This document shows, piece by piece, positions 1 through 64,000 of a stretch of DNA of 64,000 nucleotides (positions within the stretch are counted from its first letter, which is position 1; each line of letters starts with the position of its first letter). The translations under genes were made by a program, and so were the position numbers. The notes beneath the pieces are model-generated. The model was given only the letters and a program-made list of their open reading frames with translations, was not told the DNA's origin and did no database searches. This DNA comes from Ancylobacter lacus (GTDB lineage Bacteria > Pseudomonadota > Alphaproteobacteria > Rhizobiales > Xanthobacteraceae), in contig NZ_JAHBGE010000001.1 in the NCBI RefSeq assembly GCF_018390635.1, forward strand, positions 1-64,000. Direction: 5' to 3'.

Positions 1-133
1 GTCAGACTGCGCTTTCACGCCCAACCTATGAAGGTGCCGCCGGGACGACGCTTACGAAGGATCGGCGCCGGGCCGAGCGTTGAAATGGCGGGCCGCGCCG
101 GATAGCGATGAGCACTACGAATTCGCCATAGCG

Positions 134-823
134 CTACGCCACACCGAGGTCAGATAGCTGGCTTCCAGTTAGCAGCGGCGCTTCGGCCGGAGCGGTTCGG
201 TATCTCGCCGGGTGCTGCTGGCATTCTTCGCGAACTCGATTCAGCCAATTGTCATACCAGCACCAGGTCTTGCCGACCGCGATGGAGCCGTAGCCCTTTG
301 CCGGATTTTTGGCATCGAGCTTTTTCCAGAGCTTCGTATGACAATCCATCGTGAACTTGTCCCAGCCCTCGGCTTTCATCTGGTTCACGATATCGCTAGG
401 CAGATATTTCTTTTTCTCGACCTCCTTGAGGGCGATATTAAACTTTTCCTCGACTGCCGATCCGGAAGGTACGATTTCGACGGCCAGATCGGCACTCGGA
501 GCGCGGTTGGCTGTCCTGCCGACCATGTAGACCCGGAAGGCGTAACGCGGGTCGGCCTGCTGTTCTGGCGTCAGACGGTCCTCGAATCCGTCCATCATGG
601 TGGCGATATCCGGAGCGAGGGCGAGCAAGTCTATGCGACCGCCAAAACCGGTGTCTTCCTGACGGCCGATGATCATCCATTCACGCGAAAGAATGTCGGG
701 GCTGGCCACGATCATGTCTTCGAGCAGTGCCTCGCTCGGCAGAGACGCCTCGCGCAGCGGCTCCGGCTTTGAGGCAACGCGCCAGAGGCTATGGTGAATT
801 GGCATCGTCAGAAAATCCCCCAC
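134..823 (-). CDS. Hypothetical protein, probable chimera of a nuclease-like N-terminus and a second domain
   Basis: A 229-aa protein if the GTG at 823 is used; an ATG six codons in (MPIHH) is the alternative start. Residues about 28-74 look like the start of a NucS/DUF91-type PD-(D/E)XK nuclease domain, with IGRQ followed by GGRIDLLAL. The expected next strand with the catalytic E-x-K (as in VIELKR) is missing. Instead the chain runs into a different conserved-looking region (RVYMVGRTANRAPSADLAVE, then KYLPSDIVNQMKAEGW and KTWCWYDNWL), which I associate loosely with DUF3644-like proteins. The break near residue 74 suggests an internal deletion or fusion. It lies downstream of hsdS and the 160-aa gene, where hsdR would be expected. 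No activity is assigned; expression is uncertain. Confidence 0.5.
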   Translation of the reverse strand: MGDFLTMPIHHSLWRVASKPEPLREASLPSEALLEDMIVASPDILSREWMIIGRQEDTGFGGRIDLLALAPDIATMMDGFEDRLTPEQQADPRYAFRVYMVGRTANRAPSADLAVEIVPSGSAVEEKFNIALKEVEKKKYLPSDIVNQMKAEGWDKFTMDCHTKLWKKLDAKNPAKGYGSIAVGKTWCWYDNWLNRVREECQQHPARYRTAPAEAPLLTGSQLSDLGVA

Positions 824-886
824 TGACTCACGAAATCGATGTGCGCCGCCCGATGGTTTGGCTGCCCAGGTGGCGAAAGGCGCGCA

Positions 887-1369
887 TCATTCGCGGAACT
901 TCCACAGGTCGACGGCGCTCGCCTCGCGGCTGAGCAGGGTGCGGAGCATGGTCATCATGGCGTCGATGTTGACGGTGCCGGCGGTTTCCGCCTGTTCCCG
1001 CTGGTCCCAGTCGTCGATGGCCCATAGGGTCAGCAAGACGGCTTCCTGCGGGGGCAGCGCGTCGATGGAGGTTCGGAGAAAGGGGGCGATCGTGCTGTCG
1101 GAGGCGGAGGAGACGCCCGGTAGTTCTGTTTCGTCCGGATCGCCGAACAGCCCGTCATCGAACGGACCGTCCTGCACCTCGACGCAGATTTCATCCCACA
1201 GGGTGCGGCAGGTGTAATCATCGCCGAAGATCCCGGTCGCCGGGATGCGCCGCAGGCGCCAGATCAGGCGGGAGGTGAGTTGGCCGAAGCGCAGGGCGGC
1301 GAATTGAAGGGCGGCGTGGCGGGTGGCCTCAAGGATGGCGTCCTCGGGCGTGGTGTCGTGGGTCGTCAT
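887..1369 (-). CDS. Hypothetical protein linked to a type I R-M locus
   Basis: A 160-aa acidic, mostly helical protein with no signal peptide or membrane segment. I do not recognise a named domain. Its ATG overlaps the stop codon of hsdS (ATGA), so the two are probably translationally coupled. Genes in this position in type I restriction-modification loci are commonly uncharacterised accessory proteins between hsdS and hsdR; that parallel is inference from position only. No hsdR follows in the window. Confidence 0.6.
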   Translation of the reverse strand: MTTHDTTPEDAILEATRHAALQFAALRFGQLTSRLIWRLRRIPATGIFGDDYTCRTLWDEICVEVQDGPFDDGLFGDPDETELPGVSSASDSTIAPFLRTSIDALPPQEAVLLTLWAIDDWDQREQAETAGTVNIDAMMTMLRTLLSREASAVDLWKFRE

Positions 1370-2553
1370 CCGAACACCTCGGCGGAGAGCGCGGCGGCCA
1401 TAGAATCGGCCTTGGCGGCGGCGGCGTCGAGCGCGCGGGCGAGCGCGTCCAGGCGGTTGGCCTGCTCGGCGAAGGCGGCTTGCAGGGAGAGCGGTGGGAG
1501 TGGAATGCTTATCTCTCTTAGACGCCCCATACTTATCCTCGATCTTGTCTGACCGGCAATTTGACCACTACATCGCGCGAGCATCCCTTTCTGATTCATA
1601 ATTCCGGCAATGTACTCGGATGTAACGATCGAATCTTTCGGTCTGAATTGAACGCAGTCAGCCTTATTGATTGCTCGAGAGATCCATTTTGGCTGAATTA
1701 TCGCACGTAGATTGGGTTCTCCAAGCGTACCAATGATTACATCGCCCGGTAGACACTCGTGGCGACTTATCATGCGGAAGTGATCTTCTGAAATATACGC
1801 TTTGTCGTCGTCACGCACTTGGCCGACGCCAATGTTTTGAAGGCGCCACACCCTTACGCCCGAATCCCGGTAATGCTCACTTTTGAGGTTTGAACCGAAG
1901 GGGCCATCACTCATCTTGGCAGCAAGATCTCCTAAACGCCGTTCCTCCCATCCCTTCGGATTGGTCGCCGGGTCGCCGAACATGTCGAGGAAAAGGGCGG
2001 GGATGATGGCGCGGGCCTTGGCGCGGGCGGCGTCGGCGCGGCGCCTGATCTCTGCCGCCCGGTCCAACAGCCCCACAATCCGCCGCTGCTCGTCCAGCGG
2101 CGGGAGGGGGATCATCACCCTTTCAAGATACGAACGAGGCACACGCTGTTGACCGGCGCTCCCTGTAAAATTCGCCTTACAGGTCTCTCTGAACGACGAC
2201 CGGCGTACGAAGTGAAAAATGTACTCGGGCAACACATTTGGGCGTGGCCGTAACACGAAGAATTCGGTTGAGCCTGCGCCTATGCCATTGACCAAATCGG
2301 AGGCGATGGCCGCCTTTCCGTTCTCCATGCAGGGCGTAATCTTGGCGAAAAGGACATCACCGTTAGCGAAGGTTGGGAATCCTTTCGAGACGGCGCCAAA
2401 CTCCCGCGCTTGACGATCAGTTATTGCACCATGAATTTCGTCCACAGCAGCCATCGGCACGAAAGAAAGGTGATGCGATGCGGCGATGCCCTTCGGCGTC
2501 CGAGGGTTAATTTCCACCGCTTCGCTTAATTCACGAAGAGGCCAGTCGCTCAC
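1366..2553 (-). CDS. hsdS: Type I restriction-modification specificity subunit HsdS
   Basis: About 395 aa from a GTG start at 2553 that overlaps the stop of the hsdM remnant (GTGA). The protein has the two-fold HsdS layout. TRD1 is about residues 5-160 and ends at VMIPLPPLDEQRRI, followed by the first helical conserved region (about 165-200). TRD2 is about 205-355, opening with NPKGWEERRLGDLAAKMSDG and closing with EISIPLPPLSLQAAF, followed by the second conserved helix. HsdS recognises the bipartite DNA target and holds the HsdM and HsdR subunits. The gene looks intact, but its partner hsdM is only a fragment and no hsdR is visible, so it is probably an orphan. A longer in-frame extension upstream exists but runs through the hsdM fragment and is rejected. 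Confidence 0.85.
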   Translation of the reverse strand: MSDWPLRELSEAVEINPRTPKGIAASHHLSFVPMAAVDEIHGAITDRQAREFGAVSKGFPTFANGDVLFAKITPCMENGKAAIASDLVNGIGAGSTEFFVLRPRPNVLPEYIFHFVRRSSFRETCKANFTGSAGQQRVPRSYLERVMIPLPPLDEQRRIVGLLDRAAEIRRRADAARAKARAIIPALFLDMFGDPATNPKGWEERRLGDLAAKMSDGPFGSNLKSEHYRDSGVRVWRLQNIGVGQVRDDDKAYISEDHFRMISRHECLPGDVIIGTLGEPNLRAIIQPKWISRAINKADCVQFRPKDSIVTSEYIAGIMNQKGMLARCSGQIAGQTRSRISMGRLREISIPLPPLSLQAAFAEQANRLDALARALDAAAAKADSMAAALSAEVFG

Positions 2554-2846
2554 GCCACTGGCTCCCCAAGTTCTGCCGCCAGTGCCTCGATATCGCCGAG
2601 GATCGCCGCCGTCTCGTCGCGCAGTTCCGCCAGCAAAGCGCGGGGATCGCGGTGCTCCGCTGCCTCGCGGCTTTCCGGCCGGTAGCGCGAAGCGGAGAGG
2701 TTCCAGTCCTCGCGTTCGATGGTGGTGGCGTCGGCGAACCACCAGTTTTCCGTCCAGGGCTGGCTCTCGTCCCGCGCCTGCCAGTCCTCACGCATCTCCT
2801 CACGGCTGTTGAAGGCGGCGATGAGGCCGGGCAGATCGTCGGCGTC
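2550..2846 (-). pseudogene. hsdM: C-terminal fragment of type I methyltransferase subunit HsdM
   Basis: Only about the last 98 codons are recognisable, from DADDLPGLIAAFNSR to the stop that overlaps the hsdS start. The segment is typical of the HsdM tail (WFADATTIEREDWNLSASRY, then a helical end). The N6-adenine methyltransferase core (motifs FxGxG and NPPF/Y) is absent. Upstream of about 2846 the reading frame stays open to about 2948 but the sequence no longer resembles HsdM, marking a recombination or deletion junction. Because the methylase core is gone, methylation by this locus is not expected. Confidence 0.75.
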
Positions 2847-3207
2847 GAGCGCACATGCTGCACCCGCAACGCATCCAGGTCCGCATGAAATCCCTTCAAC
2901 AGCCGGCACGTCATCCGTGCATGTGTTGAAGGTATCGCGACGATCCACCCCCGCGCCAGTGGGGCATTACGGCGGATTTCCCTCAGGGCGGTCGGCGGCG
3001 ATTTCGTAGAGTGCTGGCGAGGGGGCTTGAGGGCAGGATAAAAGCCCACACATTGCGCTTTGGGTCGGTCGTTGTCTTTTCAGTGACTTAGCATTCGCGG
3101 GGGCAATGTATGGGGAGATTTCCCAATGTGCCCTGAGGCGCAGAAACCGCAATTTTCATCGTGTTTCCAGTGAGATGGCCAAAAGGTGCGTTCCGCCGAA
3201 CGTGCGC

Positions 3208-3234
3208 CATGGCTCCCGGCCTTCGGGAGCCATG
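3208..3234. repeat. Perfect 11-bp inverted repeat hairpin
   Basis: CATGGCTCCCG at 3208-3218, a 5-nt loop (GCCTT), then the exact complement at 3224-3234. No T-run follows closely on the + strand, so it is not a classical terminator. It may be a terminator of a lost gene, a cruciform or a recombination site in the island. Confidence 0.6.
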
Positions 3235-3285
3235 CAGAAGCCGTTTTCCGTTCGGATGGACTGGTCAGCAGGGCATCTCCATGCT

Positions 3286-3299
3286 AGTTACATGTAACT
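3286..3299. promoter_or_regulatory. Palindromic operator upstream of mazE-like antitoxin
   Basis: AGTTACATGTAACT is a perfect 14-bp palindrome that ends 15 bp before the mazE ATG, just ahead of a strong Shine-Dalgarno (GAGGAGG, from about 3303). Antitoxins of this class usually autorepress by binding such a palindrome; that role is inferred from family behaviour. Confidence 0.55.
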
Positions 3300-3314
3300 T
3301 CTGAGGAGGCTGCC

Positions 3315-3539
3315 ATGTCATCCGCACCCGGGCCCAAGCCTTCGCGCGTGAAGGTAGGTGAGCATCGCGCGCGATTGCGGGCCCAGGGGCTTCGGCCGAT
3401 CCAGATCTGGGTGCCGGATGTACGGGCACCCGCCTTCCGGGCGGAAGCGCGGCGCCAGGCGCTGGCCGTCGCATCGAGCGCGCCGGCCGCCGATGATCAG
3501 GCCTTCATCGATGCCGTGTCCGACTGGGGCGACGAATGA
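3315..3539 (+). CDS. MazE-like antitoxin (DUF3018 family)
   Basis: A 74-aa protein with RxxxLRAQGLRPIQIWVPD at residues about 18-36, the signature of the short MazE/DUF3018 antitoxins of proteobacteria. The basic N-terminal half is probably DNA binding. The acidic C-terminal tail (DDQAFIDAVSDWGDE) would neutralise the toxin. The ATG is preceded by GAGGAGG and a palindromic operator. Its stop overlaps the next ATG (ATGA), the usual coupling to mazF. The partner toxin is broken here, so this is an antitoxin without a working cognate toxin. Confidence 0.8.
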   Translation: MSSAPGPKPSRVKVGEHRARLRAQGLRPIQIWVPDVRAPAFRAEARRQALAVASSAPAADDQAFIDAVSDWGDE

Positions 3540-3643
3540 GGCGCGGCGACGTGTGGACCGTTGCCGGAGGGCAGGACTACGCCGGAAAGCCGCGCCCGGT
3601 GGTCATTGTGCAGGACGACAGTTTCGATGGAACGGACTCCCTC
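3536..3643 (+). pseudogene. MazF-like toxin, N-terminal 36 codons only, fused to recombinase
   Basis: Begins MRRGDVWTVAGGQDYAGKPR, a typical start for a MazF/PemK-type mRNA interferase (RGDVW, then GKPRPVVIVQ). The homology stops at about residue 36 (GTDSL). After this the same frame continues without interruption as the middle of a large serine recombinase. The catalytic and dimer regions of MazF downstream of the beta1-beta2 hairpin are lost. The fused open frame runs 3536-3907. A toxin activity is not expected. Confidence 0.75.
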
Positions 3644-5038
3644 AGCCGCTTCTTCCGCGATCATTTCGAGCTGGAATTCTACGTCCGCAAGCTGGCGAAG
3701 AACGGCGTGAAGCTCGTCTCGATCACGCAGGAAATGGGCGACGACCCCATGCACGTCATGGTGCGGCAGATCATGGCGCTGTTCGACGAGTATCAGTCGA
3801 ATGAGAACGCCAAGCATGTGATGCGGGCCTTGAAGGAGAATGCCCGGCAAGGCTTCTGGAACGGCGCCCTGCCACCCATCGGCTATCGCATCGTCGCGGC
3901 CGAGTAGCGCGGGGCGGAGACCAAGAAGAAGCTGGAGATCGACCCGCTCCACGCCGAGACCGTGCGGCTTATCTATCAGCTCGCCCTTGAAGGCGACGGC
4001 ACCACCGGGCAGATGGGCGTCAAGAACATCGTCTCGTACCTCAACAAGCGGCGCATCTTCACCCGCGACGATGGGCGCTGGGGCATCGGGCAGGTTCACC
4101 GCATCCTGACCCGCCGCACCTATATGGGCGAACATGAGTTCAACAAGCGGTCCAAGACTAAGGAGCTGAAGCCGGTCAGCGAGATCGTTGTTGTGCCGGT
4201 GCCGCCGATCATCAGCCGCGAGACCTTCGACACCGTGCAGGCGCTCCTCAAGGCGCGACATCCCAGGGTGACACCATCCGCCGTGATCAGCGGCCCGACC
4301 ATGCTCACAGGCCTGATCCATTGCGCCAAGTGCGGCGGCGCGATGACCATCCGCACCGGCAAAGGTGGACGCTACCGTTACTACGCCTGCTCCATGAAGG
4401 CGCGGCAGGGGCCGACCGCCTGTACCGGCATGGCAGTGCCGATGGAAAAGCTGGACGATCTTGTCGCCAGCCATCTGGAGGAACGCCTGCTCCAGCCGGA
4501 GCGGCTGGAAACGATTCTCGCCACAGTGCTCGACCGGCGGCAGGAGCGGTTCGAGCGCCAGCGCGAGCATATCGCCGAGTTGAACAGGCGTGCAGCCGAG
4601 TCTGAAGCCCGCCTCAGGCGGCTTTATGACGCCATAGAGGCCGGCGTCGCCGATCTGGACGACCCAGCGCTAAAGGACCGCATCGTCGGCCTGAAAGCCA
4701 TCCGCGATCAGGCCAAGGCTGACGCCGAACGCGCCCAGGCATTGCTCCAGAACGCCGGAAGCAAGGCCGTCACGCCGGAGATGTTGAGCAAATCCGCCAA
4801 AGCCGCGCGTCAGCGCATCCGCCTAGACGGCGGGGGCTATCGCCGCGACCATCTCCGCGCGCTTGCCCAGCGCGTCGAGGTTGCCGAGGGTGAGGTCCGG
4901 ATCATGGGATCGAAATCCCGGCTACTCCAGACGCTGGTATCGGGCGATGGCGTAAACGCAGTGCCCACTCAGGGACCGAAATGGCGGAGACGGAGGGATT
5001 CGAACCCTCGAGACCCTTTTGGGGGTCTGCTCATTTAG
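3644..5038 (+). pseudogene. Large serine recombinase, headless and interrupted by an amber codon
   Basis: From about 3644 the frame encodes the end of a serine-resolvase catalytic domain (KNGVKLVSITQEMGDDPMH) but lacks the N-terminal part with the catalytic serine, replaced by the MazF start. At 3905-3907 a TAG stops the frame (GYRIVAAE-stop-RGAETKKKLEID). The same frame then continues through the Recombinase domain, a zinc ribbon (HCAKCGG, then YYACSMKARQGPTACTG) and a long coiled coil (about 4540-4760). Relatives normally have Gln at the stop, so one CAG-to-TAG change explains it. The frame reads on antisense through the tRNA-Ser gene and ends at 5038. An internal start near 3962 could make a C-terminal fragment without catalytic function. 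This was probably the integrase of the island. Confidence 0.85.
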
Positions 5039-5073
5039 CAAACGAGTGCCTTCAGCCTCTCGGCCACGTCTCC
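4982..5073 (-). tRNA. tRNA-Ser(GCT)
   Basis: The minus strand gives a 92-nt type II tRNA starting GGAGACG, with acceptor partner CGTCTCC, discriminator G and encoded CCA (complement of 4982-4984). It has the anticodon loop TTGCTAA (anticodon GCT), a long variable arm (AGACCCCCAAAAGGGTCT) and the T-arm GGTTCGAATCC. The 3' end faces the recombinase and island remnant, as expected for an element integrated at a tRNA 3' end. Confidence 0.97.
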
Positions 5074-5449
5074 CGGCCGGCAAGCGACCGGCGACCTGTC
5101 TAGGTTTATGGCCACGCCGGGTCAAGCGCTAATGCCGCGCCATGCACCGGCGCTGCTGCGGAAACCCGTGGTTGCCGGTGCGGGACGACAGCCCGGCGCA
5201 GGCTTCGGACGGCGGCGGGCCGGTGCGCCTGCTTCGGCCGCGCCGCTTCAACCACCGGGGAAGAGCGACCGGGCGCGCCGCGGCGTGCCGGCGGCCGGCG
5301 CCGGCCGCTTCTCGCCGCCTGCGTCGCCACCGCTTCGCGGTACCGCCCTGCGGCCCGGCAGCAGCGGGAGGCCGGTTGACTTTGGCCGGGCTTCGCCGCT
5401 GCATGGCGCCCGAACGCCCGCCCCCGATATCCATCCACGGAACACGCTC
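5074..5449. other. Gene-free spacer upstream of gabD
   Basis: About 375 bp of very GC-rich sequence. Open frames through it exist on both strands but show no family resemblance, and the gabD reading frame is open here only because of the high GC. No promoter is obvious. Confidence 0.5.
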
Positions 5450-6913
5450 ATGACGACGTCCGCCCCGCTCCCGCTCAAGGACCCCGATCTCCTGCGCAGC
5501 CAGTGCTTCATCGGCGGGAGCTGGCGGGGAGGGCCGGGCTTCGACGTCACCAACCCCGCCACCGGCGCGGTGATCGGACAGGTGCCGCTGTTCGGCGCGG
5601 CGGAAACCACCGAGGCGGTCGACGCGGCGGAGCGGGCCTTCCGCCCCTGGGCCGCAAAGACCGCCAAGGAGCGCTCGGCGCTGCTGCGGCGCTGGTTCGA
5701 CCTCATCATCGCCAACCGCGACGATCTCGCCCTGATCCTCACCTCGGAGCAGGGCAAGCCGCTCGCCGAGGCGCGCGGGGAAATCGACTATGCCGCCTCC
5801 TATGTCGAGTTCTATGCCGAGGAGGCCAAGCGGATCGCCGGCGAGACCCTGCCGAGCCACCGCGCCGACGCCCGCATCCTCGTGCTGCGCCAGGCGACCG
5901 GGGTGGTTGCCGCCATCACCCCCTGGAACTTCCCGGCCGCGATGATCACGCGGAAGGTCGCGCCCGCGCTCGCCGCCGGCTGCCCGGCGGTGGTGAAGCC
6001 GGCGGAGGATACCCCGCTCACCGCGCTGGCGCTGGCGGTGCTGGCGGAGCGCGCGGGGCTGCCGGCCGGCACGTTGAGCGTCATCACCGGCGACGCTCCG
6101 GCCATTGGCGGCGTGCTCACCTCGCACCCGGCGGTGCGGGTGGTGAGCTTCACCGGCTCGACCGAGGTCGGCAAGCTGCTGATGCGCCAATGCTCGACCA
6201 CGGTGAAGAAGGTGGCGCTGGAGCTGGGCGGCAACGCGCCCTTCCTGGTGTTCGACGACGCCGACCTCGATGCCGCGGTGGAGGGGGCGATGGTCTCCAA
6301 GTTCCGCAATATGGGGCAGACCTGCGTCTGCGCGAATCGCATCTATGTGCAGGCGGGCATCCACGACGCTTTCGTCGAAAGGCTGGCGGAGGCGGTGGGG
6401 CGGCTGAAGCTCGGCATCGGCACCGAGGACGGGGTGACCCAGGGGCCGCTGATCAACCAGCAGGCCATCGAGAAGGTCGAGGCGCACCTCGCCGACGCCA
6501 CCGCGAAGGGCGCCACCATCGTGCGCGGCGGCGCCCGCTCGGCGCTCGGCGGGACCTTCTTCGAGCCGACGGTGCTGGCCGGGGTGACCTCCGACATGGT
6601 GGTGACGCGCGAGGAGACCTTCGGCCCCATCGCGCCGGTGTTCCGGTTCGAGACCGAGGAAGAGGCGGTCGCGGCGGCCAACGCCACCGAATTCGGCCTC
6701 GCCGCCTATTTCTTCACCCGGGACGTCGGCCGGGTGTTCCGGGTCGCCGAGTCGCTGGATTACGGCATCGTCGGGATCAACTCCGGGCTGATCTCCACCG
6801 AGCTGGCGCCGTTCGGCGGCGTGAAGGAGAGCGGGTTCGGCCGCGAAGGCTCGCACCACGGCATCGACGAGTTCGTCGAGAAGAAATACGTGCTGGTGGC
6901 CGGCCTGCGCTGA
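5450..6913 (+). CDS. gabD: NAD(P)-dependent succinate-semialdehyde dehydrogenase
   Basis: A 487-aa cytosolic aldehyde dehydrogenase, the normal length for GabD. Catalytic residues are in place: Glu258 in ELGGNAPF and the nucleophile Cys292 in GQTCVCANR, the class signature of SSADH. The fold starts at FIGGSW and NPATGAVIG. The ATG at 5450 is chosen because family homology starts here and upstream codons are filler. It oxidises succinate semialdehyde to succinate, the last step of GABA catabolism. It neighbours a putative arginine-to-4-guanidinobutyrate-to-GABA operon (8704-13641) and would finish that pathway. An intrinsic terminator follows at 6948, so it is transcribed separately from oxlT. 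No gabT transaminase is in the window. Confidence 0.93.
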   Translation: MTTSAPLPLKDPDLLRSQCFIGGSWRGGPGFDVTNPATGAVIGQVPLFGAAETTEAVDAAERAFRPWAAKTAKERSALLRRWFDLIIANRDDLALILTSEQGKPLAEARGEIDYAASYVEFYAEEAKRIAGETLPSHRADARILVLRQATGVVAAITPWNFPAAMITRKVAPALAAGCPAVVKPAEDTPLTALALAVLAERAGLPAGTLSVITGDAPAIGGVLTSHPAVRVVSFTGSTEVGKLLMRQCSTTVKKVALELGGNAPFLVFDDADLDAAVEGAMVSKFRNMGQTCVCANRIYVQAGIHDAFVERLAEAVGRLKLGIGTEDGVTQGPLINQQAIEKVEAHLADATAKGATIVRGGARSALGGTFFEPTVLAGVTSDMVVTREETFGPIAPVFRFETEEEAVAAANATEFGLAAYFFTRDVGRVFRVAESLDYGIVGINSGLISTELAPFGGVKESGFGREGSHHGIDEFVEKKYVLVAGLR

Positions 6914-6947
6914 AGGTCTTTCCCAAGGTCATTTCGCCGTCTGCATC

Positions 6948-6977
6948 GGGGCCCCGCGCATATCGGGGCCCCTTTTT
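6948..6977 (+). terminator. Intrinsic terminator after gabD
   Basis: GGGGCCCC at 6948-6955, a loop of nine bases, GGGGCCCC at 6965-6972, then TTTTT. This is a strong GC stem with a U tract, 35 bp after the gabD stop. Confidence 0.88.
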
Positions 6978-7396
6978 CGTTTGTACGCCCCCCGCCTCCC
7001 TCTTCGGAAGGTGATGCCATCGCTGCGTCAGGCGGCATCAAACTCCCAGATGTGCGCTAAAGAGTACTTCAGGAAATGGCGCGTTGTTTTAAGTAAATCA
7101 TATATGACGTTCGGTAATGAAGGTTGACCCAGCGGAAATTGTGGGGTTGAGACGGCTGATATTGATCGGTTTTTAAAACGTGATATTTGTAGACCGTATA
7201 AGGTGTACCACCGAAATGACGCCTGTCTGACTTCCCGAACGTCATGTTTCTTCAGGTATTGCTGCCTTTGCGATAGCCATACCTGCCGTTGGGGTAAGAG
7301 CGGCGTCGTCGCGGCGGTCGCCACGGCGGCCAGCCGCCATTCATTTCCGAAGCAGCCACATCAAGAGCTGCGGGACCCATCAAGGCGAGGAACGAG
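6978..7396. other. A/T-rich intergenic region upstream of oxlT
   Basis: About 420 bp. The 7050-7260 part is clearly more A/T-rich than the surroundings and probably carries the oxlT promoter. The best guess is TTGATC at 7162-7167 with TATTTG at 7184-7189 (16-bp spacing). An open frame at 7028-7324 on the minus strand has no family resemblance and was left out. Confidence 0.4.
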
Positions 7397-8728
7397 ATGA
7401 CCAAGACCGATAACGCCACACAATTGACCGTGCGCCCGTGGGAACCCTGGGTGCAGCTCGCCTGCGGCATCGTCTGCATGGCGATGATCGCGAACCTCCA
7501 GTATGGCTGGACGCTGTTCGTCGATCCGATCGACCAGGCGCATGGCTGGGGCCGCGCCGCCATTCAGCTTGCCTTCACCATCTTCGTCGTCACCGAGACC
7601 TGGCTGGTCCCGGTCGAGGCGTGGTTCGTCGACAAGTACGGCCCGCGGGTCGTCATCATGTTCGGCGCGGTCATGATCACCCTGTCCTGGGTCGTCAATT
7701 CCTATGCCGACTCGCTCACCATGCTCTATGCGGGCGCGGTGCTGGGCGGCATCGGCGCCGGCTCCGTCTACGGCACCTGCGTCGGTAACGCGCTGAAGTG
7801 GTTCCCCTACCGCCGCGGCCTCGCCGCCGGCGCCACCGCCGCCGGCTTCGGCGCCGGCGCGGCGCTCACCGTGGTGCCGATCGCCGCGATGATCGCCAGC
7901 CATGGTTACGAGACCGCCTTTTTCCGCTTCGGCATCGGCCAGGGCGTCATCGTCTTCGTGCTCGCCCTGTTCCTCTACCCGCCGAAGCTGAAGATCGCCG
8001 CGCCTAAGAAGGCGTCGCACCTGCCGCAGAGCAAGATCGACTACAAGCCGTCCGAGACCATCACCAAGCCGGTGTTCTGGCTGCTCTACCTCATGTTCGT
8101 GATGGTCGCTTCCGGCGGCCTGATGGCGGCGGCGCAGATCGCCCCGATCGCCAAGGACCTCGGCGTCGCCAACCAGCAGGTCAACATCCTCGGCCTCCAG
8201 GCCGTGGCGCTGACGCTCGCCATCTCGCTCGACCGCATCTTCGACGGTTTCGGCCGGCCCCTCTTCGGCTTCATCTCGGACCGCATCGGCCGCGAGAACA
8301 CCATGTTCATCGCGTTCGGCACGGCGGCGGCCATGCTGCTGCTGCTGGTCTACCACGGCAGCAACCCGGTCGTGTTCGTGCTCGCCACCGCCTGCTTCTT
8401 CGGCGTGTTCGGCGAGATCTACAGCCTGTTCCCCGCCACCAGCGGTGACACCTTCGGCTCCAAGTTCGCCGCCACCAATGCCGGCATGCTCTACACCGCC
8501 AAGGGCACCGCGGCGCTGCTGGTGCCGCTCGCCGGCGTCGTCGCCTCGAACTATGGCTGGTACGCGGTGTTCGCGATCGCGGTGGCCTTCAACGCGACGG
8601 CGGCTTTCCTCGCCCTGTTCGTGCTGAAGCCGGTGCGCGCCGCGCACATCGCCCGCTCGGCCGCCGCTGCGGAAAAGACCGTCGGCACGGTCGGCGGCAA
8701 GGTTCAGTCCGGCAGCGCCATCGGCTGA
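7397..8728 (+). CDS. oxlT: MFS oxalate/formate antiporter OxlT-type
   Basis: A 443-aa inner-membrane protein with about 12 predicted helices. The opening VRPWEPWVQLACGIVCMAMI and the helix LQYGWTLFVDPI are typical of the oxalate:formate antiporter (OxlT) branch of the major facilitator family. A loop GPRVVIMFGA and a later DRIGREN match MFS loop motifs. In the best known case it exchanges oxalate for formate to make proton-motive force, but no formyl-CoA:oxalate transferase or oxalyl-CoA decarboxylase gene is nearby, so the real substrate may be another carboxylate. The start has a good ribosome site (AAGGCGAGGAACGAG). Its 3' end overlaps the convergent monooxygenase gene by 25 bp. Confidence 0.85.
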   Translation: MTKTDNATQLTVRPWEPWVQLACGIVCMAMIANLQYGWTLFVDPIDQAHGWGRAAIQLAFTIFVVTETWLVPVEAWFVDKYGPRVVIMFGAVMITLSWVVNSYADSLTMLYAGAVLGGIGAGSVYGTCVGNALKWFPYRRGLAAGATAAGFGAGAALTVVPIAAMIASHGYETAFFRFGIGQGVIVFVLALFLYPPKLKIAAPKKASHLPQSKIDYKPSETITKPVFWLLYLMFVMVASGGLMAAAQIAPIAKDLGVANQQVNILGLQAVALTLAISLDRIFDGFGRPLFGFISDRIGRENTMFIAFGTAAAMLLLLVYHGSNPVVFVLATACFFGVFGEIYSLFPATSGDTFGSKFAATNAGMLYTAKGTAALLVPLAGVVASNYGWYAVFAIAVAFNATAAFLALFVLKPVRAAHIARSAAAAEKTVGTVGGKVQSGSAIG

Positions 8729-10398
8729 CGATCGTCCCACACATCGCCCGGCCCCGGATTTTCCGGGGCCGTGGCACCTCCGAAGTGCCTGACGATACCC
8801 CACACCGCATTCAGCGCGGTGGTGACGGCGCCCTCGGCCCAGCCCGCGGTCCAGGAAATGTCGTCCCCGGCGAGGAAGATGCCGCGATGTTCCGGCGCCA
8901 TGTCCTCCTGCCGGAAATGCGCGAAGAGCCGCCGCTGATAGCGGTAATGGCCGGGCAGGTTGCCCTTGAACGCCCCCATGAAATTCGGATCGCTTTCCCA
9001 CGAGACGGTTATCGGCTCGCCGACGATGTGCGCGCGGATGTCCAGCCCGGGATAGATCTGCCGCAGGCTGTGCAGCGCCAGACGCACCCGCTCCTCCGCC
9101 GGGAGCGACATCCACTTCATCGCGTCGTCCTCCCAGGCGTAGGACAGGCAGATGACCCCCGGCCGGCCCTCGCCGTGATCGATGAGATAGGTGCCGCGGG
9201 TGATGCGGTCCGAGAGGGTGAGGCTGAAGACGTGCCGCCCCGTCGCCGGGTCGATGTCGCGCCAGAACGGCCGGTCCACCATGATGAAGGTCTTGGACGC
9301 CTGCATGTAGTGCGAGCGTTCCATCGCCATCCACATGGACGGGGGAAACAGCCGCTCGGCGCAGTCGATCCGCGCCGAGAGCAGCCAGGTCTGGCAGGTC
9401 ACCAGCACCGCGTCGAAGGTGGCGGTGCGGCCCCAGCGGTCGGTGACGGCGAGGCGACCGTCGGGCGCGCGGTCGATGGCGGCAACGCCGGGGCGCGGCG
9501 CGCCGCCATTCAGCGCCGCAAGGCTGGTTCCGGCGGGCCAGTGCACGCAGCGGGCGGGCGCCCGGCTCCAGAGCCGGGCCGGCAACTGCCCGACGCCGCC
9601 TTCGACCAGGCGATGCCCGGCGTCGGCATCGGTATAGACGACGCGCAGGATCTCCAGCATCGAGTTGGGGAAATCGGTGTCCCAGCCGCCGGTGCCGAAG
9701 CCGACCTGGCCGAACACCTCGCGATGGCGGAAGCTGCGGGTGCGGAATGCCTGCGAGCGGGCGATGAAGCCGTAGAAGCTCTCCTCGTCGAGGATCGGCA
9801 CCAGCCGGTTCCAGATCGCCTTGATGGCGCCGACGTCGCGGCGGCGGATGGCGGCCTGCATGCGGGCGAAATCGGCGCCGTACTCCAGCGCCTCCGCCCA
9901 GGCGTCCGCCACCTCGCGGAACAGCGCCGGCAGGTCGGCAAGGGTGCGGGCGTAATGGGCCTCGCCACCGAGTTCGATCACCGTGCTCGGCGTGGCCGGC
10001 GACAGCGGGTTGGGGAAGGGGCGGGTGGTGAGGCCCGCCTCGCGCAGATAGTAGGCGAAAGCGGTCGCCGAGGGCGGAAAGCGCATCGCGCCCAGTTCGG
10101 CGATGGTTTCCGGCGAGGAGCGGAACGGCTCGGAGCGCAGCCGTCCGCCGATCCGGTCGGCCTCGTAGACCACCGGCCGCAGGCCGAGCTTCATCAGTTC
10201 CTGCGCCGCCACCAGCCCGGCGATGCCCGCCCCGACCACGGCGATCTCGCGGCCATGCGCGGCGGCCGGCAGCCGGCCGAGGCCGGCGGGGTGCGCGAGA
10301 TGGTCGTCATAGGCGAACGGAAAATCCGGCCCGAACATGGTGATGGAGGGCTCACCGGCGCCCGGCTCCGCGGGCAACGCGTCGGCTGGAGAGGGCAT
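8704..10398 (-). CDS. FAD-dependent L-amino-acid 2-monooxygenase (arginine/lysine/tryptophan type)
   Basis: A 564-aa flavin amine oxidase. It has the dinucleotide-binding VVGAGIAGL (residues 54-62) with the acidic strand end VVYEADRIGGR, a central R-rich arginine-contact segment (ELGAMRFPPS), and the C-terminal FAD motif FLAGDDISWTAGWAEGA. Length and layout match the IaaM/DavB group, which decarboxylate an L-amino acid oxidatively to an amide one carbon shorter. Fourth gene of the minus-strand operon with a ureohydrolase and a nitrilase-type amidase. That company favours arginine as substrate (product 4-guanidinobutyramide) over lysine (DavB) or tryptophan (IaaM); this is inference. The ATG at 10398 is chosen over an upstream frame without homology. 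Confidence 0.78.
   Translation of the reverse strand: MPSPADALPAEPGAGEPSITMFGPDFPFAYDDHLAHPAGLGRLPAAAHGREIAVVGAGIAGLVAAQELMKLGLRPVVYEADRIGGRLRSEPFRSSPETIAELGAMRFPPSATAFAYYLREAGLTTRPFPNPLSPATPSTVIELGGEAHYARTLADLPALFREVADAWAEALEYGADFARMQAAIRRRDVGAIKAIWNRLVPILDEESFYGFIARSQAFRTRSFRHREVFGQVGFGTGGWDTDFPNSMLEILRVVYTDADAGHRLVEGGVGQLPARLWSRAPARCVHWPAGTSLAALNGGAPRPGVAAIDRAPDGRLAVTDRWGRTATFDAVLVTCQTWLLSARIDCAERLFPPSMWMAMERSHYMQASKTFIMVDRPFWRDIDPATGRHVFSLTLSDRITRGTYLIDHGEGRPGVICLSYAWEDDAMKWMSLPAEERVRLALHSLRQIYPGLDIRAHIVGEPITVSWESDPNFMGAFKGNLPGHYRYQRRLFAHFRQEDMAPEHRGIFLAGDDISWTAGWAEGAVTTALNAVWGIVRHFGGATAPENPGPGDVWDDRQPMALPD
8749..8771. repeat. 10-bp hairpin at the convergent oxlT/monooxygenase ends
   Basis: CGGCCCCGGA at 8749-8758, loop TTT, then the exact complement at 8762-8771. 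It lies 20 bp past the oxlT stop but inside the coding end of the opposing gene. It could terminate oxlT transcripts, though no T tract follows. Confidence 0.4.
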
Positions 10399-10424
10399 GG
10401 CGGCTCCGGGCGGCGGAAGGTTTC

Positions 10425-11741
10425 TCAGGTCGAGGGCATGACGGGTCGCGGCGCCGTGGCCTGCGGGGCCGGTGAGCCGCAGCACAGGCTGTTGCGGCCC
10501 TCCGCCTTGGCCCGGTAGAGCGCATCGTCGGCGCGGGCGAAAAGGCTGGCGGCATCTTCCTGCGGGCGTGGCACGACACAGCCGATGCTCAGGGTGACGA
10601 TGATCCGGTGGCCGCCGACTTCCACCGGGGTGGCGGCGAGGGCCGTCAGCAGGCGGCGGCCCACCCGCTCGGCCTCGGTCTCGTTCATGTCCGGCAGCAG
10701 CACGGCGAATTCCTCGCCGCCGATCCGGGCGAGGAGGTCTGCCTGCCGTAGCTGGCGCCGGCAGCGGGCGGCAACCGCGCGCAGCACTTCATCCCCGCTC
10801 AGGTGGCCGAAACGGTCGTTGATGGCCTTGAAGTGATCGATGTCGATCAGCAGCAGCCCGAAACCACGTCCCCACTGGCTGAAGGCGTCGAGCGCGAGGG
10901 CGACGTCTTCCTCGAAGCGGCGGCGGTTCCACAGGCCGGTCAAGGGATCGGAGACGGCGAGGTGGCGCAGCTCCCGCTCGGTCTCGCGCTGGCTCGTGAC
11001 GTCCCACAGCGCGAGGACGTAGTAAGGGCCGATCCAGCGATAGCGGAACTGCACCGTGCGCCGGCTGCCGTCGCGGCAGCGCACCGACCACTCGCTGAAC
11101 TGAACCCGGCCGGCCTCCCGCCGCGCCGCCTGCAGCTTGGCCAGCCATTCGGCGTGGGCGGCGGCGCGCTCGGCCGGGTCGGGAAAGCCGAACTCCCACC
11201 AGTCGTCGTGATGGAGGATGGGCCGCTCCGGGTACAGGAACAGCTCGTCCGACATCTTGTTGTAGAGCACGCCCTTCAGCTCGGAATCGTAGATCTCGAT
11301 GCCGACCGGGAAATGGTCGAGGATTTCGACGAGGTTCTCCTGCAGCGAGCGGGCGATCTCGGCGCGCAGGGTGAGGACGTAGTCCCCCTGGGGCAGCCGG
11401 CCGAGACTGACATGCACCAGCCGTGTCGCAGCCTCGCCGTGCAGGTGCAGGAACAGCCCGTGCCACCTCTCCGCGATGGCGGAGGCGATCGCGGCCTCCG
11501 CGTGAGGGGGATCGACCAGCGCCACGAGGGCGGCGAGCGGCTGCGGCAGCTCCGCCTCCAGGTCGATGCCGAGAAGGTCGCGACCGCGCTGGTTCGCCGC
11601 CACGGCTAGCAGGTCGGACCCGCGCAGGATGAGCAGCGGGGCGTCGATCGCGTGGACCCAGTCATACATATCGCCATATTGCGGGCGCTGCTGCTTGATG
11701 TCGATCTGGTTTCGGCCGGCGCATGCCGTGCCAAATGTCAC
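10425..11741 (-). CDS. Diguanylate cyclase with PAS-like sensor
   Basis: A 438-aa protein from a GTG at 11741 that overlaps the amidase stop (GTGA); an ATG at 11669 (MYDWVHAID) is an alternative. Residues about 25-130 and 130-255 look like two PAS-type modules, the second ending in LWDVTSQRETERELRHL, a typical PAS-to-GGDEF linker. The GGDEF domain spans about 262-420 with an intact GGEEF active site at 341-345 and an RQAD inhibitory site (RxxD) five residues before it, so product feedback is expected. There are no membrane helices. It should make cyclic di-GMP. Its place between amidase and monooxygenase in a catabolic operon, with translational coupling, is unusual and suggests that substrate use is linked to motility or biofilm behaviour. 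Confidence 0.9.
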   Translation of the reverse strand: MTFGTACAGRNQIDIKQQRPQYGDMYDWVHAIDAPLLILRGSDLLAVAANQRGRDLLGIDLEAELPQPLAALVALVDPPHAEAAIASAIAERWHGLFLHLHGEAATRLVHVSLGRLPQGDYVLTLRAEIARSLQENLVEILDHFPVGIEIYDSELKGVLYNKMSDELFLYPERPILHHDDWWEFGFPDPAERAAAHAEWLAKLQAARREAGRVQFSEWSVRCRDGSRRTVQFRYRWIGPYYVLALWDVTSQRETERELRHLAVSDPLTGLWNRRRFEEDVALALDAFSQWGRGFGLLLIDIDHFKAINDRFGHLSGDEVLRAVAARCRRQLRQADLLARIGGEEFAVLLPDMNETEAERVGRRLLTALAATPVEVGGHRIIVTLSIGCVVPRPQEDAASLFARADDALYRAKAEGRNSLCCGSPAPQATAPRPVMPST

Positions 11742-12583
11742 GCCGCCGTAGTGTGCCGGGCGGAAGCGGCGTTCGCCAGCGGCCCGTAAAGGTCGGGGCG
11801 GCGGTCGGCGAGATAGGTGTTGAAGCGCCGGGCCGCCTCCAGCGCGCCACGGCTCAGCTCGGCGACGATCATCTCCTCGCCCTCGCCGGCCAGCGCCACA
11901 TTGACACCGGAAGGGCCGCCAACGCAGCTCAGGCCGAGATAGTCGAGCGCGCCTTCGCGGCCCACCCGATTGGCGTAGGCGACATAGACGCTGTTCTCGA
12001 AGGCCCGCGCCGGCACCACGAGATGGGAGACCCGCTCATGCGGCTTCATGTTGGCGGTGGGCACGATGACGAGGTCGGCACCGGCCAGCGCGAGGCTCCG
12101 CACCGCTTCGGGATGCTCGACATCGTAGCAGATCAGGAGCCCGACCCTGAAAGCGCCCAGCTGCGCGAGGCGGCCGATCTCCTGCCCCGGCGCGAACATC
12201 GAGCGGTCGAGCTCGGCGAAGAGGTGCGTCTTGCGGTAGTTGAGGAGCAGGGTGCCGTCGGCCCCGACCAGCACGGCGGCGTTGTAGACGGCGCCGTCAC
12301 CGCCACGCTCGGGGTAGCCATAGGCGAGGGCGATGCCGTGGCGGCGGGCGATCTGGGCCGCCCGGCGGAAGGCCGGCCCCTCCGCGGGTTCGGCCCCGCG
12401 CGCGGCGGCCTCCCGGCCGATGGCGTAGCCGGAGAGGAACATCTCCGGCGCGACGAGAAGCCCCGCTCCCGCTGCGGCGGCACCGGCGGCCGCGGCCTCC
12501 AGCCGGTCCAGATTGGCGGCGGCGTCGTTGCCGGGGTCGCCGGCGGTCTGCCACAGGGCAATACGGAGCGTCTCGTCGGCCAT
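11738..12583 (-). CDS. Carbon-nitrogen hydrolase (nitrilase family), putative 4-guanidinobutyramide amidase
   Basis: A 281-aa enzyme with the Glu-Lys-Cys triad visible: Glu47 (VAPEMFLSG), Lys118 (NYRKTHLF) and Cys152 (LICYDVEHPE). It belongs with short-chain amide hydrolases such as DavA (5-aminovaleramidase). In this operon, after an amino-acid 2-monooxygenase and with a ureohydrolase, the likely reaction is hydrolysis of 4-guanidinobutyramide to 4-guanidinobutyrate plus ammonia; the exact substrate is inference. The ATG lies 2 bp after the ureohydrolase stop. The stop overlaps the cyclase GTG. The DavA substrate 5-aminovaleramide is the main alternative. Confidence 0.85.
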   Translation of the reverse strand: MADETLRIALWQTAGDPGNDAAANLDRLEAAAAGAAAAGAGLLVAPEMFLSGYAIGREAAARGAEPAEGPAFRRAAQIARRHGIALAYGYPERGGDGAVYNAAVLVGADGTLLLNYRKTHLFAELDRSMFAPGQEIGRLAQLGAFRVGLLICYDVEHPEAVRSLALAGADLVIVPTANMKPHERVSHLVVPARAFENSVYVAYANRVGREGALDYLGLSCVGGPSGVNVALAGEGEEMIVAELSRGALEAARRFNTYLADRRPDLYGPLANAASARHTTAA

Positions 12584-12585
12584 GG

Positions 12586-13641
12586 TCAGCTTCCCCGGCG
12601 TGCCTTGAGGGCGGTCACCGACATGCAGAAGATCTCGAACAGCACCTGCGCCGCGGCATGGGCGGTGTTGCTGGTCGGGTCGTACTGGGGGGCAACCTCC
12701 ACGACGTCGCCGCCGATCACGTTCAGCCCGTTGAGCCCGCGCAGAATCTCCAGCACCTCGCGCGAGGTGAGGCCGCCGATTTCCGGCGTGCCGGTGCCGG
12801 GGGCGAAGGCGGGATCGAGGCTGTCGACGTCGAAGGAGACATAGACCGGCCCGTCGCCGAGAACCTCGCGGGCCTTGGCGATGATCGCGGGCACCCCGAG
12901 GCCGGTGACCTCCTCGGCATGGATCACGGTCATGCCGGTCTCATAGGAGAACTCCCACAGGAATTCGGCGCCGCCGCGAATGCCGATCTGAATGGTCCGC
13001 TCGGGGTCGAGCACGCCGTCCAGCACGGCTTTGCGGAACGGGCCGCCATGGTGGAACTTGGAGCCTTCGTAGTCGCCGCTGGTGTCGCAATGGGCGTCGA
13101 TGTGGAGCATGCCGACCGGCTTCGTCTCGCCGATCGCCTTCAGGATCGAGCCGGTGATGGAATGGTCGCCGCCGACGGCGATCGGCACCACGCCGGCCTC
13201 TACCACCTTCTTGAAGAAGGCCTCGATATCCTCGTGGCAGCTCTCCAGGCTGAACCGGCTGCGGAACGGCAGGTCGCCGATATCCGCCACCGCCACCTCG
13301 GCTGCCGGCACCATGTTCAGCACATGCTCATAGGGGCCGATGCGCTCGATGGCGCGGACCGCGCGCGGCCCGAGCCGGGCTCCGGCGCGGTTGGTGACGC
13401 CGAGGTCCATCGGCACCCCGATCAGCGCCACGTCCAGCCCGCCGAAGTCCGGGAGATCGGCGGCGTCGGGGCGGTAGGGCGCGTCCAGCAGCGTCGCGGC
13501 ATTGGCCCAGGGCCATACGCGCCGGCCGCCATCCTTGAACTGGAGTTCGGCTACCCGCTTGAACGTCGGGTCGAACACCACACCGCCCGGAACCCCGGCA
13601 TATTTGCCGCGGATCTTCGCGAGCTTCTCATCGTCCCACAT
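12586..13641 (-). CDS. Ureohydrolase (agmatinase family), putative guanidinobutyrase
   Basis: A 351-aa arginase/agmatinase-fold enzyme with all Mn ligands visible: His160 in GGDHS, Asp182/His184/Asp186 in DAHCD, Asp271/Asp273 in SFDVDSLDP. The long N-terminus and the FHHGGPFRKAVLDGVLDP segment resemble guanidinobutyrase and guanidinopropionase more than short agmatinases. Expected reaction: 4-guanidinobutyrate to 4-aminobutyrate plus urea. First gene of the operon with amidase, diguanylate cyclase and 2-monooxygenase. The GABA formed could be finished by a transaminase (not in the window) and by GabD at 5450. Agmatine is the alternative substrate. Confidence 0.85.
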   Translation of the reverse strand: MWDDEKLAKIRGKYAGVPGGVVFDPTFKRVAELQFKDGGRRVWPWANAATLLDAPYRPDAADLPDFGGLDVALIGVPMDLGVTNRAGARLGPRAVRAIERIGPYEHVLNMVPAAEVAVADIGDLPFRSRFSLESCHEDIEAFFKKVVEAGVVPIAVGGDHSITGSILKAIGETKPVGMLHIDAHCDTSGDYEGSKFHHGGPFRKAVLDGVLDPERTIQIGIRGGAEFLWEFSYETGMTVIHAEEVTGLGVPAIIAKAREVLGDGPVYVSFDVDSLDPAFAPGTGTPEIGGLTSREVLEILRGLNGLNVIGGDVVEVAPQYDPTSNTAHAAAQVLFEIFCMSVTALKARRGS

Positions 13642-13727
13642 GTCTCATGTCCACTGCACGGATAGGAGGGGCAGAGACTAGCCGGCCGCCGTTTCCGGCG
13701 GGAGCGCGAAAGAGCGGCAATGCGCCG

Positions 13728-14249
13728 TTATTTTCGGCGGGGGGATAAAGAGGCTCCGCTCAGGACGCGGCGGGCGAGGCGCCGGGCGCCCAGCTTCACC
13801 TTCTGGATGAAGCTCCATGCCCAGGTTGCGCGCAGCCAGCGGAAAAGGGCTTCCCGCCAGGCCTCGAACACGGCGAGGCCAAAGGCGAACCAGCCATAGG
13901 TCGTCAGCTTGGCGCGGCCGGCGTTGAACACCCGTTCGACCACGACGAAGCTGATGAGATAGGCGGTGCAGAGCATCAGCAGCCCGCTCCAGAAGCCGTC
14001 TTCCGCCATCCAGAACACCGCCACGATCTTTACCGGCTCGGCGATGGCGAACGGGATCCCCAGCAGCAGCAGGATGACCAGCCGGGGCTGGCGGGCGACG
14101 AAACGCTCGAACCGCTGCATCAGCCGCAGCGAGGCGATCCAGCGGCCGAGCGGCCGGTAAAGCGGGCGCGCCACCTCGTCCAGCAGCACGAGCGCGCCAA
14201 TGAGGACCTTCAGCGGCAGCAGCAGGAGGCGGAGCAGCAGGCGATTCAT
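13728..14249 (-). CDS. Conserved membrane protein of unknown function
   Basis: A 173-aa protein with about three hydrophobic segments: residues 4-23, 57-78 (VILLLLGIPFAIAEPVKIVA) and 85-105 (GLLMLCTAYLISFVVVERVF). The C-terminus is strongly basic (KLGARRLARRVL, then SPRRK) and probably cytoplasmic. No catalytic motif was seen. It ends just downstream of the ureohydrolase start region but is a separate unit. A similar uncharacterised family occurs across Hyphomicrobiales as far as I can recall. Confidence 0.7.
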   Translation of the reverse strand: MNRLLLRLLLLPLKVLIGALVLLDEVARPLYRPLGRWIASLRLMQRFERFVARQPRLVILLLLGIPFAIAEPVKIVAVFWMAEDGFWSGLLMLCTAYLISFVVVERVFNAGRAKLTTYGWFAFGLAVFEAWREALFRWLRATWAWSFIQKVKLGARRLARRVLSGASLSPRRK

Positions 14250-14309
14250 GGAGAATACCGTCGCGGCACGATGCGGCTTATCTGCGGCGCGCCGGGTGCC
14301 TTCATCGCG

Positions 14310-15542
14310 CTACTCCTCCCGTGGCGCACGGCAGGACAGCGCCGCGGCCAGCCAGAAGCCCAGCGCCAGCAGCACGGTCCCCGCCGTGAGCACGAGCAGC
14401 ACGGCCTCATAGGACCCGCTCATCGACCACAGCATGGCCGCCGCCAGCGGCGCCAGCGCCCGCGACACCGAGGCGGGCGCGGCGATGATGCCGTTCACGG
14501 CGCCATAGGCCCGGGTCGTCAGCATCTCCGGCACGGCGAGGCCGCGCACGATCGTCATGATGCCGTTCGCCGCGCCATACAGCACGGCCACCCCCCCGAC
14601 CAGCACGAACAGCCGTGGCCCTTCCGCCAGCGCTAGCATCACCAGGGGAAATACGACGACGGTGACCGAGCCGATCAACCGCACCGAGGCGCGCGGCGCC
14701 AGCACCCAGATCGCGACGCGCCCCGCCACCTGCGCCGGCCCCACCACCGCCATCGCGGTGACGACGCCTGCGGGATCGAAGCCGCGCTCGCCGAGCAGGG
14801 GATAGAGGTGGAAGGTGAAGGCGGAGAACATGGCGGAATACGCCGTGAAGGTGACGGCGAGCGCCCAGAACACCGGCTGGCCGAGTGCCCAGCGCACCAC
14901 GGACGCGTCGCTCCGCGGCGCTTCACCCTCTGCCGGGGCCGGCGAGGGCTGGTCGAGCCGTGGGTCGATGGTGAGGGCGTTCAGCACGGCGCAGATCAGG
15001 ATATTGACAAGGCCGAGCCCGATCAGCGCGCCCCGCCAGCCGACATGATCGACCAGCATCTGAACCACCGGGACGAACACGGTGGAGGCAAAGCCCCCCC
15101 ACAGGGTCAGGGCGGTGATGCCGGCGCGGGCATGGCGCGCGCCGGAACGCCGCGCCACCACGGCGAAGGCGGGATCATAAAGCGTCGTGGCCTGCAGCAG
15201 CCCGACCCCCGCCGCGCAGCCATAGAACAGCGCGAGGCTGCCGGCCTGCGACCACACCAGCAGCAGGAGCCCGGCCAGCAGCGAGCCGCCGGTCATCACC
15301 AGCCGTCCATGGCCACGGTCGATGGCCGTTCCGACGGGATAGGCGGCGATGCCGGCGAGGGCGAGGCCGACGGTGGCCGCGCCGTACAGCTCGGTCTTCG
15401 ACCAGCCGAGATCGAGCCGCATGGCTTCGGCGATGAGGGGGAAGCTGTAGTAGAGCGAGCCCCACGAACCGATCTGGGCGATGCCGAGACCGGTGATGAA
15501 CAGGCTGTGCGGGCGCGGGGCGGTGTGGTCGGTCATGGGCAA
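14310..15542 (-). CDS. MFS transporter
   Basis: A 410-aa inner-membrane protein with about 12 helices, a short central loop (DPRLDQPSPAPAEGEAPRS, residues about 193-211) and the N-half motif DRGHGRLVMTGG between helices 2 and 3. It starts MPMTDHTAPRPHSLFITGLG; an ATG two codons later is equally possible. The YxSF-type first helices resemble monocarboxylate/oxalate-like MFS permeases, but the substrate cannot be read from sequence. It stands alone, with no enzyme genes coupled to it. Confidence 0.85.
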   Translation of the reverse strand: MPMTDHTAPRPHSLFITGLGIAQIGSWGSLYYSFPLIAEAMRLDLGWSKTELYGAATVGLALAGIAAYPVGTAIDRGHGRLVMTGGSLLAGLLLLVWSQAGSLALFYGCAAGVGLLQATTLYDPAFAVVARRSGARHARAGITALTLWGGFASTVFVPVVQMLVDHVGWRGALIGLGLVNILICAVLNALTIDPRLDQPSPAPAEGEAPRSDASVVRWALGQPVFWALAVTFTAYSAMFSAFTFHLYPLLGERGFDPAGVVTAMAVVGPAQVAGRVAIWVLAPRASVRLIGSVTVVVFPLVMLALAEGPRLFVLVGGVAVLYGAANGIMTIVRGLAVPEMLTTRAYGAVNGIIAAPASVSRALAPLAAAMLWSMSGSYEAVLLVLTAGTVLLALGFWLAAALSCRAPREE

Positions 15543-15857
15543 CTCGCCGCGCCGATCGCGGCGCGCCGCGCCTCATAGCAGCCGCGGCCCGTCGCGGCGA
15601 CCCGTTGCGCGGATGGAAGCTCTCCCGGGTGCGGCCCGCGGCGGTGGCGGGCGCACCAGTCGTGGCCCCGCCGGCCATGCGACCCGGGCCACCATCGCGA
15701 TCGTCTCCGATTGCCGCGTCCGCCGGTCACGGTGGCCTGCGTCGGAACCCCGGCGGCTCCGGGGCAGCGGCTTGACGGCGGCGCCGCTGGATAAAACGGG
15801 AGGGCGCCCCGACCGGCGCGGCGCCCCCCCAGCCCCTGCATCATGCCCCGGGCGGCA
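15543..15857. other. Gene-free GC-rich spacer
   Basis: About 315 bp with no supportable coding sequence, terminator or clear promoter. Short open frames on both strands look like GC-driven noise. Confidence 0.5.
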
Positions 15858-16013
15858 TCACTGACCCGGCGGGTCGACCTTCAGGCCGTTGGGGCCGACC
15901 TTGATCTCCAGTGAGTTCTTGTCTTCCTCGTGCTTCTGATAGGCGTAGGCGCCCATCACCCCGATGGCGACGACCAGCAGGGCGATCAGGGCGTAGAGAG
16001 CGTTCCGCGTCAT
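15858..16013 (-). CDS. Small single-pass membrane protein (51 aa)
   Basis: MTRNALYALIALLVVAIGVM starts a 51-aa protein: a short basic N-terminus, one strong hydrophobic helix (residues 6-25), then a charged linker (QKHEEDKNS) and a conserved-looking tail (LEIKVGPNGLKVDPPGQ). Similar tiny helix-plus-linker proteins are common in Hyphomicrobiales genomes. The ATG lies in a clear position and is followed by sensible codon use. Function unknown. The tail repeats a beta-like V-G/D-P-x-G pattern. Confidence 0.7.
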   Translation of the reverse strand: MTRNALYALIALLVVAIGVMGAYAYQKHEEDKNSLEIKVGPNGLKVDPPGQ

Positions 16014-16161
16014 TCAATCCCACTCCAGACGGTAAGGTGGTGGCAGAACGTCGCCGCCCGAGCTTTGTTCCCCCGCCACGCGGGTGCAGGGGCTACCAGG
16101 CCGACCTTGCACATTCCGATCGCCCGCTATAGTCCGGCGAGGCCAGCCAGGGAGAGACAGA

Positions 16162-16455
16162 ATGCAGTTCGTGTTGACCGCCCATGACCGCCCGGACGGG
16201 CTCGCGCTTCGTCTCGATACCCGCCCGGCCCATCTGGACTATCTGCGCTCGATCGCGGGCAGTCTCGTCTTCGCCGGCCCTATGCTCGACGAGGCGGGCA
16301 AGCCGTGTGGTTCTGTCATCGTCTATGAGGCCGAGGACCGCGCGGCCGCCGAGAAGCTGGTGGCGGACGACCCCTACAGCCATGCCGGCCTGTTCGAGAG
16401 GATCGAGCTGCGCGGCTTCCGCCTCGTTGTGAAGGACGGGGTCATGGCGGGCTGA
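16162..16455 (+). CDS. YciI family protein
   Basis: A 97-aa cytosolic protein of the YciI/YCII fold. It has the usual N-terminal MQFVLTAHDRPDG, the family His-Asp pair region (HLDYLRSIAGSLVFAGPM) and the C-terminal DDPYSHAGLFERIELRGF, typical of the dimeric ferredoxin-like fold. YciI proteins are mostly uncharacterised; some act as dechlorinating or isomerising enzymes. The ATG at 16162 has a ribosome site (GGGAGAGAC). It is a single gene, not clearly in an operon. Confidence 0.88.
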   Translation: MQFVLTAHDRPDGLALRLDTRPAHLDYLRSIAGSLVFAGPMLDEAGKPCGSVIVYEAEDRAAAEKLVADDPYSHAGLFERIELRGFRLVVKDGVMAG

Positions 16456-16581
16456 GGCCGCCGTCACGCGGTCACGAGCGGTCGGCCCGGTTGCGGTGGG
16501 GCCGCGTCCGCAGCCGGCGGACGTCTCCTTTCAGGGTGTTTGGCGACACGCTCGACGCGCCGACGATCAGCAGTGCGTGTG

Positions 16582-16613
16582 TTGACATTTGGGTAATCTA
16601 CCCAAAGTAGTAT
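16582..16613 (+). promoter_or_regulatory. Promoter with embedded 19-bp inverted repeat
   Basis: A perfect -35 hexamer TTGACA at 16582-16587 is directly followed by TTTGGGTA-ATC-TACCCAAA (16588-16606), a perfect 8-3-8 inverted repeat, and then TAGTAT at 16608-16613 as a possible -10 (spacing longer than ideal at 20 bp). The repeat would sit in the core promoter, a classic repressor position. It lies in an A/T-rich island in front of the small gene at 16729. Confidence 0.5.
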
Positions 16614-16728
16614 TTGTGTCCAATGCGCCTAAATTCATTCTCGAAATGCCGATGATTTAACGGATATTTACTTCTGTCTGTCATGACCGTCTGCAATGCT
16701 ACTCTCTTCAGACGAGCGGCGGAAACAC

Positions 16729-16902
16729 ATGGCGGCGAAGAGCATACGAAGCGTGAGCACGGCGGAGCAGGCTCGCAAGGAAGCGAAGCGCGCCAAGTTC
16801 ATGGGGCGCCCGTTGCCGAAACAGCACCCCTATGCCGTCATCCCGACCTGGGTCCCGTTCTGGGTCGCCCGGCTCCTGAGCCCCGTCGTAAACCGTCTTT
16901 GA
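16729..16902 (+). CDS. Small basic protein with HPYA-P-W-PFW motif
   Basis: A 57-aa protein from the ATG at 16729; an upstream ATG at 16696 would give 68 aa. It has a lysine/arginine-rich N-terminal half (MAAKSIRSV, then EQARKEAKRAKF) and a C-terminal GRPLPKQHPYAVIPTWVPFW. The motif HPYA-x2-P-x-W-x-PFW is shared with the small protein at 61050-61259 in this window, so both belong to one uncharacterised family. There is no signal peptide. The gene follows the promoter with an embedded inverted repeat. Function unknown. Confidence 0.6.
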   Translation: MAAKSIRSVSTAEQARKEAKRAKFMGRPLPKQHPYAVIPTWVPFWVARLLSPVVNRL

Positions 16903-16933
16903 CCGGTTCTCCGGCCGAGGAGGGCCGCCGACC

Positions 16934-18133
16934 TCAGCTCGGCGAAGCCTGTGGGACGAGGGTGCCGATCCCCTCGATCTCGATCTCAAGGCCGGTGAGG
17001 CCGAGGCGCGCCAGCGGCACGAGGGTGAGAGCGGGAAGTCCTGCCGGGAAGAACGGCGTTATTTCTTTCAGCACGCGGGTGATGTCGTCGTCTCCGCCTT
17101 CCGTGGCAATGAAGACGGTCACCTTTGCGAGGTCGCCAATCCCGGCGCCGAATCCGGCGAGAATGCGGTCGATCCACTCCATCGTGTTGCGCGCCTGGGC
17201 GGCGAGATCGCCGGGGTAGACCGCTTCTCCCCGCGGATTGGCGCAGATCTGGCCCCCGAGGATGAGCAGGTCGTTGATCTTCAGGCCCTGCTCGAACGAC
17301 ACCGGAACCGGCCAGTCCCATATCCCTTCCGGCCAGCTTGTGTCGCGAGGGGCGGCGAGTCCCTCCGGCGTCGCGACACCGATCGCTTCCTGCCGGAGCA
17401 GCAGGCCGCCGGGATAGGGACCGGGAACCGGCACACCGGTCGCGCCGGGCCCCGGCTTGCGGAACGCGTCGGAACGGACCCGCGCCGCCATGGTCCAGTC
17501 TTCCGTGGTGCCGTGCCCGACATAATAGGTGTTGAGCTTCGCGACGCAGGAGAGGTCGGCGCCAAGGCCGCCGAGCGCCGCACCGATATGGCCGATCGTC
17601 ACCCGGGCCTGCCCGACGATGTCGCCCTCGTGCAGCGTGGCTCCCGCCTCGTCCCGCGACATCTGTGCCCCCACGAAGACGAGATCACCGGCGCGGATCG
17701 CCGCGCTGAACCCGGGTTCATGGCACGCGGCCGACGCGGGTGCGGCCTCGCGGCGAGCGTTCCGGGCGCCGTGCGGATGAAGCGCGATGGCTTCGATCTG
17801 AACGAGCGCGCCGCCCACCAGCGTATGCAGCGGGATCGCGGTGACGACCGGCCGCGGATCGGCCGGGAAGGCGGCGCCGATGCGGGCCAGGATGGCCGGT
17901 TCGCTGGCGATCAGCGAGCGGTGGTAGAACACGCCGAGCTTGACGACATCGGCCACCGTCGCGCCCGCCTCGGACAGGGCGGCGACGACCCCGGCGACCG
18001 CCTGATCGATCTGGTCCTCCAGCCCGTCCCCCGCCGTGCCAAGCTGCGCCGACACGAACACGATGTCCTGCGCGCGGCTGTGCGGTCGGGCACCCAGGTC
18101 GTGGGGCGAGCGATAGCGGGAGGTGAGCGTCAT
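16934..18133 (-). CDS. Protein with three tandem RidA/YjgF-like domains
   Basis: A 399-aa protein, three times the length of a normal RidA (about 130 aa). Three modules are visible. Module 1 is about residues 5-118 (IVFVSAQLG, then VVKLGVFYH and PLHTLVGGALVQIEAIAL). Module 2 is about 135-260 (DLVFVGAQM, then VAKLNTYYVG and RQEAIGVATP). Module 3 is about 275-395 (DLLILGGQI, then LAKVTVFIA and ARLGLTGLEIEIEGIGTL). RidA proteins hydrolyse reactive enamine/imine intermediates such as 2-aminoacrylate using a conserved Arg. No clear catalytic Arg in the canonical CVEA-type setting is visible, so these may be RidA-subfamily variants. It is divergent from ggt. The ATG at 18133 is chosen because homology starts there. 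Confidence 0.8.
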   Translation of the reverse strand: MTLTSRYRSPHDLGARPHSRAQDIVFVSAQLGTAGDGLEDQIDQAVAGVVAALSEAGATVADVVKLGVFYHRSLIASEPAILARIGAAFPADPRPVVTAIPLHTLVGGALVQIEAIALHPHGARNARREAAPASAACHEPGFSAAIRAGDLVFVGAQMSRDEAGATLHEGDIVGQARVTIGHIGAALGGLGADLSCVAKLNTYYVGHGTTEDWTMAARVRSDAFRKPGPGATGVPVPGPYPGGLLLRQEAIGVATPEGLAAPRDTSWPEGIWDWPVPVSFEQGLKINDLLILGGQICANPRGEAVYPGDLAAQARNTMEWIDRILAGFGAGIGDLAKVTVFIATEGGDDDITRVLKEITPFFPAGLPALTLVPLARLGLTGLEIEIEGIGTLVPQASPS

Positions 18134-18206
18134 GTGCGGGGGCCTGTCGCTGTGGGGCAGGGGGCGGTGGCGCCGCCACTGCCGGGAAGGCTGCAGCATA
18201 GACAGG

Positions 18207-18253
18207 CGTTTTCTATTCTCCACATGAAACGGAATCCAATTCGCGAGAAAACG
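18207..18253. promoter_or_regulatory. Widely spaced inverted repeat between the triple-RidA gene and ggt
   Basis: CGTTTTCT at 18207-18214 and its exact complement AGAAAACG at 18246-18253, 31 bp apart, in the only A/T-rich part of the divergent intergenic region. It could be a regulator site controlling both genes, or chance. Confidence 0.3.
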
Positions 18254-18344
18254 ATCTAGCATCCTGCAGGCGCTATGGACCGTCATCTGCGTGCGGCATC
18301 GCAGGACGGCCGGAGCGGCCGACACAGAAGGAATCCGCACCGGC

Positions 18345-19988
18345 ATGACACAGTCCCGGGGGCCGGCATGGCCGCATCTCGATTTCTACGAGGACTTCCC
18401 GCTGCTGGCCGGGTACCGGCCGGTGCTTGGCGACCAGGGCATGGTGTCCTCGCCCCACGCCGCCGCTTCCGCGATCGGTCGTGATGTCCTCAGGGCGGGT
18501 GGCAATGCGGTGGATGCCGCCATCGCCACCAGCGCGGCGCTGATGGTCGCCTGCCCCATGCAGGGAGGGCCGGGCGGCGATGCCTTCTGGCTGATCGCGA
18601 CGCCGGAGGGCGAGGTGCGTGCGCTCGATGCCTCGGGGCGCGCGCCGGCCCGCGCGGATGTCGCGGAGCTGCGCCGCCTTGGCCATGCGGCGATCCCGCC
18701 GCGCTCGGGCTTCGCCGTCACCGTGCCCGGAGCGGTGGATGGCTGGCAGAAGGCGCATGAGGCGTTTGGCAGCCGCCCGCTTGGCGATCTGCTGGAGCCC
18801 GCCGCGCGGCTGGCCGAAGCCGGCCCCATCGTCTCGCGGCATCTCCATGCGAGTTTCAAGGTCTGCGAGGCGGAGCTGGCCACCAGCGGCGCGCTGGCGC
18901 TGTGGGGCGGGCGAAGCCCGCGCCGCCATGAGCGGCTGCGCCAGCCGGCGCTGGCACGGCTGCTGAGGCGCATCGGCGAGGAGGGCGCCGCCGGCTTCTA
19001 TCGGGGCGAGATGGCGGGGGCGATCGCCCGTGCGGTTCAGGCTGCGGGCGGCTGGCTGAACGAGGGCGACCTCGCGGCCCATGCGAGCGACTGGGTGGCG
19101 CCGATCGAGGGCCGGTTTCGCGACATCACGGTTCTCACCCTGCCGCCATCGACCCAGGGCTTCGGCCTGCTGGCGGCCCTCGCCCGCATCGATGCGCTGC
19201 TGGCGGCGGACGCCGACCGCTTCTCTCCGGCGACGGTGCATCTGGAAATCGAGGCCGTTGCCGCCGCGCTGGCGGCGCGGGACCTGTTCAACGATGATCG
19301 CGCGCGGCTGACGCGGCGGGTCGAGACGCTGTGGTCGCAGGCCGCCATTGCCGAATTCACGGCGGGGTTCGACCCGACCGGCCGCGGCGCCTCGCGGCAG
19401 GACAGCGCCGGCCGCATCACCCGCGGCGACACCGCACATCTCGGTGTGATGGACCGGCAGGGCATGGCGGTATCGCTGATCCAGAGCCTCTTCTTCGATT
19501 TCGGCGCCTGCGTCGCCGTGCCGGAAGGCGGCTTCGTGCTGCAGAACCGCGGCGCCTCCTTCCGGCTCGACGGCGACGTCGCCCGGCTGGAGCCGGGCAT
19601 GCGCCCACCCACCACGCTGATGCCGAGCCTTCTCTTTCGGCAGGGACACCTGTCCCACGTCCTCGGCTGCATGGGCGGCGATGGCCAGATGCAGACCCAG
19701 GTGCAGCTCATCCTCGACATGTGTGTGGCCGGTCTCGACCCCCAGCAGGCGGTCTCGCGTCCGCGCTGGTATCTCGACCGCGCGGCCGGGGAAGGGCCGC
19801 GCCTCGTGGTCGAAGCGGGTGTCGATGCCGCGCTGGTCGAGGCGCTGCGGGCGAGGGGCCATGAGGTCGAGCGCACCGGGCCGCTGCAGGACCTGATGGG
19901 CCATGCCCAGGTGATCGCGTGCGAGGAGGGCGGCGTCCTTGCCGGCGCCGCGGACCCGCGCTCGGACGGGCAGGTCGCGGCCGTCTAG
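18345..19988 (+). CDS. ggt: Gamma-glutamyltransferase family protein
   Basis: A 547-aa Ntn-hydrolase of the GGT family. The proenzyme would self-cleave before Thr363 in RGDTAHLGVMD, giving a large (about 362 aa) and a small (about 185 aa) subunit. Family landmarks include ASAIGRDVLRAGGNAVDAAI near the N-terminus and the small-subunit GCMGGDGQMQTQVQ. No signal peptide is seen, so a cytoplasmic location is likely, as in many alphaproteobacterial GGT-like enzymes. Substrates would be gamma-glutamyl compounds or glutathione conjugates; some members instead act as acylases. It is divergent from the triple-RidA gene and upstream of an amino-acid importer and flavin monooxygenase. Confidence 0.9.
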   Translation: MTQSRGPAWPHLDFYEDFPLLAGYRPVLGDQGMVSSPHAAASAIGRDVLRAGGNAVDAAIATSAALMVACPMQGGPGGDAFWLIATPEGEVRALDASGRAPARADVAELRRLGHAAIPPRSGFAVTVPGAVDGWQKAHEAFGSRPLGDLLEPAARLAEAGPIVSRHLHASFKVCEAELATSGALALWGGRSPRRHERLRQPALARLLRRIGEEGAAGFYRGEMAGAIARAVQAAGGWLNEGDLAAHASDWVAPIEGRFRDITVLTLPPSTQGFGLLAALARIDALLAADADRFSPATVHLEIEAVAAALAARDLFNDDRARLTRRVETLWSQAAIAEFTAGFDPTGRGASRQDSAGRITRGDTAHLGVMDRQGMAVSLIQSLFFDFGACVAVPEGGFVLQNRGASFRLDGDVARLEPGMRPPTTLMPSLLFRQGHLSHVLGCMGGDGQMQTQVQLILDMCVAGLDPQQAVSRPRWYLDRAAGEGPRLVVEAGVDAALVEALRARGHEVERTGPLQDLMGHAQVIACEEGGVLAGAADPRSDGQVAAV

Positions 19989-20335
19989 AGGCTGATCCGG
20001 TCCGGCTGCCGACGTCTGAGCGGCGAATCGGTTTCGACCTGCGGGACGGGGCAGCCGTCGGCCCGCTCGCGCCGCCGGCTGCTGAAACAGGCCCCCAGTC
20101 ACCACACCGCGGCATGTGCTACCCGGGGTAGGGGGCAGGGTGGGCGTGCCACCGGCCGGCGGTTCTCACCTCCGAACGCGCCGGAAAACGTTACCGCGAC
20201 AGGGCCGGGAAGGCCTCCGCAGTACCCACCTCGGGTTATTGTTGCCCCCTGCGCCCCCCGATGAAATGCCCGCAGCGCCGCGACCGGGCCCACCCGCCCG
20301 CTCCCGCGCGACCCCATTCCGGCAGGGAGCCCCTC
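19989..20335. other. Gene-free spacer between ggt and the ABC importer
   Basis: About 345 bp of GC-rich sequence. No coding sequence or terminator was recognised. The promoter of the importer operon is expected here but is not obvious. Confidence 0.5.
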
Positions 20336-21193
20336 ATGAAATTGGCGATGAAACTAACCGCGCTTGCAGCCCTGGTGTCGCTCTCCGTCGTTTCGGGTGC
20401 ACAGGCCGACTGCCTCAGCGACATCAAGAAGGCCGGCGTCATCACCGCAGGCAACGGCCTGCTCGGCACCAAGCCCTTCGTGTGGAAGAACGAGGACGGC
20501 TCCTATGGCGGCATGGAGTGGGAGATCTTCCAGGAGCTGGGCAAGCGCCTCGGCGTCCCCAAGCAGGAATATGTCATCACCGAATGGACGTCGCTCATTC
20601 CCGGCCTGAAGGTCGGGCGCTGGGATATCATCCTCTCCGGCATGGCGGCGACCCAGGAGCGCGTGCAGGGCGCCGGCATCTCCTTCTCGACGCCCTACTT
20701 CCTGCTCTACGACTACGTCATCGTGAAGAAGGACTCGCCGATCAAGACGCTGGACGACCTGAAGGGCAAGACCCTGGCGTCCACCCTCGGCACCATGGAC
20801 TCGATCAACGCCCATGTGCTGGTCGACGCCGGCAAGGCGGGCAAGGTGCTCGACTTCAACGACTTCGGCTCTCCCTTCTCCGCGCTGCGCAACGGCCAGG
20901 CCGACGCGGTGGTGATGGACCAGGCGACGCTGCTGGCGCAGGAGGAAACCATGGGTGACCTGCGCACCCTCGGCGAGCCGCTCTACTACAAGTCGAAGCC
21001 GGAATGGGCCGCGGCCGAGGAAAAGGCGCCGTACATCCTGGGCGGCACCTCCGTGGGTGTTCGCAAGGAGTGCCCGGAACTTCTCGCGGCCATCAACGAG
21101 GCTCTCGCTTCGATGGACGCCGACGGCACCCGCAAGGCCATCCTCAGCAAATACCATGTCTGGGCGCCCTATCAGGAAAAAATGCTGAAGTAG
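20336..21193 (+). CDS. Polar amino-acid ABC transporter substrate-binding protein (family 3)
   Basis: A 285-aa periplasmic protein with a signal peptide (MKLAMKLTALAALVSLSVV, cleavage near AQA-D). Typical family 3 landmarks: the domain start IKKAGVITAGN, PFVWKNEDGSYGGMEWEIF, the DIILSGMAATQER segment and DAVVMDQATL. The ATG at 20336 has a ribosome site (GGCAGGGAGC). It delivers a polar amino acid or derivative to the permease and ATPase encoded next. Context with ggt and a C-S/C-N cleaving monooxygenase suggests a cysteine S-conjugate or similar compound, which is inference. Confidence 0.9.
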   Translation: MKLAMKLTALAALVSLSVVSGAQADCLSDIKKAGVITAGNGLLGTKPFVWKNEDGSYGGMEWEIFQELGKRLGVPKQEYVITEWTSLIPGLKVGRWDIILSGMAATQERVQGAGISFSTPYFLLYDYVIVKKDSPIKTLDDLKGKTLASTLGTMDSINAHVLVDAGKAGKVLDFNDFGSPFSALRNGQADAVVMDQATLLAQEETMGDLRTLGEPLYYKSKPEWAAAEEKAPYILGGTSVGVRKECPELLAAINEALASMDADGTRKAILSKYHVWAPYQEKMLK

Positions 21194-21211
21194 TCGGGCG
21201 GAGGCGACGAG

Positions 21212-21928
21212 ATGTATGAGTTTTTCTTCGTCCTGATCCCCCGGCATTTCCCGTTCCTGCTCGAAGGCGCGCTCGTCACACTCGAACTTTCCTTCCTCAG
21301 CATGGGCTTCGGCCTCGTGCTGGGGTTGGCGACGGCGCTCGGACGGCTCAGCGGGAAGCCGTGGCTCGACTGGCCCCTGAAGAGCTATGTCGAGATCTGG
21401 CGCGACGTGCCGCTGATCGTCCAGCTCATGGTGATCTATTTCACCCTGCCGACGATCGGCATCACGCTGTCGGGCTTCTGGGCGGGTGTGCTCGGTCTCA
21501 GCCTCAATCTCGGTGCCTATCTCTCGGAGGTCTTCCGTGCCGCCATCATGTCGATCGACCCCGGGCAGCGCGCCGCGGGCATGTCGATCGGCATGTCCAA
21601 GGTGATGATCTATCGCCGGATCATTTTCCCTCAGGCGTTCCGCATCGCCATTCCCACCATCGGGGGATACTTCATCGCGCTGCTGAAGGATTCGTCGCTG
21701 GTCTCGTTCATTTCCGTGAACGAGCTCCTGCGAAACGGGAATATCATCATTTCCAATACGTTCCGTAATATGGAAGTGTATATGATGGTCGCTATCATAT
21801 ACTTCGTCCTCAGCTTCACCGCGTCGCGGCTGATCCGCTATCTCGAACACAGCCTGACGCCGCGCTATCTGCGGCGGCAGGGCCGGGCGGCCAAGGCGCT
21901 GGCGCCGGAAGTCGCGGTGCTGCCATGA
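21212..21928 (+). CDS. Polar amino-acid ABC transporter permease
   Basis: A 238-aa HisM/GlnP-type inner-membrane protein with about five helices. The ATPase-coupling EAA loop reads RAAIMSIDPGQRAAGMSIGM in the middle of the protein (residues about 110-129). It starts 18 bp after the binding-protein gene, and its stop overlaps the ATPase start (ATGA). A single permease gene implies a homodimeric channel. Confidence 0.92.
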   Translation: MYEFFFVLIPRHFPFLLEGALVTLELSFLSMGFGLVLGLATALGRLSGKPWLDWPLKSYVEIWRDVPLIVQLMVIYFTLPTIGITLSGFWAGVLGLSLNLGAYLSEVFRAAIMSIDPGQRAAGMSIGMSKVMIYRRIIFPQAFRIAIPTIGGYFIALLKDSSLVSFISVNELLRNGNIIISNTFRNMEVYMMVAIIYFVLSFTASRLIRYLEHSLTPRYLRRQGRAAKALAPEVAVLP

Positions 21929-22692
21929 CCGATGAACCGCTTCTCAGCGTCAGGGCGCTGCACAAGTCGTTCGGCGCGCTGCATGTGCTCAAGGGCGTCG
22001 ACCTTTCGGTGCGCTCGGGCGAGGTGTCGTTTCTCATCGGGCCCAGCGGCGGCGGCAAGTCGACCCTGATCCGCTGCATCAACTTCCTCGAGACGCCGAG
22101 CCGCGGCGAGATCACCTTCGACGGCCGCTCGCTCTGTCACGAGGATGGGGCGGTCTTCCATGTCGCGCCGGAGCGGGTGCTGCGGGAGGCGCGCAGCGAA
22201 ATGCCGATGGTGTTCCAGCATTTCAACCTGTTCACCCACCGCACCGTGCTCGAAAACATCATCGAAGGCCCTGTTCTGGTGAAGCGGCGCCGACGCGACG
22301 AGGCGATCGCCGACGCCGAGCGCCTGCTGCGGGAGGTCGGTCTCGGCGACAAGGCGGATTTCTACCCCGAGCAGCTCTCAGGCGGGCAGAAGCAGCGGGT
22401 CGCCATCGCGCGGGCGCTGGCCATGCGGCCCAAGCTGATCCTGTTCGACGAGCCGACCTCCGCGCTCGATCCTGAACTGGTGGCCGGCATTCTCGACACC
22501 ATCCGCGGCCTTGCCGATCTCGGCATGACGCTGGTGGTGGTGAGCCACGAGATGTCGTTCGCCCGCAAGCTCGCCGATGTCGTGCACTTCATCGCGGACG
22601 GCACCATCGTGGAATCGGGCCCGCCCGACCGCATCTTCGACAACCCCGAGAGCCCCCGGCTCAGCGGCTTCATCCGCTCGATCCTGCATTGA
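21925..22692 (+). CDS. Polar amino-acid ABC transporter ATP-binding protein
   Basis: A 255-aa GlnQ/HisP-type ATPase: Walker A GPSGGGKSTL (residues 38-47), signature LSGGQKQRVAIARAL, Walker B LILFDEPTSALDPE, and switch His in VVSHEM. The start overlaps the permease stop. A slightly enlarged insertion (SLCHEDGAVFHVAPERVLREAR) follows the first strands, as in some GlnQ relatives. It completes a three-gene importer. Confidence 0.94.
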   Translation: MTDEPLLSVRALHKSFGALHVLKGVDLSVRSGEVSFLIGPSGGGKSTLIRCINFLETPSRGEITFDGRSLCHEDGAVFHVAPERVLREARSEMPMVFQHFNLFTHRTVLENIIEGPVLVKRRRRDEAIADAERLLREVGLGDKADFYPEQLSGGQKQRVAIARALAMRPKLILFDEPTSALDPELVAGILDTIRGLADLGMTLVVVSHEMSFARKLADVVHFIADGTIVESGPPDRIFDNPESPRLSGFIRSILH

Positions 22693-22789
22693 GCGGGGGC
22701 GGGGGCTGCCCCGTCCCGCCGTGCTGCGCGGCGCGGGCCCGGCAGCGCGCCCTCGCCACCCTACGTTTCGATCAACCCAGGAATGCGCC

Positions 22790-24100
22790 ATGGCCCAACC
22801 CTTCCACCTCGGTCTGTTTCTCCAGGGCTCCAGCGTGCAGGCCTGGGGCCAGCCATGGACCGGGCGCATCGCCGAGACCTGGATGAAGCCGGAGCTGTTC
22901 CTCGATGTGGCGCGCTCGCTGGAGCGGGCCTGCTTCGACTACATCCTGCTGGAGGACAGCTCCTATATCGGGGAGAGTTTCGGCGGCTCCCGCGCCATCT
23001 ATCTCCATAACGGCATTTCGGTGCCCCGGCAGGACCCTTCCGTCGTGGCAAGCCTGATGTCGGCGGTGACCAGCCATATCGGCATCGTGCCGACGCTGGC
23101 GACCTTCGCCTACCCGCCCTTCCTTCTGGCCCGCCTCGTGGCGACGCTGGACCAGGTGTCGGGCGGCCGCATCGGCTGGAACATGGTCACGGGCAGCTCG
23201 GATTTCGCCGCCCGCAATTTCGGCATGGACAAGCTGACCGAGCACGACCTTCGCTACGACATGGCGGACGAATATATCGACCTCGTCGACCAGCTCTGGA
23301 AGTCGTGGGACCCGGATGCCGTGGTGGCGGATGCGGAAACGGGCATGCTGGTCGACAATGACCGGGTGCGGCAGATCGACTTCAAGGGCACGTATTACAG
23401 CTCGCGCGGTCCGCTGAACTGTGGTCCCGCCCCGCAGGGCCGCCCGGTCATCGCGCAGGCCGGGGGCTCGGCGCGCGGCCGCCAGTTCGCCTCGAAGCAT
23501 GCCGACACCATCGTCGCCAGCGTGGTCGGCGCCACCGCTATGCGCGACTACCGCGACGATGTGCGCGCCCGCATGGTCGCCCACGGCCGTGATCCCGACA
23601 CCTGCAAGGTGATGTTCCTCGTCACCCCGATCATCGCCGGCAGCATGGCCGAAGCGCGGGCAATCCAGGCGGAGCGGCGGGCGGCGGAAGCGCGCCAGAT
23701 CGACCTCAAGATGGCCTTCCTCGGCAAGATCACCAATATCGACTTCGCCAAGCTCGATCTCGATGCGCCAATCGGCGACCTGACGACGAACGGCCACCAG
23801 CAGCTGCTCGACGACTTCAAGAAGGCCGCCGGTAACAAGACGCTGCGGCAAGCGATCGTCTCATTCGACCATAATGGCGACGGTGTCGAGCTTCTCGGCT
23901 CCCCCGACGACGTGGCGGCGCAGATGGGCGAGGTCATGCAGGAGGTCGGCGGCGATGGCTTCCTGTTCTCGCTGCCCAACCTGCACCGGCGCACGGTGGC
24001 TGAGATCGAGGACGGGCTCGCCCCGGCCCTGCAGAAGAGAGGGCTCATGCGCAAGGCGTATGCGCACGCGCATTTCAGGGACAATCTGCTCGAATTCTGA
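22790..24100 (+). CDS. NtaA/SnaA/DszA-family FMN-dependent monooxygenase
   Basis: A 436-aa luciferase-like enzyme using reduced FMN from a partner reductase. Landmarks: GLFLQGSSVQAWGQPW at the start, VSGGRIGWNMVTGSSDFAARN, the YDMADEYIDLVDQLWKSWD region, and PQGRPVIAQAGGSARGRQFA. The family includes nitrilotriacetate, pristinamycin, dibenzothiophene sulfone and S-substituted cysteine monooxygenases, all cleaving C-N or C-S bonds. It sits 98 bp after the amino-acid importer, an arrangement like the ytm and yxe operons of Bacillus, where such enzymes open S-alkylcysteines. The substrate is inferred, not shown. Confidence 0.9.
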   Translation: MAQPFHLGLFLQGSSVQAWGQPWTGRIAETWMKPELFLDVARSLERACFDYILLEDSSYIGESFGGSRAIYLHNGISVPRQDPSVVASLMSAVTSHIGIVPTLATFAYPPFLLARLVATLDQVSGGRIGWNMVTGSSDFAARNFGMDKLTEHDLRYDMADEYIDLVDQLWKSWDPDAVVADAETGMLVDNDRVRQIDFKGTYYSSRGPLNCGPAPQGRPVIAQAGGSARGRQFASKHADTIVASVVGATAMRDYRDDVRARMVAHGRDPDTCKVMFLVTPIIAGSMAEARAIQAERRAAEARQIDLKMAFLGKITNIDFAKLDLDAPIGDLTTNGHQQLLDDFKKAAGNKTLRQAIVSFDHNGDGVELLGSPDDVAAQMGEVMQEVGGDGFLFSLPNLHRRTVAEIEDGLAPALQKRGLMRKAYAHAHFRDNLLEF

Positions 24101-24136
24101 ACGTCTCGTCACCACCGCCGAACGGTGCGTCCCCAC

Positions 24137-24165
24137 GTGCCCGGCCCGTCTGCGAGGCCGGGCAC
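24137..24165 (+). terminator. Hairpin after the flavin monooxygenase gene
   Basis: GTGCCCGGCC (24137-24146), nine-base loop, GGCCGGGCAC (24156-24165): a perfect 10-bp GC-rich stem 37 bp after the stop. It lacks a U tract, so termination would be weak or Rho-assisted. It separates the importer operon from the LuxR gene. Confidence 0.45.
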
Positions 24166-24221
24166 GCCCGGAGCGCTGGCCCTGTTCTTGCTTGAATGTC
24201 CCGCAGAGCCGGGAGAATTCG

Positions 24222-25112
24222 ATGCTGACGGATGCAGGACAGCAGGCCTCCTTGACCGCGGCGGACCGGGCCGAGGGCGCGAAGCTCGGAATGTCCTTCC
24301 ATTCGATCGGCAGGGTCGTCGATAAGCTGGGAACGGACGATTTCCACCGCACGCTGCGGGCGGCCCTGTATGAGATAACCGGCTTCAACAGCTGCGTAAT
24401 CCTGGCTTTTTCCAGTGTCGATGCGCCGGTTGTGCTGGAACGCTGCTCGACCATCCAGCCGGACCGCTTCCGTCACTGCTACATGCAGCAGGCCTACCGG
24501 CTGGATCCGTTCTACATGGCGGCGGTGCAGCGCATGGATATCGGCGTGAGCCGCTGCAATGAAATCTTCGACTATGATTTCGCGGCGAGCGACTACCACA
24601 AGCTCTATTACAAGGATGTGCCCCTTATCGACGAGATCGGCATTCTGTGCCCGGTGACGGACCAGCGAACCATCCATATCTCGCTGGGGCGGTGCGACGG
24701 TTCGCAGCGTTTCGATCCCTCGGTGCTGGAGAATCTGCACGCCGCGGAGCCGCTGCTGGCCTCGCTGGTGCGGAAGCAGGCGCTGCTGCGGCCGGACCTG
24801 TGCCAGCGCGCGGCGCCGCCGAGCCAGACGGCCCGGGCTGAAGCTGTCGACACCTCGTGGCTGCGGCGTTTCAATGCCACCCGCCGGGAGGTCGAGGTCG
24901 CCACCCTCGTGCTGCGCGGCCACACCAACGGCTCCATCGCCTGTGTGCTCGGCATTTCCGAGGACACGGTGAAGGTGCACCGCAAGCGTCTTTACGGGAA
25001 GCTGAACATCTCCTCGCAGGCGGAGCTTTTCATGAGCTACATGGAAAACCGGACCGACGAGGACCCGGACGCGCCGATGCCGGCCGCGTGCCACCTCCTT
25101 CTGGGTCATTGA
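24222..25112 (+). CDS. LuxR family transcriptional regulator
   Basis: A 296-aa protein with a C-terminal LuxR-type helix-turn-helix at about residues 223-280: FNATRREVEVATLVLRG, then TNGSIACVLGISEDTVKVHRK. The N-terminal 200 residues are a GAF/autoinducer-like sensor without the fully conserved W-Y-D-W set of acyl-homoserine-lactone receptors as far as I can see, so it may be a LuxR solo. It likely controls the ggt/importer/monooxygenase genes upstream. The ATG at 24222 follows GGGAGAATTC. Confidence 0.85.
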   Translation: MLTDAGQQASLTAADRAEGAKLGMSFHSIGRVVDKLGTDDFHRTLRAALYEITGFNSCVILAFSSVDAPVVLERCSTIQPDRFRHCYMQQAYRLDPFYMAAVQRMDIGVSRCNEIFDYDFAASDYHKLYYKDVPLIDEIGILCPVTDQRTIHISLGRCDGSQRFDPSVLENLHAAEPLLASLVRKQALLRPDLCQRAAPPSQTARAEAVDTSWLRRFNATRREVEVATLVLRGHTNGSIACVLGISEDTVKVHRKRLYGKLNISSQAELFMSYMENRTDEDPDAPMPAACHLLLGH

Positions 25113-25233
25113 GGCGGTCGCTGTCCGATCCGCCCGCCGCCCAGCGCGCCGCGCCGCCTTTCCGCGCCGGCCGGATGGAGGCCCGGCGCTCCAGTTCCCC
25201 GACCACCGCGCCGCCCCGCCCGCGAGCCGGCGA

Positions 25234-25440
25234 TCATCCGGCCGGAATCGCCGCGCCGCGCGACATAGCTTGTCCGGGCCCGTAGCCCAGCTTCTTCAGC
25301 AGGGCCCTGGCCTTTTCGGGGTCATGGTTCGGCCGGTACTTCAGGCAGAACGCCGGGTCGTTGCCGAAGACGCCGCGCGAGACAGAACAGGCTTCCGGCA
25401 GCGAAAGGTCGCCATAGATGCCCGTTGCGGCGGGCGGCGG
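25234..25440 (-). pseudogene. Remnant of a family 5 (peptide/nickel) ABC binding protein
   Basis: The minus strand encodes YRPNHDPEKARALLKKLGYG, the hallmark C-lobe segment of SBP_bac_5 proteins, preceded by FGNDPAFCLKY. The rest of the roughly 500-aa protein is absent on both sides and no proper start exists. It is a degraded piece of a former peptide-type importer. Confidence 0.6.
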
Positions 25441-25889
25441 ACATGAGGGGGCGATCTCGCGGACGATAAGCCCGCGAGTGGTCCCGCACACGGTCTGATG
25501 GTGGTCCGTTTGCCGCCTCCGACGCGGTGTCGTTCCCCGGAGGCGCGTCGCGCGAAGTGCCCTTCCGCTGGGGGCTGAAGCTGATTTAGGCAGGAATGCA
25601 AGTCAATCGAATTTCAGAAATGACGATGATATTTCCTGCCTTGAAACTGAAATGATGCCTTTGCCGAAATTCGTTTCAAAAATGGCCCGCCCTCACAGGT
25701 CGCCCGGCACCAGGTCGCCCCACTCCTCGTGGATGCGCTCGATGAAGTGCAGCCGGCCTATGGCGTCCTCGCCGATCCGCAGCGCGACCGCCGAATGGTT
25801 GGTCATCCCTGCACGGATGGGCAGGACGGCCGGAAGCGGGCTGGCAGCCATCCTGCGGTTTTCCGGGAGCGGACGATCGCGGCGGGGTG
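25441..25889. other. Mostly non-coding region with an A/T-rich patch
   Basis: An A/T-rich patch at 25575-25690 with repeated CTGAAAT-like words stands out from the GC-rich surroundings. A possible 37-aa minus-strand frame (25693-25806, MTNHSAVAL, then EEWGDLVPGDL) is too weak to call. Nothing else is supported. Confidence 0.4.
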
Positions 25890-26519
25890 TCAGCGGTTGA
25901 AGCTGCGCGTCGCGTCGCAGCCCTGGCCGACGCCGCAGCTGCGGGTCGCGGTGCCGCCATAGCGGCCGGTGGAGTTGCGGGTCGCGGTGCACGAGCCGTC
26001 GGAGCAGGTGCGCACCTGATCGGTGCTCGCGCCATAATAGCCGGTGGCTCCGCGCGCGCCGGTGCAGGTGCCGTTGGCGCAGGTCACGCCGCGGTAGCCG
26101 GAGGTGACATGGGGGGGCGGCGGCGCGTAGGGGGGATAGGCGCCCCAGCGGCCATACCAGGGGTAGGCGCGGTAGTAGGTGTCCCAGTAGGCACGGCCGA
26201 ACGGCACCACCACGACCCCGACCGCGGGGGCGACCGGCGCCGTGAGAACGACCGGCGCGCCGTGATAGATCACCTGAATATAGCTCGCCGCCACCCAGCC
26301 GCGGTAGGGCCCGAAGCCGATGTCGCACCAGCTGTAGCCGCTGACACAGCCATAGGTGGTGATCCGCGTGCCGGCCGGAACCTGCGTCACGGCGGGATAG
26401 GAGGTGGAAGGTCCGGCGCGCAGGTTCACATTGGCGGTCGCGACCGCCGGTGTGGCGGCCATGCCGGCAGAGGTGCCGGCAAGCACCAGAAGGGCGGTGA
26501 GGATGAGTTTTCTAAGCAT
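25890..26519 (-). CDS. Exported SH3b-domain protein
   Basis: A 209-aa protein with a signal peptide (MLRKLILTALLVLAGTSAGM, cleavage near MAA). A bacterial SH3 domain follows at about residues 28-85 (ANVNLRAGPSTSYPAV, then GWVAASYIQV). A hydrophobic/Tyr-Pro-rich linker comes next (YYRAYPWYGRWGAYPPYAPP), then a Cys/Thr-rich C-terminal part with repeated (R)G-x-T-C-x-(N/D)-G-(T/S)-C-T units (VTCANGTCTG, RTCSDGSCTA). SH3b domains usually bind cell-wall peptides. The repeated Cys units near the end are odd. The ATG at 26519 starts the signal peptide. Confidence 0.85.
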   Translation of the reverse strand: MLRKLILTALLVLAGTSAGMAATPAVATANVNLRAGPSTSYPAVTQVPAGTRITTYGCVSGYSWCDIGFGPYRGWVAASYIQVIYHGAPVVLTAPVAPAVGVVVVPFGRAYWDTYYRAYPWYGRWGAYPPYAPPPPHVTSGYRGVTCANGTCTGARGATGYYGASTDQVRTCSDGSCTATRNSTGRYGGTATRSCGVGQGCDATRSFNR

Positions 26520-26729
26520 GCAGAGGACCTCGTTTGGCAACCTCGCGCGCCGTTGCCGTGCCCGAGGAGAGGTTAAGTCTAGCGCAGGCTTTCCTAACAT
26601 CGACGTACCATCGCCGAGGCTCCTCCCATCCCCTGTCTCACCCGATCTCCATCGAACCGACGCGCTGCCGCGTCCGGAAACCGGCGGGGGCTGACGGAAG
26701 AAGGATTTGGGGAAGCGCCGGAAGCCGCC

Positions 26730-27704
26730 TCAGGTGCCGGGTGCGAGGGTGGCGTTCCTGCGCAGGGCAACGGCTTCGTCGAGAAGCCAGGAGCGGAAAA
26801 TCCGTACCCGTGGATCGTCCAGCCGCGATTCGTGGATGAGCAGGTAGTATTCGCCTGCGCTGGCGATCTCGCTTGAATAGGGAATGCAGAGACCTCGCGC
26901 ACCTTCTTCCTGGGTCAGGAGAATGTCCGGCACCAGCGCAATGCCGCGCCCCTGCCGCGCCGCATCAAGCGCCATGAAGAAATGGCCGAATTGCAGATGG
27001 GGGTCGCTTTCGGCCTCGTAGCGCACGCCATTGGCCCGCAGCCAGTCCGGCCAGGCGTAGCGCCGCGTGGTGGTGTGGATCAGCGGGTAGGCGAGGAGAT
27101 CGGACGCCTCCTTCACCTCGGCCTCCAGCAGCGCGGGCACGCAGACCGGCACCAGCCGATCCGGGAAAAGCTCGTCCGCGTGCACGCCGTCCCAGCGGGT
27201 GACCATCGGCAGCTCGATCCGCGGCTGGTTGCGCTCATACCGCCGGCCGGGCAGCCGCCCGACCCGGATGGCGATGTCGGCGTCGTGGGCGAGGAGATCG
27301 GCCGCCTCGATCGAGGAGACGATGCGCGCTTCGATCTCGGGATGCCGTGCAATCAGAAGGTGCAGCCGGGGCATCAGCCAGACGGTCGCTATGGTCGGCA
27401 GGGCACTGATGGTGACCGCGGGATCGCTGCGCCGGCGCGCCAGCCGCAGCGTGGCGCGCTCCAGCTCGTCGAACACGCCCTCGATAACGCGGAAGAACTG
27501 CTCGCCCTCGGCGGTGAGCTCGATCCGCCGGGTGTGGCGGACGAACAGCTCCTGACCGAGCTCGCTCTCCAGCTCCTTCACCTGCCGGCTGACCGCGCCC
27601 TGCGTCAGGTGGAGCTCCTCCGCCGCGCGGGTGAAGGAGAGATGCCGCGCCGCGGCCTCGAAACCCTTCAGCGCATTCAAAGGCGGCAGTCGCCTCTTTC
27701 GCAT
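26730..27704 (-). CDS. LysR family regulator (GcvA-like)
   Basis: A 324-aa regulator with an N-terminal winged helix-turn-helix (residues 6-65: PPLNALKGFEAAARHLSFTR, then QGAVSRQVKELE) and a C-terminal effector domain. The opening LPPLNALKGFEAAAR is typical of the GcvA subgroup. It is divergent from the nine-gene operon starting at 27867, so it is the likely local activator. The 162-bp gap holds two palindromes (27719-27741 and 27751-27763) that could be its sites. Confidence 0.93.
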   Translation of the reverse strand: MRKRRLPPLNALKGFEAAARHLSFTRAAEELHLTQGAVSRQVKELESELGQELFVRHTRRIELTAEGEQFFRVIEGVFDELERATLRLARRRSDPAVTISALPTIATVWLMPRLHLLIARHPEIEARIVSSIEAADLLAHDADIAIRVGRLPGRRYERNQPRIELPMVTRWDGVHADELFPDRLVPVCVPALLEAEVKEASDLLAYPLIHTTTRRYAWPDWLRANGVRYEAESDPHLQFGHFFMALDAARQGRGIALVPDILLTQEEGARGLCIPYSSEIASAGEYYLLIHESRLDDPRVRIFRSWLLDEAVALRRNATLAPGT

Positions 27705-27718
27705 TCAGCACCTCCGTC

Positions 27719-27763
27719 ATGCATGAGGCTAGCTCATGCATAAGGCCTGAACAAATCGTTTGT
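27719..27763. promoter_or_regulatory. Two palindromes in the LysR/operon divergent region
   Basis: ATGCATGA-GGCTAGC-TCATGCAT (27719-27741) is a perfect 8-7-8 inverted repeat that overlaps the immediate upstream region of the LysR gene. ACAAA-TCG-TTTGT (27751-27763) is a second, perfect 5-3-5 repeat 10 bp further. Such paired sites are typical of LysR autoregulation and activation; the assignment is inference from position. Confidence 0.6.
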
Positions 27764-27866
27764 GGCCCACCCCGTCGCCCGGCATCGTGGCGCCATCCGA
27801 TTTCCACCGACCGCCACCGTCTTCCACCCCATCCCGGAGCATCGCCGCTTCCGGGCGAGGTTTCCC

Positions 27867-29363
27867 ATGTCCTTTTCCGATGAAGCGCTTGTCGCCACCG
27901 GCATCGCCAAGACCTATGGCGCGACCTGCGCGCTGCGTGACGCGCGGCTGACCCTGCGGCGCGGCCGCGTCCATGCCCTGCTCGGCGAGAACGGGGCGGG
28001 GAAGTCGACGCTGGTGAAGATCCTCGTCGGCGCGGTGACGCCCGACGCCGGGCGGGTCGAGATCGGGGGCGCGGCCGCGTCGCTGGGTTCGGTGCCGCAG
28101 GCCATCCGCGCCGGCATCGTCCCGATCCACCAGCATCTCAGCCTGTTCCCGGAATTGAGCGTGCACGAGAACCTCTCTGCCTTCGCCCTGGCGGACGGTG
28201 GCCTGTGGGCGCGGCGGCGTCTGGTCGACGCCGCGCGCGCAAAGGCGTGGCTCGCCGACGTCGGCCTCGCCGTCGATCTCGCCGCGCCGCTCGGCAGCCT
28301 GTCGCTGGGCGAGCGCCAGCTTGTGGAAGTGGCTCGCGCCCTCAGCCTCGACTGCCGCGTGCTGGTTCTCGACGAGCCGACCGCGGCGCTGAACGCCGGG
28401 GAGGCCGAGCGCCTTTTCACCGTGGTGCGCCGTCTTTGCGCGGCCGGAACGGCTGCCCTTTTCATCTCCCACCGCTTCGATGAGATCGAGGCGCTCGCCG
28501 ACGACATCAGCGTGCTGCGGGACGGGCGCACCGTGATCGACGCGGCCCCGGTCGGCCGGCACAGCCGCTATGAACTGACCCATGCGATGCTCGGCGCCGG
28601 CGTCGAAGCCGCCGTCCCGCGGCCCGCCCACCGGGCCGAGCCGGTGCTGGTCGGGCGCGGCTTCGGCGGCGCGCGCGACGGCGGCACCAGCATCACCGTC
28701 CATGCCGGGGAGATCGTCGGGCTGGCAGGGCTCATCGGCTCCGGCGCGCTGGAACTCGCGGCGTGGCTGGCGGGTGCCGCCAGCGGCGCAGGGGCGCTCA
28801 CGATCGCCGGAGAGCCAATAGAGCCGGGAAACCGGGCACGGGCCGCCGCACTCGGCATCGCCTATGTTCCCGCCGACCGCCATGCCGAGGGCCTGTTCGC
28901 CGCGCTTTCCGCGCGCCGCAACGTCTCGGTCGCAGCCTTGGGCGGCCTGGCGCGCTTCGGCTGGCTGCGCAGGGCCGCGGAGGCGGAGCGGGTCGACCCG
29001 CTGCTGCGTCGGCTGAAGCTGCACCCGGCGCTGCCTGATGGCGAGGCGACGACCTTCAGCGGCGGCAACCAGCAGAAACTGCTGATCGGCCGGTGCCTCG
29101 CCCTGCCGGGCCTGAAGGCGATGGTGCTGCTGGAGCCGACGCGGGGCGTCGATGTCGCCGCCCGGGCCGTCATCCATGACGCCATCCGCGACGCCGCGGC
29201 ATCGGGGGTCGCGGTGCTGGTCGCTACCAGCGACCTCGATGAACTTATGGTCCTCGCCCATCGCTACCTCATCGTCCGCGAGGGTGCACTGGCGGCCGAG
29301 CTGCCACGCGCGGCTCCCCGCACCGTGCTGCTGTCCGCCCTGTCGGGGAGCCTTGCGGCATGA
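27867..29363 (+). CDS. Sugar-type ABC transporter ATPase (two nucleotide-binding domains)
   Basis: A 498-aa RbsA/MglA/LsrA-type double ATPase. The N-half has Walker A GENGAGKST, signature LSLGERQLVEVARAL and Walker B LVLDEPTAAL. The C-half has a degenerate Walker region (GEIVGLAGLIGSGALELAAW), PADRHAEGLF, FSGGNQQKLLIGRCL and LLEPTRGVDVAAR. The start is the ATG at 27867. It is first in an operon with the same order as lsrACDB (ATPase, two permeases, binding protein). The stop overlaps the next start (ATGA). Confidence 0.93.
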   Translation: MSFSDEALVATGIAKTYGATCALRDARLTLRRGRVHALLGENGAGKSTLVKILVGAVTPDAGRVEIGGAAASLGSVPQAIRAGIVPIHQHLSLFPELSVHENLSAFALADGGLWARRRLVDAARAKAWLADVGLAVDLAAPLGSLSLGERQLVEVARALSLDCRVLVLDEPTAALNAGEAERLFTVVRRLCAAGTAALFISHRFDEIEALADDISVLRDGRTVIDAAPVGRHSRYELTHAMLGAGVEAAVPRPAHRAEPVLVGRGFGGARDGGTSITVHAGEIVGLAGLIGSGALELAAWLAGAASGAGALTIAGEPIEPGNRARAAALGIAYVPADRHAEGLFAALSARRNVSVAALGGLARFGWLRRAAEAERVDPLLRRLKLHPALPDGEATTFSGGNQQKLLIGRCLALPGLKAMVLLEPTRGVDVAARAVIHDAIRDAAASGVAVLVATSDLDELMVLAHRYLIVREGALAAELPRAAPRTVLLSALSGSLAA

Positions 29364-30340
29364 TGAGCAAGCGCGTGCCCTTTGCCCCCTCCCTACCGCG
29401 TCTGTCCCGGCCGCCGGCGGCGGCGCTGGTCTGTCTCGGCCTCTTCCTGCTCTGCTGCCTGCTGGTGCCGCGCTTTGCCACCTACGGCAATCTCGAGAAC
29501 GTGCTGCGTGTCGGCGCCATTCTCTGCATCGTCGCCTGCGGGCAGGCGATCGTCATCATCCTTGGTGGGATCGAGTTTTCCTTCGGGGCCTCCGCCGCGC
29601 TGGCCAGCGTCGTCACCGTGATGGTGCTGCCGGCCGTCGGGCCTGTTGCCGGCCTTGTGGCGGGCGCCGCCAGCGTGATCGGCATAGGGCTGGTGAATGG
29701 CTGGCTGGTGGGGCGCATGGTGCTGCCGCCGGTTATCGTGACGCTCGGCACCTTGATGATGGCGTCCGGCGCTGCCTCCTGGCTGGTCGGAGGCTTGCCG
29801 CTCGATGCGCCGCCCTCGGCCGTGTTCTCCTGGCCGGCGCGCGGACGTGTCCTCGGCGTTCCCGTGCCGATACTGGCTGCCGTGCTGGCCTGCACGGTGC
29901 TGCACGTCCTGCTGGCGCATGGCCGGATCGGGCGGCTCTGGTACCATGTCGGCGCCAATCCGCTGGCCGCCCGCCTCGCGGGACTCGATGCGGCCCGTAT
30001 CACCCTGCTGGGCTATGCCACCGCCGGTGCCTTCTGCGCGGTCGGGGCGATCATCCTCACCAGCCGCGTCGCCTCCGGCCAGCCGGCCCTCGCGCCGAAC
30101 CTGCCGTTTGAAACGATCGCGGCCTGCGCCATTGGCGGACTGCCGCTGGCGGGCGGGCGCGGGCATGTGCTCCAGGTGGTGTTCGGCGTCCTCATCGTCG
30201 CGATGCTGAACAACGCGGTGGTCCTCATCAACCTGCCGGTCGCCTGGCAACTGGTGCTGCTCGGGCTCGCGGTGCTGGCCGCCGTCGGTCTGCAGCGGGA
30301 TTGGGCGGTGCTGAAGCGCCTTGCCGGGAGGTCCCGATGA
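29360..30340 (+). CDS. Sugar-type ABC transporter permease 1
   Basis: A 326-aa BPD_transp_2 (RbsC-like) inner-membrane protein with about 9-10 helices. Landmarks: NVLRVGAILCIVACGQAIVI, GGIEFSFGASAALAS and the C-terminal CAIGGLPLAGGRG coupling region. Overlaps at both ends (ATGA) couple it to the ATPase and to permease 2, with which it probably forms a heterodimer. Confidence 0.9.
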   Translation: MMSKRVPFAPSLPRLSRPPAAALVCLGLFLLCCLLVPRFATYGNLENVLRVGAILCIVACGQAIVIILGGIEFSFGASAALASVVTVMVLPAVGPVAGLVAGAASVIGIGLVNGWLVGRMVLPPVIVTLGTLMMASGAASWLVGGLPLDAPPSAVFSWPARGRVLGVPVPILAAVLACTVLHVLLAHGRIGRLWYHVGANPLAARLAGLDAARITLLGYATAGAFCAVGAIILTSRVASGQPALAPNLPFETIAACAIGGLPLAGGRGHVLQVVFGVLIVAMLNNAVVLINLPVAWQLVLLGLAVLAAVGLQRDWAVLKRLAGRSR

Positions 30341-31314
30341 CGCGGTTGTCAGATGGTAGCGTCCGCTTTCTCGTCGCACCCGCTTCGATCCTCGCCGCGC
30401 TGGCGCTGTTCGGCATCGCCGCGCCGGACTTCCTGACGCCCGACAACGGCTTCAGCATCGCCAGCCAGATCTGGGTCCTTGCCCTGCTCGCGGTGGGGCA
30501 GATGTTCGCCATCGCGGTACGCGGCTTCGATATCTCGGTCGGCGCGGTCGCCGCGCTGTCGGGCACGCTGGGCGTGATGGCCGCGAACGCGCTGGGCCTG
30601 CCGGCCCTGCTCCTCGCCCTGCCCGTGGGGCTCGCCTGCGGAACGGTGAATGGCTGGCTGGTCGGCCATGCCCGGTTCCAGCCCATCGTCGCCACGCTCG
30701 GCACGCTGCTGGCGGTGAAAGGTCTCGCGCTTCTCGTCACCGGCGATGGGCAGGCGGTGCCGCTGACCGCCGGCGACACGGCGGGCCTCGCCTTCGACGC
30801 GGTGCTGGGGCTGCCGCCGCTGGGCTGGATCGCTCTCGGCTGCATCGCCGCCGCCCATGTCGTGCTCCGCCACCTCGTCGTTGGCCGGCGCATCCTGATG
30901 CTCGGCTCCAACCCGGAGGCGGTGGGGCTGGTGGGCGGCCGGCCGGCCCGCATCGAAATGAGCGCCTATCAGCTCTGCGGTGCCTTCGCCGGACTGGCCG
31001 GCGCCCTGATGGCGGCCCGAGCCGGCGCCGGACTGCCCACCGAAGGTGCCGGCATGGAGCTTCAGTCCATCGCCGCCGCGGTGATCGGGGGCACCGCGCT
31101 CGCTGGCGGCCGGGCGCAGGTGTGGGCCGTGCTTGCCGGCGCCAGCTTCGTGCAGGTGGTCCTCACTGGCCTCAACCTTTCCGGTGTTTCGCCCTTCTTT
31201 GCCCAGATCGCCGTCGGGGCCGTGATCATCGCCTCCGGGCTGATGGATACGGGCCTGCGGTTCCTCCTGTCCGGGCTCTCAAACCCCTTCCAACCCAAAG
31301 GAACGTTCCGATGA
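30337..31314 (+). CDS. Sugar-type ABC transporter permease 2
   Basis: A 325-aa second RbsC-like permease with SQIWVLALLAVGQMFAIAVR, RGFDISVGAVAALSG and AAAVIGGTALAGGRAQVWAV. The start ATG overlaps the stop of permease 1 and the stop overlaps the binding-protein start. Two different permeases are as in Lsr and rhamnose importers. Confidence 0.9.
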   Translation: MTRLSDGSVRFLVAPASILAALALFGIAAPDFLTPDNGFSIASQIWVLALLAVGQMFAIAVRGFDISVGAVAALSGTLGVMAANALGLPALLLALPVGLACGTVNGWLVGHARFQPIVATLGTLLAVKGLALLVTGDGQAVPLTAGDTAGLAFDAVLGLPPLGWIALGCIAAAHVVLRHLVVGRRILMLGSNPEAVGLVGGRPARIEMSAYQLCGAFAGLAGALMAARAGAGLPTEGAGMELQSIAAAVIGGTALAGGRAQVWAVLAGASFVQVVLTGLNLSGVSPFFAQIAVGAVIIASGLMDTGLRFLLSGLSNPFQPKGTFR

Positions 31315-32261
31315 ACCTGTTCCGTGCCGTTTCCCTGGCCGCGCTTCTCCTGTCCGCCTCCGCCCCTGCCATGGCCGGCGAGCCCGTCATCGGGGTCTCC
31401 GTCCCTAATCTCGGCTCGTCCTTCTGGATTTCGGTGCTGTACGGCGTCGACACCGCCGCCAAGGCTGACAAGGCGAGGCTGGTGACGCTCAGCGCCGGCG
31501 GCGACGCCAATTCCAGCCAGCAGATCTCGCAGATCCAGGATCTCATCCAGCGCAAGGTCGACGCGATCATCGTCGGCGCCACCAATGGCGATGCGGTGAA
31601 GGCGGTGGTCGAGCGGGCCGTGGCGGCCGGCATTCCGGTGGTCGGCATCTCCTCGCCGCCCAGCACGGGCAAGCTCGCCGCCGTGGTCAGCGCCGACCAT
31701 TACGACATGGGCAAGCTGCAGGCCGAGTGCCTGGCCAAGGCGATCGGCGGCAAGGGCGAGGTGGCGATGATGGCGGGGCCGAGCGGGCAGGCCTGGTCCG
31801 ATCTGCGCGCGCAGGGCTTCCGCGACACGCTCGCCAAGGAGGCCCCCGGCGTGACCATCGTTGCCGAATCCCGCCTTGCCGACAACCGCAACGCCGCCCT
31901 GACGACGGCGGATGACTGGATCCAGCGTTTCCCCGACCTTGCCGGCGTCTACAGCGCGACCGACGACATGGCCGCGGGCGTCGTTTCCGCGCTGAAAAGC
32001 GCCGGAAAGGGCTCGGTGAAGGTGTCCGCCTCCAACCTCTCGCCGACCGCGCAGCAGATGCTGAAAGACGGCGAGCTCGCCTGCACCTCGATCCAGCAGA
32101 TCGTGGCGCAGGGCAAGGCGGCGCTGGTCCAGGCGGTGGCCGCCGCGACCAAGGGCAAGGTCGAGGCGAAGGTGGTGACGCCCGCCGTGCTGGTCACGCC
32201 GGAGAATGTCGGTAGCGTCGATCTCAGCCTCGTCGTCGCCCCTGCCGATTACCGGCCCTGA
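31311..32261 (+). CDS. Sugar-type ABC transporter substrate-binding protein
   Basis: A 316-aa periplasmic protein with a signal peptide (MNLFRAVSLAALLLSASAP, cleavage near AMA-G) and a periplasmic-binding-protein type I (RbsB-like) fold: VIGVSVPNLGSSFWISVLYG, then IQDLIQRKVDAIIVGATNGD and YSATDDMAAGVVSALK. Ligands of this class are sugars, polyols or small ring compounds. With an aspartate-dehydrogenase-like protein and an amidase downstream, the imported compound may contain nitrogen. The start overlaps the permease 2 stop. Confidence 0.9.
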   Translation: MNLFRAVSLAALLLSASAPAMAGEPVIGVSVPNLGSSFWISVLYGVDTAAKADKARLVTLSAGGDANSSQQISQIQDLIQRKVDAIIVGATNGDAVKAVVERAVAAGIPVVGISSPPSTGKLAAVVSADHYDMGKLQAECLAKAIGGKGEVAMMAGPSGQAWSDLRAQGFRDTLAKEAPGVTIVAESRLADNRNAALTTADDWIQRFPDLAGVYSATDDMAAGVVSALKSAGKGSVKVSASNLSPTAQQMLKDGELACTSIQQIVAQGKAALVQAVAAATKGKVEAKVVTPAVLVTPENVGSVDLSLVVAPADYRP

Positions 32262-32279
32262 CCGCCCCGAGATGGTTCC

Positions 32280-33188
32280 ATGCTGCCCTCCCACAACCGC
32301 TTCGCCTACTCGCCCATCACCGCACGGCCGGATTTCACCTGGCCCGGCGGCAAGCGTCTCGCCGTCTATGTCGCGCTGTGCGTCGAGCACTTTTCCTATG
32401 GCTCCGGGCTCGGCCTCGCCTATTCGCCGGGGCTCAGCCATCCCAATTCCTACAACTGGGGCTGGCGCGAATATGGCAACCGGGTCGGGGGATGGCGGCT
32501 GATCGAGCTGTTCGAGGAATACGGCCTGCCACTGACCGTGCTCCTCAACAGCGCCTGCTACGATCACTGCCCCGAGCTGATCGCCGCTCATCGCCGGCGC
32601 GGCGATGAGATCGTCGCTCACGGGCGCACCAACTCGGAGCATCCGAACGGCATGGACGAGGCGACCGAGCGCGCCGCCATCGCCGAGGTGACGGCGCGCA
32701 TCCGCAAGGAGGAGGGCGCCCCTCCCGCCGGCTGGATGAGCCCCGGCGCCCACCCGAGCGCCCGTACCGAGGACCTGCTGGCAGCGGCCGGCTACGGCTA
32801 CACGCTGGACTGGCCGATCGACGACCAGCCGGTCTGGATGAGGACGGCTGCCGGTCCGCTGCTCGCCATGCCGTACCCGCACGAGGTCAACGACGTGCCG
32901 ATGGTGGTTCTGCACGACGGCACCGCCACCGCCTTCGCCGACATGGCGATCGACAATCTGGAGGAGATGCTGGCGCAGTCGGAGCGGCAGCCTCTCGTCT
33001 TCGGCATCACCATCCACACCTTCATCGTCGGCCAGCCCTTCCGCATCCGCCAGTTCCGCCGGGTGATGGAGGCGCTCGCCCGCCATCGCGAGCGCATCTG
33101 GTTCACCACCGCGGGCGGCTGTGCCCGGCACTATGCGTCGCTCTTCCCGGCACCCGAGACGTTCCCTGTTCAAGGCTCGCAGACATGA
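32280..33188 (+). CDS. Polysaccharide deacetylase-fold hydrolase (PuuE/imidase-like)
   Basis: A 302-aa protein of the NodB/polysaccharide deacetylase superfamily, without a signal peptide. The fold is seen in LTVLLNSACYDHCPELIAAH, the zinc-type HGRTNSEH and a late HDGT. The N-terminal RFAYSPITARPDFTWPGGKR resembles the allantoinase/PuuE and cyclic imide hydrolase group rather than chitin deacetylases. It probably opens a cyclic amide or imide or removes an acyl group in the cytoplasm. Its stop overlaps the next start. Confidence 0.78.
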   Translation: MLPSHNRFAYSPITARPDFTWPGGKRLAVYVALCVEHFSYGSGLGLAYSPGLSHPNSYNWGWREYGNRVGGWRLIELFEEYGLPLTVLLNSACYDHCPELIAAHRRRGDEIVAHGRTNSEHPNGMDEATERAAIAEVTARIRKEEGAPPAGWMSPGAHPSARTEDLLAAAGYGYTLDWPIDDQPVWMRTAAGPLLAMPYPHEVNDVPMVVLHDGTATAFADMAIDNLEEMLAQSERQPLVFGITIHTFIVGQPFRIRQFRRVMEALARHRERIWFTTAGGCARHYASLFPAPETFPVQGSQT

Positions 33189-34045
33189 GTTTCACCCAAG
33201 CCGATCCGGCTTCCATCTCGCCGGTGTCCGGGGCACGCCGTGGCGTGCACCGCATCGCCATCGCGGGTCTCGGCGCCGTGGGCCATCGCGTGGCCCGCGC
33301 CCTGGACGAGGGTCTGCCGGGTTGCCGGCTGGTCGCCGTCTCCGCCCATGACCGGGCGCGAGCGGCCGAGCGCCTTGCCGATCTCCGGCGCCCGGTGCCC
33401 GTCGTGGCCATCGAGGAGCTGGAGGGCCTTGCCGATATCGTGGTCGAATGCGCCCCGGCCGCCCTGCTCCCGGCCATCGCCGGGCCCTTCCTGAAGGCGG
33501 GCAAGACGGTGATCGTGCTGTCGTCCGGGGCGATCCTCGCCCATCAGGATCTTGTGGAGCTGGCCCGCGAGCATGGCGGGCAGATCGTCGTCCCAACCGG
33601 GGCGCTGCTCGGTCTCGATGCGGTGACGGCGGCAGCCGAGGGGGACATACGCTCGGTCCGCATGGTGACGCGAAAGCCGGTGAAGGGTCTCGTCGGCGCG
33701 CCCTATCTGGTGGAGCGCGACATCTCCATCGACAACATCACCGAGCCGGTCTGCGTCTTCGACGGCACGCCGCGGGAGGCGGCCATCGGCTTTCCCGCCA
33801 ATCTCAACGTCGCGGTGGCGCTGGCGCTCGCGGGCATCGGACCCGATCGCACCCGGCTGCAGATCTGGGCCGATCCGGCGCTTACCCGCAACACCCACAC
33901 CATCGAGGTCGATGCGGACTCCGCCAGTTTCTCGATGTCGATTGCCAATGTGCCGACGGAAAACCCCAAGACCGGGCGCATCACCGCGCTGTCCGTCATT
34001 TCCTACCTTCGTAAGCTCGACGCGCCGCTGCGGGTGGGTTCGTAG
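33185..34045 (+). CDS. Aspartate dehydrogenase-like oxidoreductase
   Basis: A 286-aa NAD(P)-binding protein with the dinucleotide site IAGLGAVGHRVARAL at about residues 25-39. The aspartate dehydrogenase (NadX) family pattern is clear: PSGALLGLD-like PTGALLGLDAVTAAAEGDIR, FPANLNVAVALALAGIGPDR and NTHTIEVDADSASFSMSIAN with the catalytic-region His. NadX converts aspartate to iminoaspartate/oxaloacetate. Here it is not with nadA or nadC but in a catabolic operon, so it likely deaminates an amino-acid intermediate. The start overlaps the hydrolase stop (ATGA). Confidence 0.82.
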   Translation: MSFTQADPASISPVSGARRGVHRIAIAGLGAVGHRVARALDEGLPGCRLVAVSAHDRARAAERLADLRRPVPVVAIEELEGLADIVVECAPAALLPAIAGPFLKAGKTVIVLSSGAILAHQDLVELAREHGGQIVVPTGALLGLDAVTAAAEGDIRSVRMVTRKPVKGLVGAPYLVERDISIDNITEPVCVFDGTPREAAIGFPANLNVAVALALAGIGPDRTRLQIWADPALTRNTHTIEVDADSASFSMSIANVPTENPKTGRITALSVISYLRKLDAPLRVGS

Positions 34046-34057
34046 AAAGTCATTCCG

Positions 34058-34843
34058 ATGGATCTGGAACTGAAGGAGCGCACCGCGCTGGTTCTCGGCG
34101 CGGGCGGCGGGCTGGGGCGCGCCATCGCGCGGACCCTGGCGCGCGAGGGAGCGAGGGTGGCGCTGGTCGACATCGACGCCGATGCGCTGGCCCTTACCGA
34201 GGCCGAACTGGCGGCACTGGGGGCGAAGTCGCACACCCGGGTGTGGGATCTCGCCGACATCGCCGCGTGCGAGGGGCATGTCGCGTCCATCGAGGCCGCC
34301 CTCGGGCCGGTCGATATCCTCGTCAACAATACCGGCGGGCCGCCGCCGAGCGCCGCGCACGGGGTGGCGCCGACGGTGTGGGAGGGACAGTTCCGCGCCA
34401 TGGTTCTGTCGGTGATCCATCTCACTGATCGGGTGCTGCCGGGCATGCGCGAGCGCGGATGGGGCAGGGTCATAACCTCGACGTCCTCTGGCGTGATTGC
34501 CCCCATTCCCAATCTCGGCGTGTCCAACGCCCTGCGCGCCAGCCTGGTCGGCTGGTCGAAGACGCTGGCGCGGGAGGTGGCCCGGGACGGCGTCACCGCC
34601 AACGTGATCCTGCCCGGCCGCATCGCCACCGCCCGCATCCGCTTTCTCGACGAGCAGAAGGCGAAGCGCGAAGGGCGGAGCCTCGAGGCCGTCGTGGCCG
34701 AGAGCACGGCCTCCATCCCGATGGGGCGCTACGGCCTGCCGGAGGAATATGCCGACGCCGTCGCCTTCCTCGCCAGCGCCCGCGCCGCCTACATCACCGG
34801 ATCGGTGATCCGCGTCGACGGTGGCTATCTCCCCAATATCTGA
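34058..34843 (+). CDS. Short-chain dehydrogenase/reductase
   Basis: A 261-aa SDR with cofactor site VLGAGGGLGRAIA (residues 12-24), NNTGGPPP in place of NNAG, and a C-terminal YITGSVIRVDGGYLPNI. The usual catalytic YxxxK is not obvious: after ITSTSSGVIAPIPNLGVSN the expected Tyr position reads N/V, so it may be the variant subgroup related to 3-oxoacyl reductase-like proteins with altered catalysis. It lies within the operon, 12 bp after the previous gene. Confidence 0.85.
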   Translation: MDLELKERTALVLGAGGGLGRAIARTLAREGARVALVDIDADALALTEAELAALGAKSHTRVWDLADIAACEGHVASIEAALGPVDILVNNTGGPPPSAAHGVAPTVWEGQFRAMVLSVIHLTDRVLPGMRERGWGRVITSTSSGVIAPIPNLGVSNALRASLVGWSKTLAREVARDGVTANVILPGRIATARIRFLDEQKAKREGRSLEAVVAESTASIPMGRYGLPEEYADAVAFLASARAAYITGSVIRVDGGYLPNI

Positions 34844-34859
34844 TCGAGCGAGACCGCAC

Positions 34860-35576
34860 ATGACCACCACGAGCCAAGCCACGGCGCCCGCGCCTGCGGC
34901 CTTCACCCCCGAGCAGAAGGCCGACATCCGCCGGCGCTATCTCGCCGTCGACACCTCCAATGTCGCCGACGTGCTCGATACGCTCGGCCTGATGGACCAG
35001 AGCCTTTCCGGCGACTTCGCGCCCTATCCCGCGCAGCAGAACCGCATCGCCGGCTGGGCCTACACCATCCGCGGCCAGAAGACGCCCTATCCGCTCGGCG
35101 GCGACGCCGACAAGATGACGGCGTGCCACGGCGTCGGCCCCGACGAGCTCACCGTGTGGAGCGGCGACGGCGAGGGCGTATGCTATTTCGGTGAGCTGAT
35201 CGCGCTCGGCATGAAGGAGCGCGGCTGCGTCGGGGCCGTGATCGACGGCGGCATTCGCGACATCCGCTGGATCGGCGAGCACGGCTTTCCGGTTTTCGCG
35301 CGCTACCGCACGCCGACCCAGTCGATCGGCCGCTGGAAGGTGAATGCCTGGCAGGTGCCGGTGGTGTTGCGCGGCGCCACCAGCCGCACCGTGGAGGTGG
35401 CGCCGGGCGACTTCCTGCTGGGCGACGAGGACGGGGTGATCGTGATCCCGGCCCGGGTGGTCGAGACCGTGCTCGTGGAAGCCGAGCGCCTGACCCGGAT
35501 CGAGATGTCGATCAGGGAGGAGCTGGCCGACGGCCTGTCGCTTGCGGACGCGCTGGCGAAGTACGGTCACGTCTGA
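34860..35576 (+). CDS. RraA/HMG-aldolase family protein
   Basis: A 238-aa protein of the RraA/4-hydroxy-4-methyl-2-oxoglutarate aldolase family. Landmarks: DTSNVADVLDTLGL, AGWAYTIRG, FGELIALGMKERGCVGAVIDGGIRD (seen in two adjoining parts, with the metal-site Asp in DGGIRD) and the late GDFLLGDEDGVIVIP. Members of this family include aldolases and oxaloacetate decarboxylases. Oxaloacetate formed by the aspartate-dehydrogenase-like enzyme could be a substrate, giving pyruvate; this is speculative. Confidence 0.85.
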   Translation: MTTTSQATAPAPAAFTPEQKADIRRRYLAVDTSNVADVLDTLGLMDQSLSGDFAPYPAQQNRIAGWAYTIRGQKTPYPLGGDADKMTACHGVGPDELTVWSGDGEGVCYFGELIALGMKERGCVGAVIDGGIRDIRWIGEHGFPVFARYRTPTQSIGRWKVNAWQVPVVLRGATSRTVEVAPGDFLLGDEDGVIVIPARVVETVLVEAERLTRIEMSIREELADGLSLADALAKYGHV

Positions 35577-35589
35577 GCCCCTCAATTCT

Positions 35590-35620
35590 GCCTGGCGGGC
35601 AAAGCCATTGCCGGCCAGGC
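35590..35620 (+). repeat. Intra-operon hairpin before the amidase gene
   Basis: GCCTGGC-G-GGCAA-AGCCA-TTGCC-G-GCCAGGC: a 7-bp outer and 5-bp inner stem with a G/G mismatch. It sits 13 bp after the RraA-like stop and 22 bp before the amidase start and could stabilise upstream mRNA or attenuate the last gene. Confidence 0.55.
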
Positions 35621-35642
35621 GCCTCGCCACCCGGAGCCGATC

Positions 35643-36971
35643 ATGCCCCAGAGCCTCGACGATATCGCCGCCGACCTCACTGCCGGCCGCACGGATCCGG
35701 TCCGGCTGGTCGAGCGGGCGCTCGACCGGGCCGCCGGGAGCGAGGCGGTGTTCATAACCCTGATGCCCGAACCCGCGCTGGCGCAGGCCCATGCGGCACG
35801 CCGGCGATGGGCGGAGGGGCGTCCGCTCGGGCCGCATGACGGCGTTCCGATCGCGTGGAAGGACCTGTTCGAGATCGCCGGCACCCGCACCACCGCCGGT
35901 TCGCGGACCCGGCACGACGCGGCGCCCGCACAGGCGGACGCCCCGGTTGTCGCGGCGACCCGGCGCCTCGGTTTCATCCCGATCGGTAAGACCAATCTCA
36001 GCGAGTTCGCGTTTTCCGGCCTTGGCGCCAACCCGCATTTCGGCACCCCGACCGCCGACCTGCCGGGAGAGCCCCGCATGCCCGGCGGCTCGTCCTGCGG
36101 CTCGGCGGTCGCGGTGCAGCGGGGGATCGTGCCCGCGGCGATCGGCACCGATACGGCCGGCTCGGTGCGGGTGCCCGCGGCCTTCACCGGCTGCGCCGGC
36201 TACAAGGCCTCGCAGGCCCGATACGACATGGCCGGCGTATTTCCTCTGGCACACAGCCTCGACAGTCTCGGGCCGTTAGCGTCCAGCGTCGCCGATTGCG
36301 CAACGCTGGACGCCGCGATGCGCGGCACCGCATGGCGCCGGCCGTCACCAGAGCCCGGACGCTTCGTCGTCGACGATGCGATTCTGGACGATCCCTTGCT
36401 CACGCCGCCGGTGCGCGCCCATTTTGCCGATGTGGTGGACCGGCTGTCGCGCCACGCGCCCGTACGCCGCCAACGGGTAGAGGCCTGGCACCGCTCGCGT
36501 GAAGCCATCGCCACCCATGGCTGGCTCGGTGCCTATGAGGCGAGGGCGCTCCACCTGTCGACGCTGAACGGCCCGAACCGCACGCTGGTCGATTCCCGTG
36601 TGCTGAGCCGACTCGACGGCGCCGCGCGCATCTCCGCCGAGGCGGCAGCGCATCTCGTCGCCATCCGTTCCGGCGAGATGCAGCGTCTGCGCACCGAACT
36701 CGACGGCGCGACGCTGCTTCTGCCGCCGGTCCGGCATGTTCCTCCCCTTATCGCGCCTCTGGAGGCCGATACCGCCCTCTTCGCCGAGGTCAATGTCGCG
36801 ACCCTCGCATGGACGATGATCGCGAGTTTCCTCGACATGCCGGGCGTGGCTCTCCCGACCGGGTGGACCGCGGAGGGGCTTCCCCTCTCGACCCTGCTCT
36901 CTAAGGGTTCGGGTGGCGACGACGCCCTTCTCGCGCAGGCGCTATGGGCGGAGTCGATCCTGCGGGGATGA
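35643..36971 (+). CDS. Amidase (amidase signature family)
   Basis: A 442-aa enzyme with the Ser-cisSer-Lys catalytic set: Lys73 (IAWKDLFE), Ser150 (MPGGSSCGSA) and nucleophile Ser174 (GTDTAGSVRVP). The spacing of 24 between the two serines matches malonamidase E2. The glycine/serine-rich core and the Cys-for-Gly in GGSSCGSA are normal variation. It hydrolyses an amide to acid plus ammonia and is the last gene of the operon. With the cyclic amide hydrolase-like protein at 32280 it suggests stepwise opening of an imported amide or imide. Confidence 0.9.
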   Translation: MPQSLDDIAADLTAGRTDPVRLVERALDRAAGSEAVFITLMPEPALAQAHAARRRWAEGRPLGPHDGVPIAWKDLFEIAGTRTTAGSRTRHDAAPAQADAPVVAATRRLGFIPIGKTNLSEFAFSGLGANPHFGTPTADLPGEPRMPGGSSCGSAVAVQRGIVPAAIGTDTAGSVRVPAAFTGCAGYKASQARYDMAGVFPLAHSLDSLGPLASSVADCATLDAAMRGTAWRRPSPEPGRFVVDDAILDDPLLTPPVRAHFADVVDRLSRHAPVRRQRVEAWHRSREAIATHGWLGAYEARALHLSTLNGPNRTLVDSRVLSRLDGAARISAEAAAHLVAIRSGEMQRLRTELDGATLLLPPVRHVPPLIAPLEADTALFAEVNVATLAWTMIASFLDMPGVALPTGWTAEGLPLSTLLSKGSGGDDALLAQALWAESILRG

Positions 36972-37062
36972 ACGCCGGCGCTTCGGCCGGCCGACGATCC
37001 TGAAGGCGCGGGACCCGCCGAAGAACGCGGCGGCCCCGCTCCACATTGAGCGATGCGGCGCC

Positions 37063-38310
37063 TCAGCTCCAGGCGTGCAGAGGAGGCTTCTCCCCGTTCA
37101 GCGCGTGGTTGCCGAGGATCGCATACTTCCAGCGGACGGGGTCGTGCAGCGTGTGCGTCCGCGCGTTGCGCCAGTGACGATCGAGATTGTGCTCGGCAAG
37201 CGTCGAGCGGGTGCCGGCCAGCTCGAACAGCTTGTTGGTCGCGGCGATGGCCACTTCGGTCGAGAGTATCTTGGCCTCGGCGGTCACGAGCTGCGCCTGC
37301 GCGACGGTGTCGGCGTTGGGGTTCGCCACGGCGGCGTCGATGGCCCAGCCCGCCTTGTCCTGCAGCGCCTGCGCCGCGTGCAGGCGCAGGGTGAGGTCGC
37401 CGATGGCCTGGATGGTGTAGGGGTCCTGCCAGGCGTATTCCTGGCCGCTGTCGATCCAGGCCCGCGACCTGTTGCGCACGAAGCGCACCGTTTCGTCGAT
37501 CGCCGCCTTCGCGATGCCGGTGTCCACCGCCACCTGGATGATCTGGAAGATGGCGCCGTCGGCGGTCGGCTCGACATAGCCCTTGTAGCCCGGCACGAGA
37601 TGGGTCTTCGGTACCTTCACATTCTCGATCAGGACGGTGCCCGAGAGCGTGGTGCGCTGGCCGAAGCTCGACCAGTCGTCGATGACGGACAGGCCGGGCG
37701 CGTTGCGGTCGGCGATCGCGTACCAGGCGCGTCCCTCGTCGTCGAGCGCGACGATCGGCACGAGATGGGCGAGGATGGCGCCCGTCGCATAGAATTTGCG
37801 GCCGTTCACCACGACGTGGTCGCCGGCATCGGTGAAGCGGGTCTCGAAATCCGCCGCGCGCTTCGAGCCGAATTCGGAGAAGGCGTTGCCGAAACGGGTC
37901 CCCTTCAGGATTTCGCCGAACAGCAGCTTCTGCTGGTCGGGATCGGAGACGGTGCGGATGGCGGCCACCACGCCGAGATGGTTCTGCGAGATCTGGCCGA
38001 TGGAGGAATCGGCGGCGGAGATGATCTCGACCACTTTGGCGAGGGTGGCGTAGGACACTTCCGGGCCGCCGAACGCCTTCGGCACATTGATGGACCAGAG
38101 CCCGCTCTGCGAGAAGGCGTCGAGTTCGGCGAGCGGCCAGATGCGCTCGCGGTCACGCCGCGCGGCTTCCTTCTCGAACTCCGCGGCAAGCTTGCTGGCC
38201 ACCTCGATGGCCTCGGCGTCGCTCGAAATGATGTGGGCCGGCGTGTCCGGCCGCGGCACGCCGGGCACCGGCGTGCCCTGGATCGTGACGTCGATCTTGG
38301 GGACAGTCAT
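37063..38310 (-). CDS. sfnB: SfnB-type acyl-CoA-dehydrogenase-fold sulfur oxidoreductase
   Basis: A 415-aa flavoprotein of the acyl-CoA dehydrogenase fold, in the SfnB/DszC branch. Landmarks: SQSGLWSINVPKAFGGPEVS, SSIGQISQNHLGVVAAI, FGNAFSEFGSKRAADFETR (FMN/FAD contact), RNRSRAWIDSGQEYAWQDPY and the C-terminal RHWRNARTHTLHDPVRWK. The family works on organosulfur compounds under sulfate limitation with reduced flavin from a partner reductase such as MsuE. It is the last gene of the msuE-sfnG-ABC-sfnB operon, 28 bp after the ATPase gene. DszC-like DBT oxidation is less likely. Confidence 0.88.
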   Translation of the reverse strand: MTVPKIDVTIQGTPVPGVPRPDTPAHIISSDAEAIEVASKLAAEFEKEAARRDRERIWPLAELDAFSQSGLWSINVPKAFGGPEVSYATLAKVVEIISAADSSIGQISQNHLGVVAAIRTVSDPDQQKLLFGEILKGTRFGNAFSEFGSKRAADFETRFTDAGDHVVVNGRKFYATGAILAHLVPIVALDDEGRAWYAIADRNAPGLSVIDDWSSFGQRTTLSGTVLIENVKVPKTHLVPGYKGYVEPTADGAIFQIIQVAVDTGIAKAAIDETVRFVRNRSRAWIDSGQEYAWQDPYTIQAIGDLTLRLHAAQALQDKAGWAIDAAVANPNADTVAQAQLVTAEAKILSTEVAIAATNKLFELAGTRSTLAEHNLDRHWRNARTHTLHDPVRWKYAILGNHALNGEKPPLHAWS

Positions 38311-38337
38311 GGCGGTTTCCTCGCATGTATGATGGGT

Positions 38338-39150
38338 TCAGGCGGCCGACCGGCTGTCGCCGCCGAGGGGGCCGTCGCGGTGCGGCGTTCGCAGGCCGAG
38401 ATAGAAGGCCTTGATATCCTCGCGGGCCCGAAGCTCGGCGGCCGGGCCCTCCAGCACCGCGCGGCCGTTCTCCAGCACGGTGGCGCGGTGGGCGTAGCGC
38501 AGGGCCACGGTCGAATTCTGCTCGGCGACGAGGAGGGTCAGACCCTCGGTTTCGTTCAATTTTCTCAAAGTGCTGAAGATGGCCTCGACCACGAGCGGGG
38601 CGAGCCCCATGGAAGGCTCGTCGAGCACCAGGAGACGGGGCCGGGCCATCAGCGCGCGGCCGATCGCCGTCATCTGCTGCTCGCCGCCCGAGGTCAGGCC
38701 GGCGCTGGTGCGGCGCTTCTCCTTCAGGCGCGGGAAGAAGGCGTAGACCCGTTCAAGGTCGGTCTGTGCCTCGGAGCGGCTGGCGCTGCGACCGAGCGCC
38801 CCGGTGAGGAGGTTCTCTTCCACCGTGAGCGATCGGAAGCAATGGCGTCCCTCCAGCACCTGAACGAGACCGCGCCGGACAAGATCCGCCGGGCTGGTCC
38901 GCTCGACGATTTCGCCGTCGAAGCGGATGTGACCGCGCGTGATCTGTCCGCGCTCGGCAGGCAGGAGGTGGGAAACCGCCTTGAGCGTCGTCGTCTTGCC
39001 CGCGCCGTTGGCGCCGAGCAGCGCGCGTATCTCGCCCCGCCGGACGGCGAGGCTGACGCCGCGCAGCGCGACGATGGCGTGATTGTAGGTCGCCTCCACG
39101 TCCTCGAGGACGAGCAGCGGCGCATCTTGGGCAGGGGTCGGACCGGTCAT
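38338..39150 (-). CDS. Branched-chain-type ABC transporter ATPase (LivF-like)
   Basis: A 270-aa ATPase with Walker A GANGAGKTTT, signature SGGEQQMTAIGRAL (TSGGEQQ) and Walker B LLVLDEPSMGLAP, typical of LivF. An ATG ten codons upstream (39180) is possible. A binding protein, two permeases and a LivG-like ATPase in the same operon make a complete five-part importer. It lies in a sulfone/sulfonate operon, so organosulfur import is more likely than leucine. Confidence 0.92.
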   Translation of the reverse strand: MTGPTPAQDAPLLVLEDVEATYNHAIVALRGVSLAVRRGEIRALLGANGAGKTTTLKAVSHLLPAERGQITRGHIRFDGEIVERTSPADLVRRGLVQVLEGRHCFRSLTVEENLLTGALGRSASRSEAQTDLERVYAFFPRLKEKRRTSAGLTSGGEQQMTAIGRALMARPRLLVLDEPSMGLAPLVVEAIFSTLRKLNETEGLTLLVAEQNSTVALRYAHRATVLENGRAVLEGPAAELRAREDIKAFYLGLRTPHRDGPLGGDSRSAA

Positions 39151-39197
39151 GGCGAAGTCCCGTGGCTGGGCGCGCGGCATGGGCCGCGCGCCGGGGC

Positions 39198-40532
39198 TCA
39201 GTTGGTCACCTGGTCGGCGTCAGCGGCGGTGCGGAGCGGGATGTTGTGCTCCTTGGCATAGGCTTCCGACGACTTCTCGATGATCGGCCGCAGCAGGGCC
39301 CAGTCCGGCGCGATCCAGTCGGAAACGACGTTCCACTTGCTGCCGTCCCACTGCTGGAAGGTCACGAGGCCATCGCCCTCGTGGTTGTCCCAGGTGACGT
39401 TGATGGAGTGGAACAGCCCCTTGGCCCCCAGCGCCTCGACCCGGGCGGGATCCAGCTTGAGGTGCTCGAGGCCCCAGCGGACTTCGTCGCCGGTGAGGGT
39501 GCGCTTGCCGAATTTCTCCTGGGCGATGCGGATGGCCTCGACGTTGAGGATGCCGTTCACCACGCCGAGGTTGTGGTAGACGCTGCCGATGCGCTTCTTG
39601 TCCTCGAGATTGCCCTTGCCGGCGTCATAGACGACCTTCTGGATCTCCTGCAGCACCGGATACTGGGCGCCGGACGCCTGGGTGGTGATGGCGGTATAGC
39701 CCTTGGCGGCGTCACCGGCGGGGATGACATCCTCTTCCGAGTTCGACCAGACATTGCCGATGATGCGATCGGCGGGGAAGCCGGTCTTCTGCGCCGTCTT
39801 GAGCGCCACGGGGTTCATCACGCCCCAGCCGCGCAGCACGACATAGTCGGGCTTGGCGCGACGGATGGTGAGCCACTGCGCCTGCTGCTCGTTGCCGGGA
39901 TGCGGCACCTCGATCTGCTGGACCTCGAAGCCGTACTTCTTCGCCAGCAGCTCATAGATCGGGATGGTCTCCTTGCCGTAGGGCGAGCCGTGATAGAGCA
40001 CCACGATCTTCTTGCCCTTCAGCTTGTCCAGCCCGCCTTCCTTGGTGCCGAGGTAGTTGATGATGCCCGACGTCTCGCTGTAGGGGTTCAGCAGCAGCGG
40101 GAAGATGTACTTGAACACCCGGCCGTCGGTTGAATCGGTGCGGCCGTGGTTGATGGTGAGCAGCGGCACCTTGTCGGCGGTCACCCGGTCGATCAGCGCG
40201 TAGGCGATGCCGACCGAGAGCGGGTTCCAGGTCGCGATGCCGGGATGGTTCTTGAACCGCTCATAGACCTCGACGCCCTTTTCGACCTCGTACTGGGTCT
40301 CGCCCTCGTCCCACGTCAGCTTGACGCCGTTGACGCCGCCGTCGCGGATGTTGATCAGGTTGAGATAGTCGATGAAGCCGCCAAAGAATCCTGTGCCGCC
40401 GGCGGCGTAGGGGCCGACGCGGTAGCTTTGCAGCGGAAAGAACTGTTCGTCGGCGAAGGCCGCGGTGGACAGCGGGAGGAGGGCGAGCGCGGCGGAGAGC
40501 GCCGTTGCCTTGAGTAGCCGGGAGAGGCTCAT
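39198..40532 (-). CDS. Branched-chain-type ABC transporter substrate-binding protein
   Basis: A 444-aa periplasmic protein with a signal peptide (MSLSRLLKATALSAALALLP, cleavage near AFA-D) and the PBP type I fold of the LivK/Urt group: FGGFIDYLNLINIRDGG, VPLLTINHGRTDSTDGRVF, GKKIVVLYHGSPYGKE. It is unusually long for LivK (about 370 aa) and close to the lengths seen in amide or aromatic-acid binding proteins of this class. Its ligand is unknown; operon context predicts an organosulfur compound. The long frame upstream to 42617 is antisense to permease genes and rejected. Confidence 0.9.
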   Translation of the reverse strand: MSLSRLLKATALSAALALLPLSTAAFADEQFFPLQSYRVGPYAAGGTGFFGGFIDYLNLINIRDGGVNGVKLTWDEGETQYEVEKGVEVYERFKNHPGIATWNPLSVGIAYALIDRVTADKVPLLTINHGRTDSTDGRVFKYIFPLLLNPYSETSGIINYLGTKEGGLDKLKGKKIVVLYHGSPYGKETIPIYELLAKKYGFEVQQIEVPHPGNEQQAQWLTIRRAKPDYVVLRGWGVMNPVALKTAQKTGFPADRIIGNVWSNSEEDVIPAGDAAKGYTAITTQASGAQYPVLQEIQKVVYDAGKGNLEDKKRIGSVYHNLGVVNGILNVEAIRIAQEKFGKRTLTGDEVRWGLEHLKLDPARVEALGAKGLFHSINVTWDNHEGDGLVTFQQWDGSKWNVVSDWIAPDWALLRPIIEKSSEAYAKEHNIPLRTAADADQVTN

Positions 40533-40594
40533 GATAGACCCCGTTGGATGGATGAAGAGGTTTTGGCCGCAGGCCTTGGGCGTGCGGTGAGATG

Positions 40595-41638
40595 TCAGGT
40601 CGGGCGGCCGCCCAGGCGGCGCGCCGCACGGCGGCCGAGTTCGGCGAGGCCCTTGGGTTCGGCGATCAGGAACAGGATGATGAGGGCGCCGATGACGATG
40701 CGCTGGCTCATCTCGACGACACCGGAGTCGACGATGCCCCCCAGCAGTTCGCCGCCGAGGCGTGACAGCAGCAGGGGGAAGACGACGATGAAGCCGGCTC
40801 CGAGGAAGGCGCCCCGGATGGAGGCAAGGCCACCGATGATGATGATGAAGAGGATCTGGAACGACCGGTCGAGGTTGAAGCCGGCCGGCTCCACCGTGCG
40901 CAGGTAGGCGAAGGCCCAGAGCACGCCGGCGACCCCGATGATGAAGGAGGAGACCGCGAAGGCGAGCAGCTTGGTCCGCAGCACCGGCACGCCGATGACC
41001 CGTGCCGCCGTCTGGTTGTCGCGCACGGCAATGAAGTTCCGGCCGGTCTGCGCGCGCGTCAGCCGCCAGGCCAGGAAGGTCAGCACCGTCACGATGCCGA
41101 GCGAGAAGAGGTAGCGTCCGACGGCCGTGTCGAAGGTCACGGAGGCGATCTTCAGCGGCGGCGCGTTGATGATGCCGGACGGATTGTCGTTCGAGAACCA
41201 GCCGAACTTGGTCAGCGCCCACTGCACAAAGAACTGCGCCGCCAGCGTCGAGACGGCGAGATAGAAGCCGCGCAGCCGCAGGCTCGGCAGGCCAAAGATC
41301 AGCCCTATCCCCGCCGCCGTCAGCCCGGCCAGCACGATGCTGACGAGGAAGGGCAGCTCGGGAACGCGGAGATTGAAGTTGTAGGCGGCAAAGGCACCGA
41401 CGGCCATGAAGGCCGCAGAGCCCAGCGAGACCTGCCCCGCATAGCCGGTGAGGAGGTTGAGCCCGACGCCTGCCAGCGCCAGGGCGAGGAACGGTGTCAG
41501 GATCGCCTCGAACAGATAGTCCGATCCCACCGAGGGCAGCACGACGAAGGCGATGAACAGGATGGCGGCGACGGTGAGGCCGCCAATGGCAGCCCGTGGC
41601 AGGCTGCGTTCGATGGAGGGGGTGACACTGATCGACAT
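40595..41638 (-). CDS. Branched-chain-type ABC transporter permease (LivM-like)
   Basis: A 347-aa inner-membrane protein with about ten helices. Family marks: LNLLTGYAGQVSLGSAAFMA near the N-terminal third, and ARVIGVPVLRTKLLAFAVSS in the EAA region, ending GLAELGRRAARRLGG. It starts 3 bp after the stop of the LivH-like gene. It forms the channel with that permease. Confidence 0.93.
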   Translation of the reverse strand: MSISVTPSIERSLPRAAIGGLTVAAILFIAFVVLPSVGSDYLFEAILTPFLALALAGVGLNLLTGYAGQVSLGSAAFMAVGAFAAYNFNLRVPELPFLVSIVLAGLTAAGIGLIFGLPSLRLRGFYLAVSTLAAQFFVQWALTKFGWFSNDNPSGIINAPPLKIASVTFDTAVGRYLFSLGIVTVLTFLAWRLTRAQTGRNFIAVRDNQTAARVIGVPVLRTKLLAFAVSSFIIGVAGVLWAFAYLRTVEPAGFNLDRSFQILFIIIIGGLASIRGAFLGAGFIVVFPLLLSRLGGELLGGIVDSGVVEMSQRIVIGALIILFLIAEPKGLAELGRRAARRLGGRPT

Positions 41639-41641
41639 GGC

Positions 41642-42532
41642 TCAGACCCGCTCCACCAGCTTCTGGCCGAACAGGCCGGAGGGACGCACCAGCAGGAAGG
41701 CGAGGGCGACCACATAGGCGAACCAGCTTTCGATGCCGCCGCCGAGGAAGGGGCCGATATAGACTTCCGCCAGTTTCTCGGTGGCGCCGACCAGGAGGCC
41801 GCCGATGATGGCGCCCGCGATCGAGTCGAAGCCGCCGAGCACCAGCACCGGCAGCGCCTTCAGCACCACCAGCGACAGCGAGAACTGAACGCCGAGCCGC
41901 GCCCCCCAGAGCAGGCCCGCCACCAGCGCGACCACGCCCGACGCCGTCCATACGATGGCCCAGATGCGGGTCAGCCGCAGGCCGACGGCAAGCGCCGCGA
42001 AGGGGTCGTCGGCAACGGCGCGGAAGGCGAGGCCGATCCGGGTGTAGCGAAAGAACAGCGTGATCAGCGCCACCATCAGCGCCGCGGTGGCGGCGGCGAA
42101 CAGATCGAAGCTCGAGATGAGGACGCCGCCGACCTCGAAGGGTACGTCGTCGATGCCGAGATCGAGACCATGCACCTGGGTGCCCCACAGGAGCTGCGCG
42201 CCCCCTTCGATGACGTAGGACAGGCCGAGCGTGGCGAGGAACAGCGTGATCGGCGGCTGGTTGACCAGCGGGCGCAGCACCACGCGCTCGATCAGCGTGC
42301 CGAGAATGGCCAGCAGCACCAGCGTCAGCCCGATCGAGGCCCAGAACGGCACGCCGCGCTCGTGGAGGCTGACGAAGGTGAGCGCGGCGAAGAGCAGGAG
42401 GGCGCCCTGCGCGAAGTTGAGAACGCCTGAAGTCTTGTAGATCAGGACGAAGCCGATCGCGACGAGGGAGTACATCACCCCCGACAGCAGGCCGCCGACC
42501 AGAACCTCGATGAAAAACTGGACGTCCTCCAT
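41642..42532 (-). CDS. Branched-chain-type ABC transporter permease (LivH-like)
   Basis: A 296-aa inner-membrane protein with about eight helices: GLLSGVMYSLVAIGFVLIYK, TSGVLNFAQGALLLFAAL and VLGGFDSIAGAIIGGLLVG are LivH marks. The start ATG at 42532 overlaps the LivG-like stop by one base (TGATG). Upstream in-frame codons have no homology. Confidence 0.93.
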   Translation of the reverse strand: MEDVQFFIEVLVGGLLSGVMYSLVAIGFVLIYKTSGVLNFAQGALLLFAALTFVSLHERGVPFWASIGLTLVLLAILGTLIERVVLRPLVNQPPITLFLATLGLSYVIEGGAQLLWGTQVHGLDLGIDDVPFEVGGVLISSFDLFAAATAALMVALITLFFRYTRIGLAFRAVADDPFAALAVGLRLTRIWAIVWTASGVVALVAGLLWGARLGVQFSLSLVVLKALPVLVLGGFDSIAGAIIGGLLVGATEKLAEVYIGPFLGGGIESWFAYVVALAFLLVRPSGLFGQKLVERV

Positions 42533-43485
42533 CACACCGCCTCCTCGATCTCGAGCGTTTCGTCGGCGTCGTGGGCGACACCGAGATAGGCGTCGATGAC
42601 CAGCGGATCGGCGGCAATGTCGTGCGGGGTGCCGTCGGCGATCTTCCGGCCGTAATCCAGCACGGCGACGCGATCGCACAGACCCATCACGACCCCGATA
42701 TCGTGCTCGATGAGCACGATGGTCGTGCCGTAGGTGTCCCGGGCCTCGCGGACGAAGGCGGCGAGCTCCTGCTTTTCGGTCGCGGTCATGCCCGCCATCG
42801 GTTCGTCGAGCAGCAGCAGGCGTGGGCGGGCCACCAGCGCGCGGGCGAGCTCGACCCGCTTCTGCAGCCCGTAGGAGAGTTCGCCGGCCGGGCGGTGGGC
42901 GACGCCGGACAGATGCAGGAAGGCAACGATCGCCTCCGCCTTGGCGCGGTTGGCGGCATCCTCGCGCCGCGCCGCCGGCAGCCCCAGCACCTGCCCCAGC
43001 GGCCCCGAGCGGATGGTGGAGGTGAGGCCCATCACCACGTTCTCGAGAACGGTGAGTCCGCCGAATAAGGCGAGATTCTGAAAGGTGCGGGCGACGCCGA
43101 GATGGGCGAGACGCTGGGTCGGCACCTCGGTGAAGTCGACTCCGGCGATCCGGACGTGGCCGGCACTCGGCCGGTAGAGACCGCTGACGATGTTGAGCAG
43201 CGAGCTTTTGCCGGCGCCGTTCGGCCCGATGACGCCCCGGATTTCGCCGGGCGCCACCGTGAGATCGATATCCGCGAGTGCGGTAACGCCGCCGAAGCGA
43301 AGCGACACGCCGGAAATGGCGAGAACGGCGTCGCGCTCCGCGCCCGGCTGGGCAGACTCCACATCCGCCCCGCGCTCTGCCGGCCCCGATCGCGACCTGC
43401 CGGGGTCGCGCGTGACGCCGGCAGGCTCGAAGGGATACAGGTCTCCTGCCGGGAGCAAGGCCCCGGTGGTGGCCGATGACATCAA
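42532..43485 (-). CDS. Branched-chain-type ABC transporter ATPase (LivG-like)
   Basis: A 317-aa ATPase with Walker A GPNGAGKSSL, signature LSYGLQKRVELARALV and Walker B LLLLDEPMAGM. Compared with LivG (about 255 aa) it has an extra N-terminal 50 residues (MMSSATTGALLPAGDLYPFE onward, low complexity) before AISGVSLRFGG; a later start is possible but no good alternative ATG was seen. Part of the sulfur operon. Confidence 0.9.
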   Translation of the reverse strand: MMSSATTGALLPAGDLYPFEPAGVTRDPGRSRSGPAERGADVESAQPGAERDAVLAISGVSLRFGGVTALADIDLTVAPGEIRGVIGPNGAGKSSLLNIVSGLYRPSAGHVRIAGVDFTEVPTQRLAHLGVARTFQNLALFGGLTVLENVVMGLTSTIRSGPLGQVLGLPAARREDAANRAKAEAIVAFLHLSGVAHRPAGELSYGLQKRVELARALVARPRLLLLDEPMAGMTATEKQELAAFVREARDTYGTTIVLIEHDIGVVMGLCDRVAVLDYGRKIADGTPHDIAADPLVIDAYLGVAHDADETLEIEEAV

Positions 43486-43532
43486 TGATCTCCGCAGAAA
43501 GAGGCGGGCCGCAGGGCCGGCCGGCAGCAGGG

Positions 43533-44657
43533 TCAGGCCGCCACTTCCGTGGCCGCCTGCGATGCCTCCCGCCGCGCTTCGAGTTCGCGCACCAGCGGGA
43601 CGACCCGCTTGCCGAAGAACTCCACTTCCTCCTGGAAATGCAGGAAGCCGAGCAGGATCAGGTCGGCGCCGGCATCCTTGAGCGCCAGAATGCGCTCGGC
43701 GACCTGCTGCGGGGTGCCGATGAGATTGGAACGGAATCCGTCATTATACTGCACGAGATCCTCGAAGCTGGATTTCGCCCAGTTGCCTTCGCCCTCGGGC
43801 GAGGCCTTGCCGGCGTTCTTCACTTCGTGGCCAAAGGCGTTCACCGCCTCCGGGTTGGCCTTGGCAATGATCTCGTCCAGCACCGCCTTGGCCTCGGCCT
43901 CGGTCTCGCGGACGATGGCGAAGGCGTTCACGCCGATCTTCACGCTGTGCCCGCTCTCCGCCGCCTTGGACCGGATATCGTTGACCTGCTTCCGGATTTC
44001 GTCGGGCGTGTTGCCGTTGGTGAAGTACCAGTCCGACACCCGCGCCGCCATATCGCGGGCCGCCCGCGAGGAGCCGCCCTGGAAGATCTCGGGCAGGGGT
44101 TCAAGCGGCTTGGGCTTCAGCGAGTAATTGTTGAAGCGGTAGAAATCGCCGCGGAAGGTGAAGTTGTCTTCCGTCCAGATGCCGCGCAGGGCGCGGATGA
44201 ATTCTTCCGACCGGCGATAGCGCTCGTCGTGATCGAGCCAGGGCTCGCCGATGGCGGCGAATTCACCGCGGAACCAGCCGGAGACGACGTTCACCGCGAT
44301 GCGGCCCTCGGTAAGATGGTTGATGGTGGCGATCTGCTTGGCCGCAAGGGTCGGGTTCCACGGCCCCGGCAGGATGGCCGCGATCACCTTGAGCCTCTCG
44401 GTGGCCGCGAGCAGGGCGTGGCTGAACGAGACCGATTCATGCTGGAATTCGGCGCCATAGCCGGCGGTGAAGCGGATCTGGCTCAGCGCATAGTCAAACC
44501 CGCTCCGCTCGGCGATCTGCGCGAGCTTGCGGTTGTAGTCGATGTCCCAGCTCGTGCGCTGCTCGATGTTGCTGATCACCAGGCCGCCCGAGACATTGGG
44601 AACCCAGTAGGCAAACTTAACGGCGTCTTCGCTGGGCTGTACGGCCTCAGTGCTCAT
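43533..44657 (-). CDS. sfnG: Dimethylsulfone monooxygenase, SfnG-type
   Basis: A 374-aa FMNH2-dependent luciferase-fold enzyme. Landmarks of the SfnG/SsuD group: KFAYWVPNVSGGLVIS, GFDYALSQIRFTAGYGAEFQ, LKVIAAILPGPWNPTLAAKQ, VVSGWFRGEFAAIGEPWLDH and FQGGSSRAARDMAARVSDW. SfnG converts dimethylsulfone to methanesulfinate using reduced FMN. It follows msuE, its likely flavin reductase, by 25 bp. Alkanesulfonate monooxygenase (SsuD/MsuD) is the alternative, but the opening and the GYGAEFQHES segment favour SfnG. Confidence 0.9.
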   Translation of the reverse strand: MSTEAVQPSEDAVKFAYWVPNVSGGLVISNIEQRTSWDIDYNRKLAQIAERSGFDYALSQIRFTAGYGAEFQHESVSFSHALLAATERLKVIAAILPGPWNPTLAAKQIATINHLTEGRIAVNVVSGWFRGEFAAIGEPWLDHDERYRRSEEFIRALRGIWTEDNFTFRGDFYRFNNYSLKPKPLEPLPEIFQGGSSRAARDMAARVSDWYFTNGNTPDEIRKQVNDIRSKAAESGHSVKIGVNAFAIVRETEAEAKAVLDEIIAKANPEAVNAFGHEVKNAGKASPEGEGNWAKSSFEDLVQYNDGFRSNLIGTPQQVAERILALKDAGADLILLGFLHFQEEVEFFGKRVVPLVRELEARREASQAATEVAA

Positions 44658-44682
44658 GGCTCTTCTCCTGAAGGAAGGGAAT

Positions 44683-45258
44683 TCACGCGGCCGCGTCGGC
44701 GAGAGACGCTTCTTCGCCGCGCCACGCGCCCTCGATGACCCGCCCGGCTTCTTCGACCACGCGGTCGAGACGGCCTTCCACGGCGGGATTGGTGATGCGG
44801 TAGTTGGTGAAGTCGGTGTCCAGCGCGTAAAGCGGCGTCGGCAGCACGAGGCTGCGGAAAAACGCAAAAAGCGGCCGGAGCTGATGATCGGGAACGAGGC
44901 CGTGAAGCGGCGTTCCGCCCGTAGCGACCAGCACGACCGGTTTGCCCGCCAGGGTCTCGTAGCCGACCAGATCGAACAGGTGCTTCAGGGCGCCGGTATA
45001 GGAGGCCCGGTACACCGGCGAGCCGACGACGAGAGCGTCCGCCGTCTCCACGGCCTTCACCAAAGCAGCACCCTCCTCGTCGAGATGGGCAGCCGTCAGC
45101 GCGCGGAACAGAACAGGTGCGGCATCCACCAGTTCGATGATCCGCGACGGCGCGCCGACACGCTCGGCGAGGCGGCTGGTGACGTCGGACACCAGCGCTG
45201 CCGTACGCGACGGGCGGCGGACGTTTCCCGAGATGCCGAGGATCAGGCGGTGTGTCAT
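44683..45258 (-). CDS. msuE: NAD(P)H-dependent FMN reductase, MsuE-type
   Basis: A 191-aa flavodoxin-fold reductase: LILGISGNVRRPSRTAALV (FMN phosphate loop), VVGSPVYRASYTGALKHLFD, and GTPLHGLVPDHQLRPLFAFF typical of the MsuE/SsuE family. It supplies reduced FMN to SfnG and probably SfnB. First gene of the minus-strand sulfur operon. The A/T-rich stretch upstream (about 45285-45330) is the probable promoter region. Confidence 0.92.
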   Translation of the reverse strand: MTHRLILGISGNVRRPSRTAALVSDVTSRLAERVGAPSRIIELVDAAPVLFRALTAAHLDEEGAALVKAVETADALVVGSPVYRASYTGALKHLFDLVGYETLAGKPVVLVATGGTPLHGLVPDHQLRPLFAFFRSLVLPTPLYALDTDFTNYRITNPAVEGRLDRVVEEAGRVIEGAWRGEEASLADAAA

Positions 45259-45284
45259 GGTTCTGAGGCCTTGGATGCGTCAGA

Positions 45285-45330
45285 CCGGTATAAATATATT
45301 CGCTAGAATTACTAGACTATTTTTGAAGCC
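45285..45330 (-). promoter_or_regulatory. Probable promoter region of the msuE operon
   Basis: A short A/T-rich block (TATAAATATATTCGC, then CTAG-AATTA-CTAG with a 4-5-4 inverted repeat) breaks a GC-rich neighbourhood directly upstream of msuE. No clear sigma-54 motif was found, although sfn genes of Pseudomonas use one. Confidence 0.4.
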
Positions 45331-45461
45331 GGGAACTCTTCCGCCGTGCAGGCGACGGAATGTCGCACATCGTCGCCGTGGCAAGGGCGCGAGAGCCGGT
45401 CCTGCCGCGACCGTCGCCGGTGTTGGCGCGGCCCGGCTTGGGGTCGCGCGCCGTCTGTCGC

Positions 45462-46739
45462 TCAGCGCATCAGGCGAAGAGCGTCCATGAAGAAGTCCGG
45501 CCCACCGAAATTGCCGGATTTCAGCGCCAGCAGCATGTCGGTGGTGTCCGCCCCCAGGGTGCGGAGCACCGGCACGCCGGGTGCGATCTCGGCGCCAACA
45601 CGGAAGGCACGCAGGCCGAGGCGGTCGACCACCGCGCCGGAGGTCTCGCCGCCCGCCACCACCAGACGGTGCACGCCGGCATCCACCAGCCCCGCGGCGA
45701 TGTCCGCGAGCGCATGCTCGATCGCGCTCCCGACCGACTCCCGGCCGTGGCGCGCCTGGATGGCCGCCACCTGTTCCGGGGTCCCGCTGGAGGCGATGAG
45801 GACCGGCCCCTGTGCAAGGAGCGGCAGAGCCCACGAGAGCGCGCGTCCCGCCTCGTCGGGGTCGGTGACCAGCCGCTCGGTATCGAGCCGGAGAACCGGC
45901 ATGACCGCTTCGGCCCGTTCGATCTGCGCGAGCGTCGCCCGGGAGCAACTGCCGGCGAGGCAGGCCGCGTGGCCGCCGAGAGCCGGACCGAGCGCCTCGC
46001 CGGTTGGGTGTGGCGTCACCGCGCCGCTGGCGACGAGGCCACGCGCAAGGCCGATGCCGAGGCCGGACGCGCCCACGGACAGCCGCTGGTCCAGCGCGGC
46101 TCTGCCGATGGGCTCCAGATCGGCGTTCTCGACGACATCGACGATGGCCGCGCCGGTCCCCTCGTGCGCGAGCGCCGTCCGGCGCGCCCGAATGGCATCG
46201 GGGCCGCTGCGCACCGTCGCGAGGTCGACCAGCCCGACCGGCGCCGTGCTCTGGCGGGCAAGGACGCGCACCAGATTGGCGTCGCGCATCGGGTTGAGGG
46301 GATGGTCCTTCAGCGGGCTTTCATTGAGCGGCACCGCGCCGACGAACAGGTGGCCCTGGTAGATCGTGCGTCCGGTCTGCGGGAACGCCGATGTCACGAG
46401 CACCGTGGTTTCGCCGGCGTCGGCACGCAGCGCGTCGGTCACTGGCCCGATATTGCCGGCATCCGTCGAATCGAAGGTCGAGCAGATCTTGAACATCACA
46501 TGGCCGGCGCCCTGGCCCCGCAGCCAGCGATCGGCGGCGCGGGAGCGCTCGACCGCTTCGGCGGCGGCGATGGAGCGGCTCTTGAGCGCGACAACCACCG
46601 CGTCCACCGCGTCGAGAGGCAGGTCCGCGCCCGGCACGCCGATGGTCTGAACCGTGCGGAGCCCGGCGAGGGTGAGCGCATTGGCGAGGTCCGAGGCACC
46701 GGTATAGTCGTCGGCGATGCAGCCCAGCTTCAATGTCAT
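45462..46739 (-). CDS. otnK: 3-oxo-tetronate kinase (four-carbon acid sugar kinase)
   Basis: A 425-aa kinase of the DUF1537 family: N-terminal LGCIADDYTGASDLANAL (sugar-acid site), FKICSTFDSTDAGNIGPV, and a C-terminal nucleotide-binding part with VVAGGETSGAVVDRLG and KSGNFGGPDFF. OtnK phosphorylates 3-oxo-tetronate at C4. Its start overlaps the otnI stop (ATGA). DtnK of D-threonate catabolism is a close relative, but co-occurrence with OtnI and LtnD favours OtnK. Confidence 0.92.
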   Translation of the reverse strand: MTLKLGCIADDYTGASDLANALTLAGLRTVQTIGVPGADLPLDAVDAVVVALKSRSIAAAEAVERSRAADRWLRGQGAGHVMFKICSTFDSTDAGNIGPVTDALRADAGETTVLVTSAFPQTGRTIYQGHLFVGAVPLNESPLKDHPLNPMRDANLVRVLARQSTAPVGLVDLATVRSGPDAIRARRTALAHEGTGAAIVDVVENADLEPIGRAALDQRLSVGASGLGIGLARGLVASGAVTPHPTGEALGPALGGHAACLAGSCSRATLAQIERAEAVMPVLRLDTERLVTDPDEAGRALSWALPLLAQGPVLIASSGTPEQVAAIQARHGRESVGSAIEHALADIAAGLVDAGVHRLVVAGGETSGAVVDRLGLRAFRVGAEIAPGVPVLRTLGADTTDMLLALKSGNFGGPDFFMDALRLMR

Positions 46740-47518
46740 GACGGTCTCCGGGCATAGGGTGCGAACCAGCCGAGGCCGGCCAGGGTTCCTGCGCGTGGGT
46801 TGTATTCGCAACCGACGAAGCCGTCGTAGCCCAGCCGGTCCAGTTCGTCGAAAAGGAAGGGGTAGTTCAGCTCCTCGCCATCCGGCTCATGGCGCGAGGG
46901 GACGCTGGCGATCTGCACATGGCCGATCATCGGCAGAAGCTGCCGGAGCGCCATCGTCGCGTCGCCATGCAGGATCTGACGGTGGAACAGGTCGAACTGC
47001 AGCTTCACGTTGGGCAGTCCGAGCCGGGTGATCAGCTCGGCCGCGTAGCCGAAATCGTCGAGGAAATAACCGGGAACGCTGCGCCGGTTGATCGGCTCCA
47101 GCAGCAGGTCGATGCCGTGCTGGCCAAGCTGTTCCCCCGCGAAAGCCACGGCGTCACGATAGGCCGCCGCAGCCGCGGGGTCGCCGCGCTCGGCGACGCC
47201 GGCCATGAGGTGAAGCCGCTTGACGCCCGTGTGCTGCGCATAGCGCAGCGCCGTTGCGACGCCGCGGCGGACGTCGCCAGCCCGATCGGGCAGGGCGGCG
47301 AGGCCACGTTCGCCCGCCGCCCAGTCGCCGGGAGGCAGGTTGAAAAGGGCCTGCTGCAGGCTGTTGCGGCGGAGCCTGTCGGCGATCGCCTCCGGCGGGT
47401 GCTCATAGGGGAACAGGAACTCGACCGCCGTGAAGCCGGCCTCGGCCGCCGCATCGAAACGGTCGAGGAAAGCCCACTCGGTGAACATCAGCGTGAGGTT
47501 GGCGGCAAAACGGGGCAT
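46736..47518 (-). CDS. otnI: 2-oxo-tetronate isomerase (hydroxypyruvate isomerase family)
   Basis: A 260-aa TIM-barrel isomerase: FAANLTLMFTEWAFLDRFDA at the start, EFLFPYEHPPEAI, LEPINRRSVPGYFLDD with the metal-site Glu, QFDLFHRQ with Asp-x2-His, and GCEYNPRAGT with the second Glu. It converts 2-oxo- to 3-oxo-tetronate. It lies between ltnD and otnK in the operon. Hydroxypyruvate isomerase activity (Hyi) is the alternative for isolated family members. Confidence 0.92.
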   Translation of the reverse strand: MPRFAANLTLMFTEWAFLDRFDAAAEAGFTAVEFLFPYEHPPEAIADRLRRNSLQQALFNLPPGDWAAGERGLAALPDRAGDVRRGVATALRYAQHTGVKRLHLMAGVAERGDPAAAAAYRDAVAFAGEQLGQHGIDLLLEPINRRSVPGYFLDDFGYAAELITRLGLPNVKLQFDLFHRQILHGDATMALRQLLPMIGHVQIASVPSRHEPDGEELNYPFLFDELDRLGYDGFVGCEYNPRAGTLAGLGWFAPYARRPS

Positions 47519-47533
47519 GGAACACTCGCGTCG

Positions 47534-48508
47534 TCAGGCGGCCGGCTCATGGGCAGGGCCGGGCAGGGGGGTGCCGGTGATGCGGGCATACAGGCGCGCG
47601 ACCGAGGCATCATCGTCCCGGCCCATGCCGGCGGCCGAGGCGGCGAGGAACATCTGCAGCGCCGCGGCCGAGACCGGCACGGGAAACCGGCTCGAACGGG
47701 CCATGTCCTGGATGATGCCAAGGTCCTTCACGAAGATGTCGACCGCGCTGCGCGGGGCGTAGTCGCCCTCGATCACATGAGGGATGCGGTTCTCGAACAT
47801 CCAGCTGTTGCCGGCGGACTGGGTGATGACCTCATAAACCTTCGCGATATCCAGCCCCTGACGCGCCGCGAAGGTGATGGCTTCGCAGGCGGCGGCGATA
47901 TGCACGCCGGCCAGTAGCTGGTTGATCATCTTGAAGGCCGCCCCCTGTCCCGGGGCGTCACCGAGTTCGTAAAGCCTGGCCGCCATCGCATCGAGCGCCG
48001 GGCGGGCCTTGGCGAAGGCTTCGGTGCTGCCGGAGGCGAGGATCGTCAGGGCGCCCTCGGCGGCACGCTGCGCACCGCCGCTGATCGGCGCATCGAGATA
48101 ATGGCGTCCGCTGGCTTCGAGCCGGGCCGCGAGGCTGCGGGCGATATCCGGGTCCATGGTGGCCGAGGAGATGAAGACCGAACCCGCCGGTAGCGTCTCG
48201 GCCACGCCGCCCGGATCGAACAGGATCGCGCTGGTCTGCGCCGCGTTCACCACGACGCTGACGACGACAGCCGCCCCTGTCGCCGCCTCTGAGGGGGTGC
48301 TGGCGCCCTTGCCGCCGCTGGCGACGAAACGGTCCACCGTTGCCGGGCTCACATCGCAGCCGACGACATCGAAGCCCCTGCGCAACAGGCTGGTCGCCAT
48401 GCCGAAGCCCATCGACCCCAACCCGATGACCGCGATGCGTCCCGGGCTGCCGCCTGCGGCAGAGGCAGCGGATTCGGCGAGAGTTTCGGGATTGATGGCG
48501 TGGGTCAT
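47534..48508 (-). CDS. ltnD: L-threonate dehydrogenase (beta-hydroxyacid dehydrogenase family)
   Basis: A 324-aa NAD-dependent enzyme: cofactor site IAVIGLGSMGFGMATSL (about residues 25-41), substrate loop DAPISGGAQRAAEGALTI, catalytic Lys in GAAFKMINQLLAGVHIA, and KDLGIIQDMAR. The ATG at 48508 is chosen; the extra in-frame upstream codons are filler. LtnD oxidises L-threonate to 2-oxo-tetronate. A UUCG hairpin precedes it on the transcript. Confidence 0.9.
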   Translation of the reverse strand: MTHAINPETLAESAASAAGGSPGRIAVIGLGSMGFGMATSLLRRGFDVVGCDVSPATVDRFVASGGKGASTPSEAATGAAVVVSVVVNAAQTSAILFDPGGVAETLPAGSVFISSATMDPDIARSLAARLEASGRHYLDAPISGGAQRAAEGALTILASGSTEAFAKARPALDAMAARLYELGDAPGQGAAFKMINQLLAGVHIAAACEAITFAARQGLDIAKVYEVITQSAGNSWMFENRIPHVIEGDYAPRSAVDIFVKDLGIIQDMARSSRFPVPVSAAALQMFLAASAAGMGRDDDASVARLYARITGTPLPGPAHEPAA

Positions 48509-48555
48509 GTCGGAATCCTCGCGCGCCCGGGCGCGTCGAATGGGAAGAAGGGAGG

Positions 48556-48593
48556 GAACACCCAAGAAAGCGGCCCGCGCCGAAGCGCGGGCC
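48556..48593 (-). terminator. UUCG-loop terminator or attenuator between the MFS gene and ltnD
   Basis: On the minus strand GGCCCGCGC-TTCG-GCGCGGGCC (48593-48572) forms a perfect 9-bp stem with a very stable UUCG tetraloop, followed by GCTTTCTTGGG. It lies 16 bp after the transporter stop. It may reduce read-through into ltnD or act as a processing site. Confidence 0.6.
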
Positions 48594-48608
48594 CAGTGGT
48601 CGGGAGAC

Positions 48609-49922
48609 TCAGCGATTGACCAGCCGTGCCGGCGTCGAGAGCACGGCGACGACACCCACCAGGAGGAAGCCGGCAAGGGCATACATGCCGATCTGGTTGG
48701 AGCCGGTGAGGTCCTTCAGGAAGCCGATGAGATAGGGGCTGACGAAGCCGGCCAGATTCCCGACCGAATTGATCAGCGCGATGCCCGCAGCGGCCGCCGT
48801 GCCGGTGAGGAACGCCGTCGGCAGCGACCAGAACAGCGGGGCGCAGGTGATGACGCCGGCCGCGGCGATGGAAAGGCTGAGGATCGCCAGCGGCGTGCTC
48901 GTCGAGGTCGCGGCGACGATGAAGCCGATCGCGCCGCAGGTGGCGGGGATGATGAGGTGCCAGCGCCGTTCGCGACGATGATCCGCGCTGCGGCCGACGA
49001 GCACCATGGTCACGGCGGCGCAGAGGAAGGGAATGGCGCTGATGAGACCAATATTGAGGTTGCCGGTCACGCCGGTCGCCTTGATGAGGGTCGGCATCCA
49101 GAACGTCAGGGCATACTGGCCGGTGACGAAGGAGAAGTAGATCAGGCACATCAGCCAGACCCGCCCGTCCTTGAAGACGCCGCCGACGGAGCGCGGCGTC
49201 TCCTTGGTGCGGTTGTCGCGGGCGATCTCGGCCTCCAGCAGCGCCTTCTCGTCCTCGGCGAGCCATTTGGCTTCGCGGATGCCGTTGTCGAGATAGAAGA
49301 ACACCGCCACGCCGAGGAGCAGCGCGGGAATGGCCTCGATGAGGAACATCCACTGCCACCCCGCCAGGCCGTGGGTTTCATGGAAGGCGTCCATGATCCA
49401 GCCCGACAGCGGATTGCCGAAGATGCCGGAGATCGGAATGGCCGCCATGAACACGGCGATGATCCGGGCGCGCCGGTGTGAGGGATACCAATAGGTGAGA
49501 TAGAGGATGATGCCGGGGTAGAAGCCGGCCTCCGCGATGCCGAGCAGGAACCGCAGCACGTAGAACGTGGTCGCGTTCGGCACCAGCAGGAAGGCTGCGG
49601 AGATGATCCCCCACGACACCATGATCCGCGCGATCCACACCCGCGCGCCGATCTTGTGAAGCATGATGTTGCTCGGCACTTCGAACAGGAAGTAGCCGAA
49701 GAAGAAGACGCCGGCGCCGAAGCCGAACACGGTCTCGCTGAAGCCGAGGTCCTGCGACATCTGCAGCTTCGCGAAGCCCACATTCACGCGGTCGAGATAC
49801 GCGACGACGTAGCAGAGCATCAGGAACGGAACGATTCGCCAGAAGACCTTGCCATAGGCACGCTTCTCGAGATCGCCTGCCGCTGCTCCCGCAGCCGGCG
49901 CGGCGTCAGCCTGCACGCTCAT
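48609..49922 (-). CDS. MFS transporter, anion:cation symporter family (tetronate uptake)
   Basis: A 437-aa inner-membrane protein with 12 helices: FWRIVPFLMLCYVVAYLDRV and NVGFAKLQM at the start, the ACS family mark GIAEAGFYPGIILYLTYW, and RRARIIAVFMAAIPISGIFG. Substrates of the family are organic acids such as tartrate, phthalate or sugar acids. First gene of the threonate/erythronate operon, so it probably imports threonate. Two LacI-type operator copies lie upstream. Confidence 0.9.
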   Translation of the reverse strand: MSVQADAAPAAGAAAGDLEKRAYGKVFWRIVPFLMLCYVVAYLDRVNVGFAKLQMSQDLGFSETVFGFGAGVFFFGYFLFEVPSNIMLHKIGARVWIARIMVSWGIISAAFLLVPNATTFYVLRFLLGIAEAGFYPGIILYLTYWYPSHRRARIIAVFMAAIPISGIFGNPLSGWIMDAFHETHGLAGWQWMFLIEAIPALLLGVAVFFYLDNGIREAKWLAEDEKALLEAEIARDNRTKETPRSVGGVFKDGRVWLMCLIYFSFVTGQYALTFWMPTLIKATGVTGNLNIGLISAIPFLCAAVTMVLVGRSADHRRERRWHLIIPATCGAIGFIVAATSTSTPLAILSLSIAAAGVITCAPLFWSLPTAFLTGTAAAAGIALINSVGNLAGFVSPYLIGFLKDLTGSNQIGMYALAGFLLVGVVAVLSTPARLVNR

Positions 49923-50007
49923 TGGACCCTCCCCAGGGGGCTGCCGGTACCTTCCGGCGAGATGTTGATCCTGGGTCGTTGAATCGACCTCGTCCTAGCA
50001 CTGACGT

Positions 50008-50055
50008 TTGGCAGCGCTTGCATTGTTGGATAGCACGCATTGGCAGCGCTGCCAA
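50008..50055. promoter_or_regulatory. Two LacI-family operators in the lacI/MFS intergenic region
   Basis: TTGGCAGCGCTGCCAA at 50040-50055 is a perfect 16-bp palindrome with the central CG typical of LacI operators. A second copy, TTGGCAGCGCTTGCAT at 50008-50023, matches 13 of 16 positions. They are 32 bp apart, about three helical turns, so two dimers could bind on the same face. They lie between the divergent regulator and the tetronate operon. Confidence 0.8.
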
Positions 50056-50194
50056 ATAGGTTTGCGGCCTTTTTGCGAAGAGGTGTGGAAACCGCCTGCC
50101 GCGGCGGGGTCGCGTTGAAGCGGTGCTGCCGCGCCGTATAGTGGGCCGAGCATGCGGCGCGGCTGCGAGGCGGCGCGATCACGGGACGCTCAGG

Positions 50195-51214
50195 ATGACG
50201 GACGACGACGCCGGCCCGAACCGGATCCCTTTTGTGCCGGTCACGCTGAGCGACGTCGCCCGGGAGGCGCGCGTGGGGGAAAGCACGGCATCCCGGGTGC
50301 TGCGGAACCAGGGCTCCTTCTCGGAGAGGACCCGGAGCCGCGTCAAGGCCGCCGCCGAGCGGCTTGGCTATGTGCCCAACCGCATAGCCGGCACGCTCGC
50401 CTCCACCGGCTCCCGGCTGATCGGGATCGTCGTGCCGTCTTTCGCCAATATCGTCTTCGCCGAGGTGCTCCGTGGGGCGAATGCGGTGCTCGACGACACC
50501 GATTTCCAGTCGGTCATCGGTGTGACGGACTACCGCCAGGAGCAGGAGGAAAGGCTCGTCTCTTCGCTGCTGGCGTGGCGGCCGGCGGGGTTCATCCTCG
50601 CCGGCCTTGAACACTCGCCGGCGGCGACGACCATGCTGAAGGCGAGCGGCGCGCGGATCGCCGAGCTGCTGGACATCGACGGCGCCGGGCTCGACATCGT
50701 GGTCGGCTTCTCCAACGAGGCGGCGGGGCGGGCAAGCGCCCGCCATCTGGTGGCGCGGGGCTATCGGCGTATCGGCTATGTCGGCCACGATCTCGACAGG
50801 GATCTGCGGGCGGCGAAACGTTTTCGCGGCTTTGCGCAGGCGCTCGCGGAGGCCGGGCTGTCGCTGCACGACCGGGAGGTTGTCGGCCAGCCCTCCTCGG
50901 TCGAGGCGGGGAAGGATGGGCTGGCTCGCCTGCTGGATCGCCGCAGCGGTCTGGACGCGGTCTATTTCTCCAATGACGACATGGCCTTGGGGGGCTATTT
51001 CCTGTGTCTGGCGCGCGGCCTCGCCGTGCCGCGGGATCTTGCGCTGTTCGGCTATAACGGGCTCGACATCGCGCGGCACACCCCCCAGCCTCTCACGACG
51101 CTTCGGACCCCGCGCCTTCGCATCGGTGAGATCGGTGCCCGGCTTCTCGTCTCCGGCGCCCCGGCGCAGGTGGTGGACGTCGGCTTCGAACTCGTCGAGG
51201 GCGCGACCGCGTGA
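50195..51214 (+). CDS. LacI family regulator of the tetronate operon
   Basis: A 339-aa repressor with the N-terminal helix-turn-helix and hinge: VTLSDVAREARVGESTASRV, then RSRVKAAAERLGYVPNRIAG. The ligand domain follows (IGIVVPSFANIVFAEVLRGA, with a sugar-binding PBP fold). The ATG at 50195 fits the family start; an upstream GTG or ATG at 50123 would add 24 residues without homology. It is divergent from the MFS-ltnD-otnI-otnK operon, with operators between them. The expected effector is a tetronate or its 2-oxo derivative. Confidence 0.92.
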   Translation: MTDDDAGPNRIPFVPVTLSDVAREARVGESTASRVLRNQGSFSERTRSRVKAAAERLGYVPNRIAGTLASTGSRLIGIVVPSFANIVFAEVLRGANAVLDDTDFQSVIGVTDYRQEQEERLVSSLLAWRPAGFILAGLEHSPAATTMLKASGARIAELLDIDGAGLDIVVGFSNEAAGRASARHLVARGYRRIGYVGHDLDRDLRAAKRFRGFAQALAEAGLSLHDREVVGQPSSVEAGKDGLARLLDRRSGLDAVYFSNDDMALGGYFLCLARGLAVPRDLALFGYNGLDIARHTPQPLTTLRTPRLRIGEIGARLLVSGAPAQVVDVGFELVEGATA

Positions 51215-51482
51215 GGCGGCACATCGCCCCGGACCTTCTCCAGGGCCGGCGGATAAGCGGGCCTCAGGTCAACCGCTGCCGCACACGGCGTCGGAGGCCT
51301 GCGCCGCATTCACCGGGCCGCGGGCCGATGTTGTCCAGCAGATCGGCATCGGCGCGGCAGCACCGCTTCAACGCGACCACGCCGCGGATGTCATATGGAA
51401 GTCTTGATCGAGGATCGTGCCGGACAAAGCCGCTATCACCGACCAAGCCACCCTTTGGGGTGTTCGCGGTTCTGTGCGGGAG

Positions 51483-51557
51483 TGGCGCGCCCTAGGGGAG
51501 TCGAACCCCTCTCTCCACCGTGAAAGGGTGGCGTCCTAACCGATAGACGAAGGGCGC
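51483..51557 (-). tRNA. tRNA-Glu(TTC)
   Basis: On the minus strand: GCGCCCT acceptor, D-arm, anticodon stem CCACC/GGTGG with loop CTTTCAC (anticodon TTC), T-arm GGTTCGACTCC, acceptor partner AGGGCGC, discriminator G and encoded CCA (complement of 51483-51485). 75 nt. Confidence 0.97.
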
Positions 51558-51788
51558 GCAGGCGGAACGGCTTATAGGGATTTGCTTCGGGGTGCACAAG
51601 TCACCCCGCGCCGGTCATTCACAGGTCGTTCGACCTTTTTCGGCGGACCTTGCCGACACGGACCGCGGCGGCGCTGCAGCGTCAGCTCGACCGGGGGCTG
51701 TTCGAAGGCGGGGTAGTGGCACCGGGTGTCGTCGTCTTCTCCGGTGCCTCCTTGGGCCGGGTCCCCGTGCCCGAGTTCCCCGTCCCGC

Positions 51789-52211
51789 TCACCACTTGCC
51801 GGTGTTCGGCATAGAGGCCCAAGGCTCCTCGGGGGCCTTGGCTCCGCCTTTCTGCAGCAGCTCGATGGAGATGTTGTCCGGCGAGCGGATGAAGGCCATA
51901 TAGCCGTCGCGGGGCGGCCGGTTGATGACGACGCCGGCGGCCTGGAGGCGGGCGCAGGTGGCGTAGATGTCGTCGACTTCATAGGCGAGGTGGCCGAAAT
52001 TCCGGCCTTCGCCATAGACTTCCGGGTCCCAGTTGAAGGTCAGCTCGACCTCGGCCAGTCCGGCCTGTCCGGGGGCGGCAAGAAAGACGAGGGTGTAGCG
52101 ACCCTGCGGCACCTCCTTGCGGCGCACCTCCTCGAGGCCCAGCTTGTTCACGTAGAAATCCAGCGACGCGTCGAGATCGGTGACGCGCACCATCGTGTGC
52201 AGGTACTTCAT
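51789..52211 (-). CDS. gloA: Lactoylglutathione lyase (glyoxalase I, VOC family)
   Basis: A 140-aa single-domain VOC protein: [20 protein letters not shown] (metal-site His5), the [20 protein letters not shown] strand, [18 protein letters not shown] with the second His, and [11 protein letters not shown] with the Glu ligand. It converts the hemithioacetal of methylglyoxal and glutathione to S-lactoylglutathione. The ATG at 52211 is well placed; an upstream open frame to 53105 is antisense to cobB. Confidence 0.92.
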
Positions 52212-52271
52212 GGGGTCCTCGCGACGGGATGCCGCGCGCCGCCGGCAGCGGCCGCGGGAAAGGGCAGGCCG

Positions 52272-53051
52272 GTGGAACATAGGCTGGTAAGCGCAGACAT
52301 CAAGCCGGCACGGGAGGCGCTTCGCGCCGTGCTGGACTCGATGCGCGCGGGCGTGGCCTTCACCGGCGCCGGGATCTCGACCGAATGCGGCATTCCCGAT
52401 TTCCGCTCCCCCGGCGGGTTCTGGTCCCGCAACCGCCCGATCTCCTTTGACGACTTCCTCGCCAGCCGCGAGGCGCGCAACGAAGCGTGGCGGCGGCGTT
52501 TCGCCATGGAAGCGGCGTTTGGCGGGGCCCGGCCGGGACGCGGCCATCGTGCGCTGGCGCGCGGGGTCGAGCGGGGGCGGCTGACGGGTGTGATCACCCA
52601 GAACATCGACGGTCTCCACCACGCCTCCGGGGTGCCGGCGGAGCGGCTGGTCGAGCTTCATGGCAACAGCACCTATGCGACGTGCCTCAACTGCGGCCTG
52701 CGCTACGAGCTGGGGTGGGTTAGGACCCGTTTCGAGGCCGCCGGCGGCGCAGCGCCGGACTGCGCCACGTGCGGCGGGCCGGTGAAGACGGCGAGCGTCT
52801 CCTTCGGCCAGGCAATGCCGGCCGATGAGATGCGGCGGGCGCGCCAAATGGCGCGGAGCTGCGACGTCTTCCTCGCCATAGGCTCCTCCCTCGTGGTTTT
52901 TCCCGCGGCACGGCTGCCGCTCGAGGCCCGGCAGGCGGGGGCGACGCTGGTCATCATCAATCGCGAGCCGACCGAATTCGACGCGATGGCCGATCTCGTC
53001 CTGCGCGTCGATATCGGGGATGTCCTCGACAATCTGTTCGACTCCCCTTGA
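52272..53051 (+). CDS. cobB: NAD-dependent protein deacylase, Sir2 family
   Basis: A 259-aa sirtuin with GTG start ([12 protein letters not shown]). Landmarks: [17 protein letters not shown] (NAD pocket), TQNIDGLH, catalytic His in VELHGNS, zinc cysteines CLNCGLRY and [10 protein letters not shown], and [12 protein letters not shown]. The start fits a ribosome site (GGGAAAGGGCAGG) and lies 60 bp from the divergent gloA. It deacylates lysine side chains of metabolic enzymes. The upstream frame from 51726 is antisense to gloA. Confidence 0.92.
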
Positions 53052-53175
53052 ACCCGGCGGGTTTTCGGTGGGTAGCGAATCAAATTGAGGTTTCCGCCGG
53101 GACATCGGATGTTATGCTTGTCCGGAATCGGCGGCGGGTGCGCGTGTCGTGAAGCGGGCAGGGGCGTAGGACAGA

Positions 53176-53799
53176 ATGGCGTCCGATGAAACTGGACACC
53201 GATACGGGCTGACCAGGCGGGGTCCGCATGTGGATCGGCCGGGCGACGAGGCCACGGACGATGTGCATGACGCCATGCCCGCCGAAGGCGTCGTCGAGAT
53301 CGCCGGCACGATAAAGTGGTTCGATGTCTCCAAAGGGTACGGCTTCATCATACCGGATGGGGGCGGGCGTGACGTGCTGCTGCACGTCACCTGTCTGCGC
53401 CGTGGCGGCTATCAGACCGCGCAGGAGGGCGCGCGCATCGTGTGCGAAGCCGTGGCGCGCGAGCGTGGGTTCCAGGCGCTGCGGATCCTGTCGATGGATG
53501 AATCGACGGCTCTCCATCACTCCGAGCTGCCGCCGGCCCGAACCCATGTCGCGGTTCAGCCGACCGGCGGTTTCGAACCGGCCGTGGTGAAGTGGTTCAA
53601 CCGGCTCAGGGGGTTCGGCTTCCTCTCGCGTGGGGATGGGACGCCCGACATATTCGTGCATATGGAGACGCTGCGCCGGCACGGCTTGACCGAACTTCGG
53701 CCGGGGCAGATGGTGCTGGTGCGCTTCGGTCCGGGCCCCAAGGGGCTCATGGCGGCCGAGGTGAGGCCTGATGGTTCCGCGACGCCGTCGTCCCATTGA
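53176..53799 (+). CDS. Protein with two cold-shock domains
   Basis: A 207-aa protein with a charged N-terminal 35 residues, then CSD1 (about 41-105: [24 protein letters not shown]) and CSD2 (about 135-200: [25 protein letters not shown]). Each has RNP1-like (KGYGFI/RGFGFL) and RNP2-like (VLLHV/IFVHM) motifs for single-stranded nucleic acid binding. This duplicated form is typical of alphaproteobacteria, where it is usually followed by a DUF192 gene, as here. Confidence 0.93.
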
Positions 53800-53842
53800 G
53801 GCGCGTCGCTTGAGGGAGAGCGCCCCCGGCGCCGCGTTCCTG

Positions 53843-54334
53843 ATGATGTTTGCCCGTTTCCGCCGCGCGTCCTGGCTCGATCTGCGGGCCTTGTGTGCCG
53901 CGCTGCTCGCCGTGGCCCTGCTGCTGCCTGCGGCCGGTGCCGCCGGTGCCGCGACCTTCGAAGCCCTCTCGATCCGTACCGCGAAAGGCACGGTCGACTT
54001 CAAGGTCGAGGTGGCCCAGACCGACGCGGAGCGGGAACGCGGCCTGATGTACCGGACGGAACTGAAACCCGACACCGGCATGCTGTTCGATTTCAAGCTG
54101 CCGCAGCCGGTCTATATGTGGATGAAGAACACCTATATCCCGCTCGATATGGTGTTCATCGCCGCGGATGGCCGCATCGCCAATATTGCCGAGAACACCA
54201 CGCCGCTCTCGACGGACGTCATCGCGAGCGATGGGCAGGTGCGCGCGGTGCTCGAACTCGCCGGCGGCACGGCGCGCGCAAAGGGCATCGCCGTGGGTGA
54301 TCGTGTCCGCTACCGCCTGTTCCCGGAGAAATGA
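53843..54334 (+). CDS. DUF192 family exported protein
   Basis: A 163-aa protein (start ATG at 53843 or the next codon) with an N-terminal hydrophobic segment (LCAALLAVALLLPAAGAAGA) as signal peptide or anchor. The DUF192 domain follows (QTDAERERGLMYRTEL, MLFDF, YMWMKNTYIPLDMVFI, VLELAGG, GDRVRYRLF). Function unknown. It follows the two-CSD gene by 43 bp, a conserved pairing. Confidence 0.9.
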   Translation: MMFARFRRASWLDLRALCAALLAVALLLPAAGAAGAATFEALSIRTAKGTVDFKVEVAQTDAERERGLMYRTELKPDTGMLFDFKLPQPVYMWMKNTYIPLDMVFIAADGRIANIAENTTPLSTDVIASDGQVRAVLELAGGTARAKGIAVGDRVRYRLFPEK

Positions 54335-54349
54335 CGCAGGACCTCGTCT

Positions 54350-54865
54350 TCAGGCATCGGCCTGCAGGGTTGCGGCGATGGGCGCCTCGATGATCGGGCC
54401 GGTGCTGCCCGCCGGCCGGATCTTGACCACCATCGACAGCGGCCGCGCTTCGACGGCGGGTCTGGTGTAGACGAGGACCGACTCGTTGGCCTCGGAGTCG
54501 TCGGCTGTCGTGGACAGCGTCATCGGTGCGCGGCCGGGCAGGCGGATCACATCGATCTCCTCGAACACCGTCCGCCCGTTGTTCGGTCCGGTGGCGAGGC
54601 CGGATTGCATCGCGTCCCGCACGCTGATGATGCAGGCATCCTCCGGCTCGCGGACATGAATCTCGAAGGCTTCCCAGGCAGAGCCTCCCCGTCCCTGCAT
54701 CTCGACCCGCACCGTCCACCAGCCGTCGACGCCGGTGCCCTGTAGCCGCACCGAAATGGCGGGGGCTTCAGGCCGACCCCGCCGGCGCCAAAATCGCAGT
54801 CCGGCGACGAGGGCAACACCGCCAGTAGCGGCCAGGGCAAGGTGCAGCCAATCGCTCATAAGCAT
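54350..54865 (-). CDS. Hypothetical protein with one N-terminal membrane segment
   Basis: A 171-aa protein: one hydrophobic helix (residues 6-23, HLALAATGGVALVAGLRF), a basic stop-transfer (WRRRGR) and a beta-rich soluble domain. I recognise no family. Two inverted repeats lie just upstream (54872-54887 and 54905-54928). It is convergent with the DUF192 gene, with 15 bp between. Confidence 0.7.
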   Translation of the reverse strand: MLMSDWLHLALAATGGVALVAGLRFWRRRGRPEAPAISVRLQGTGVDGWWTVRVEMQGRGGSAWEAFEIHVREPEDACIISVRDAMQSGLATGPNNGRTVFEEIDVIRLPGRAPMTLSTTADDSEANESVLVYTRPAVEARPLSMVVKIRPAGSTGPIIEAPIAATLQADA

Positions 54866-54871
54866 GCTTCC

Positions 54872-54928
54872 AGTTCACGAATGAACTCTAGTATTCGGCA
54901 CCTTATGAGGCACCTGATAATGCCTCAT
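54872..54928. promoter_or_regulatory. Two inverted repeats upstream of the 54350-54865 gene
   Basis: AGTTCA-CGAA-TGAACT (54872-54887), 6 bp before the ATG, and ATGAGGCA-CCTGATAA-TGCCTCAT (54905-54928). They could be operators, or the second could end the SRAP transcript. GTTC-N6-GAAC resembles a LexA-like half-site pair but the spacing differs from the alphaproteobacterial GTTC-N7-GTTC. Confidence 0.45.
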
Positions 54929-54984
54929 GATTCCGATCAAAATATCAGAGGCCCCATGACTTATTTGCGTACAAAGTGTGCGCG

Positions 54985-55695
54985 TCAGAACAGTGAGCCC
55001 TGAGCCGGAGCGACGGCGGGCGCAGGGGGGCCGTCGCTTCCGCTGTCCTGCTTGGCGGCGCCGCGGGCGACGATGCGAAGCAGCGCGGCCGCCAGCGGGC
55101 GTTGCAGCGCCTGTGCTTCGCTCCAGGGCGCGCGCAGCCACACCTGTCGCTCCTCCTGCGTGGTGAGGATCACCGGCATGGCTTTCGGGTGGATCGGTTC
55201 CACAACGGCGTTGGGGGCACAGGTCAGGAAGCCGAACAGCTCATGCTGGCCTTCGATCGGCGCTGCCTTGGTGCCTCGGCGGCCCGACCAGCGGCACCAC
55301 AGCCCCGCGAAGACTGCCAGAGAGCGGCGTTCGTCGCGCGCAAACCAGACGATGTCGCGACGGCCGGTCACCGGATCGGCCTTCTCGGCATACTCGCTGA
55401 AGGCGGTGAAGGGCACGAGGCAGCGATGCGCCGGTCCCGTCCAGGCCCGCCAGTGAGGGGAGGCGAGATTGCGAATATTGGTGACGGGTGGGCCGTTGAT
55501 GCTCGGCGGGGAGGGCATGCCCCAGCGGGCCATGGCGAGTTCGAGTTCGCCATCGCTTCCGGTGCGGATGATGGGAGCGGGCGTATCGGGAAAAATCGCG
55601 GGTTGGGCGGGCAGGTTGCTGGCCGCATTGCGCAGCGTGCCGACGAGGTCGGTGAGCGCCTGAACGTTGCTGTGATGGTTGTAGAGGTTGCACAT
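54985..55695 (-). CDS. SOS response-associated peptidase (SRAP/YedK/HMCES family)
   Basis: A 236-aa protein beginning MCNLYN: Cys2 becomes the N-terminal catalytic Cys after Met removal and crosslinks to abasic sites in single-stranded DNA. Other family marks: [14 protein letters not shown] (with Asn), [13 protein letters not shown] (Glu) and [10 protein letters not shown] (His). Some marks vary from the consensus (NARAE is here NIRNLA, FYEW is FSEY), a subgroup seen in alphaproteobacteria. It protects abasic DNA. Confidence 0.92.
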
Positions 55696-55899
55696 GGACG
55701 GATGCTAGCGCGCCGGCCCCGCACCCTCAACGCGGCGACATTGCAGAGGTCTTCCCGCGGCCGATGTGGGCAAACCGCTCGGGATTATCCCGGGACCATG
55801 TGTGACGACCAGAGCACGAAACAGGCCATATGATCGCGTTCCGTCCGTCCCGCCCATGACCCGGGAGGGACATTTTTGCCTGTTGTCCTAATGGTTAGA

Positions 55900-55976
55900 T
55901 GGCGACCGCGGCTGGGCTCGAACCAGCGACCTGCCGCTTAGAAGGCGGCTGCTCTATCCAGCTGAGCTACGCGGCC
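55900..55976 (-). tRNA. tRNA-Arg(TCT)
   Basis: Minus strand: GGCCGCG acceptor with one G-U pair to CGCGGTC, anticodon loop CTTCTAA (anticodon TCT), T-arm GGTTCGAGCCC, encoded CCA. 77 nt. Confidence 0.96.
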
Positions 55977-56049
55977 GGGTCATCGCGCCGTCGGCGCGGG
56001 TACAGGCCATACGCCCCATCGGGGCCGGATCAGCCGAGCGGCTGCGCCA

Positions 56050-56355
56050 TCAATGGGTCCACTGACCCACGCGACGGAAGCTGAAATTGTCGGAATAAGC
56101 GATCTTCCGGCGGGTAGCCTCACGCGGCTCCTGCACCTGATAGGCGATGCCGTGCCGCTCGGCATAGGCGATCGCCTCTTCCTTGCTGTCAAATCGGAGG
56201 CGAAGCTGGCTCTTCATGTCGCCGGAGCTGGTGTAACCCATGAGCGGCTCGACTTCCCGGGGCTGCTCGGGCTCGTAATCCAGCACCCAGAGCTTCGTCT
56301 TCGCCGTGCCGGACTGCATTGCATTCCGGGCCGGCTTGTAGATGCGCGCAACCAT
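56050..56355 (-). CDS. ETC complex I subunit, NDUFS4-like
   Basis: A 101-aa protein of the ETC_C1_NDUFA4/NDUFS4 family: MVARIYKPARNAMQSGTAKT, KLWVLDYEPEQPREVEPLMG, YTSSGDMKSQLRLRFDSKEE, AIAYAERHGIAYQV and the C-terminal YSDNFSFRRVGQWTH. It is an accessory subunit of NADH:quinone oxidoreductase in alphaproteobacteria and mitochondria. The ATG at 56355 is the family start; the frame before it is filler. Confidence 0.93.
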   Translation of the reverse strand: MVARIYKPARNAMQSGTAKTKLWVLDYEPEQPREVEPLMGYTSSGDMKSQLRLRFDSKEEAIAYAERHGIAYQVQEPREATRRKIAYSDNFSFRRVGQWTH

Positions 56356-56637
56356 GTGCCTCACTCCCTCTGTGCGGCTGCTGCCGACCTTCAAGGCCTG
56401 ACGCCGACCGGCGCGTCAGGACCCAGACCCCCGCTGTCCTGCCGCTGCCCGGCCCGCGCGAGCGCAGGCCGCATCACTGCGGAACCGAACCTGATTAAGC
56501 CGGAGCCGCCGTTCTTGCAACGCAAATGAGGCGCCGCCATCGCTTCCCCACCGGCGGAACGACGGCACGCCGGACGTCGTCATCGAGAGCAAATGTATGA
56601 TGCACAGAATGGCCGGACTTCACCGGTTTTCGCAGGG

Positions 56638-56714
56638 TGGTCGGGGCAGCAGGATTCGAACCTGCGACCTGAAGTACCCAAAACTTCCGCGCTACCGGAC
56701 TGCGCTATGCCCCG
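56638..56714 (-). tRNA. tRNA-Pro(TGG)
   Basis: Minus strand: CGGGGCA acceptor pairing TGCCCCG, anticodon stem GAAGT/ACTTC with loop TTTGGGT (anticodon TGG), T-arm GGTTCGAATCC, discriminator A, encoded CCA. 77 nt. Confidence 0.97.
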
Positions 56715-56822
56715 CACGGATCGGCGAGCCAGCCGGTTCCTGCACCTTGTCGGATCGCATGGGCAGGCCGCACCGTCAAGGCGATAAGCCGGCGGGCGAG
56801 GGAGGGGCGGCGACCCGGATGT

Positions 56823-57761
56823 TCAGGTCGGGCGCGTCAGCACGATGCCGATGCTGACCAGCACGACCATCAATCCCGCCAGCGAGATGGGCGCCGGCGT
56901 TTCCCCGAGGAGGGCCGTCCCGAGCAGCACCCCGACCACCGGATTCACATAGGCGAAGGTCGAGGCGACGACGGGCCGGAAGGTGCGCAGGACCTTGATA
57001 TAGGAGGTCAGCCCGATCACCGAGGCGAACACCACGAGAAAGCCGAAGGCCAAAAGCTGGTGGGTGCCGAAGCCGCTGGGTGGCGCGCTGCCTTCACCCA
57101 GCGCGAGCATGCTGAGCACCAGGGCCGCGGCCGTCATCTGGAAGCTCGCCGCCCACTCCACCGGCACCCGGCGCAGCAGCGGGCGCTGCACGATGGTGCC
57201 GAGCGACCAGCTGATGCCGGCGATCACAAGAATGGCCGCGGTGAAGCCGGCATAGCCCGGCTCGATGATCGCGCGGCTGGCGTCGGTCAGCGCCGGGGCC
57301 ATCACCAGGAACAGGCCGGCGAGGCCGAGCAGGAGTCCCGCCAGCACGCGGCCGGAGGGGACGGCGCGTTCGATCAGCAGGTCGAGCATGCAGCTCCACA
57401 GAGGAATCGCGCCCAGCGCCATGACGATGAAGCTGGAAGCGGCGTGTCGGGAGGCCAGCGTGGCCAGGCCGTTGCCGGCAACCCACATCAGCAGCCCGCT
57501 GGCGGCGCAGATGCCGAGATCGCGGGCCGAGGGGCGCTTCGGCCGGCCGTGTCGCACGGTCGCGAGCAGGGCGAGCAGCAGCGCTGCGCACCACATGCGG
57601 CCCGACTGGAGCTGAAAGACCGTGATGTAGGCCGGGCCGCTGATGCAGACCTTCACCGCGAGATAAGCCGCCCCCCAGACCAGATAAATGGTGAGGAGAT
57701 GGCCATAGGCGGCGAGGGGAATGCCGGCCGAAGGTGTGGGGTCGGCCGTTTCGGACGCCAT
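56823..57761 (-). CDS. EamA/DMT family transporter
   Basis: A 312-aa inner-membrane protein with ten helices in two EamA repeats: LLTIYLVWGAAYLAVKV at the start, VAGNGLATLASRHAASSFIV, and second-half ASTFAYVNPVVGVLLGTALL, ending LAGLMVVLVSIGIVLTRP. It probably exports amino acids or other metabolites. It lies 3' of the racemase-like and DadA genes on the same strand but separated by 171 bp. Confidence 0.9.
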   Translation of the reverse strand: MASETADPTPSAGIPLAAYGHLLTIYLVWGAAYLAVKVCISGPAYITVFQLQSGRMWCAALLLALLATVRHGRPKRPSARDLGICAASGLLMWVAGNGLATLASRHAASSFIVMALGAIPLWSCMLDLLIERAVPSGRVLAGLLLGLAGLFLVMAPALTDASRAIIEPGYAGFTAAILVIAGISWSLGTIVQRPLLRRVPVEWAASFQMTAAALVLSMLALGEGSAPPSGFGTHQLLAFGFLVVFASVIGLTSYIKVLRTFRPVVASTFAYVNPVVGVLLGTALLGETPAPISLAGLMVVLVSIGIVLTRPT

Positions 57762-57932
57762 GGCGCTGCACTTCCTGCGGGCCCTGCGGTCCCGCTCCAC
57801 TGGTTTGGCCCCGGACACGGCATAGGAGAGGGCGTCCCGGCCGGTTGATCCGTGACGCCCGGGGGCGGCACAGGCATGGCGAGCGCCAGCCATCCCACAC
57901 CCCGGCGGGCGGCGCAAACCCGCCGGACAGCC

Positions 57933-58739
57933 TCAGGCCGAGGTCGGGGAGGAGAGGGCGAACAGCCTGCCCGCATCTGGCCTCGCGTCGTTGACGCCGG
58001 CAAGCCGCAGGCAGTGCCACGCCATCGCGTGGTTCGAGGATGTGACGGGAATGCCGCTGCGGGCCTCGATGCGCGCCACCGCCTCCGCCACCCGCAGGCT
58101 GGTGCACGAGACGAACACCGCCTCCACCCCCGGCTCTGCCGCCAGCCGCTCGGCCGCGGCCTCGATGGACGGCACCGAGATCAGCGCCGCCTCGCGGTCA
58201 TCCTGGCGGTTGAAGGTCGCGCGGGCGGGAACTTCGAGGCCCCGGCTTTCGAAATAGCGCGCGAGGCCGGTATTGATGCTCGGCGCATAGGGCGTCAGAA
58301 GGCCGATGCGGCGCACGCCGAGCGCCTTGAAGGCCGCAAGCGCCGCCGTGACCGGCGTGGTGCAGGCGACGCCCGGGCGGACCTTGCGGATTTCGTCGAA
58401 CACATAGTCCTCGCCGAGCGTCATCGTCGCCGAGGTGCAGCCGAACGCCACCACGTCGATCGGCAGGCCCGGCAGGATGAGGTCCGTGCAGGGCGCGATG
58501 CGCGGGCCGATGGCGCGCAGCGTCTCGCTGGTGATATCGAAGTCGCTGAACAGCCGCGCCTCGTAGAACGCCACCCCCGGCAGGCCGAGCAAGGTGCGGA
58601 ACTCGTGCTCGAGCGTCTGGTCGGTTGCCAGCACCACGAGGCCGATGGTGGCGCGTGCGCCGATGCGCGGCGCGAGTTCGGACGGCAGGATGCCGAGATC
58701 GGTCGTGGTCTCGGCGGGAACGCGGGAGGCGGCGATCAT
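57933..58739 (-). CDS. Asp/Glu racemase-fold enzyme (maleate isomerase/EutA/AMDase group)
   Basis: A 268-aa enzyme with the two catalytic cysteines of the family in mirrored positions: FGCTSATM (about residue 98) and VSCTSLRV (about 208). Other marks: LPGLPIDVVAF, TTPVTAALAAFKALGVRRI and TSSNHAMAWHCLRLAG. The group includes maleate cis-trans isomerase, arylmalonate decarboxylase and EutA of ectoine use. No ectoine genes (eutBCDE) are nearby. Placement beside DadA favours a racemisation/isomerisation step in amino-acid use. 26 bp after the DadA stop, same strand, so probably one operon. Confidence 0.85.
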   Translation of the reverse strand: MIAASRVPAETTTDLGILPSELAPRIGARATIGLVVLATDQTLEHEFRTLLGLPGVAFYEARLFSDFDITSETLRAIGPRIAPCTDLILPGLPIDVVAFGCTSATMTLGEDYVFDEIRKVRPGVACTTPVTAALAAFKALGVRRIGLLTPYAPSINTGLARYFESRGLEVPARATFNRQDDREAALISVPSIEAAAERLAAEPGVEAVFVSCTSLRVAEAVARIEARSGIPVTSSNHAMAWHCLRLAGVNDARPDAGRLFALSSPTSA

Positions 58740-58765
58740 GAGAACTCCTGTCCGTGCGGGGGCTG

Positions 58766-60007
58766 TCAGGCGAGGAGGCCGTCCATCGGAATGGCCGGGG
58801 TGCGGCCGGCGATGAGATCGGCGGTGATGCGTGCGGAGCCGTGCGACATGGTCCAGCCGATATGGCCGTGGCCGGTGTTGAGATAGAGATTGCCGAAGCG
58901 CCGCCGCCCGAAGAAGGGCAGGTTGGTGGGCGTCATGGGCCTGAGACCCGCCCACATCTGCGCCCGCCCGTAATCCGCGCCTTCGGGATACAGCTCCTGC
59001 GTCACCCGCTTCATGAAGGCGAAGTCGGCGGGCTTGTGGCTCTTGTCGTAGCCGGCGAACTCGGCCGTTGCCGTCACCCGGAGCCGGTCGCCAAAGCGGG
59101 AGATCGCCACGAGATTATGCTCGTCCACCGCGGCAATGGTCGGTGGCAGCGGGCGGTTGCCGACCGGGATGGTGAGCGAATAGCCCTTGATCGGGTAAAT
59201 CGGCAGGTCGATGCCGATGGTGCGCGCCACCGCCGCGCTGCCGCAGCCCAGAGCCAGCACATAGGCATCGGCCTTCAGCGGGCCCCTGTCGGTGAGGACG
59301 CGCGTCACCGCGTTGCCGGAGGTCTCGATGGCGGTGAGGGTGGTTCCGGTGCGGATCTCGCCGCCGCGCCGGGTCACGATGGCGGCCAGGGCGCGGGTGA
59401 ACAGGGCGGGATCGCCGGTCTCGTCCGTCGGGCAATGGATGGCGCCGACAATGCGGTCCTGCGCGGCGGCGAGCGCCGGGTCCAGCGCGGCGACCTGCGC
59501 CCTGTCCAGCACGCGGATGAGCTGCCCGTCGGATTCGAGCAGCTTCATGTTCTGCACCCCCGCATCCAGCGCCTGCTGGGTACGGTGGAAATAGAGGATG
59601 CCGCGGTCGTTGCGGTCATACGCCACGTCTTCCCCGGCCAGCACCTCGTGCAGCACCGCCTGCGAATAGGCCGCCAGCCGGTGCTTCAGCAGGGTGTTGC
59701 GACGGGCTTTCGTGGCCGTGCATTCCATGAGAAAGCGCCACGACCAGGAATAGAGCCGCGGATCGGCGGAGAGCCGGAAGCGCAGCGCCTGATCCTTCAA
59801 CACCAGCGACTTGAGAAGCGTCATCGGTGCCTTGGGCGAGGACCAGACGAAGGAATGGCCGGGCGCGACCATGCCGGCATTGCCCCAGCTCGTCTCGTCG
59901 GCGACCTCGGCGTTGCGTTCGAGCAGAACGACATCATGGCCGTCTTTCTGCAATTGGTACGCGGTCGTGACGCCCACGACCCCGCCGCCGAGAACCATGA
60001 TCCGCAT
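58766..60007 (-). CDS. dadA: D-amino-acid dehydrogenase (DadA family)
   Basis: A 413-aa FAD enzyme: MRIMVLGGGVVGVTTAYQLQ (dinucleotide site, residues 6-12), SWGNAGMVAPGHSFVWSSP, and the C-terminal GHGHIGWTMSHGSARI. It oxidises D-amino acids to 2-oxo acids, passing electrons to the quinone pool. It is divergent from the GntR gene at 60183, its likely regulator. A start 22 codons upstream exists but has no homology. Confidence 0.92.
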   Translation of the reverse strand: MRIMVLGGGVVGVTTAYQLQKDGHDVVLLERNAEVADETSWGNAGMVAPGHSFVWSSPKAPMTLLKSLVLKDQALRFRLSADPRLYSWSWRFLMECTATKARRNTLLKHRLAAYSQAVLHEVLAGEDVAYDRNDRGILYFHRTQQALDAGVQNMKLLESDGQLIRVLDRAQVAALDPALAAAQDRIVGAIHCPTDETGDPALFTRALAAIVTRRGGEIRTGTTLTAIETSGNAVTRVLTDRGPLKADAYVLALGCGSAAVARTIGIDLPIYPIKGYSLTIPVGNRPLPPTIAAVDEHNLVAISRFGDRLRVTATAEFAGYDKSHKPADFAFMKRVTQELYPEGADYGRAQMWAGLRPMTPTNLPFFGRRRFGNLYLNTGHGHIGWTMSHGSARITADLIAGRTPAIPMDGLLA

Positions 60008-60182
60008 GCCGATGAGCCTGCCTGAAAGAGAATTCAAAAGTGAATACACATTAGGGAGCGCTCGCTGGCGCACAACGATAAAGATTGGGCATACTGCGCC
60101 TGCGAGGCGGGCAGGGGATATCCGGGACGAGCCGGGATCGTGCCTGTCTCAAGCAAGCAGTCTGGCCTCAGGGAATGGCGGA

Positions 60183-60911
60183 ATGGCCGAGCGACAGTCT
60201 TTGAGTGAGAGCCGGCTGCCGGAAGGAGCCCGGCGCGGTCGCGCCGCGGACAGCGTCGAGCGCGTTTACGCCATCATCAAGGAATGGGCGATCGAGTATC
60301 GCTTCCTGCCGGGCCAGAAGATCAACGAGGCCGAGTTGGCCAGCCAGCTCTCGGTGAGCCGAACGCCGGTGCGCGCGGCGCTGAACCGGTTGGAACGCGA
60401 CGGTTTCGTCATCAACATCCCCAATCGGGGCTTTTTCGCGCGCGAGATCAGCCCCGCCGCTGTGCGGGAGCTTTACGAGCTGCGCGCGGCGGTGGAGCGC
60501 GCGGCGTTCGTGCATGCCTGCGCCCGGGCCTCGGATGCGCAGGTGGAGGCCACAGTCGCGGCCTGGGAGGACCACGGCGACCCGCAGGACGGCGGTTCCT
60601 GGGCGCCCGTCGCCCTGGCCGACGAGGCCTTTCACATGGCACTGGTGCGGCTCTCGGGAAATGGACAGATGGTGCTGGCGGTGGAAGCGCTTTCGACGCG
60701 CATCCGGTTCTTCCGGCGGCTCGCCCTGGAAGCTCTGCCTCAGCGGGCGCAGAGCTACCGGGAGCATGCCGCCATCATCGACGCACTGCGGCGGCGCGAC
60801 GCCATCGGCGGGGCAGAGCTGCTGGAGCGACATATTACCCTCAGCGCCGAGCATGCCGCAGCGGCGGCGGGGCGGGGCATGGCCCGGATGTTGTTCGGCA
60901 GTGCCGCCTGA
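60183..60911 (+). CDS. GntR family regulator (FCD subgroup)
   Basis: A 242-aa regulator: winged helix at residues 23-90 (ERVYAIIKEWAIEYRFLPGQ, then SQLSVSRTPVRAALNRLE) and an all-helical FCD ligand domain (about 95-225, with EAFHMALVRLSGN and REHAAIIDALRRRD marking the metal/ligand site). FadR/DadR-like regulators of this type bind small acids. Divergent from dadA, 175 bp apart. Confidence 0.92.
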   Translation: MAERQSLSESRLPEGARRGRAADSVERVYAIIKEWAIEYRFLPGQKINEAELASQLSVSRTPVRAALNRLERDGFVINIPNRGFFAREISPAAVRELYELRAAVERAAFVHACARASDAQVEATVAAWEDHGDPQDGGSWAPVALADEAFHMALVRLSGNGQMVLAVEALSTRIRFFRRLALEALPQRAQSYREHAAIIDALRRRDAIGGAELLERHITLSAEHAAAAAGRGMARMLFGSAA

Positions 60912-61049
60912 TCACGCTATCGAGACGACATGACGTAGCGTTCGATCGGGCTGGCGTCTCTTCGCAATGCACACAAATAGTTCTGGCCAAAACCGATCTG
61001 ATTCGGCACGATATCGGCCGTTGTCAATAACTCTGGCGAGGACGTGGCG

Positions 61050-61259
61050 ATGGCCGCAGGCAAGTCATCCTCCAAGCCGTTGTCGCCGGGTCGTGCCCGC
61101 CATGAAGCGCGTGTGGCCGGTTGGGAAGGCCGGACCCTGCCGCGGTCTCATCCCTATGCGCACGTTCCACTTTGGACACCGTTCTGGTTCGCCTCGCTGG
61201 TCGGACGCGTGGCGGGAATGTTCTCGCGGGACTCGGCAAAGAAGAAGATCCGGGCCTGA
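61050..61259 (+). CDS. Small protein with HPYA-P-W-PFW motif
   Basis: A 69-aa protein from the ATG at 61050 (GTG at 61044 also possible). It has a basic start (GKSSSKPLSPGRARHEARV) and RSHPYAHVPLWTPFWFASL near the middle. It shares HPYA-x2-P-x-W-x-PFW-x-A with the 57-aa protein at 16729, so it is a second member of the same unknown family. No signal peptide. It stands alone between a GntR gene and a small exported protein. Confidence 0.65.
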   Translation: MAAGKSSSKPLSPGRARHEARVAGWEGRTLPRSHPYAHVPLWTPFWFASLVGRVAGMFSRDSAKKKIRA

Positions 61260-61455
61260 CCGATTCCACTGTTATGGCCGGTGCTGCTGTCGCAGCGAGA
61301 ACCCCAAGTCGCTTTCAACCCGCTTCGCCCGGTGAAGCGATGACGTTTCGTGCCGGTGGAACCCTTTCCGATTGTTGGTGGTTGTAGGTGCGAATGTGCC
61401 GATGCAAACGCGTCCCGCACATCCCGAACAACTTGAAACGACACGGAGAATCCAG

Positions 61456-61740
61456 ATGCGTAAGTTCATCCTTGCTGCTTCTACGCTCGGCATCCTGACT
61501 GTCGGTGGCGTCATGAACGCGAATGCCCAGACCTACGTGCAGCCGGCGCCGGGTTATCAGTCCGGTGCGACCGTCTACGAGGGGCGAAACACCTCTGCCC
61601 CGGGTTATCCGGCTGGCCCGGGTTACTATGACGGCGCCACCAATGGCCGCACCGACCCGACCGACAACACCATGTGGATGCAGCCCGGCGATCAGGCGAT
61701 CATCAATCAGGAGCGCGCCAATCAGCGTTCCGAGCGCTGA
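61456..61740 (+). CDS. Small exported Gly/Tyr/Pro-rich protein
   Basis: A 94-aa protein with a signal peptide (MRKFILAASTLGILTVGGVM, cleavage near ANA-Q). The mature part is low-complexity and has repeated PGY segments (APGYQSG, APGYPAGPGYYDG), then NGRTDPTDNTMWMQPGDQAI. Function unknown. The ribosome site is poor but the signal peptide supports the start. A strong terminator follows. Confidence 0.75.
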   Translation: MRKFILAASTLGILTVGGVMNANAQTYVQPAPGYQSGATVYEGRNTSAPGYPAGPGYYDGATNGRTDPTDNTMWMQPGDQAIINQERANQRSER

Positions 61741-61760
61741 TCTATCGCTGGAAGCGGATG

Positions 61761-61792
61761 AAAAGGCGGGCCCAGAGCCCGCCTTTTCTTTT
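61761..61792 (+). terminator. Intrinsic terminator after the small exported protein
   Basis: AAAAGGCGGGC (61761-61771), loop CCAGA, GCCCGCCTTTT (61777-61787), then CTTTT. An 11-bp stem with U tract, 20 bp after the stop. Confidence 0.9.
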
Positions 61793-61918
61793 GTGTGGAT
61801 GGTGTTCGATGGCGGAAGGCCCTCCACCGCACTGCACGCTCCGCCCTTGACGCGGGCGGTTCCACGTCCCTTCATCGCCTCTCCGGCGGGGCTGCCCGCA
61901 ACCGGTTCGGAGATTCCG

Positions 61919-63178
61919 ATGAACACGCATTCCGGCCTGCCCGTGGATCCGGCACCCCATGCCGAGCGCCTCGACCGCCTCGCGCAGGTGGCGGTGCATG
62001 TGGGCCTCGGTCTCGTCCCCGGTCAGGAACTTGTGATGACGGCCTCGCTGGAGGCCCTTCCGCTGGTGCGTCGCATCACGGAGCACGCCTACAAGGCGGG
62101 GGCATCGCTGGTGACGACGCTGTTTTCCGACGAGGAAGCCACCCTTCTGCGGTTCCGGCACGGCGCGGATGCCAGCTTCGACGCTGCCTCCGGCTGGCTC
62201 TATGAGGGCATGGCCGCGGCGTTCCGGGGCGGCGCGGCGCGGCTCGCCATCTCCGGCGACAACCCGACCCTGCTGTCGGCAGAAGACCCCGAGAAGGTGT
62301 CGAGGGCGAATCGCGCCCGCTCCAAGGCGTATATGCCGGCCCTGTCGCTCATCGCCGGCTTCGACATCAACTGGACCATCGTCTCCTGCGCCTCGCCGGC
62401 CTGGGCGCGTGCGATGTTCCCGGACGATCCCGAAGACATCGCCATGGCCAAGCTGTGGCATGCGATCTTTGCGGCCTCGCGCGTCGACACGCCTGATCCG
62501 GTGGAGGCCTGGCGGGCGCACAATGCGGAGCTGACCGCGCGCACCACGCTGCTGAATTCCCGGCGCTACGCGGCGCTGCATTTCCGTGGCCCCGGCACCG
62601 ACCTGACCGTCGGCCTCGCCGACGACCATGAGTGGGCCGGCGGCGCCTCCACCGCGAAGAACGGCATCGTCTGCAACGCCAACATCCCGACGGAAGAAGT
62701 CTTCACCACGCCGCATCGCCTGCGGGTGGATGGCCATGTCGCCAGCACGAAGCCGCTGGCCTATCAGGGCACGCTCATCCAGGACATCGCCGTCCGTTTC
62801 GAGGCCGGCCGCATCGTCGAGGCGCAGGCGCGCACCGGCCTCGACGTGCTGAACAAGGTGCTCGATACCGATGAAGGCTCCCGCCGGCTGGGCGAGGTCG
62901 CCCTTGTGCCGCATTCCTCGCCCATATCCCGCAGCGGGTTGCTGTTCTTCAACACGCTGTTCGATGAGAACGCTGCCAGCCACATCGCTCTCGGCCAGTC
63001 CTACAGCAAGTGCTTCATCGACGGCGCCTCGTTGACGGGCGAGGAGCTGGCGGCCCGGGGCGCCAATACCAGCCTCATCCATATCGACTGGATGATCGGC
63101 TCGGGCGAGATCGACGTGGATGGCCTGCTGGCGGATGGTTCGCGCCAGCCGGTGATGCGCCGGGGCGAGTGGGCCTGA
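61919..63178 (+). CDS. Aminopeptidase, M29 family
   Basis: A 419-aa thermophilic-aminopeptidase-type (AmpS/AmpT) metallopeptidase: LAQVAVHVGLGLVPGQELVM, LIAGFDINWTIVSCASPAWA, DLTVGLADDHEWAGGAS, NANIPTEEVFTTPH with a metal Glu, GEVALVPHSSPISRSG, ALGQSY and the C-terminal HIDWMIGSGEIDVDG with His and Asp ligands. It releases N-terminal amino acids in the cytosol. Start ATG at 61919 after a GGAG ribosome site. Confidence 0.93.
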   Translation: MNTHSGLPVDPAPHAERLDRLAQVAVHVGLGLVPGQELVMTASLEALPLVRRITEHAYKAGASLVTTLFSDEEATLLRFRHGADASFDAASGWLYEGMAAAFRGGAARLAISGDNPTLLSAEDPEKVSRANRARSKAYMPALSLIAGFDINWTIVSCASPAWARAMFPDDPEDIAMAKLWHAIFAASRVDTPDPVEAWRAHNAELTARTTLLNSRRYAALHFRGPGTDLTVGLADDHEWAGGASTAKNGIVCNANIPTEEVFTTPHRLRVDGHVASTKPLAYQGTLIQDIAVRFEAGRIVEAQARTGLDVLNKVLDTDEGSRRLGEVALVPHSSPISRSGLLFFNTLFDENAASHIALGQSYSKCFIDGASLTGEELAARGANTSLIHIDWMIGSGEIDVDGLLADGSRQPVMRRGEWA

Positions 63179-63231
63179 AGGGCCGGTCGTGCCGGGGCCG
63201 CACGCGTGCGGCGAGGGGAGAGACGTAGGTG

Positions 63232-64000
63232 ATGTGTCGCTGGCAGGCGTGGTGGAAGGGCCTCGTGCCGTTGGCCCTCCTGGCGGTGGCGGCCGTCGTC
63301 TTCGCCCGCGCCCCGCTGGAGGCGGAGCTGTCCAGCCGGGCGGACGACCTGCTGATCGAGATCGGGGAATCCTGGGCCCGTGCCAGCTTTGACGGCCGTG
63401 ACGCTCTCCTCGAGGGCGAGGCTCTCTCGGAGGAGGCGCGTATCAAGGTCCGCGCCGAGCTGGCACGGCTTTCCGGCGTGCGCATCGTGGCCGACGCGAC
63501 CACCCTTTTGCCCGAGCGGCGCCCGTTCACCTTCTCGGTGATACGCGATGGCAACAACCTCCGACTGGAAGGTTATGTGCCCTCCCGTTTCGCCCGTGCC
63601 CGCATCGTCGAATCCGCGCGCAAGATGGCGCCGGACATCAAGGTATCCGGGGAGGAGAATCTGGTGCGCGCCCGTGGCGTGCCGGCCGGCGATTTCGCCG
63701 GCGTTGTCGCGTTCGGCATGGAGCAGCTCGCGCGCATGCCGGCCGGCCGGGTCACCATTTCCGACGATGCCTTCTCGATCGAGGGCCGTGCGCCGGATTT
63801 CTCCACCTATGACGCGCTCGAGGTGACGGTCCGGACCGACCTGCCCGGCGATTTCAAGCTCGCCCGCTTCGCCGTCCTGCCGCCGACGGTATCGCCCTTC
63901 ATCTGGTCGGCGCAGCGCGAGGATGACGGCGTGCTGCTGGCGGGCTACATCCCGCTTGGCGAGGCCCGGCGCGCGCTTCTGGACGCGGTGCGCGGCGCCG
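63232..64000 (+). CDS. BON/OmpA-type envelope protein, 5' part (cut by the window edge)
   Basis: The frame opens at the ATG at 63232 (a GTG at 63229 is one codon upstream) after a ribosome site (GGGGAGAGACG). It stays open to the last base, about 256 codons. It starts MCRWQAWWKGLVPLALLAVA, one N-terminal membrane anchor (residues 8-25), followed by a soluble chain with repeated BON-like units (SRADDLLIEIGESWARASFD, then VIRDGNNLRLEGYVPSRFAR). Relatives often end in an OmpA-type peptidoglycan-binding domain, which would lie beyond the window. It is probably an envelope protein. The family call is tentative. Confidence 0.7.
   Translation, partial: MCRWQAWWKGLVPLALLAVAAVVFARAPLEAELSSRADDLLIEIGESWARASFDGRDALLEGEALSEEARIKVRAELARLSGVRIVADATTLLPERRPFTFSVIRDGNNLRLEGYVPSRFARARIVESARKMAPDIKVSGEENLVRARGVPAGDFAGVVAFGMEQLARMPAGRVTISDDAFSIEGRAPDFSTYDALEVTVRTDLPGDFKLARFAVLPPTVSPFIWSAQREDDGVLLAGYIPLGEARRALLDAVRGA

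Follow-up and report, generated by a model that had tools for sequence, protein, structure and literature searches.

The window analyzed here, a stretch of 64,000 nt from Ancylobacter lacus (GCF_018390635.1, contig NZ_JAHBGE010000001.1, positions 1 to 64,000 of the forward strand), carries four genes on one strand that encode a ureohydrolase, a nitrilase-family amidase, a PAS-GGDEF diguanylate cyclase, and an FAD monooxygenase (Table 1). The nitrilase gene starts 2 bp past the ureohydrolase gene, a GTG at 11741 offers a possible longer start for the cyclase gene, and the 3′ end of the monooxygenase gene overlaps the antiporter gene by 25 bp; the antiporter is a convergent neighbor for which we claim no role in the pathway. 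A preceding sequence-only reading had placed the ureohydrolase, nitrilase, and monooxygenase genes on the minus strand at the coordinates of Table 1, and their Pfam matches bear this out, all three genes being complete. Its three-gene operon stands as to the shared strand but had overlooked the fourth gene, encoding the PAS-PAS-GGDEF protein, and the nearby gabD that it reported is supported by the TIGR01780 match at a distance of 1.8 kb from the operon 3′ end, with the antiporter gene in between, instead of 3 kb. An Rfam search at gathering thresholds over positions 3000-24000 returned tRNA only and no RNA elements such as guanidine riboswitches, the promoter scan yielded no sigma-70-like site, and terminators were below chance. 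The cyclase exhibits a GGEEF motif and RxxD (R308..D311), and we take a GG(D/E)EF motif and an RxxD site to be the marks of an active diguanylate cyclase.

Table 1. Coordinates of the operon genes and their neighbors in the window
Feature	Position	Strand	Evidence or remark
GabD, succinate-semialdehyde dehydrogenase	about 5450..6913	+	TIGR01780, 707 bits vs cut-off 646
Oxalate/formate-type MFS antiporter	7397..8728	+	TIGR04259, 612.5 bits vs cut-off 335
FAD L-amino acid 2-monooxygenase, amine oxidase family, 564 aa	8704..10398	-	Amino_oxidase, 185.2 bits
PAS-PAS-GGDEF diguanylate cyclase, 414 aa	10425..11669	-	Between nitrilase and monooxygenase genes
Nitrilase-family amidase, 281 aa	11738..12583	-	CN_hydrolase, 169.6 bits; triad E47-K118-C152
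Ureohydrolase, SpeB2/guanidinobutyrase-like, 351 aa	12586..13641	-	Pfam Arginase, 298.5 bits

The monooxygenase scored 844 bits against the Lys/Orn/Arg oxidase/monooxygenase of Pseudomonas sp. AIU 813 and 206 bits against tryptophan monooxygenase, and on these scores a tryptophan monooxygenase identity was rejected. The substrate-anchoring residues are kept, comprising the Arg, the Tyr, the aromatic cage, and the acidic pocket ceiling, Asp238 included. At four pocket positions, however, the window protein exhibits H258/D420/A514/G515 (H-type) where the lysine enzymes have Q/S/P/A (Q-type); the Q258/S420/P514/A515 pocket, found in the AIU 813 enzyme when aligned with the window protein and in the Pseudomonas copies, which we class as DavB-type, in part from their adjoining nitrilase, is absent from it. 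Gly515 alone was dropped as an H-type marker because four of the 92 Q-type loci also carry it, and the pocket class changes a single time on the tree, which provides one independent pair only. The sequence-only reading had staked its case on the monooxygenase falling apart from lysine and tryptophan enzymes, and the DavB-type clade indeed closed without it in three trees (support of 100/100 in two and SH-aLRT of 100 in the other), although an AU test did not reject joining it to that clade (p 0.109), so that it may be sister to it. These trees were built without a characterized DavB and without 3WE0, which entered the alignment only; they leave out L018 and L011, each with a stop, and the G311 copy, for which one stop was reported, is represented by its aligned segment.

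Genomic context also differed between the two pocket classes. Among the 121 loci examined, a ureohydrolase gene lay within 5 kb in 9/29 H-type and 0/92 Q-type loci, in agreement with the earlier expectation that no ureohydrolase should stand beside DavB; the sample is non-random, with 70 of the 92 Q-type loci coming from Pseudomonas and drawn from the best 80 of at least 573 relatives, 20 actinomycete stretches hand-picked from 65 positive genomes, and three of 11 plasmid records used. The count includes L018 with its stop as well as L123, which has a frameshift and was read as two segments, while L023, L088, and L235 have a short flank on one side; among the nine ureohydrolase-positive H-type loci, L125 and L231 are near-identical and L114 and L115 belong to the same genus. 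The 20 H-type loci with no ureohydrolase within 5 kb include those of an Acidiphilium MAG (70%), a proteobacterial MAG (69%), Nocardioides (69%), and Pimelobacter (67%), which are, among the matches listed, the next closest relatives of the window monooxygenase, and 15 of the 18 H-type actinomycete stretches lack the gene over that distance. The ureohydrolase-linked rows do not constitute one clade, requiring at least four changes on the tree (one-clade AU p 1.5e-32).

The ureohydrolase carries the metal-ligand residues H160, D182, H184, D186, D271, and D273 in the motifs of the ureohydrolase family. Its nearest solved structures are 3-guanidinopropionase (279 bits) and guanidinobutyrase (248 bits), with agmatinases reaching at most 207.4 bits. 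An agmatinase or arginase identity was set aside on these weaker structure matches, despite the NCBIfam agmatinase model passing its cut-off (197.6 vs 174.3), a model that also passes for a GbuA-like protein of Geminicoccus (216 vs 174.3). Over 350 aa, the window enzyme shares 67% identity with the Sinorhizobium meliloti copy in L257, whose gene has the SpeB2 neighborhood and which, on that synteny, we call SpeB2; SpeB2 of this species is reported to act on 4-guanidinobutanoate (PMC7268258). Both proteins share the metal-ligand motifs, but SpeB2 (SMc01967) stands beside a PotABCD-like ABC transporter and not beside a monooxygenase (PMC7268258, PMC2912261). The guanidinobutyrase likeness noted earlier for its N-terminus holds in part: the enzyme is nearer to guanidino-acid hydrolases than to agmatinases, yet its place is in a SpeB2-like branch and it is not GbuA itself. 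As for the nitrilase, the triad Glu47-Lys118-Cys152 read earlier is exact in the sequence and is conserved in 43/43 nitrilases of our alignment. The protein is 47-54% identical to the nitrilases adjoining Pseudomonas monooxygenases, and in a nitrilase tree of 43 rows, built without the L201 copy, it fell outside a 13-row group of Q-type-linked nitrilases (SH-aLRT 91), as did L126, itself Q-type-linked. We propose it as a putative 4-guanidinobutyramide hydrolase.

Related clusters extend these associations. In Geminicoccus, a monooxygenase with 74% identity neighbors both the GbuA-like enzyme (490 bits to 3NIO) and a GABA transaminase over its cut-off. Two sister operons (G464 and G560) combine a ureohydrolase, a nitrilase, and a monooxygenase with 73% identity with a 2-ketoarginine decarboxylase, which scores 696 and 702 bits against a cut-off of 500, so that the nearest monooxygenase relatives found, among the matches listed, stand beside guanidinobutyrase and GABA transaminase or beside 2-ketoarginine decarboxylase. 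A further locus, L232, holds an H-type monooxygenase, an amidase, a CoA ligase, and a PKS in one polyketide cluster; monooxygenase, amidase, and CoA ligase make up the arginine starter-unit set described in two publications (PMC5082578, PMC8944477), and L232 serves by this context as a stand-in for the Streptomyces arginine monooxygenase with published activity.

The sequence directly shows the family of each enzyme, its catalytic motifs, the layout of the operon, the class of the pocket, and the conserved associations. The arginine 2-monooxygenase route (EC 1.13.12.1), which depends on oxygen and has seldom been encountered, is known from biochemistry, and we consider it probable that the operon encodes this route, all of its substrates being predictions from sequence. 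The FAD monooxygenase would use O2 to turn L-arginine into 4-guanidinobutyramide, with CO2 and water as the other products. From this amide the nitrilase would release ammonia to give 4-guanidinobutyrate, and the ureohydrolase would yield GABA and urea; GABA would then reach succinate through an aminotransferase from another part of the genome and through the nearby GabD, a plausible last step. The same route had been put forward by the sequence-only reading, and it gains support from the monooxygenase trees, the ureohydrolase linkage, and the genes that accompany the nearest relatives, which encode a guanidinobutyrase, a GABA transaminase, and 2-ketoarginine decarboxylases. No GABA transaminase in the window's genome exceeded the TIGR00700 cut-off of 506.65 bits, a strict one passed in only three of 14 control genomes; two aminotransferases scored less, the best of them 225 bits and the other 206 bits. 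The PAS-GGDEF protein, whose cyclase role is predicted, probably tunes c-di-GMP to the state of the pathway.

A plain DavB/DavA-type operon, in which lysine would pass through 5-aminovaleramide to 5-aminovalerate and the ureohydrolase would be unrelated, would accommodate the closeness of the monooxygenase to the AIU 813 enzyme, the resemblance of the nitrilase to its Pseudomonas counterparts, a ureohydrolase-nitrilase pair found without a monooxygenase in a congener (G1091), and a GabD that could serve glutarate semialdehyde. Tree, pocket, and context disfavor it, since the monooxygenase lies outside the DavB-type clade with an H-type pocket, the nitrilase outside the Q-type-linked group, and the ureohydrolase beside none of the Q-type loci, and we regard it as very unlikely. 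GabD closeness was itself dropped as evidence for arginine because the enzyme would serve either pathway alike. Somewhat unlikely in our view, and overlapping with the arginine route, is a broad basic-amino-acid monooxygenase/oxidase that would act on arginine, ornithine, and lysine and also yield 2-ketoarginine by a side reaction. With Lys, Orn, and Arg alike, the AIU 813 enzyme works both as an oxidase and as a monooxygenase, its Arg monooxygenase activity (kcat 1.6/s, Km 0.067 mM) being weaker than that on Lys or Orn (PMC5832979), and the decarboxylase gene directly follows the monooxygenase gene in G464 and G560; however, no 2-ketoarginine decarboxylase (AruI-like) passes the cut-off in the window's genome, and having a ureohydrolase as its dedicated partner speaks for a substrate with a guanidino group.

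The monooxygenase may also be a recent feeder added to an older ureohydrolase-nitrilase-GGDEF unit acting on a guanidino-amide or polyamine-related compound, a reading compatible with the arginine route to which we give a little under an even chance. In G1091, gabD and the genes for the antiporter, the GGDEF protein, the nitrilase, and the ureohydrolase remain in synteny (antiporter 89% and GabD 86% identical), with no monooxygenase at the locus or in the rest of the genome at E 1e-40, and because both are kept there without it, the nitrilase and ureohydrolase may serve a separate purpose. Moreover, the monooxygenase occurs in 1/30 genomes of the genus, a SpeB2-type ureohydrolase occurs in 28/385 class genomes (23 without the monooxygenase if the two sets of 385 consist of identical genomes, which their handles make likely), and a ureohydrolase, an ABC transporter, and a distant nitrilase are found together in L203 and L205-L208. 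Against this, the monooxygenase may instead have been lost in G1091, and inspection by eye recognized no insertion scar at the monooxygenase junctions. We deem it distinctly doubtful that H-type enzymes form a substrate-defined arginine oxidase/monooxygenase subfamily with two-branch catabolism, in which the amide would proceed via the nitrilase and the keto-acid by-product via 2-ketoarginine decarboxylase, both meeting at 4-guanidinobutyrate; in the window the decarboxylase branch would be absent, and the co-transcribed PAS cyclase would read a pathway metabolite, coupling arginine nitrogen to c-di-GMP.

The pathway is known biochemically, and the window cluster is a variant new in its gene make-up. 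Arginine 2-monooxygenase genes are reported in three publications (PMC5082578, PMC8944477, PMC10322714) for arginine-derived polyketide starter units of Streptomyces; that route likewise joins a decarboxylating monooxygenase to an amide hydrolase leading to 4-guanidinobutyrate, and the L232 cluster with that set shares the pocket class of the window. The window differs in having a diguanylate cyclase and, where the CoA ligase stands, a ureohydrolase, and because of this replacement its route looks catabolic. DavB/DavA and the AIU 813 enzyme (3WE0, 5YB6-8) share with it the FAD family, the substrate-anchoring residues, and a nitrilase partner, but not the clade, the pocket, or the ureohydrolase. 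The arginine transaminase pathway (AruI, GbuA) also converges on 4-guanidinobutyrate and GABA, and the G464 and G560 sister operons contain an AruI-like gene, whereas the first step in the window would be an oxygenase. Judging by the sister clusters with 2-ketoarginine decarboxylase, an enzyme with two modes may have the products of both recovered. The gene-level publications cited here place arginine 2-monooxygenase in polyketide starter-unit supply, and the window cluster and its relatives would represent catabolic genes. Annotation in the monooxygenase family is unreliable, with Pseudomonas lysine enzymes tending to be misannotated as tryptophan ones according to one report (PMC12462448); the H/D/A/G versus Q/S/P/A pocket split could be a simple rule separating arginine from lysine monooxygenases.

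The operon comprises four minus-strand genes (table below), whose spacing and shared orientation suggest that they are carried on a single transcript. The sequence-only reading had recognized the ureohydrolase, nitrilase and FAD monooxygenase, all of which are present, and had overlooked the fourth gene, encoding a PAS-PAS-GGDEF protein; its nitrilase triad E47-K118-C152 was confirmed as given by alignment. In the proposed route, the monooxygenase would convert arginine and O2 into 4-guanidinobutyramide, CO2 and H2O, the nitrilase would turn the amide into 4-guanidinobutyrate and NH3, the ureohydrolase, which carries the family metal-ligand motifs, would yield GABA and urea, and some aminotransferase together with GabD would take GABA to succinate.

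Coordinates of features in the window and in compared loci
Stretch	Feature	Position	Strand	Remark
Window	Type I restriction-modification specificity domain	1366-2742		near recombinase
Window	Site-specific recombinase, first piece	3536-3907		split over two frames; start resembles MazF/PemK protein, judged by eye
Window	Site-specific recombinase, second piece	3962-5038		abuts tRNA-Ser
Window	tRNA-Ser	4982-5073		
Window	gabD	about 5450-6913	plus	past antiporter gene; TIGR01780 707 bits, cut-off 646
Window	Oxalate/formate-type antiporter	7397-8728		convergent to monooxygenase gene; gene ends overlap by 25 bp
Window	FAD monooxygenase	10398 (ATG)-8704	minus	last gene of operon
Window	PAS-PAS-GGDEF protein	11669 (ATG)-10425	minus	between nitrilase and monooxygenase
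Window	Nitrilase	12583-11738	minus	2 bp after ureohydrolase
Window	Ureohydrolase	13641-12586	minus	first gene of operon
Window	MFS transporter	14310-15542		adjoins operon; three relatives (73-75% DNA identity) in same-genus G077
Window	Single protein with three RidA/YjgF (Ribonuc_L-PSP) stretches	16934-18160		adjoins gamma-glutamyltransferase-like gene and amino acid ABC transporter
Window	Aspartate-dehydrogenase-like gene near amidase-like gene	33185-36971		
Window	L-threonate dehydrogenase (model passed)	47534-48682		453 vs cut-off 350
L201 (G338)	Ureohydrolase, nitrilase, 2-ketoarginine decarboxylase, without monooxygenase	9488-12923		genus of monooxygenase-bearing G464/G560
L208 (G297)	GbuA-like (72% to Geminicoccus) and SpeB2-like genes	6366-10570		about 2 kb apart, LysR-type gene between
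L232 (G754, actinomycete)	H-type monooxygenase, nitrilase, AMP-binding ligase, modular polyketide synthase	6368-18581		
L258 (Azospirillum sp. B510 plasmid)	SpeB2-like gene with own ABC transporter	8001-17047		adjoins cluster with putative urea transporter, allophanate hydrolase and urea carboxylase genes, which would suit as urea sink

Against solved structures, the window monooxygenase scored 844 bits with the L-amino acid oxidase/monooxygenase of Pseudomonas sp. AIU 813 and 206 with tryptophan 2-monooxygenase. Excerpts of PMC5832979 describe the AIU 813 enzyme as using Lys, Orn and Arg, both as monooxygenase and as oxidase (kcat/Km as monooxygenase, per s and mM: Lys 74, Orn 200, Arg 24), with Asp238 binding the positive end of the substrate side chain and a pocket shaped by Trp235 and Ala515, the latter replaced by Gly in enzymes whose substrates are larger amino acids. 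Aligned with it, the window protein retains Arg102, Trp235, Asp238, Tyr416, Trp418, Phe473 and Trp516 and has Gly at the Ala515 position. The anchoring residues are the same in both enzymes, whereas positions 258/420/514/515 (AIU 813 numbering) read HDAG in the window and QSPA in AIU 813, as well as in the displayed Pseudomonas loci. Across 128 non-redundant relatives, the substrate-anchoring residues are invariant and the neighboring positions covary, with His (38) or Gln (90) at 258, Asp (38) at 420, Ala (38) or Pro (90) at 514 and Gly (41) or Ala (87) at 515. The 121 loci with wider flanks divide into 29 H-type (28 HDAG, one HDGG) and 92 Q-type (83 QSPA and nine near variants, four of them with Gly515).

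The tree comparison proposed by the sequence-only reading placed the window monooxygenase outside the lysine-type (DavB-type) clade in all three trees, all unrooted, and nested inside it in none. This closed Q-type clade, which includes the Pseudomonas copies, held 30 rows in the 68-row quick tree (SH-aLRT 100), 30 in the 50-row careful tree (100/100) and 24 in the 49-row tree (100/100), with the window protein beside that of Geminicoccus (91/85 and 91/73 in the 50- and 49-row trees). Constraining it to join the clade cost 13.85 log units and was not rejected (AU p 0.109), so it may be sister to the Q-type clade. Thirteen nitrilases adjoining Q-type monooxygenases, among them all six Pseudomonas copies of the tree, also grouped together (SH-aLRT 91, 43-row quick tree); the window nitrilase fell outside them as sister to that of the same-genus genome G1091 (100), and one Q-type-linked nitrilase (L126) was outside as well.

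Nine of 29 H-type monooxygenase loci have a ureohydrolase within 5 kb, vs none of 92 Q-type loci (Fisher 8.9e-7), or none of 22 when Pseudomonas is left out (p 0.0065), p-values that ignore kinship and how the loci were picked; the pocket class switches once on the tree, which gives one independent H/Q pair. Within the H-type, the two genes seem to have become linked repeatedly, since a single clade for the six linked rows of the 50-row tree is rejected (AU p 1.5e-32), at least four changes are required, and the linked ureohydrolases fall into two branches, SpeB2-like and GbuA-like. The relatives that rank just behind the linked ones in identity (Acidiphilium MAG, 70%; proteobacterial MAG, 69%; Nocardioides, 69%; Pimelobacter, 67%) have a nitrilase and no ureohydrolase within 5 kb, and a ureohydrolase was likewise absent within 5 kb in 15 of 18 H-type actinomycete stretches. 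The placement outside the Q-type clade and the H-type linkage support the arginine 2-monooxygenase pathway suggested by the sequence-only reading, which we consider the probable function of the operon with fairly good confidence.

Related clusters differ in their accompanying genes. In Geminicoccus flavidas (L023), the ureohydrolase (best match P. aeruginosa guanidinobutyrase 3NIO with 490 bits, ahead of 321 for the runner-up) is followed by the monooxygenase (74%) and a GABA transaminase that passes its model (562 vs cut-off 506.65); the contig starts at the ureohydrolase, leaving any upstream nitrilase outside the visible DNA. G464 (L114) and G560 (L115), with 73% monooxygenase and 67% ureohydrolase identity to the window, encode a PotABCD-like ABC transporter, ureohydrolase, nitrilase, monooxygenase and a thiamine enzyme passing the NCBIfam 5-guanidino-2-oxopentanoate decarboxylase model (L115, 702 bits; L114, 696; cut-off 500), and L114 differs by a zinc alcohol dehydrogenase gene between ureohydrolase and nitrilase. 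The second monooxygenase of G464 (L116) is Q-type, and neither ureohydrolase nor nitrilase was found within 5 kb of it. A Tsukamurella plasmid (NZ_LR134452) carries speB, an amino acid permease, nitrilase and monooxygenase, and the actinomycete G810 (L218) carries nitrilase, monooxygenase, ureohydrolase, a thiamine enzyme whose 335 bits fall short of the decarboxylase cut-off, two aldehyde dehydrogenases and, at the stretch edge, the beginning of a GABA-transaminase-like gene. The gene set of L232 is of the kind that, in excerpts of PMC5082578, PMC8944477 and PMC10322714, makes a 4-guanidinobutyryl-CoA starter from arginine; this candidate arginine-primed polyketide cluster therefore places an H-type enzyme where arginine is the published substrate.

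Ureohydrolase relatives (E 1e-110 or better) occur in 28 of 385 class genomes and the monooxygenase in 10 of 385, with both in five (hypergeometric 2.8e-4, both 385-draws taken as the same genomes) and the two genes adjacent in three (G464, G560 and G000, the window's own genome). Among loci that lack the monooxygenase, the ureohydrolase accompanies a 2-ketoarginine decarboxylase in L198 (731 bits) and L201 (664 bits) and a PotABCD-like transporter in L203 and L205-L208. In S. meliloti Ak57 (L257), a ureohydrolase with 67% identity to that of the window over 350 aa precedes a binding protein, an ATPase and two permeases; this order fits SMc01967 (speB2) and SMc01963-66 (spermidine/putrescine transporter) as named in excerpts of PMC2912261, so by synteny the L257 protein is most likely SpeB2. 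The GbuA-like and SpeB2-like branches may differ in substrate, since L208 has both genes. The 4.6 Mb of G000 hold seven ureohydrolase-family matches, and the other members could therefore share the work.

Several observations weigh against the pathway. The monooxygenase occurs in one of 30 same-genus genomes, and none lies between the syntenic genes of G1091 (identity to the window: gabD 86%, antiporter 89%, GGDEF 58%, nitrilase 73%, ureohydrolase 90%). G1091 may have lost it, or it may have been added here to an older ureohydrolase-nitrilase-GGDEF unit; its rarity in the genus favors gain, by which the nitrilase would have, or have had, another amide substrate. In G000, thiamine enzymes reached at most 285 bits, under the 2-ketoarginine decarboxylase cut-off, and no GABA transaminase exceeded its cut-off, a strict one passed by three of 14 controls (best 225 bits), which leaves the step from GABA onward unaccounted for.

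Near the operon, G1091 keeps the tRNA-Ser stretch (94% over 173 bases), but its DNA does not align with the interval from the tRNA to gabD, which suggests that the recombinase/tRNA-Ser region is an integration site.

The cyclase has GGEEF and RxxD, and near full-length relatives (47-58% identity) occur in nine of 24 other genus genomes; at E 1e-40 the count is 11 of 24. Among seven of the nine, viewed with flanks of at most 1.5 kb, only the G1091 copy lies in this operon, and none of the operon's genes was near the other six. A sensory or regulatory role is our guess.

The arginine 2-monooxygenase pathway was described biochemically decades ago. Among the open-licence papers listed by the searches, no title or abstract shown described a catabolic gene cluster of this kind, and older or subscription work may exist; several of these papers, such as PMC10224408 and PMC3290608, name the enzyme. 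The pathway and the enzyme families are known, and what is new is this cluster with its pocket signature and its cyclase.
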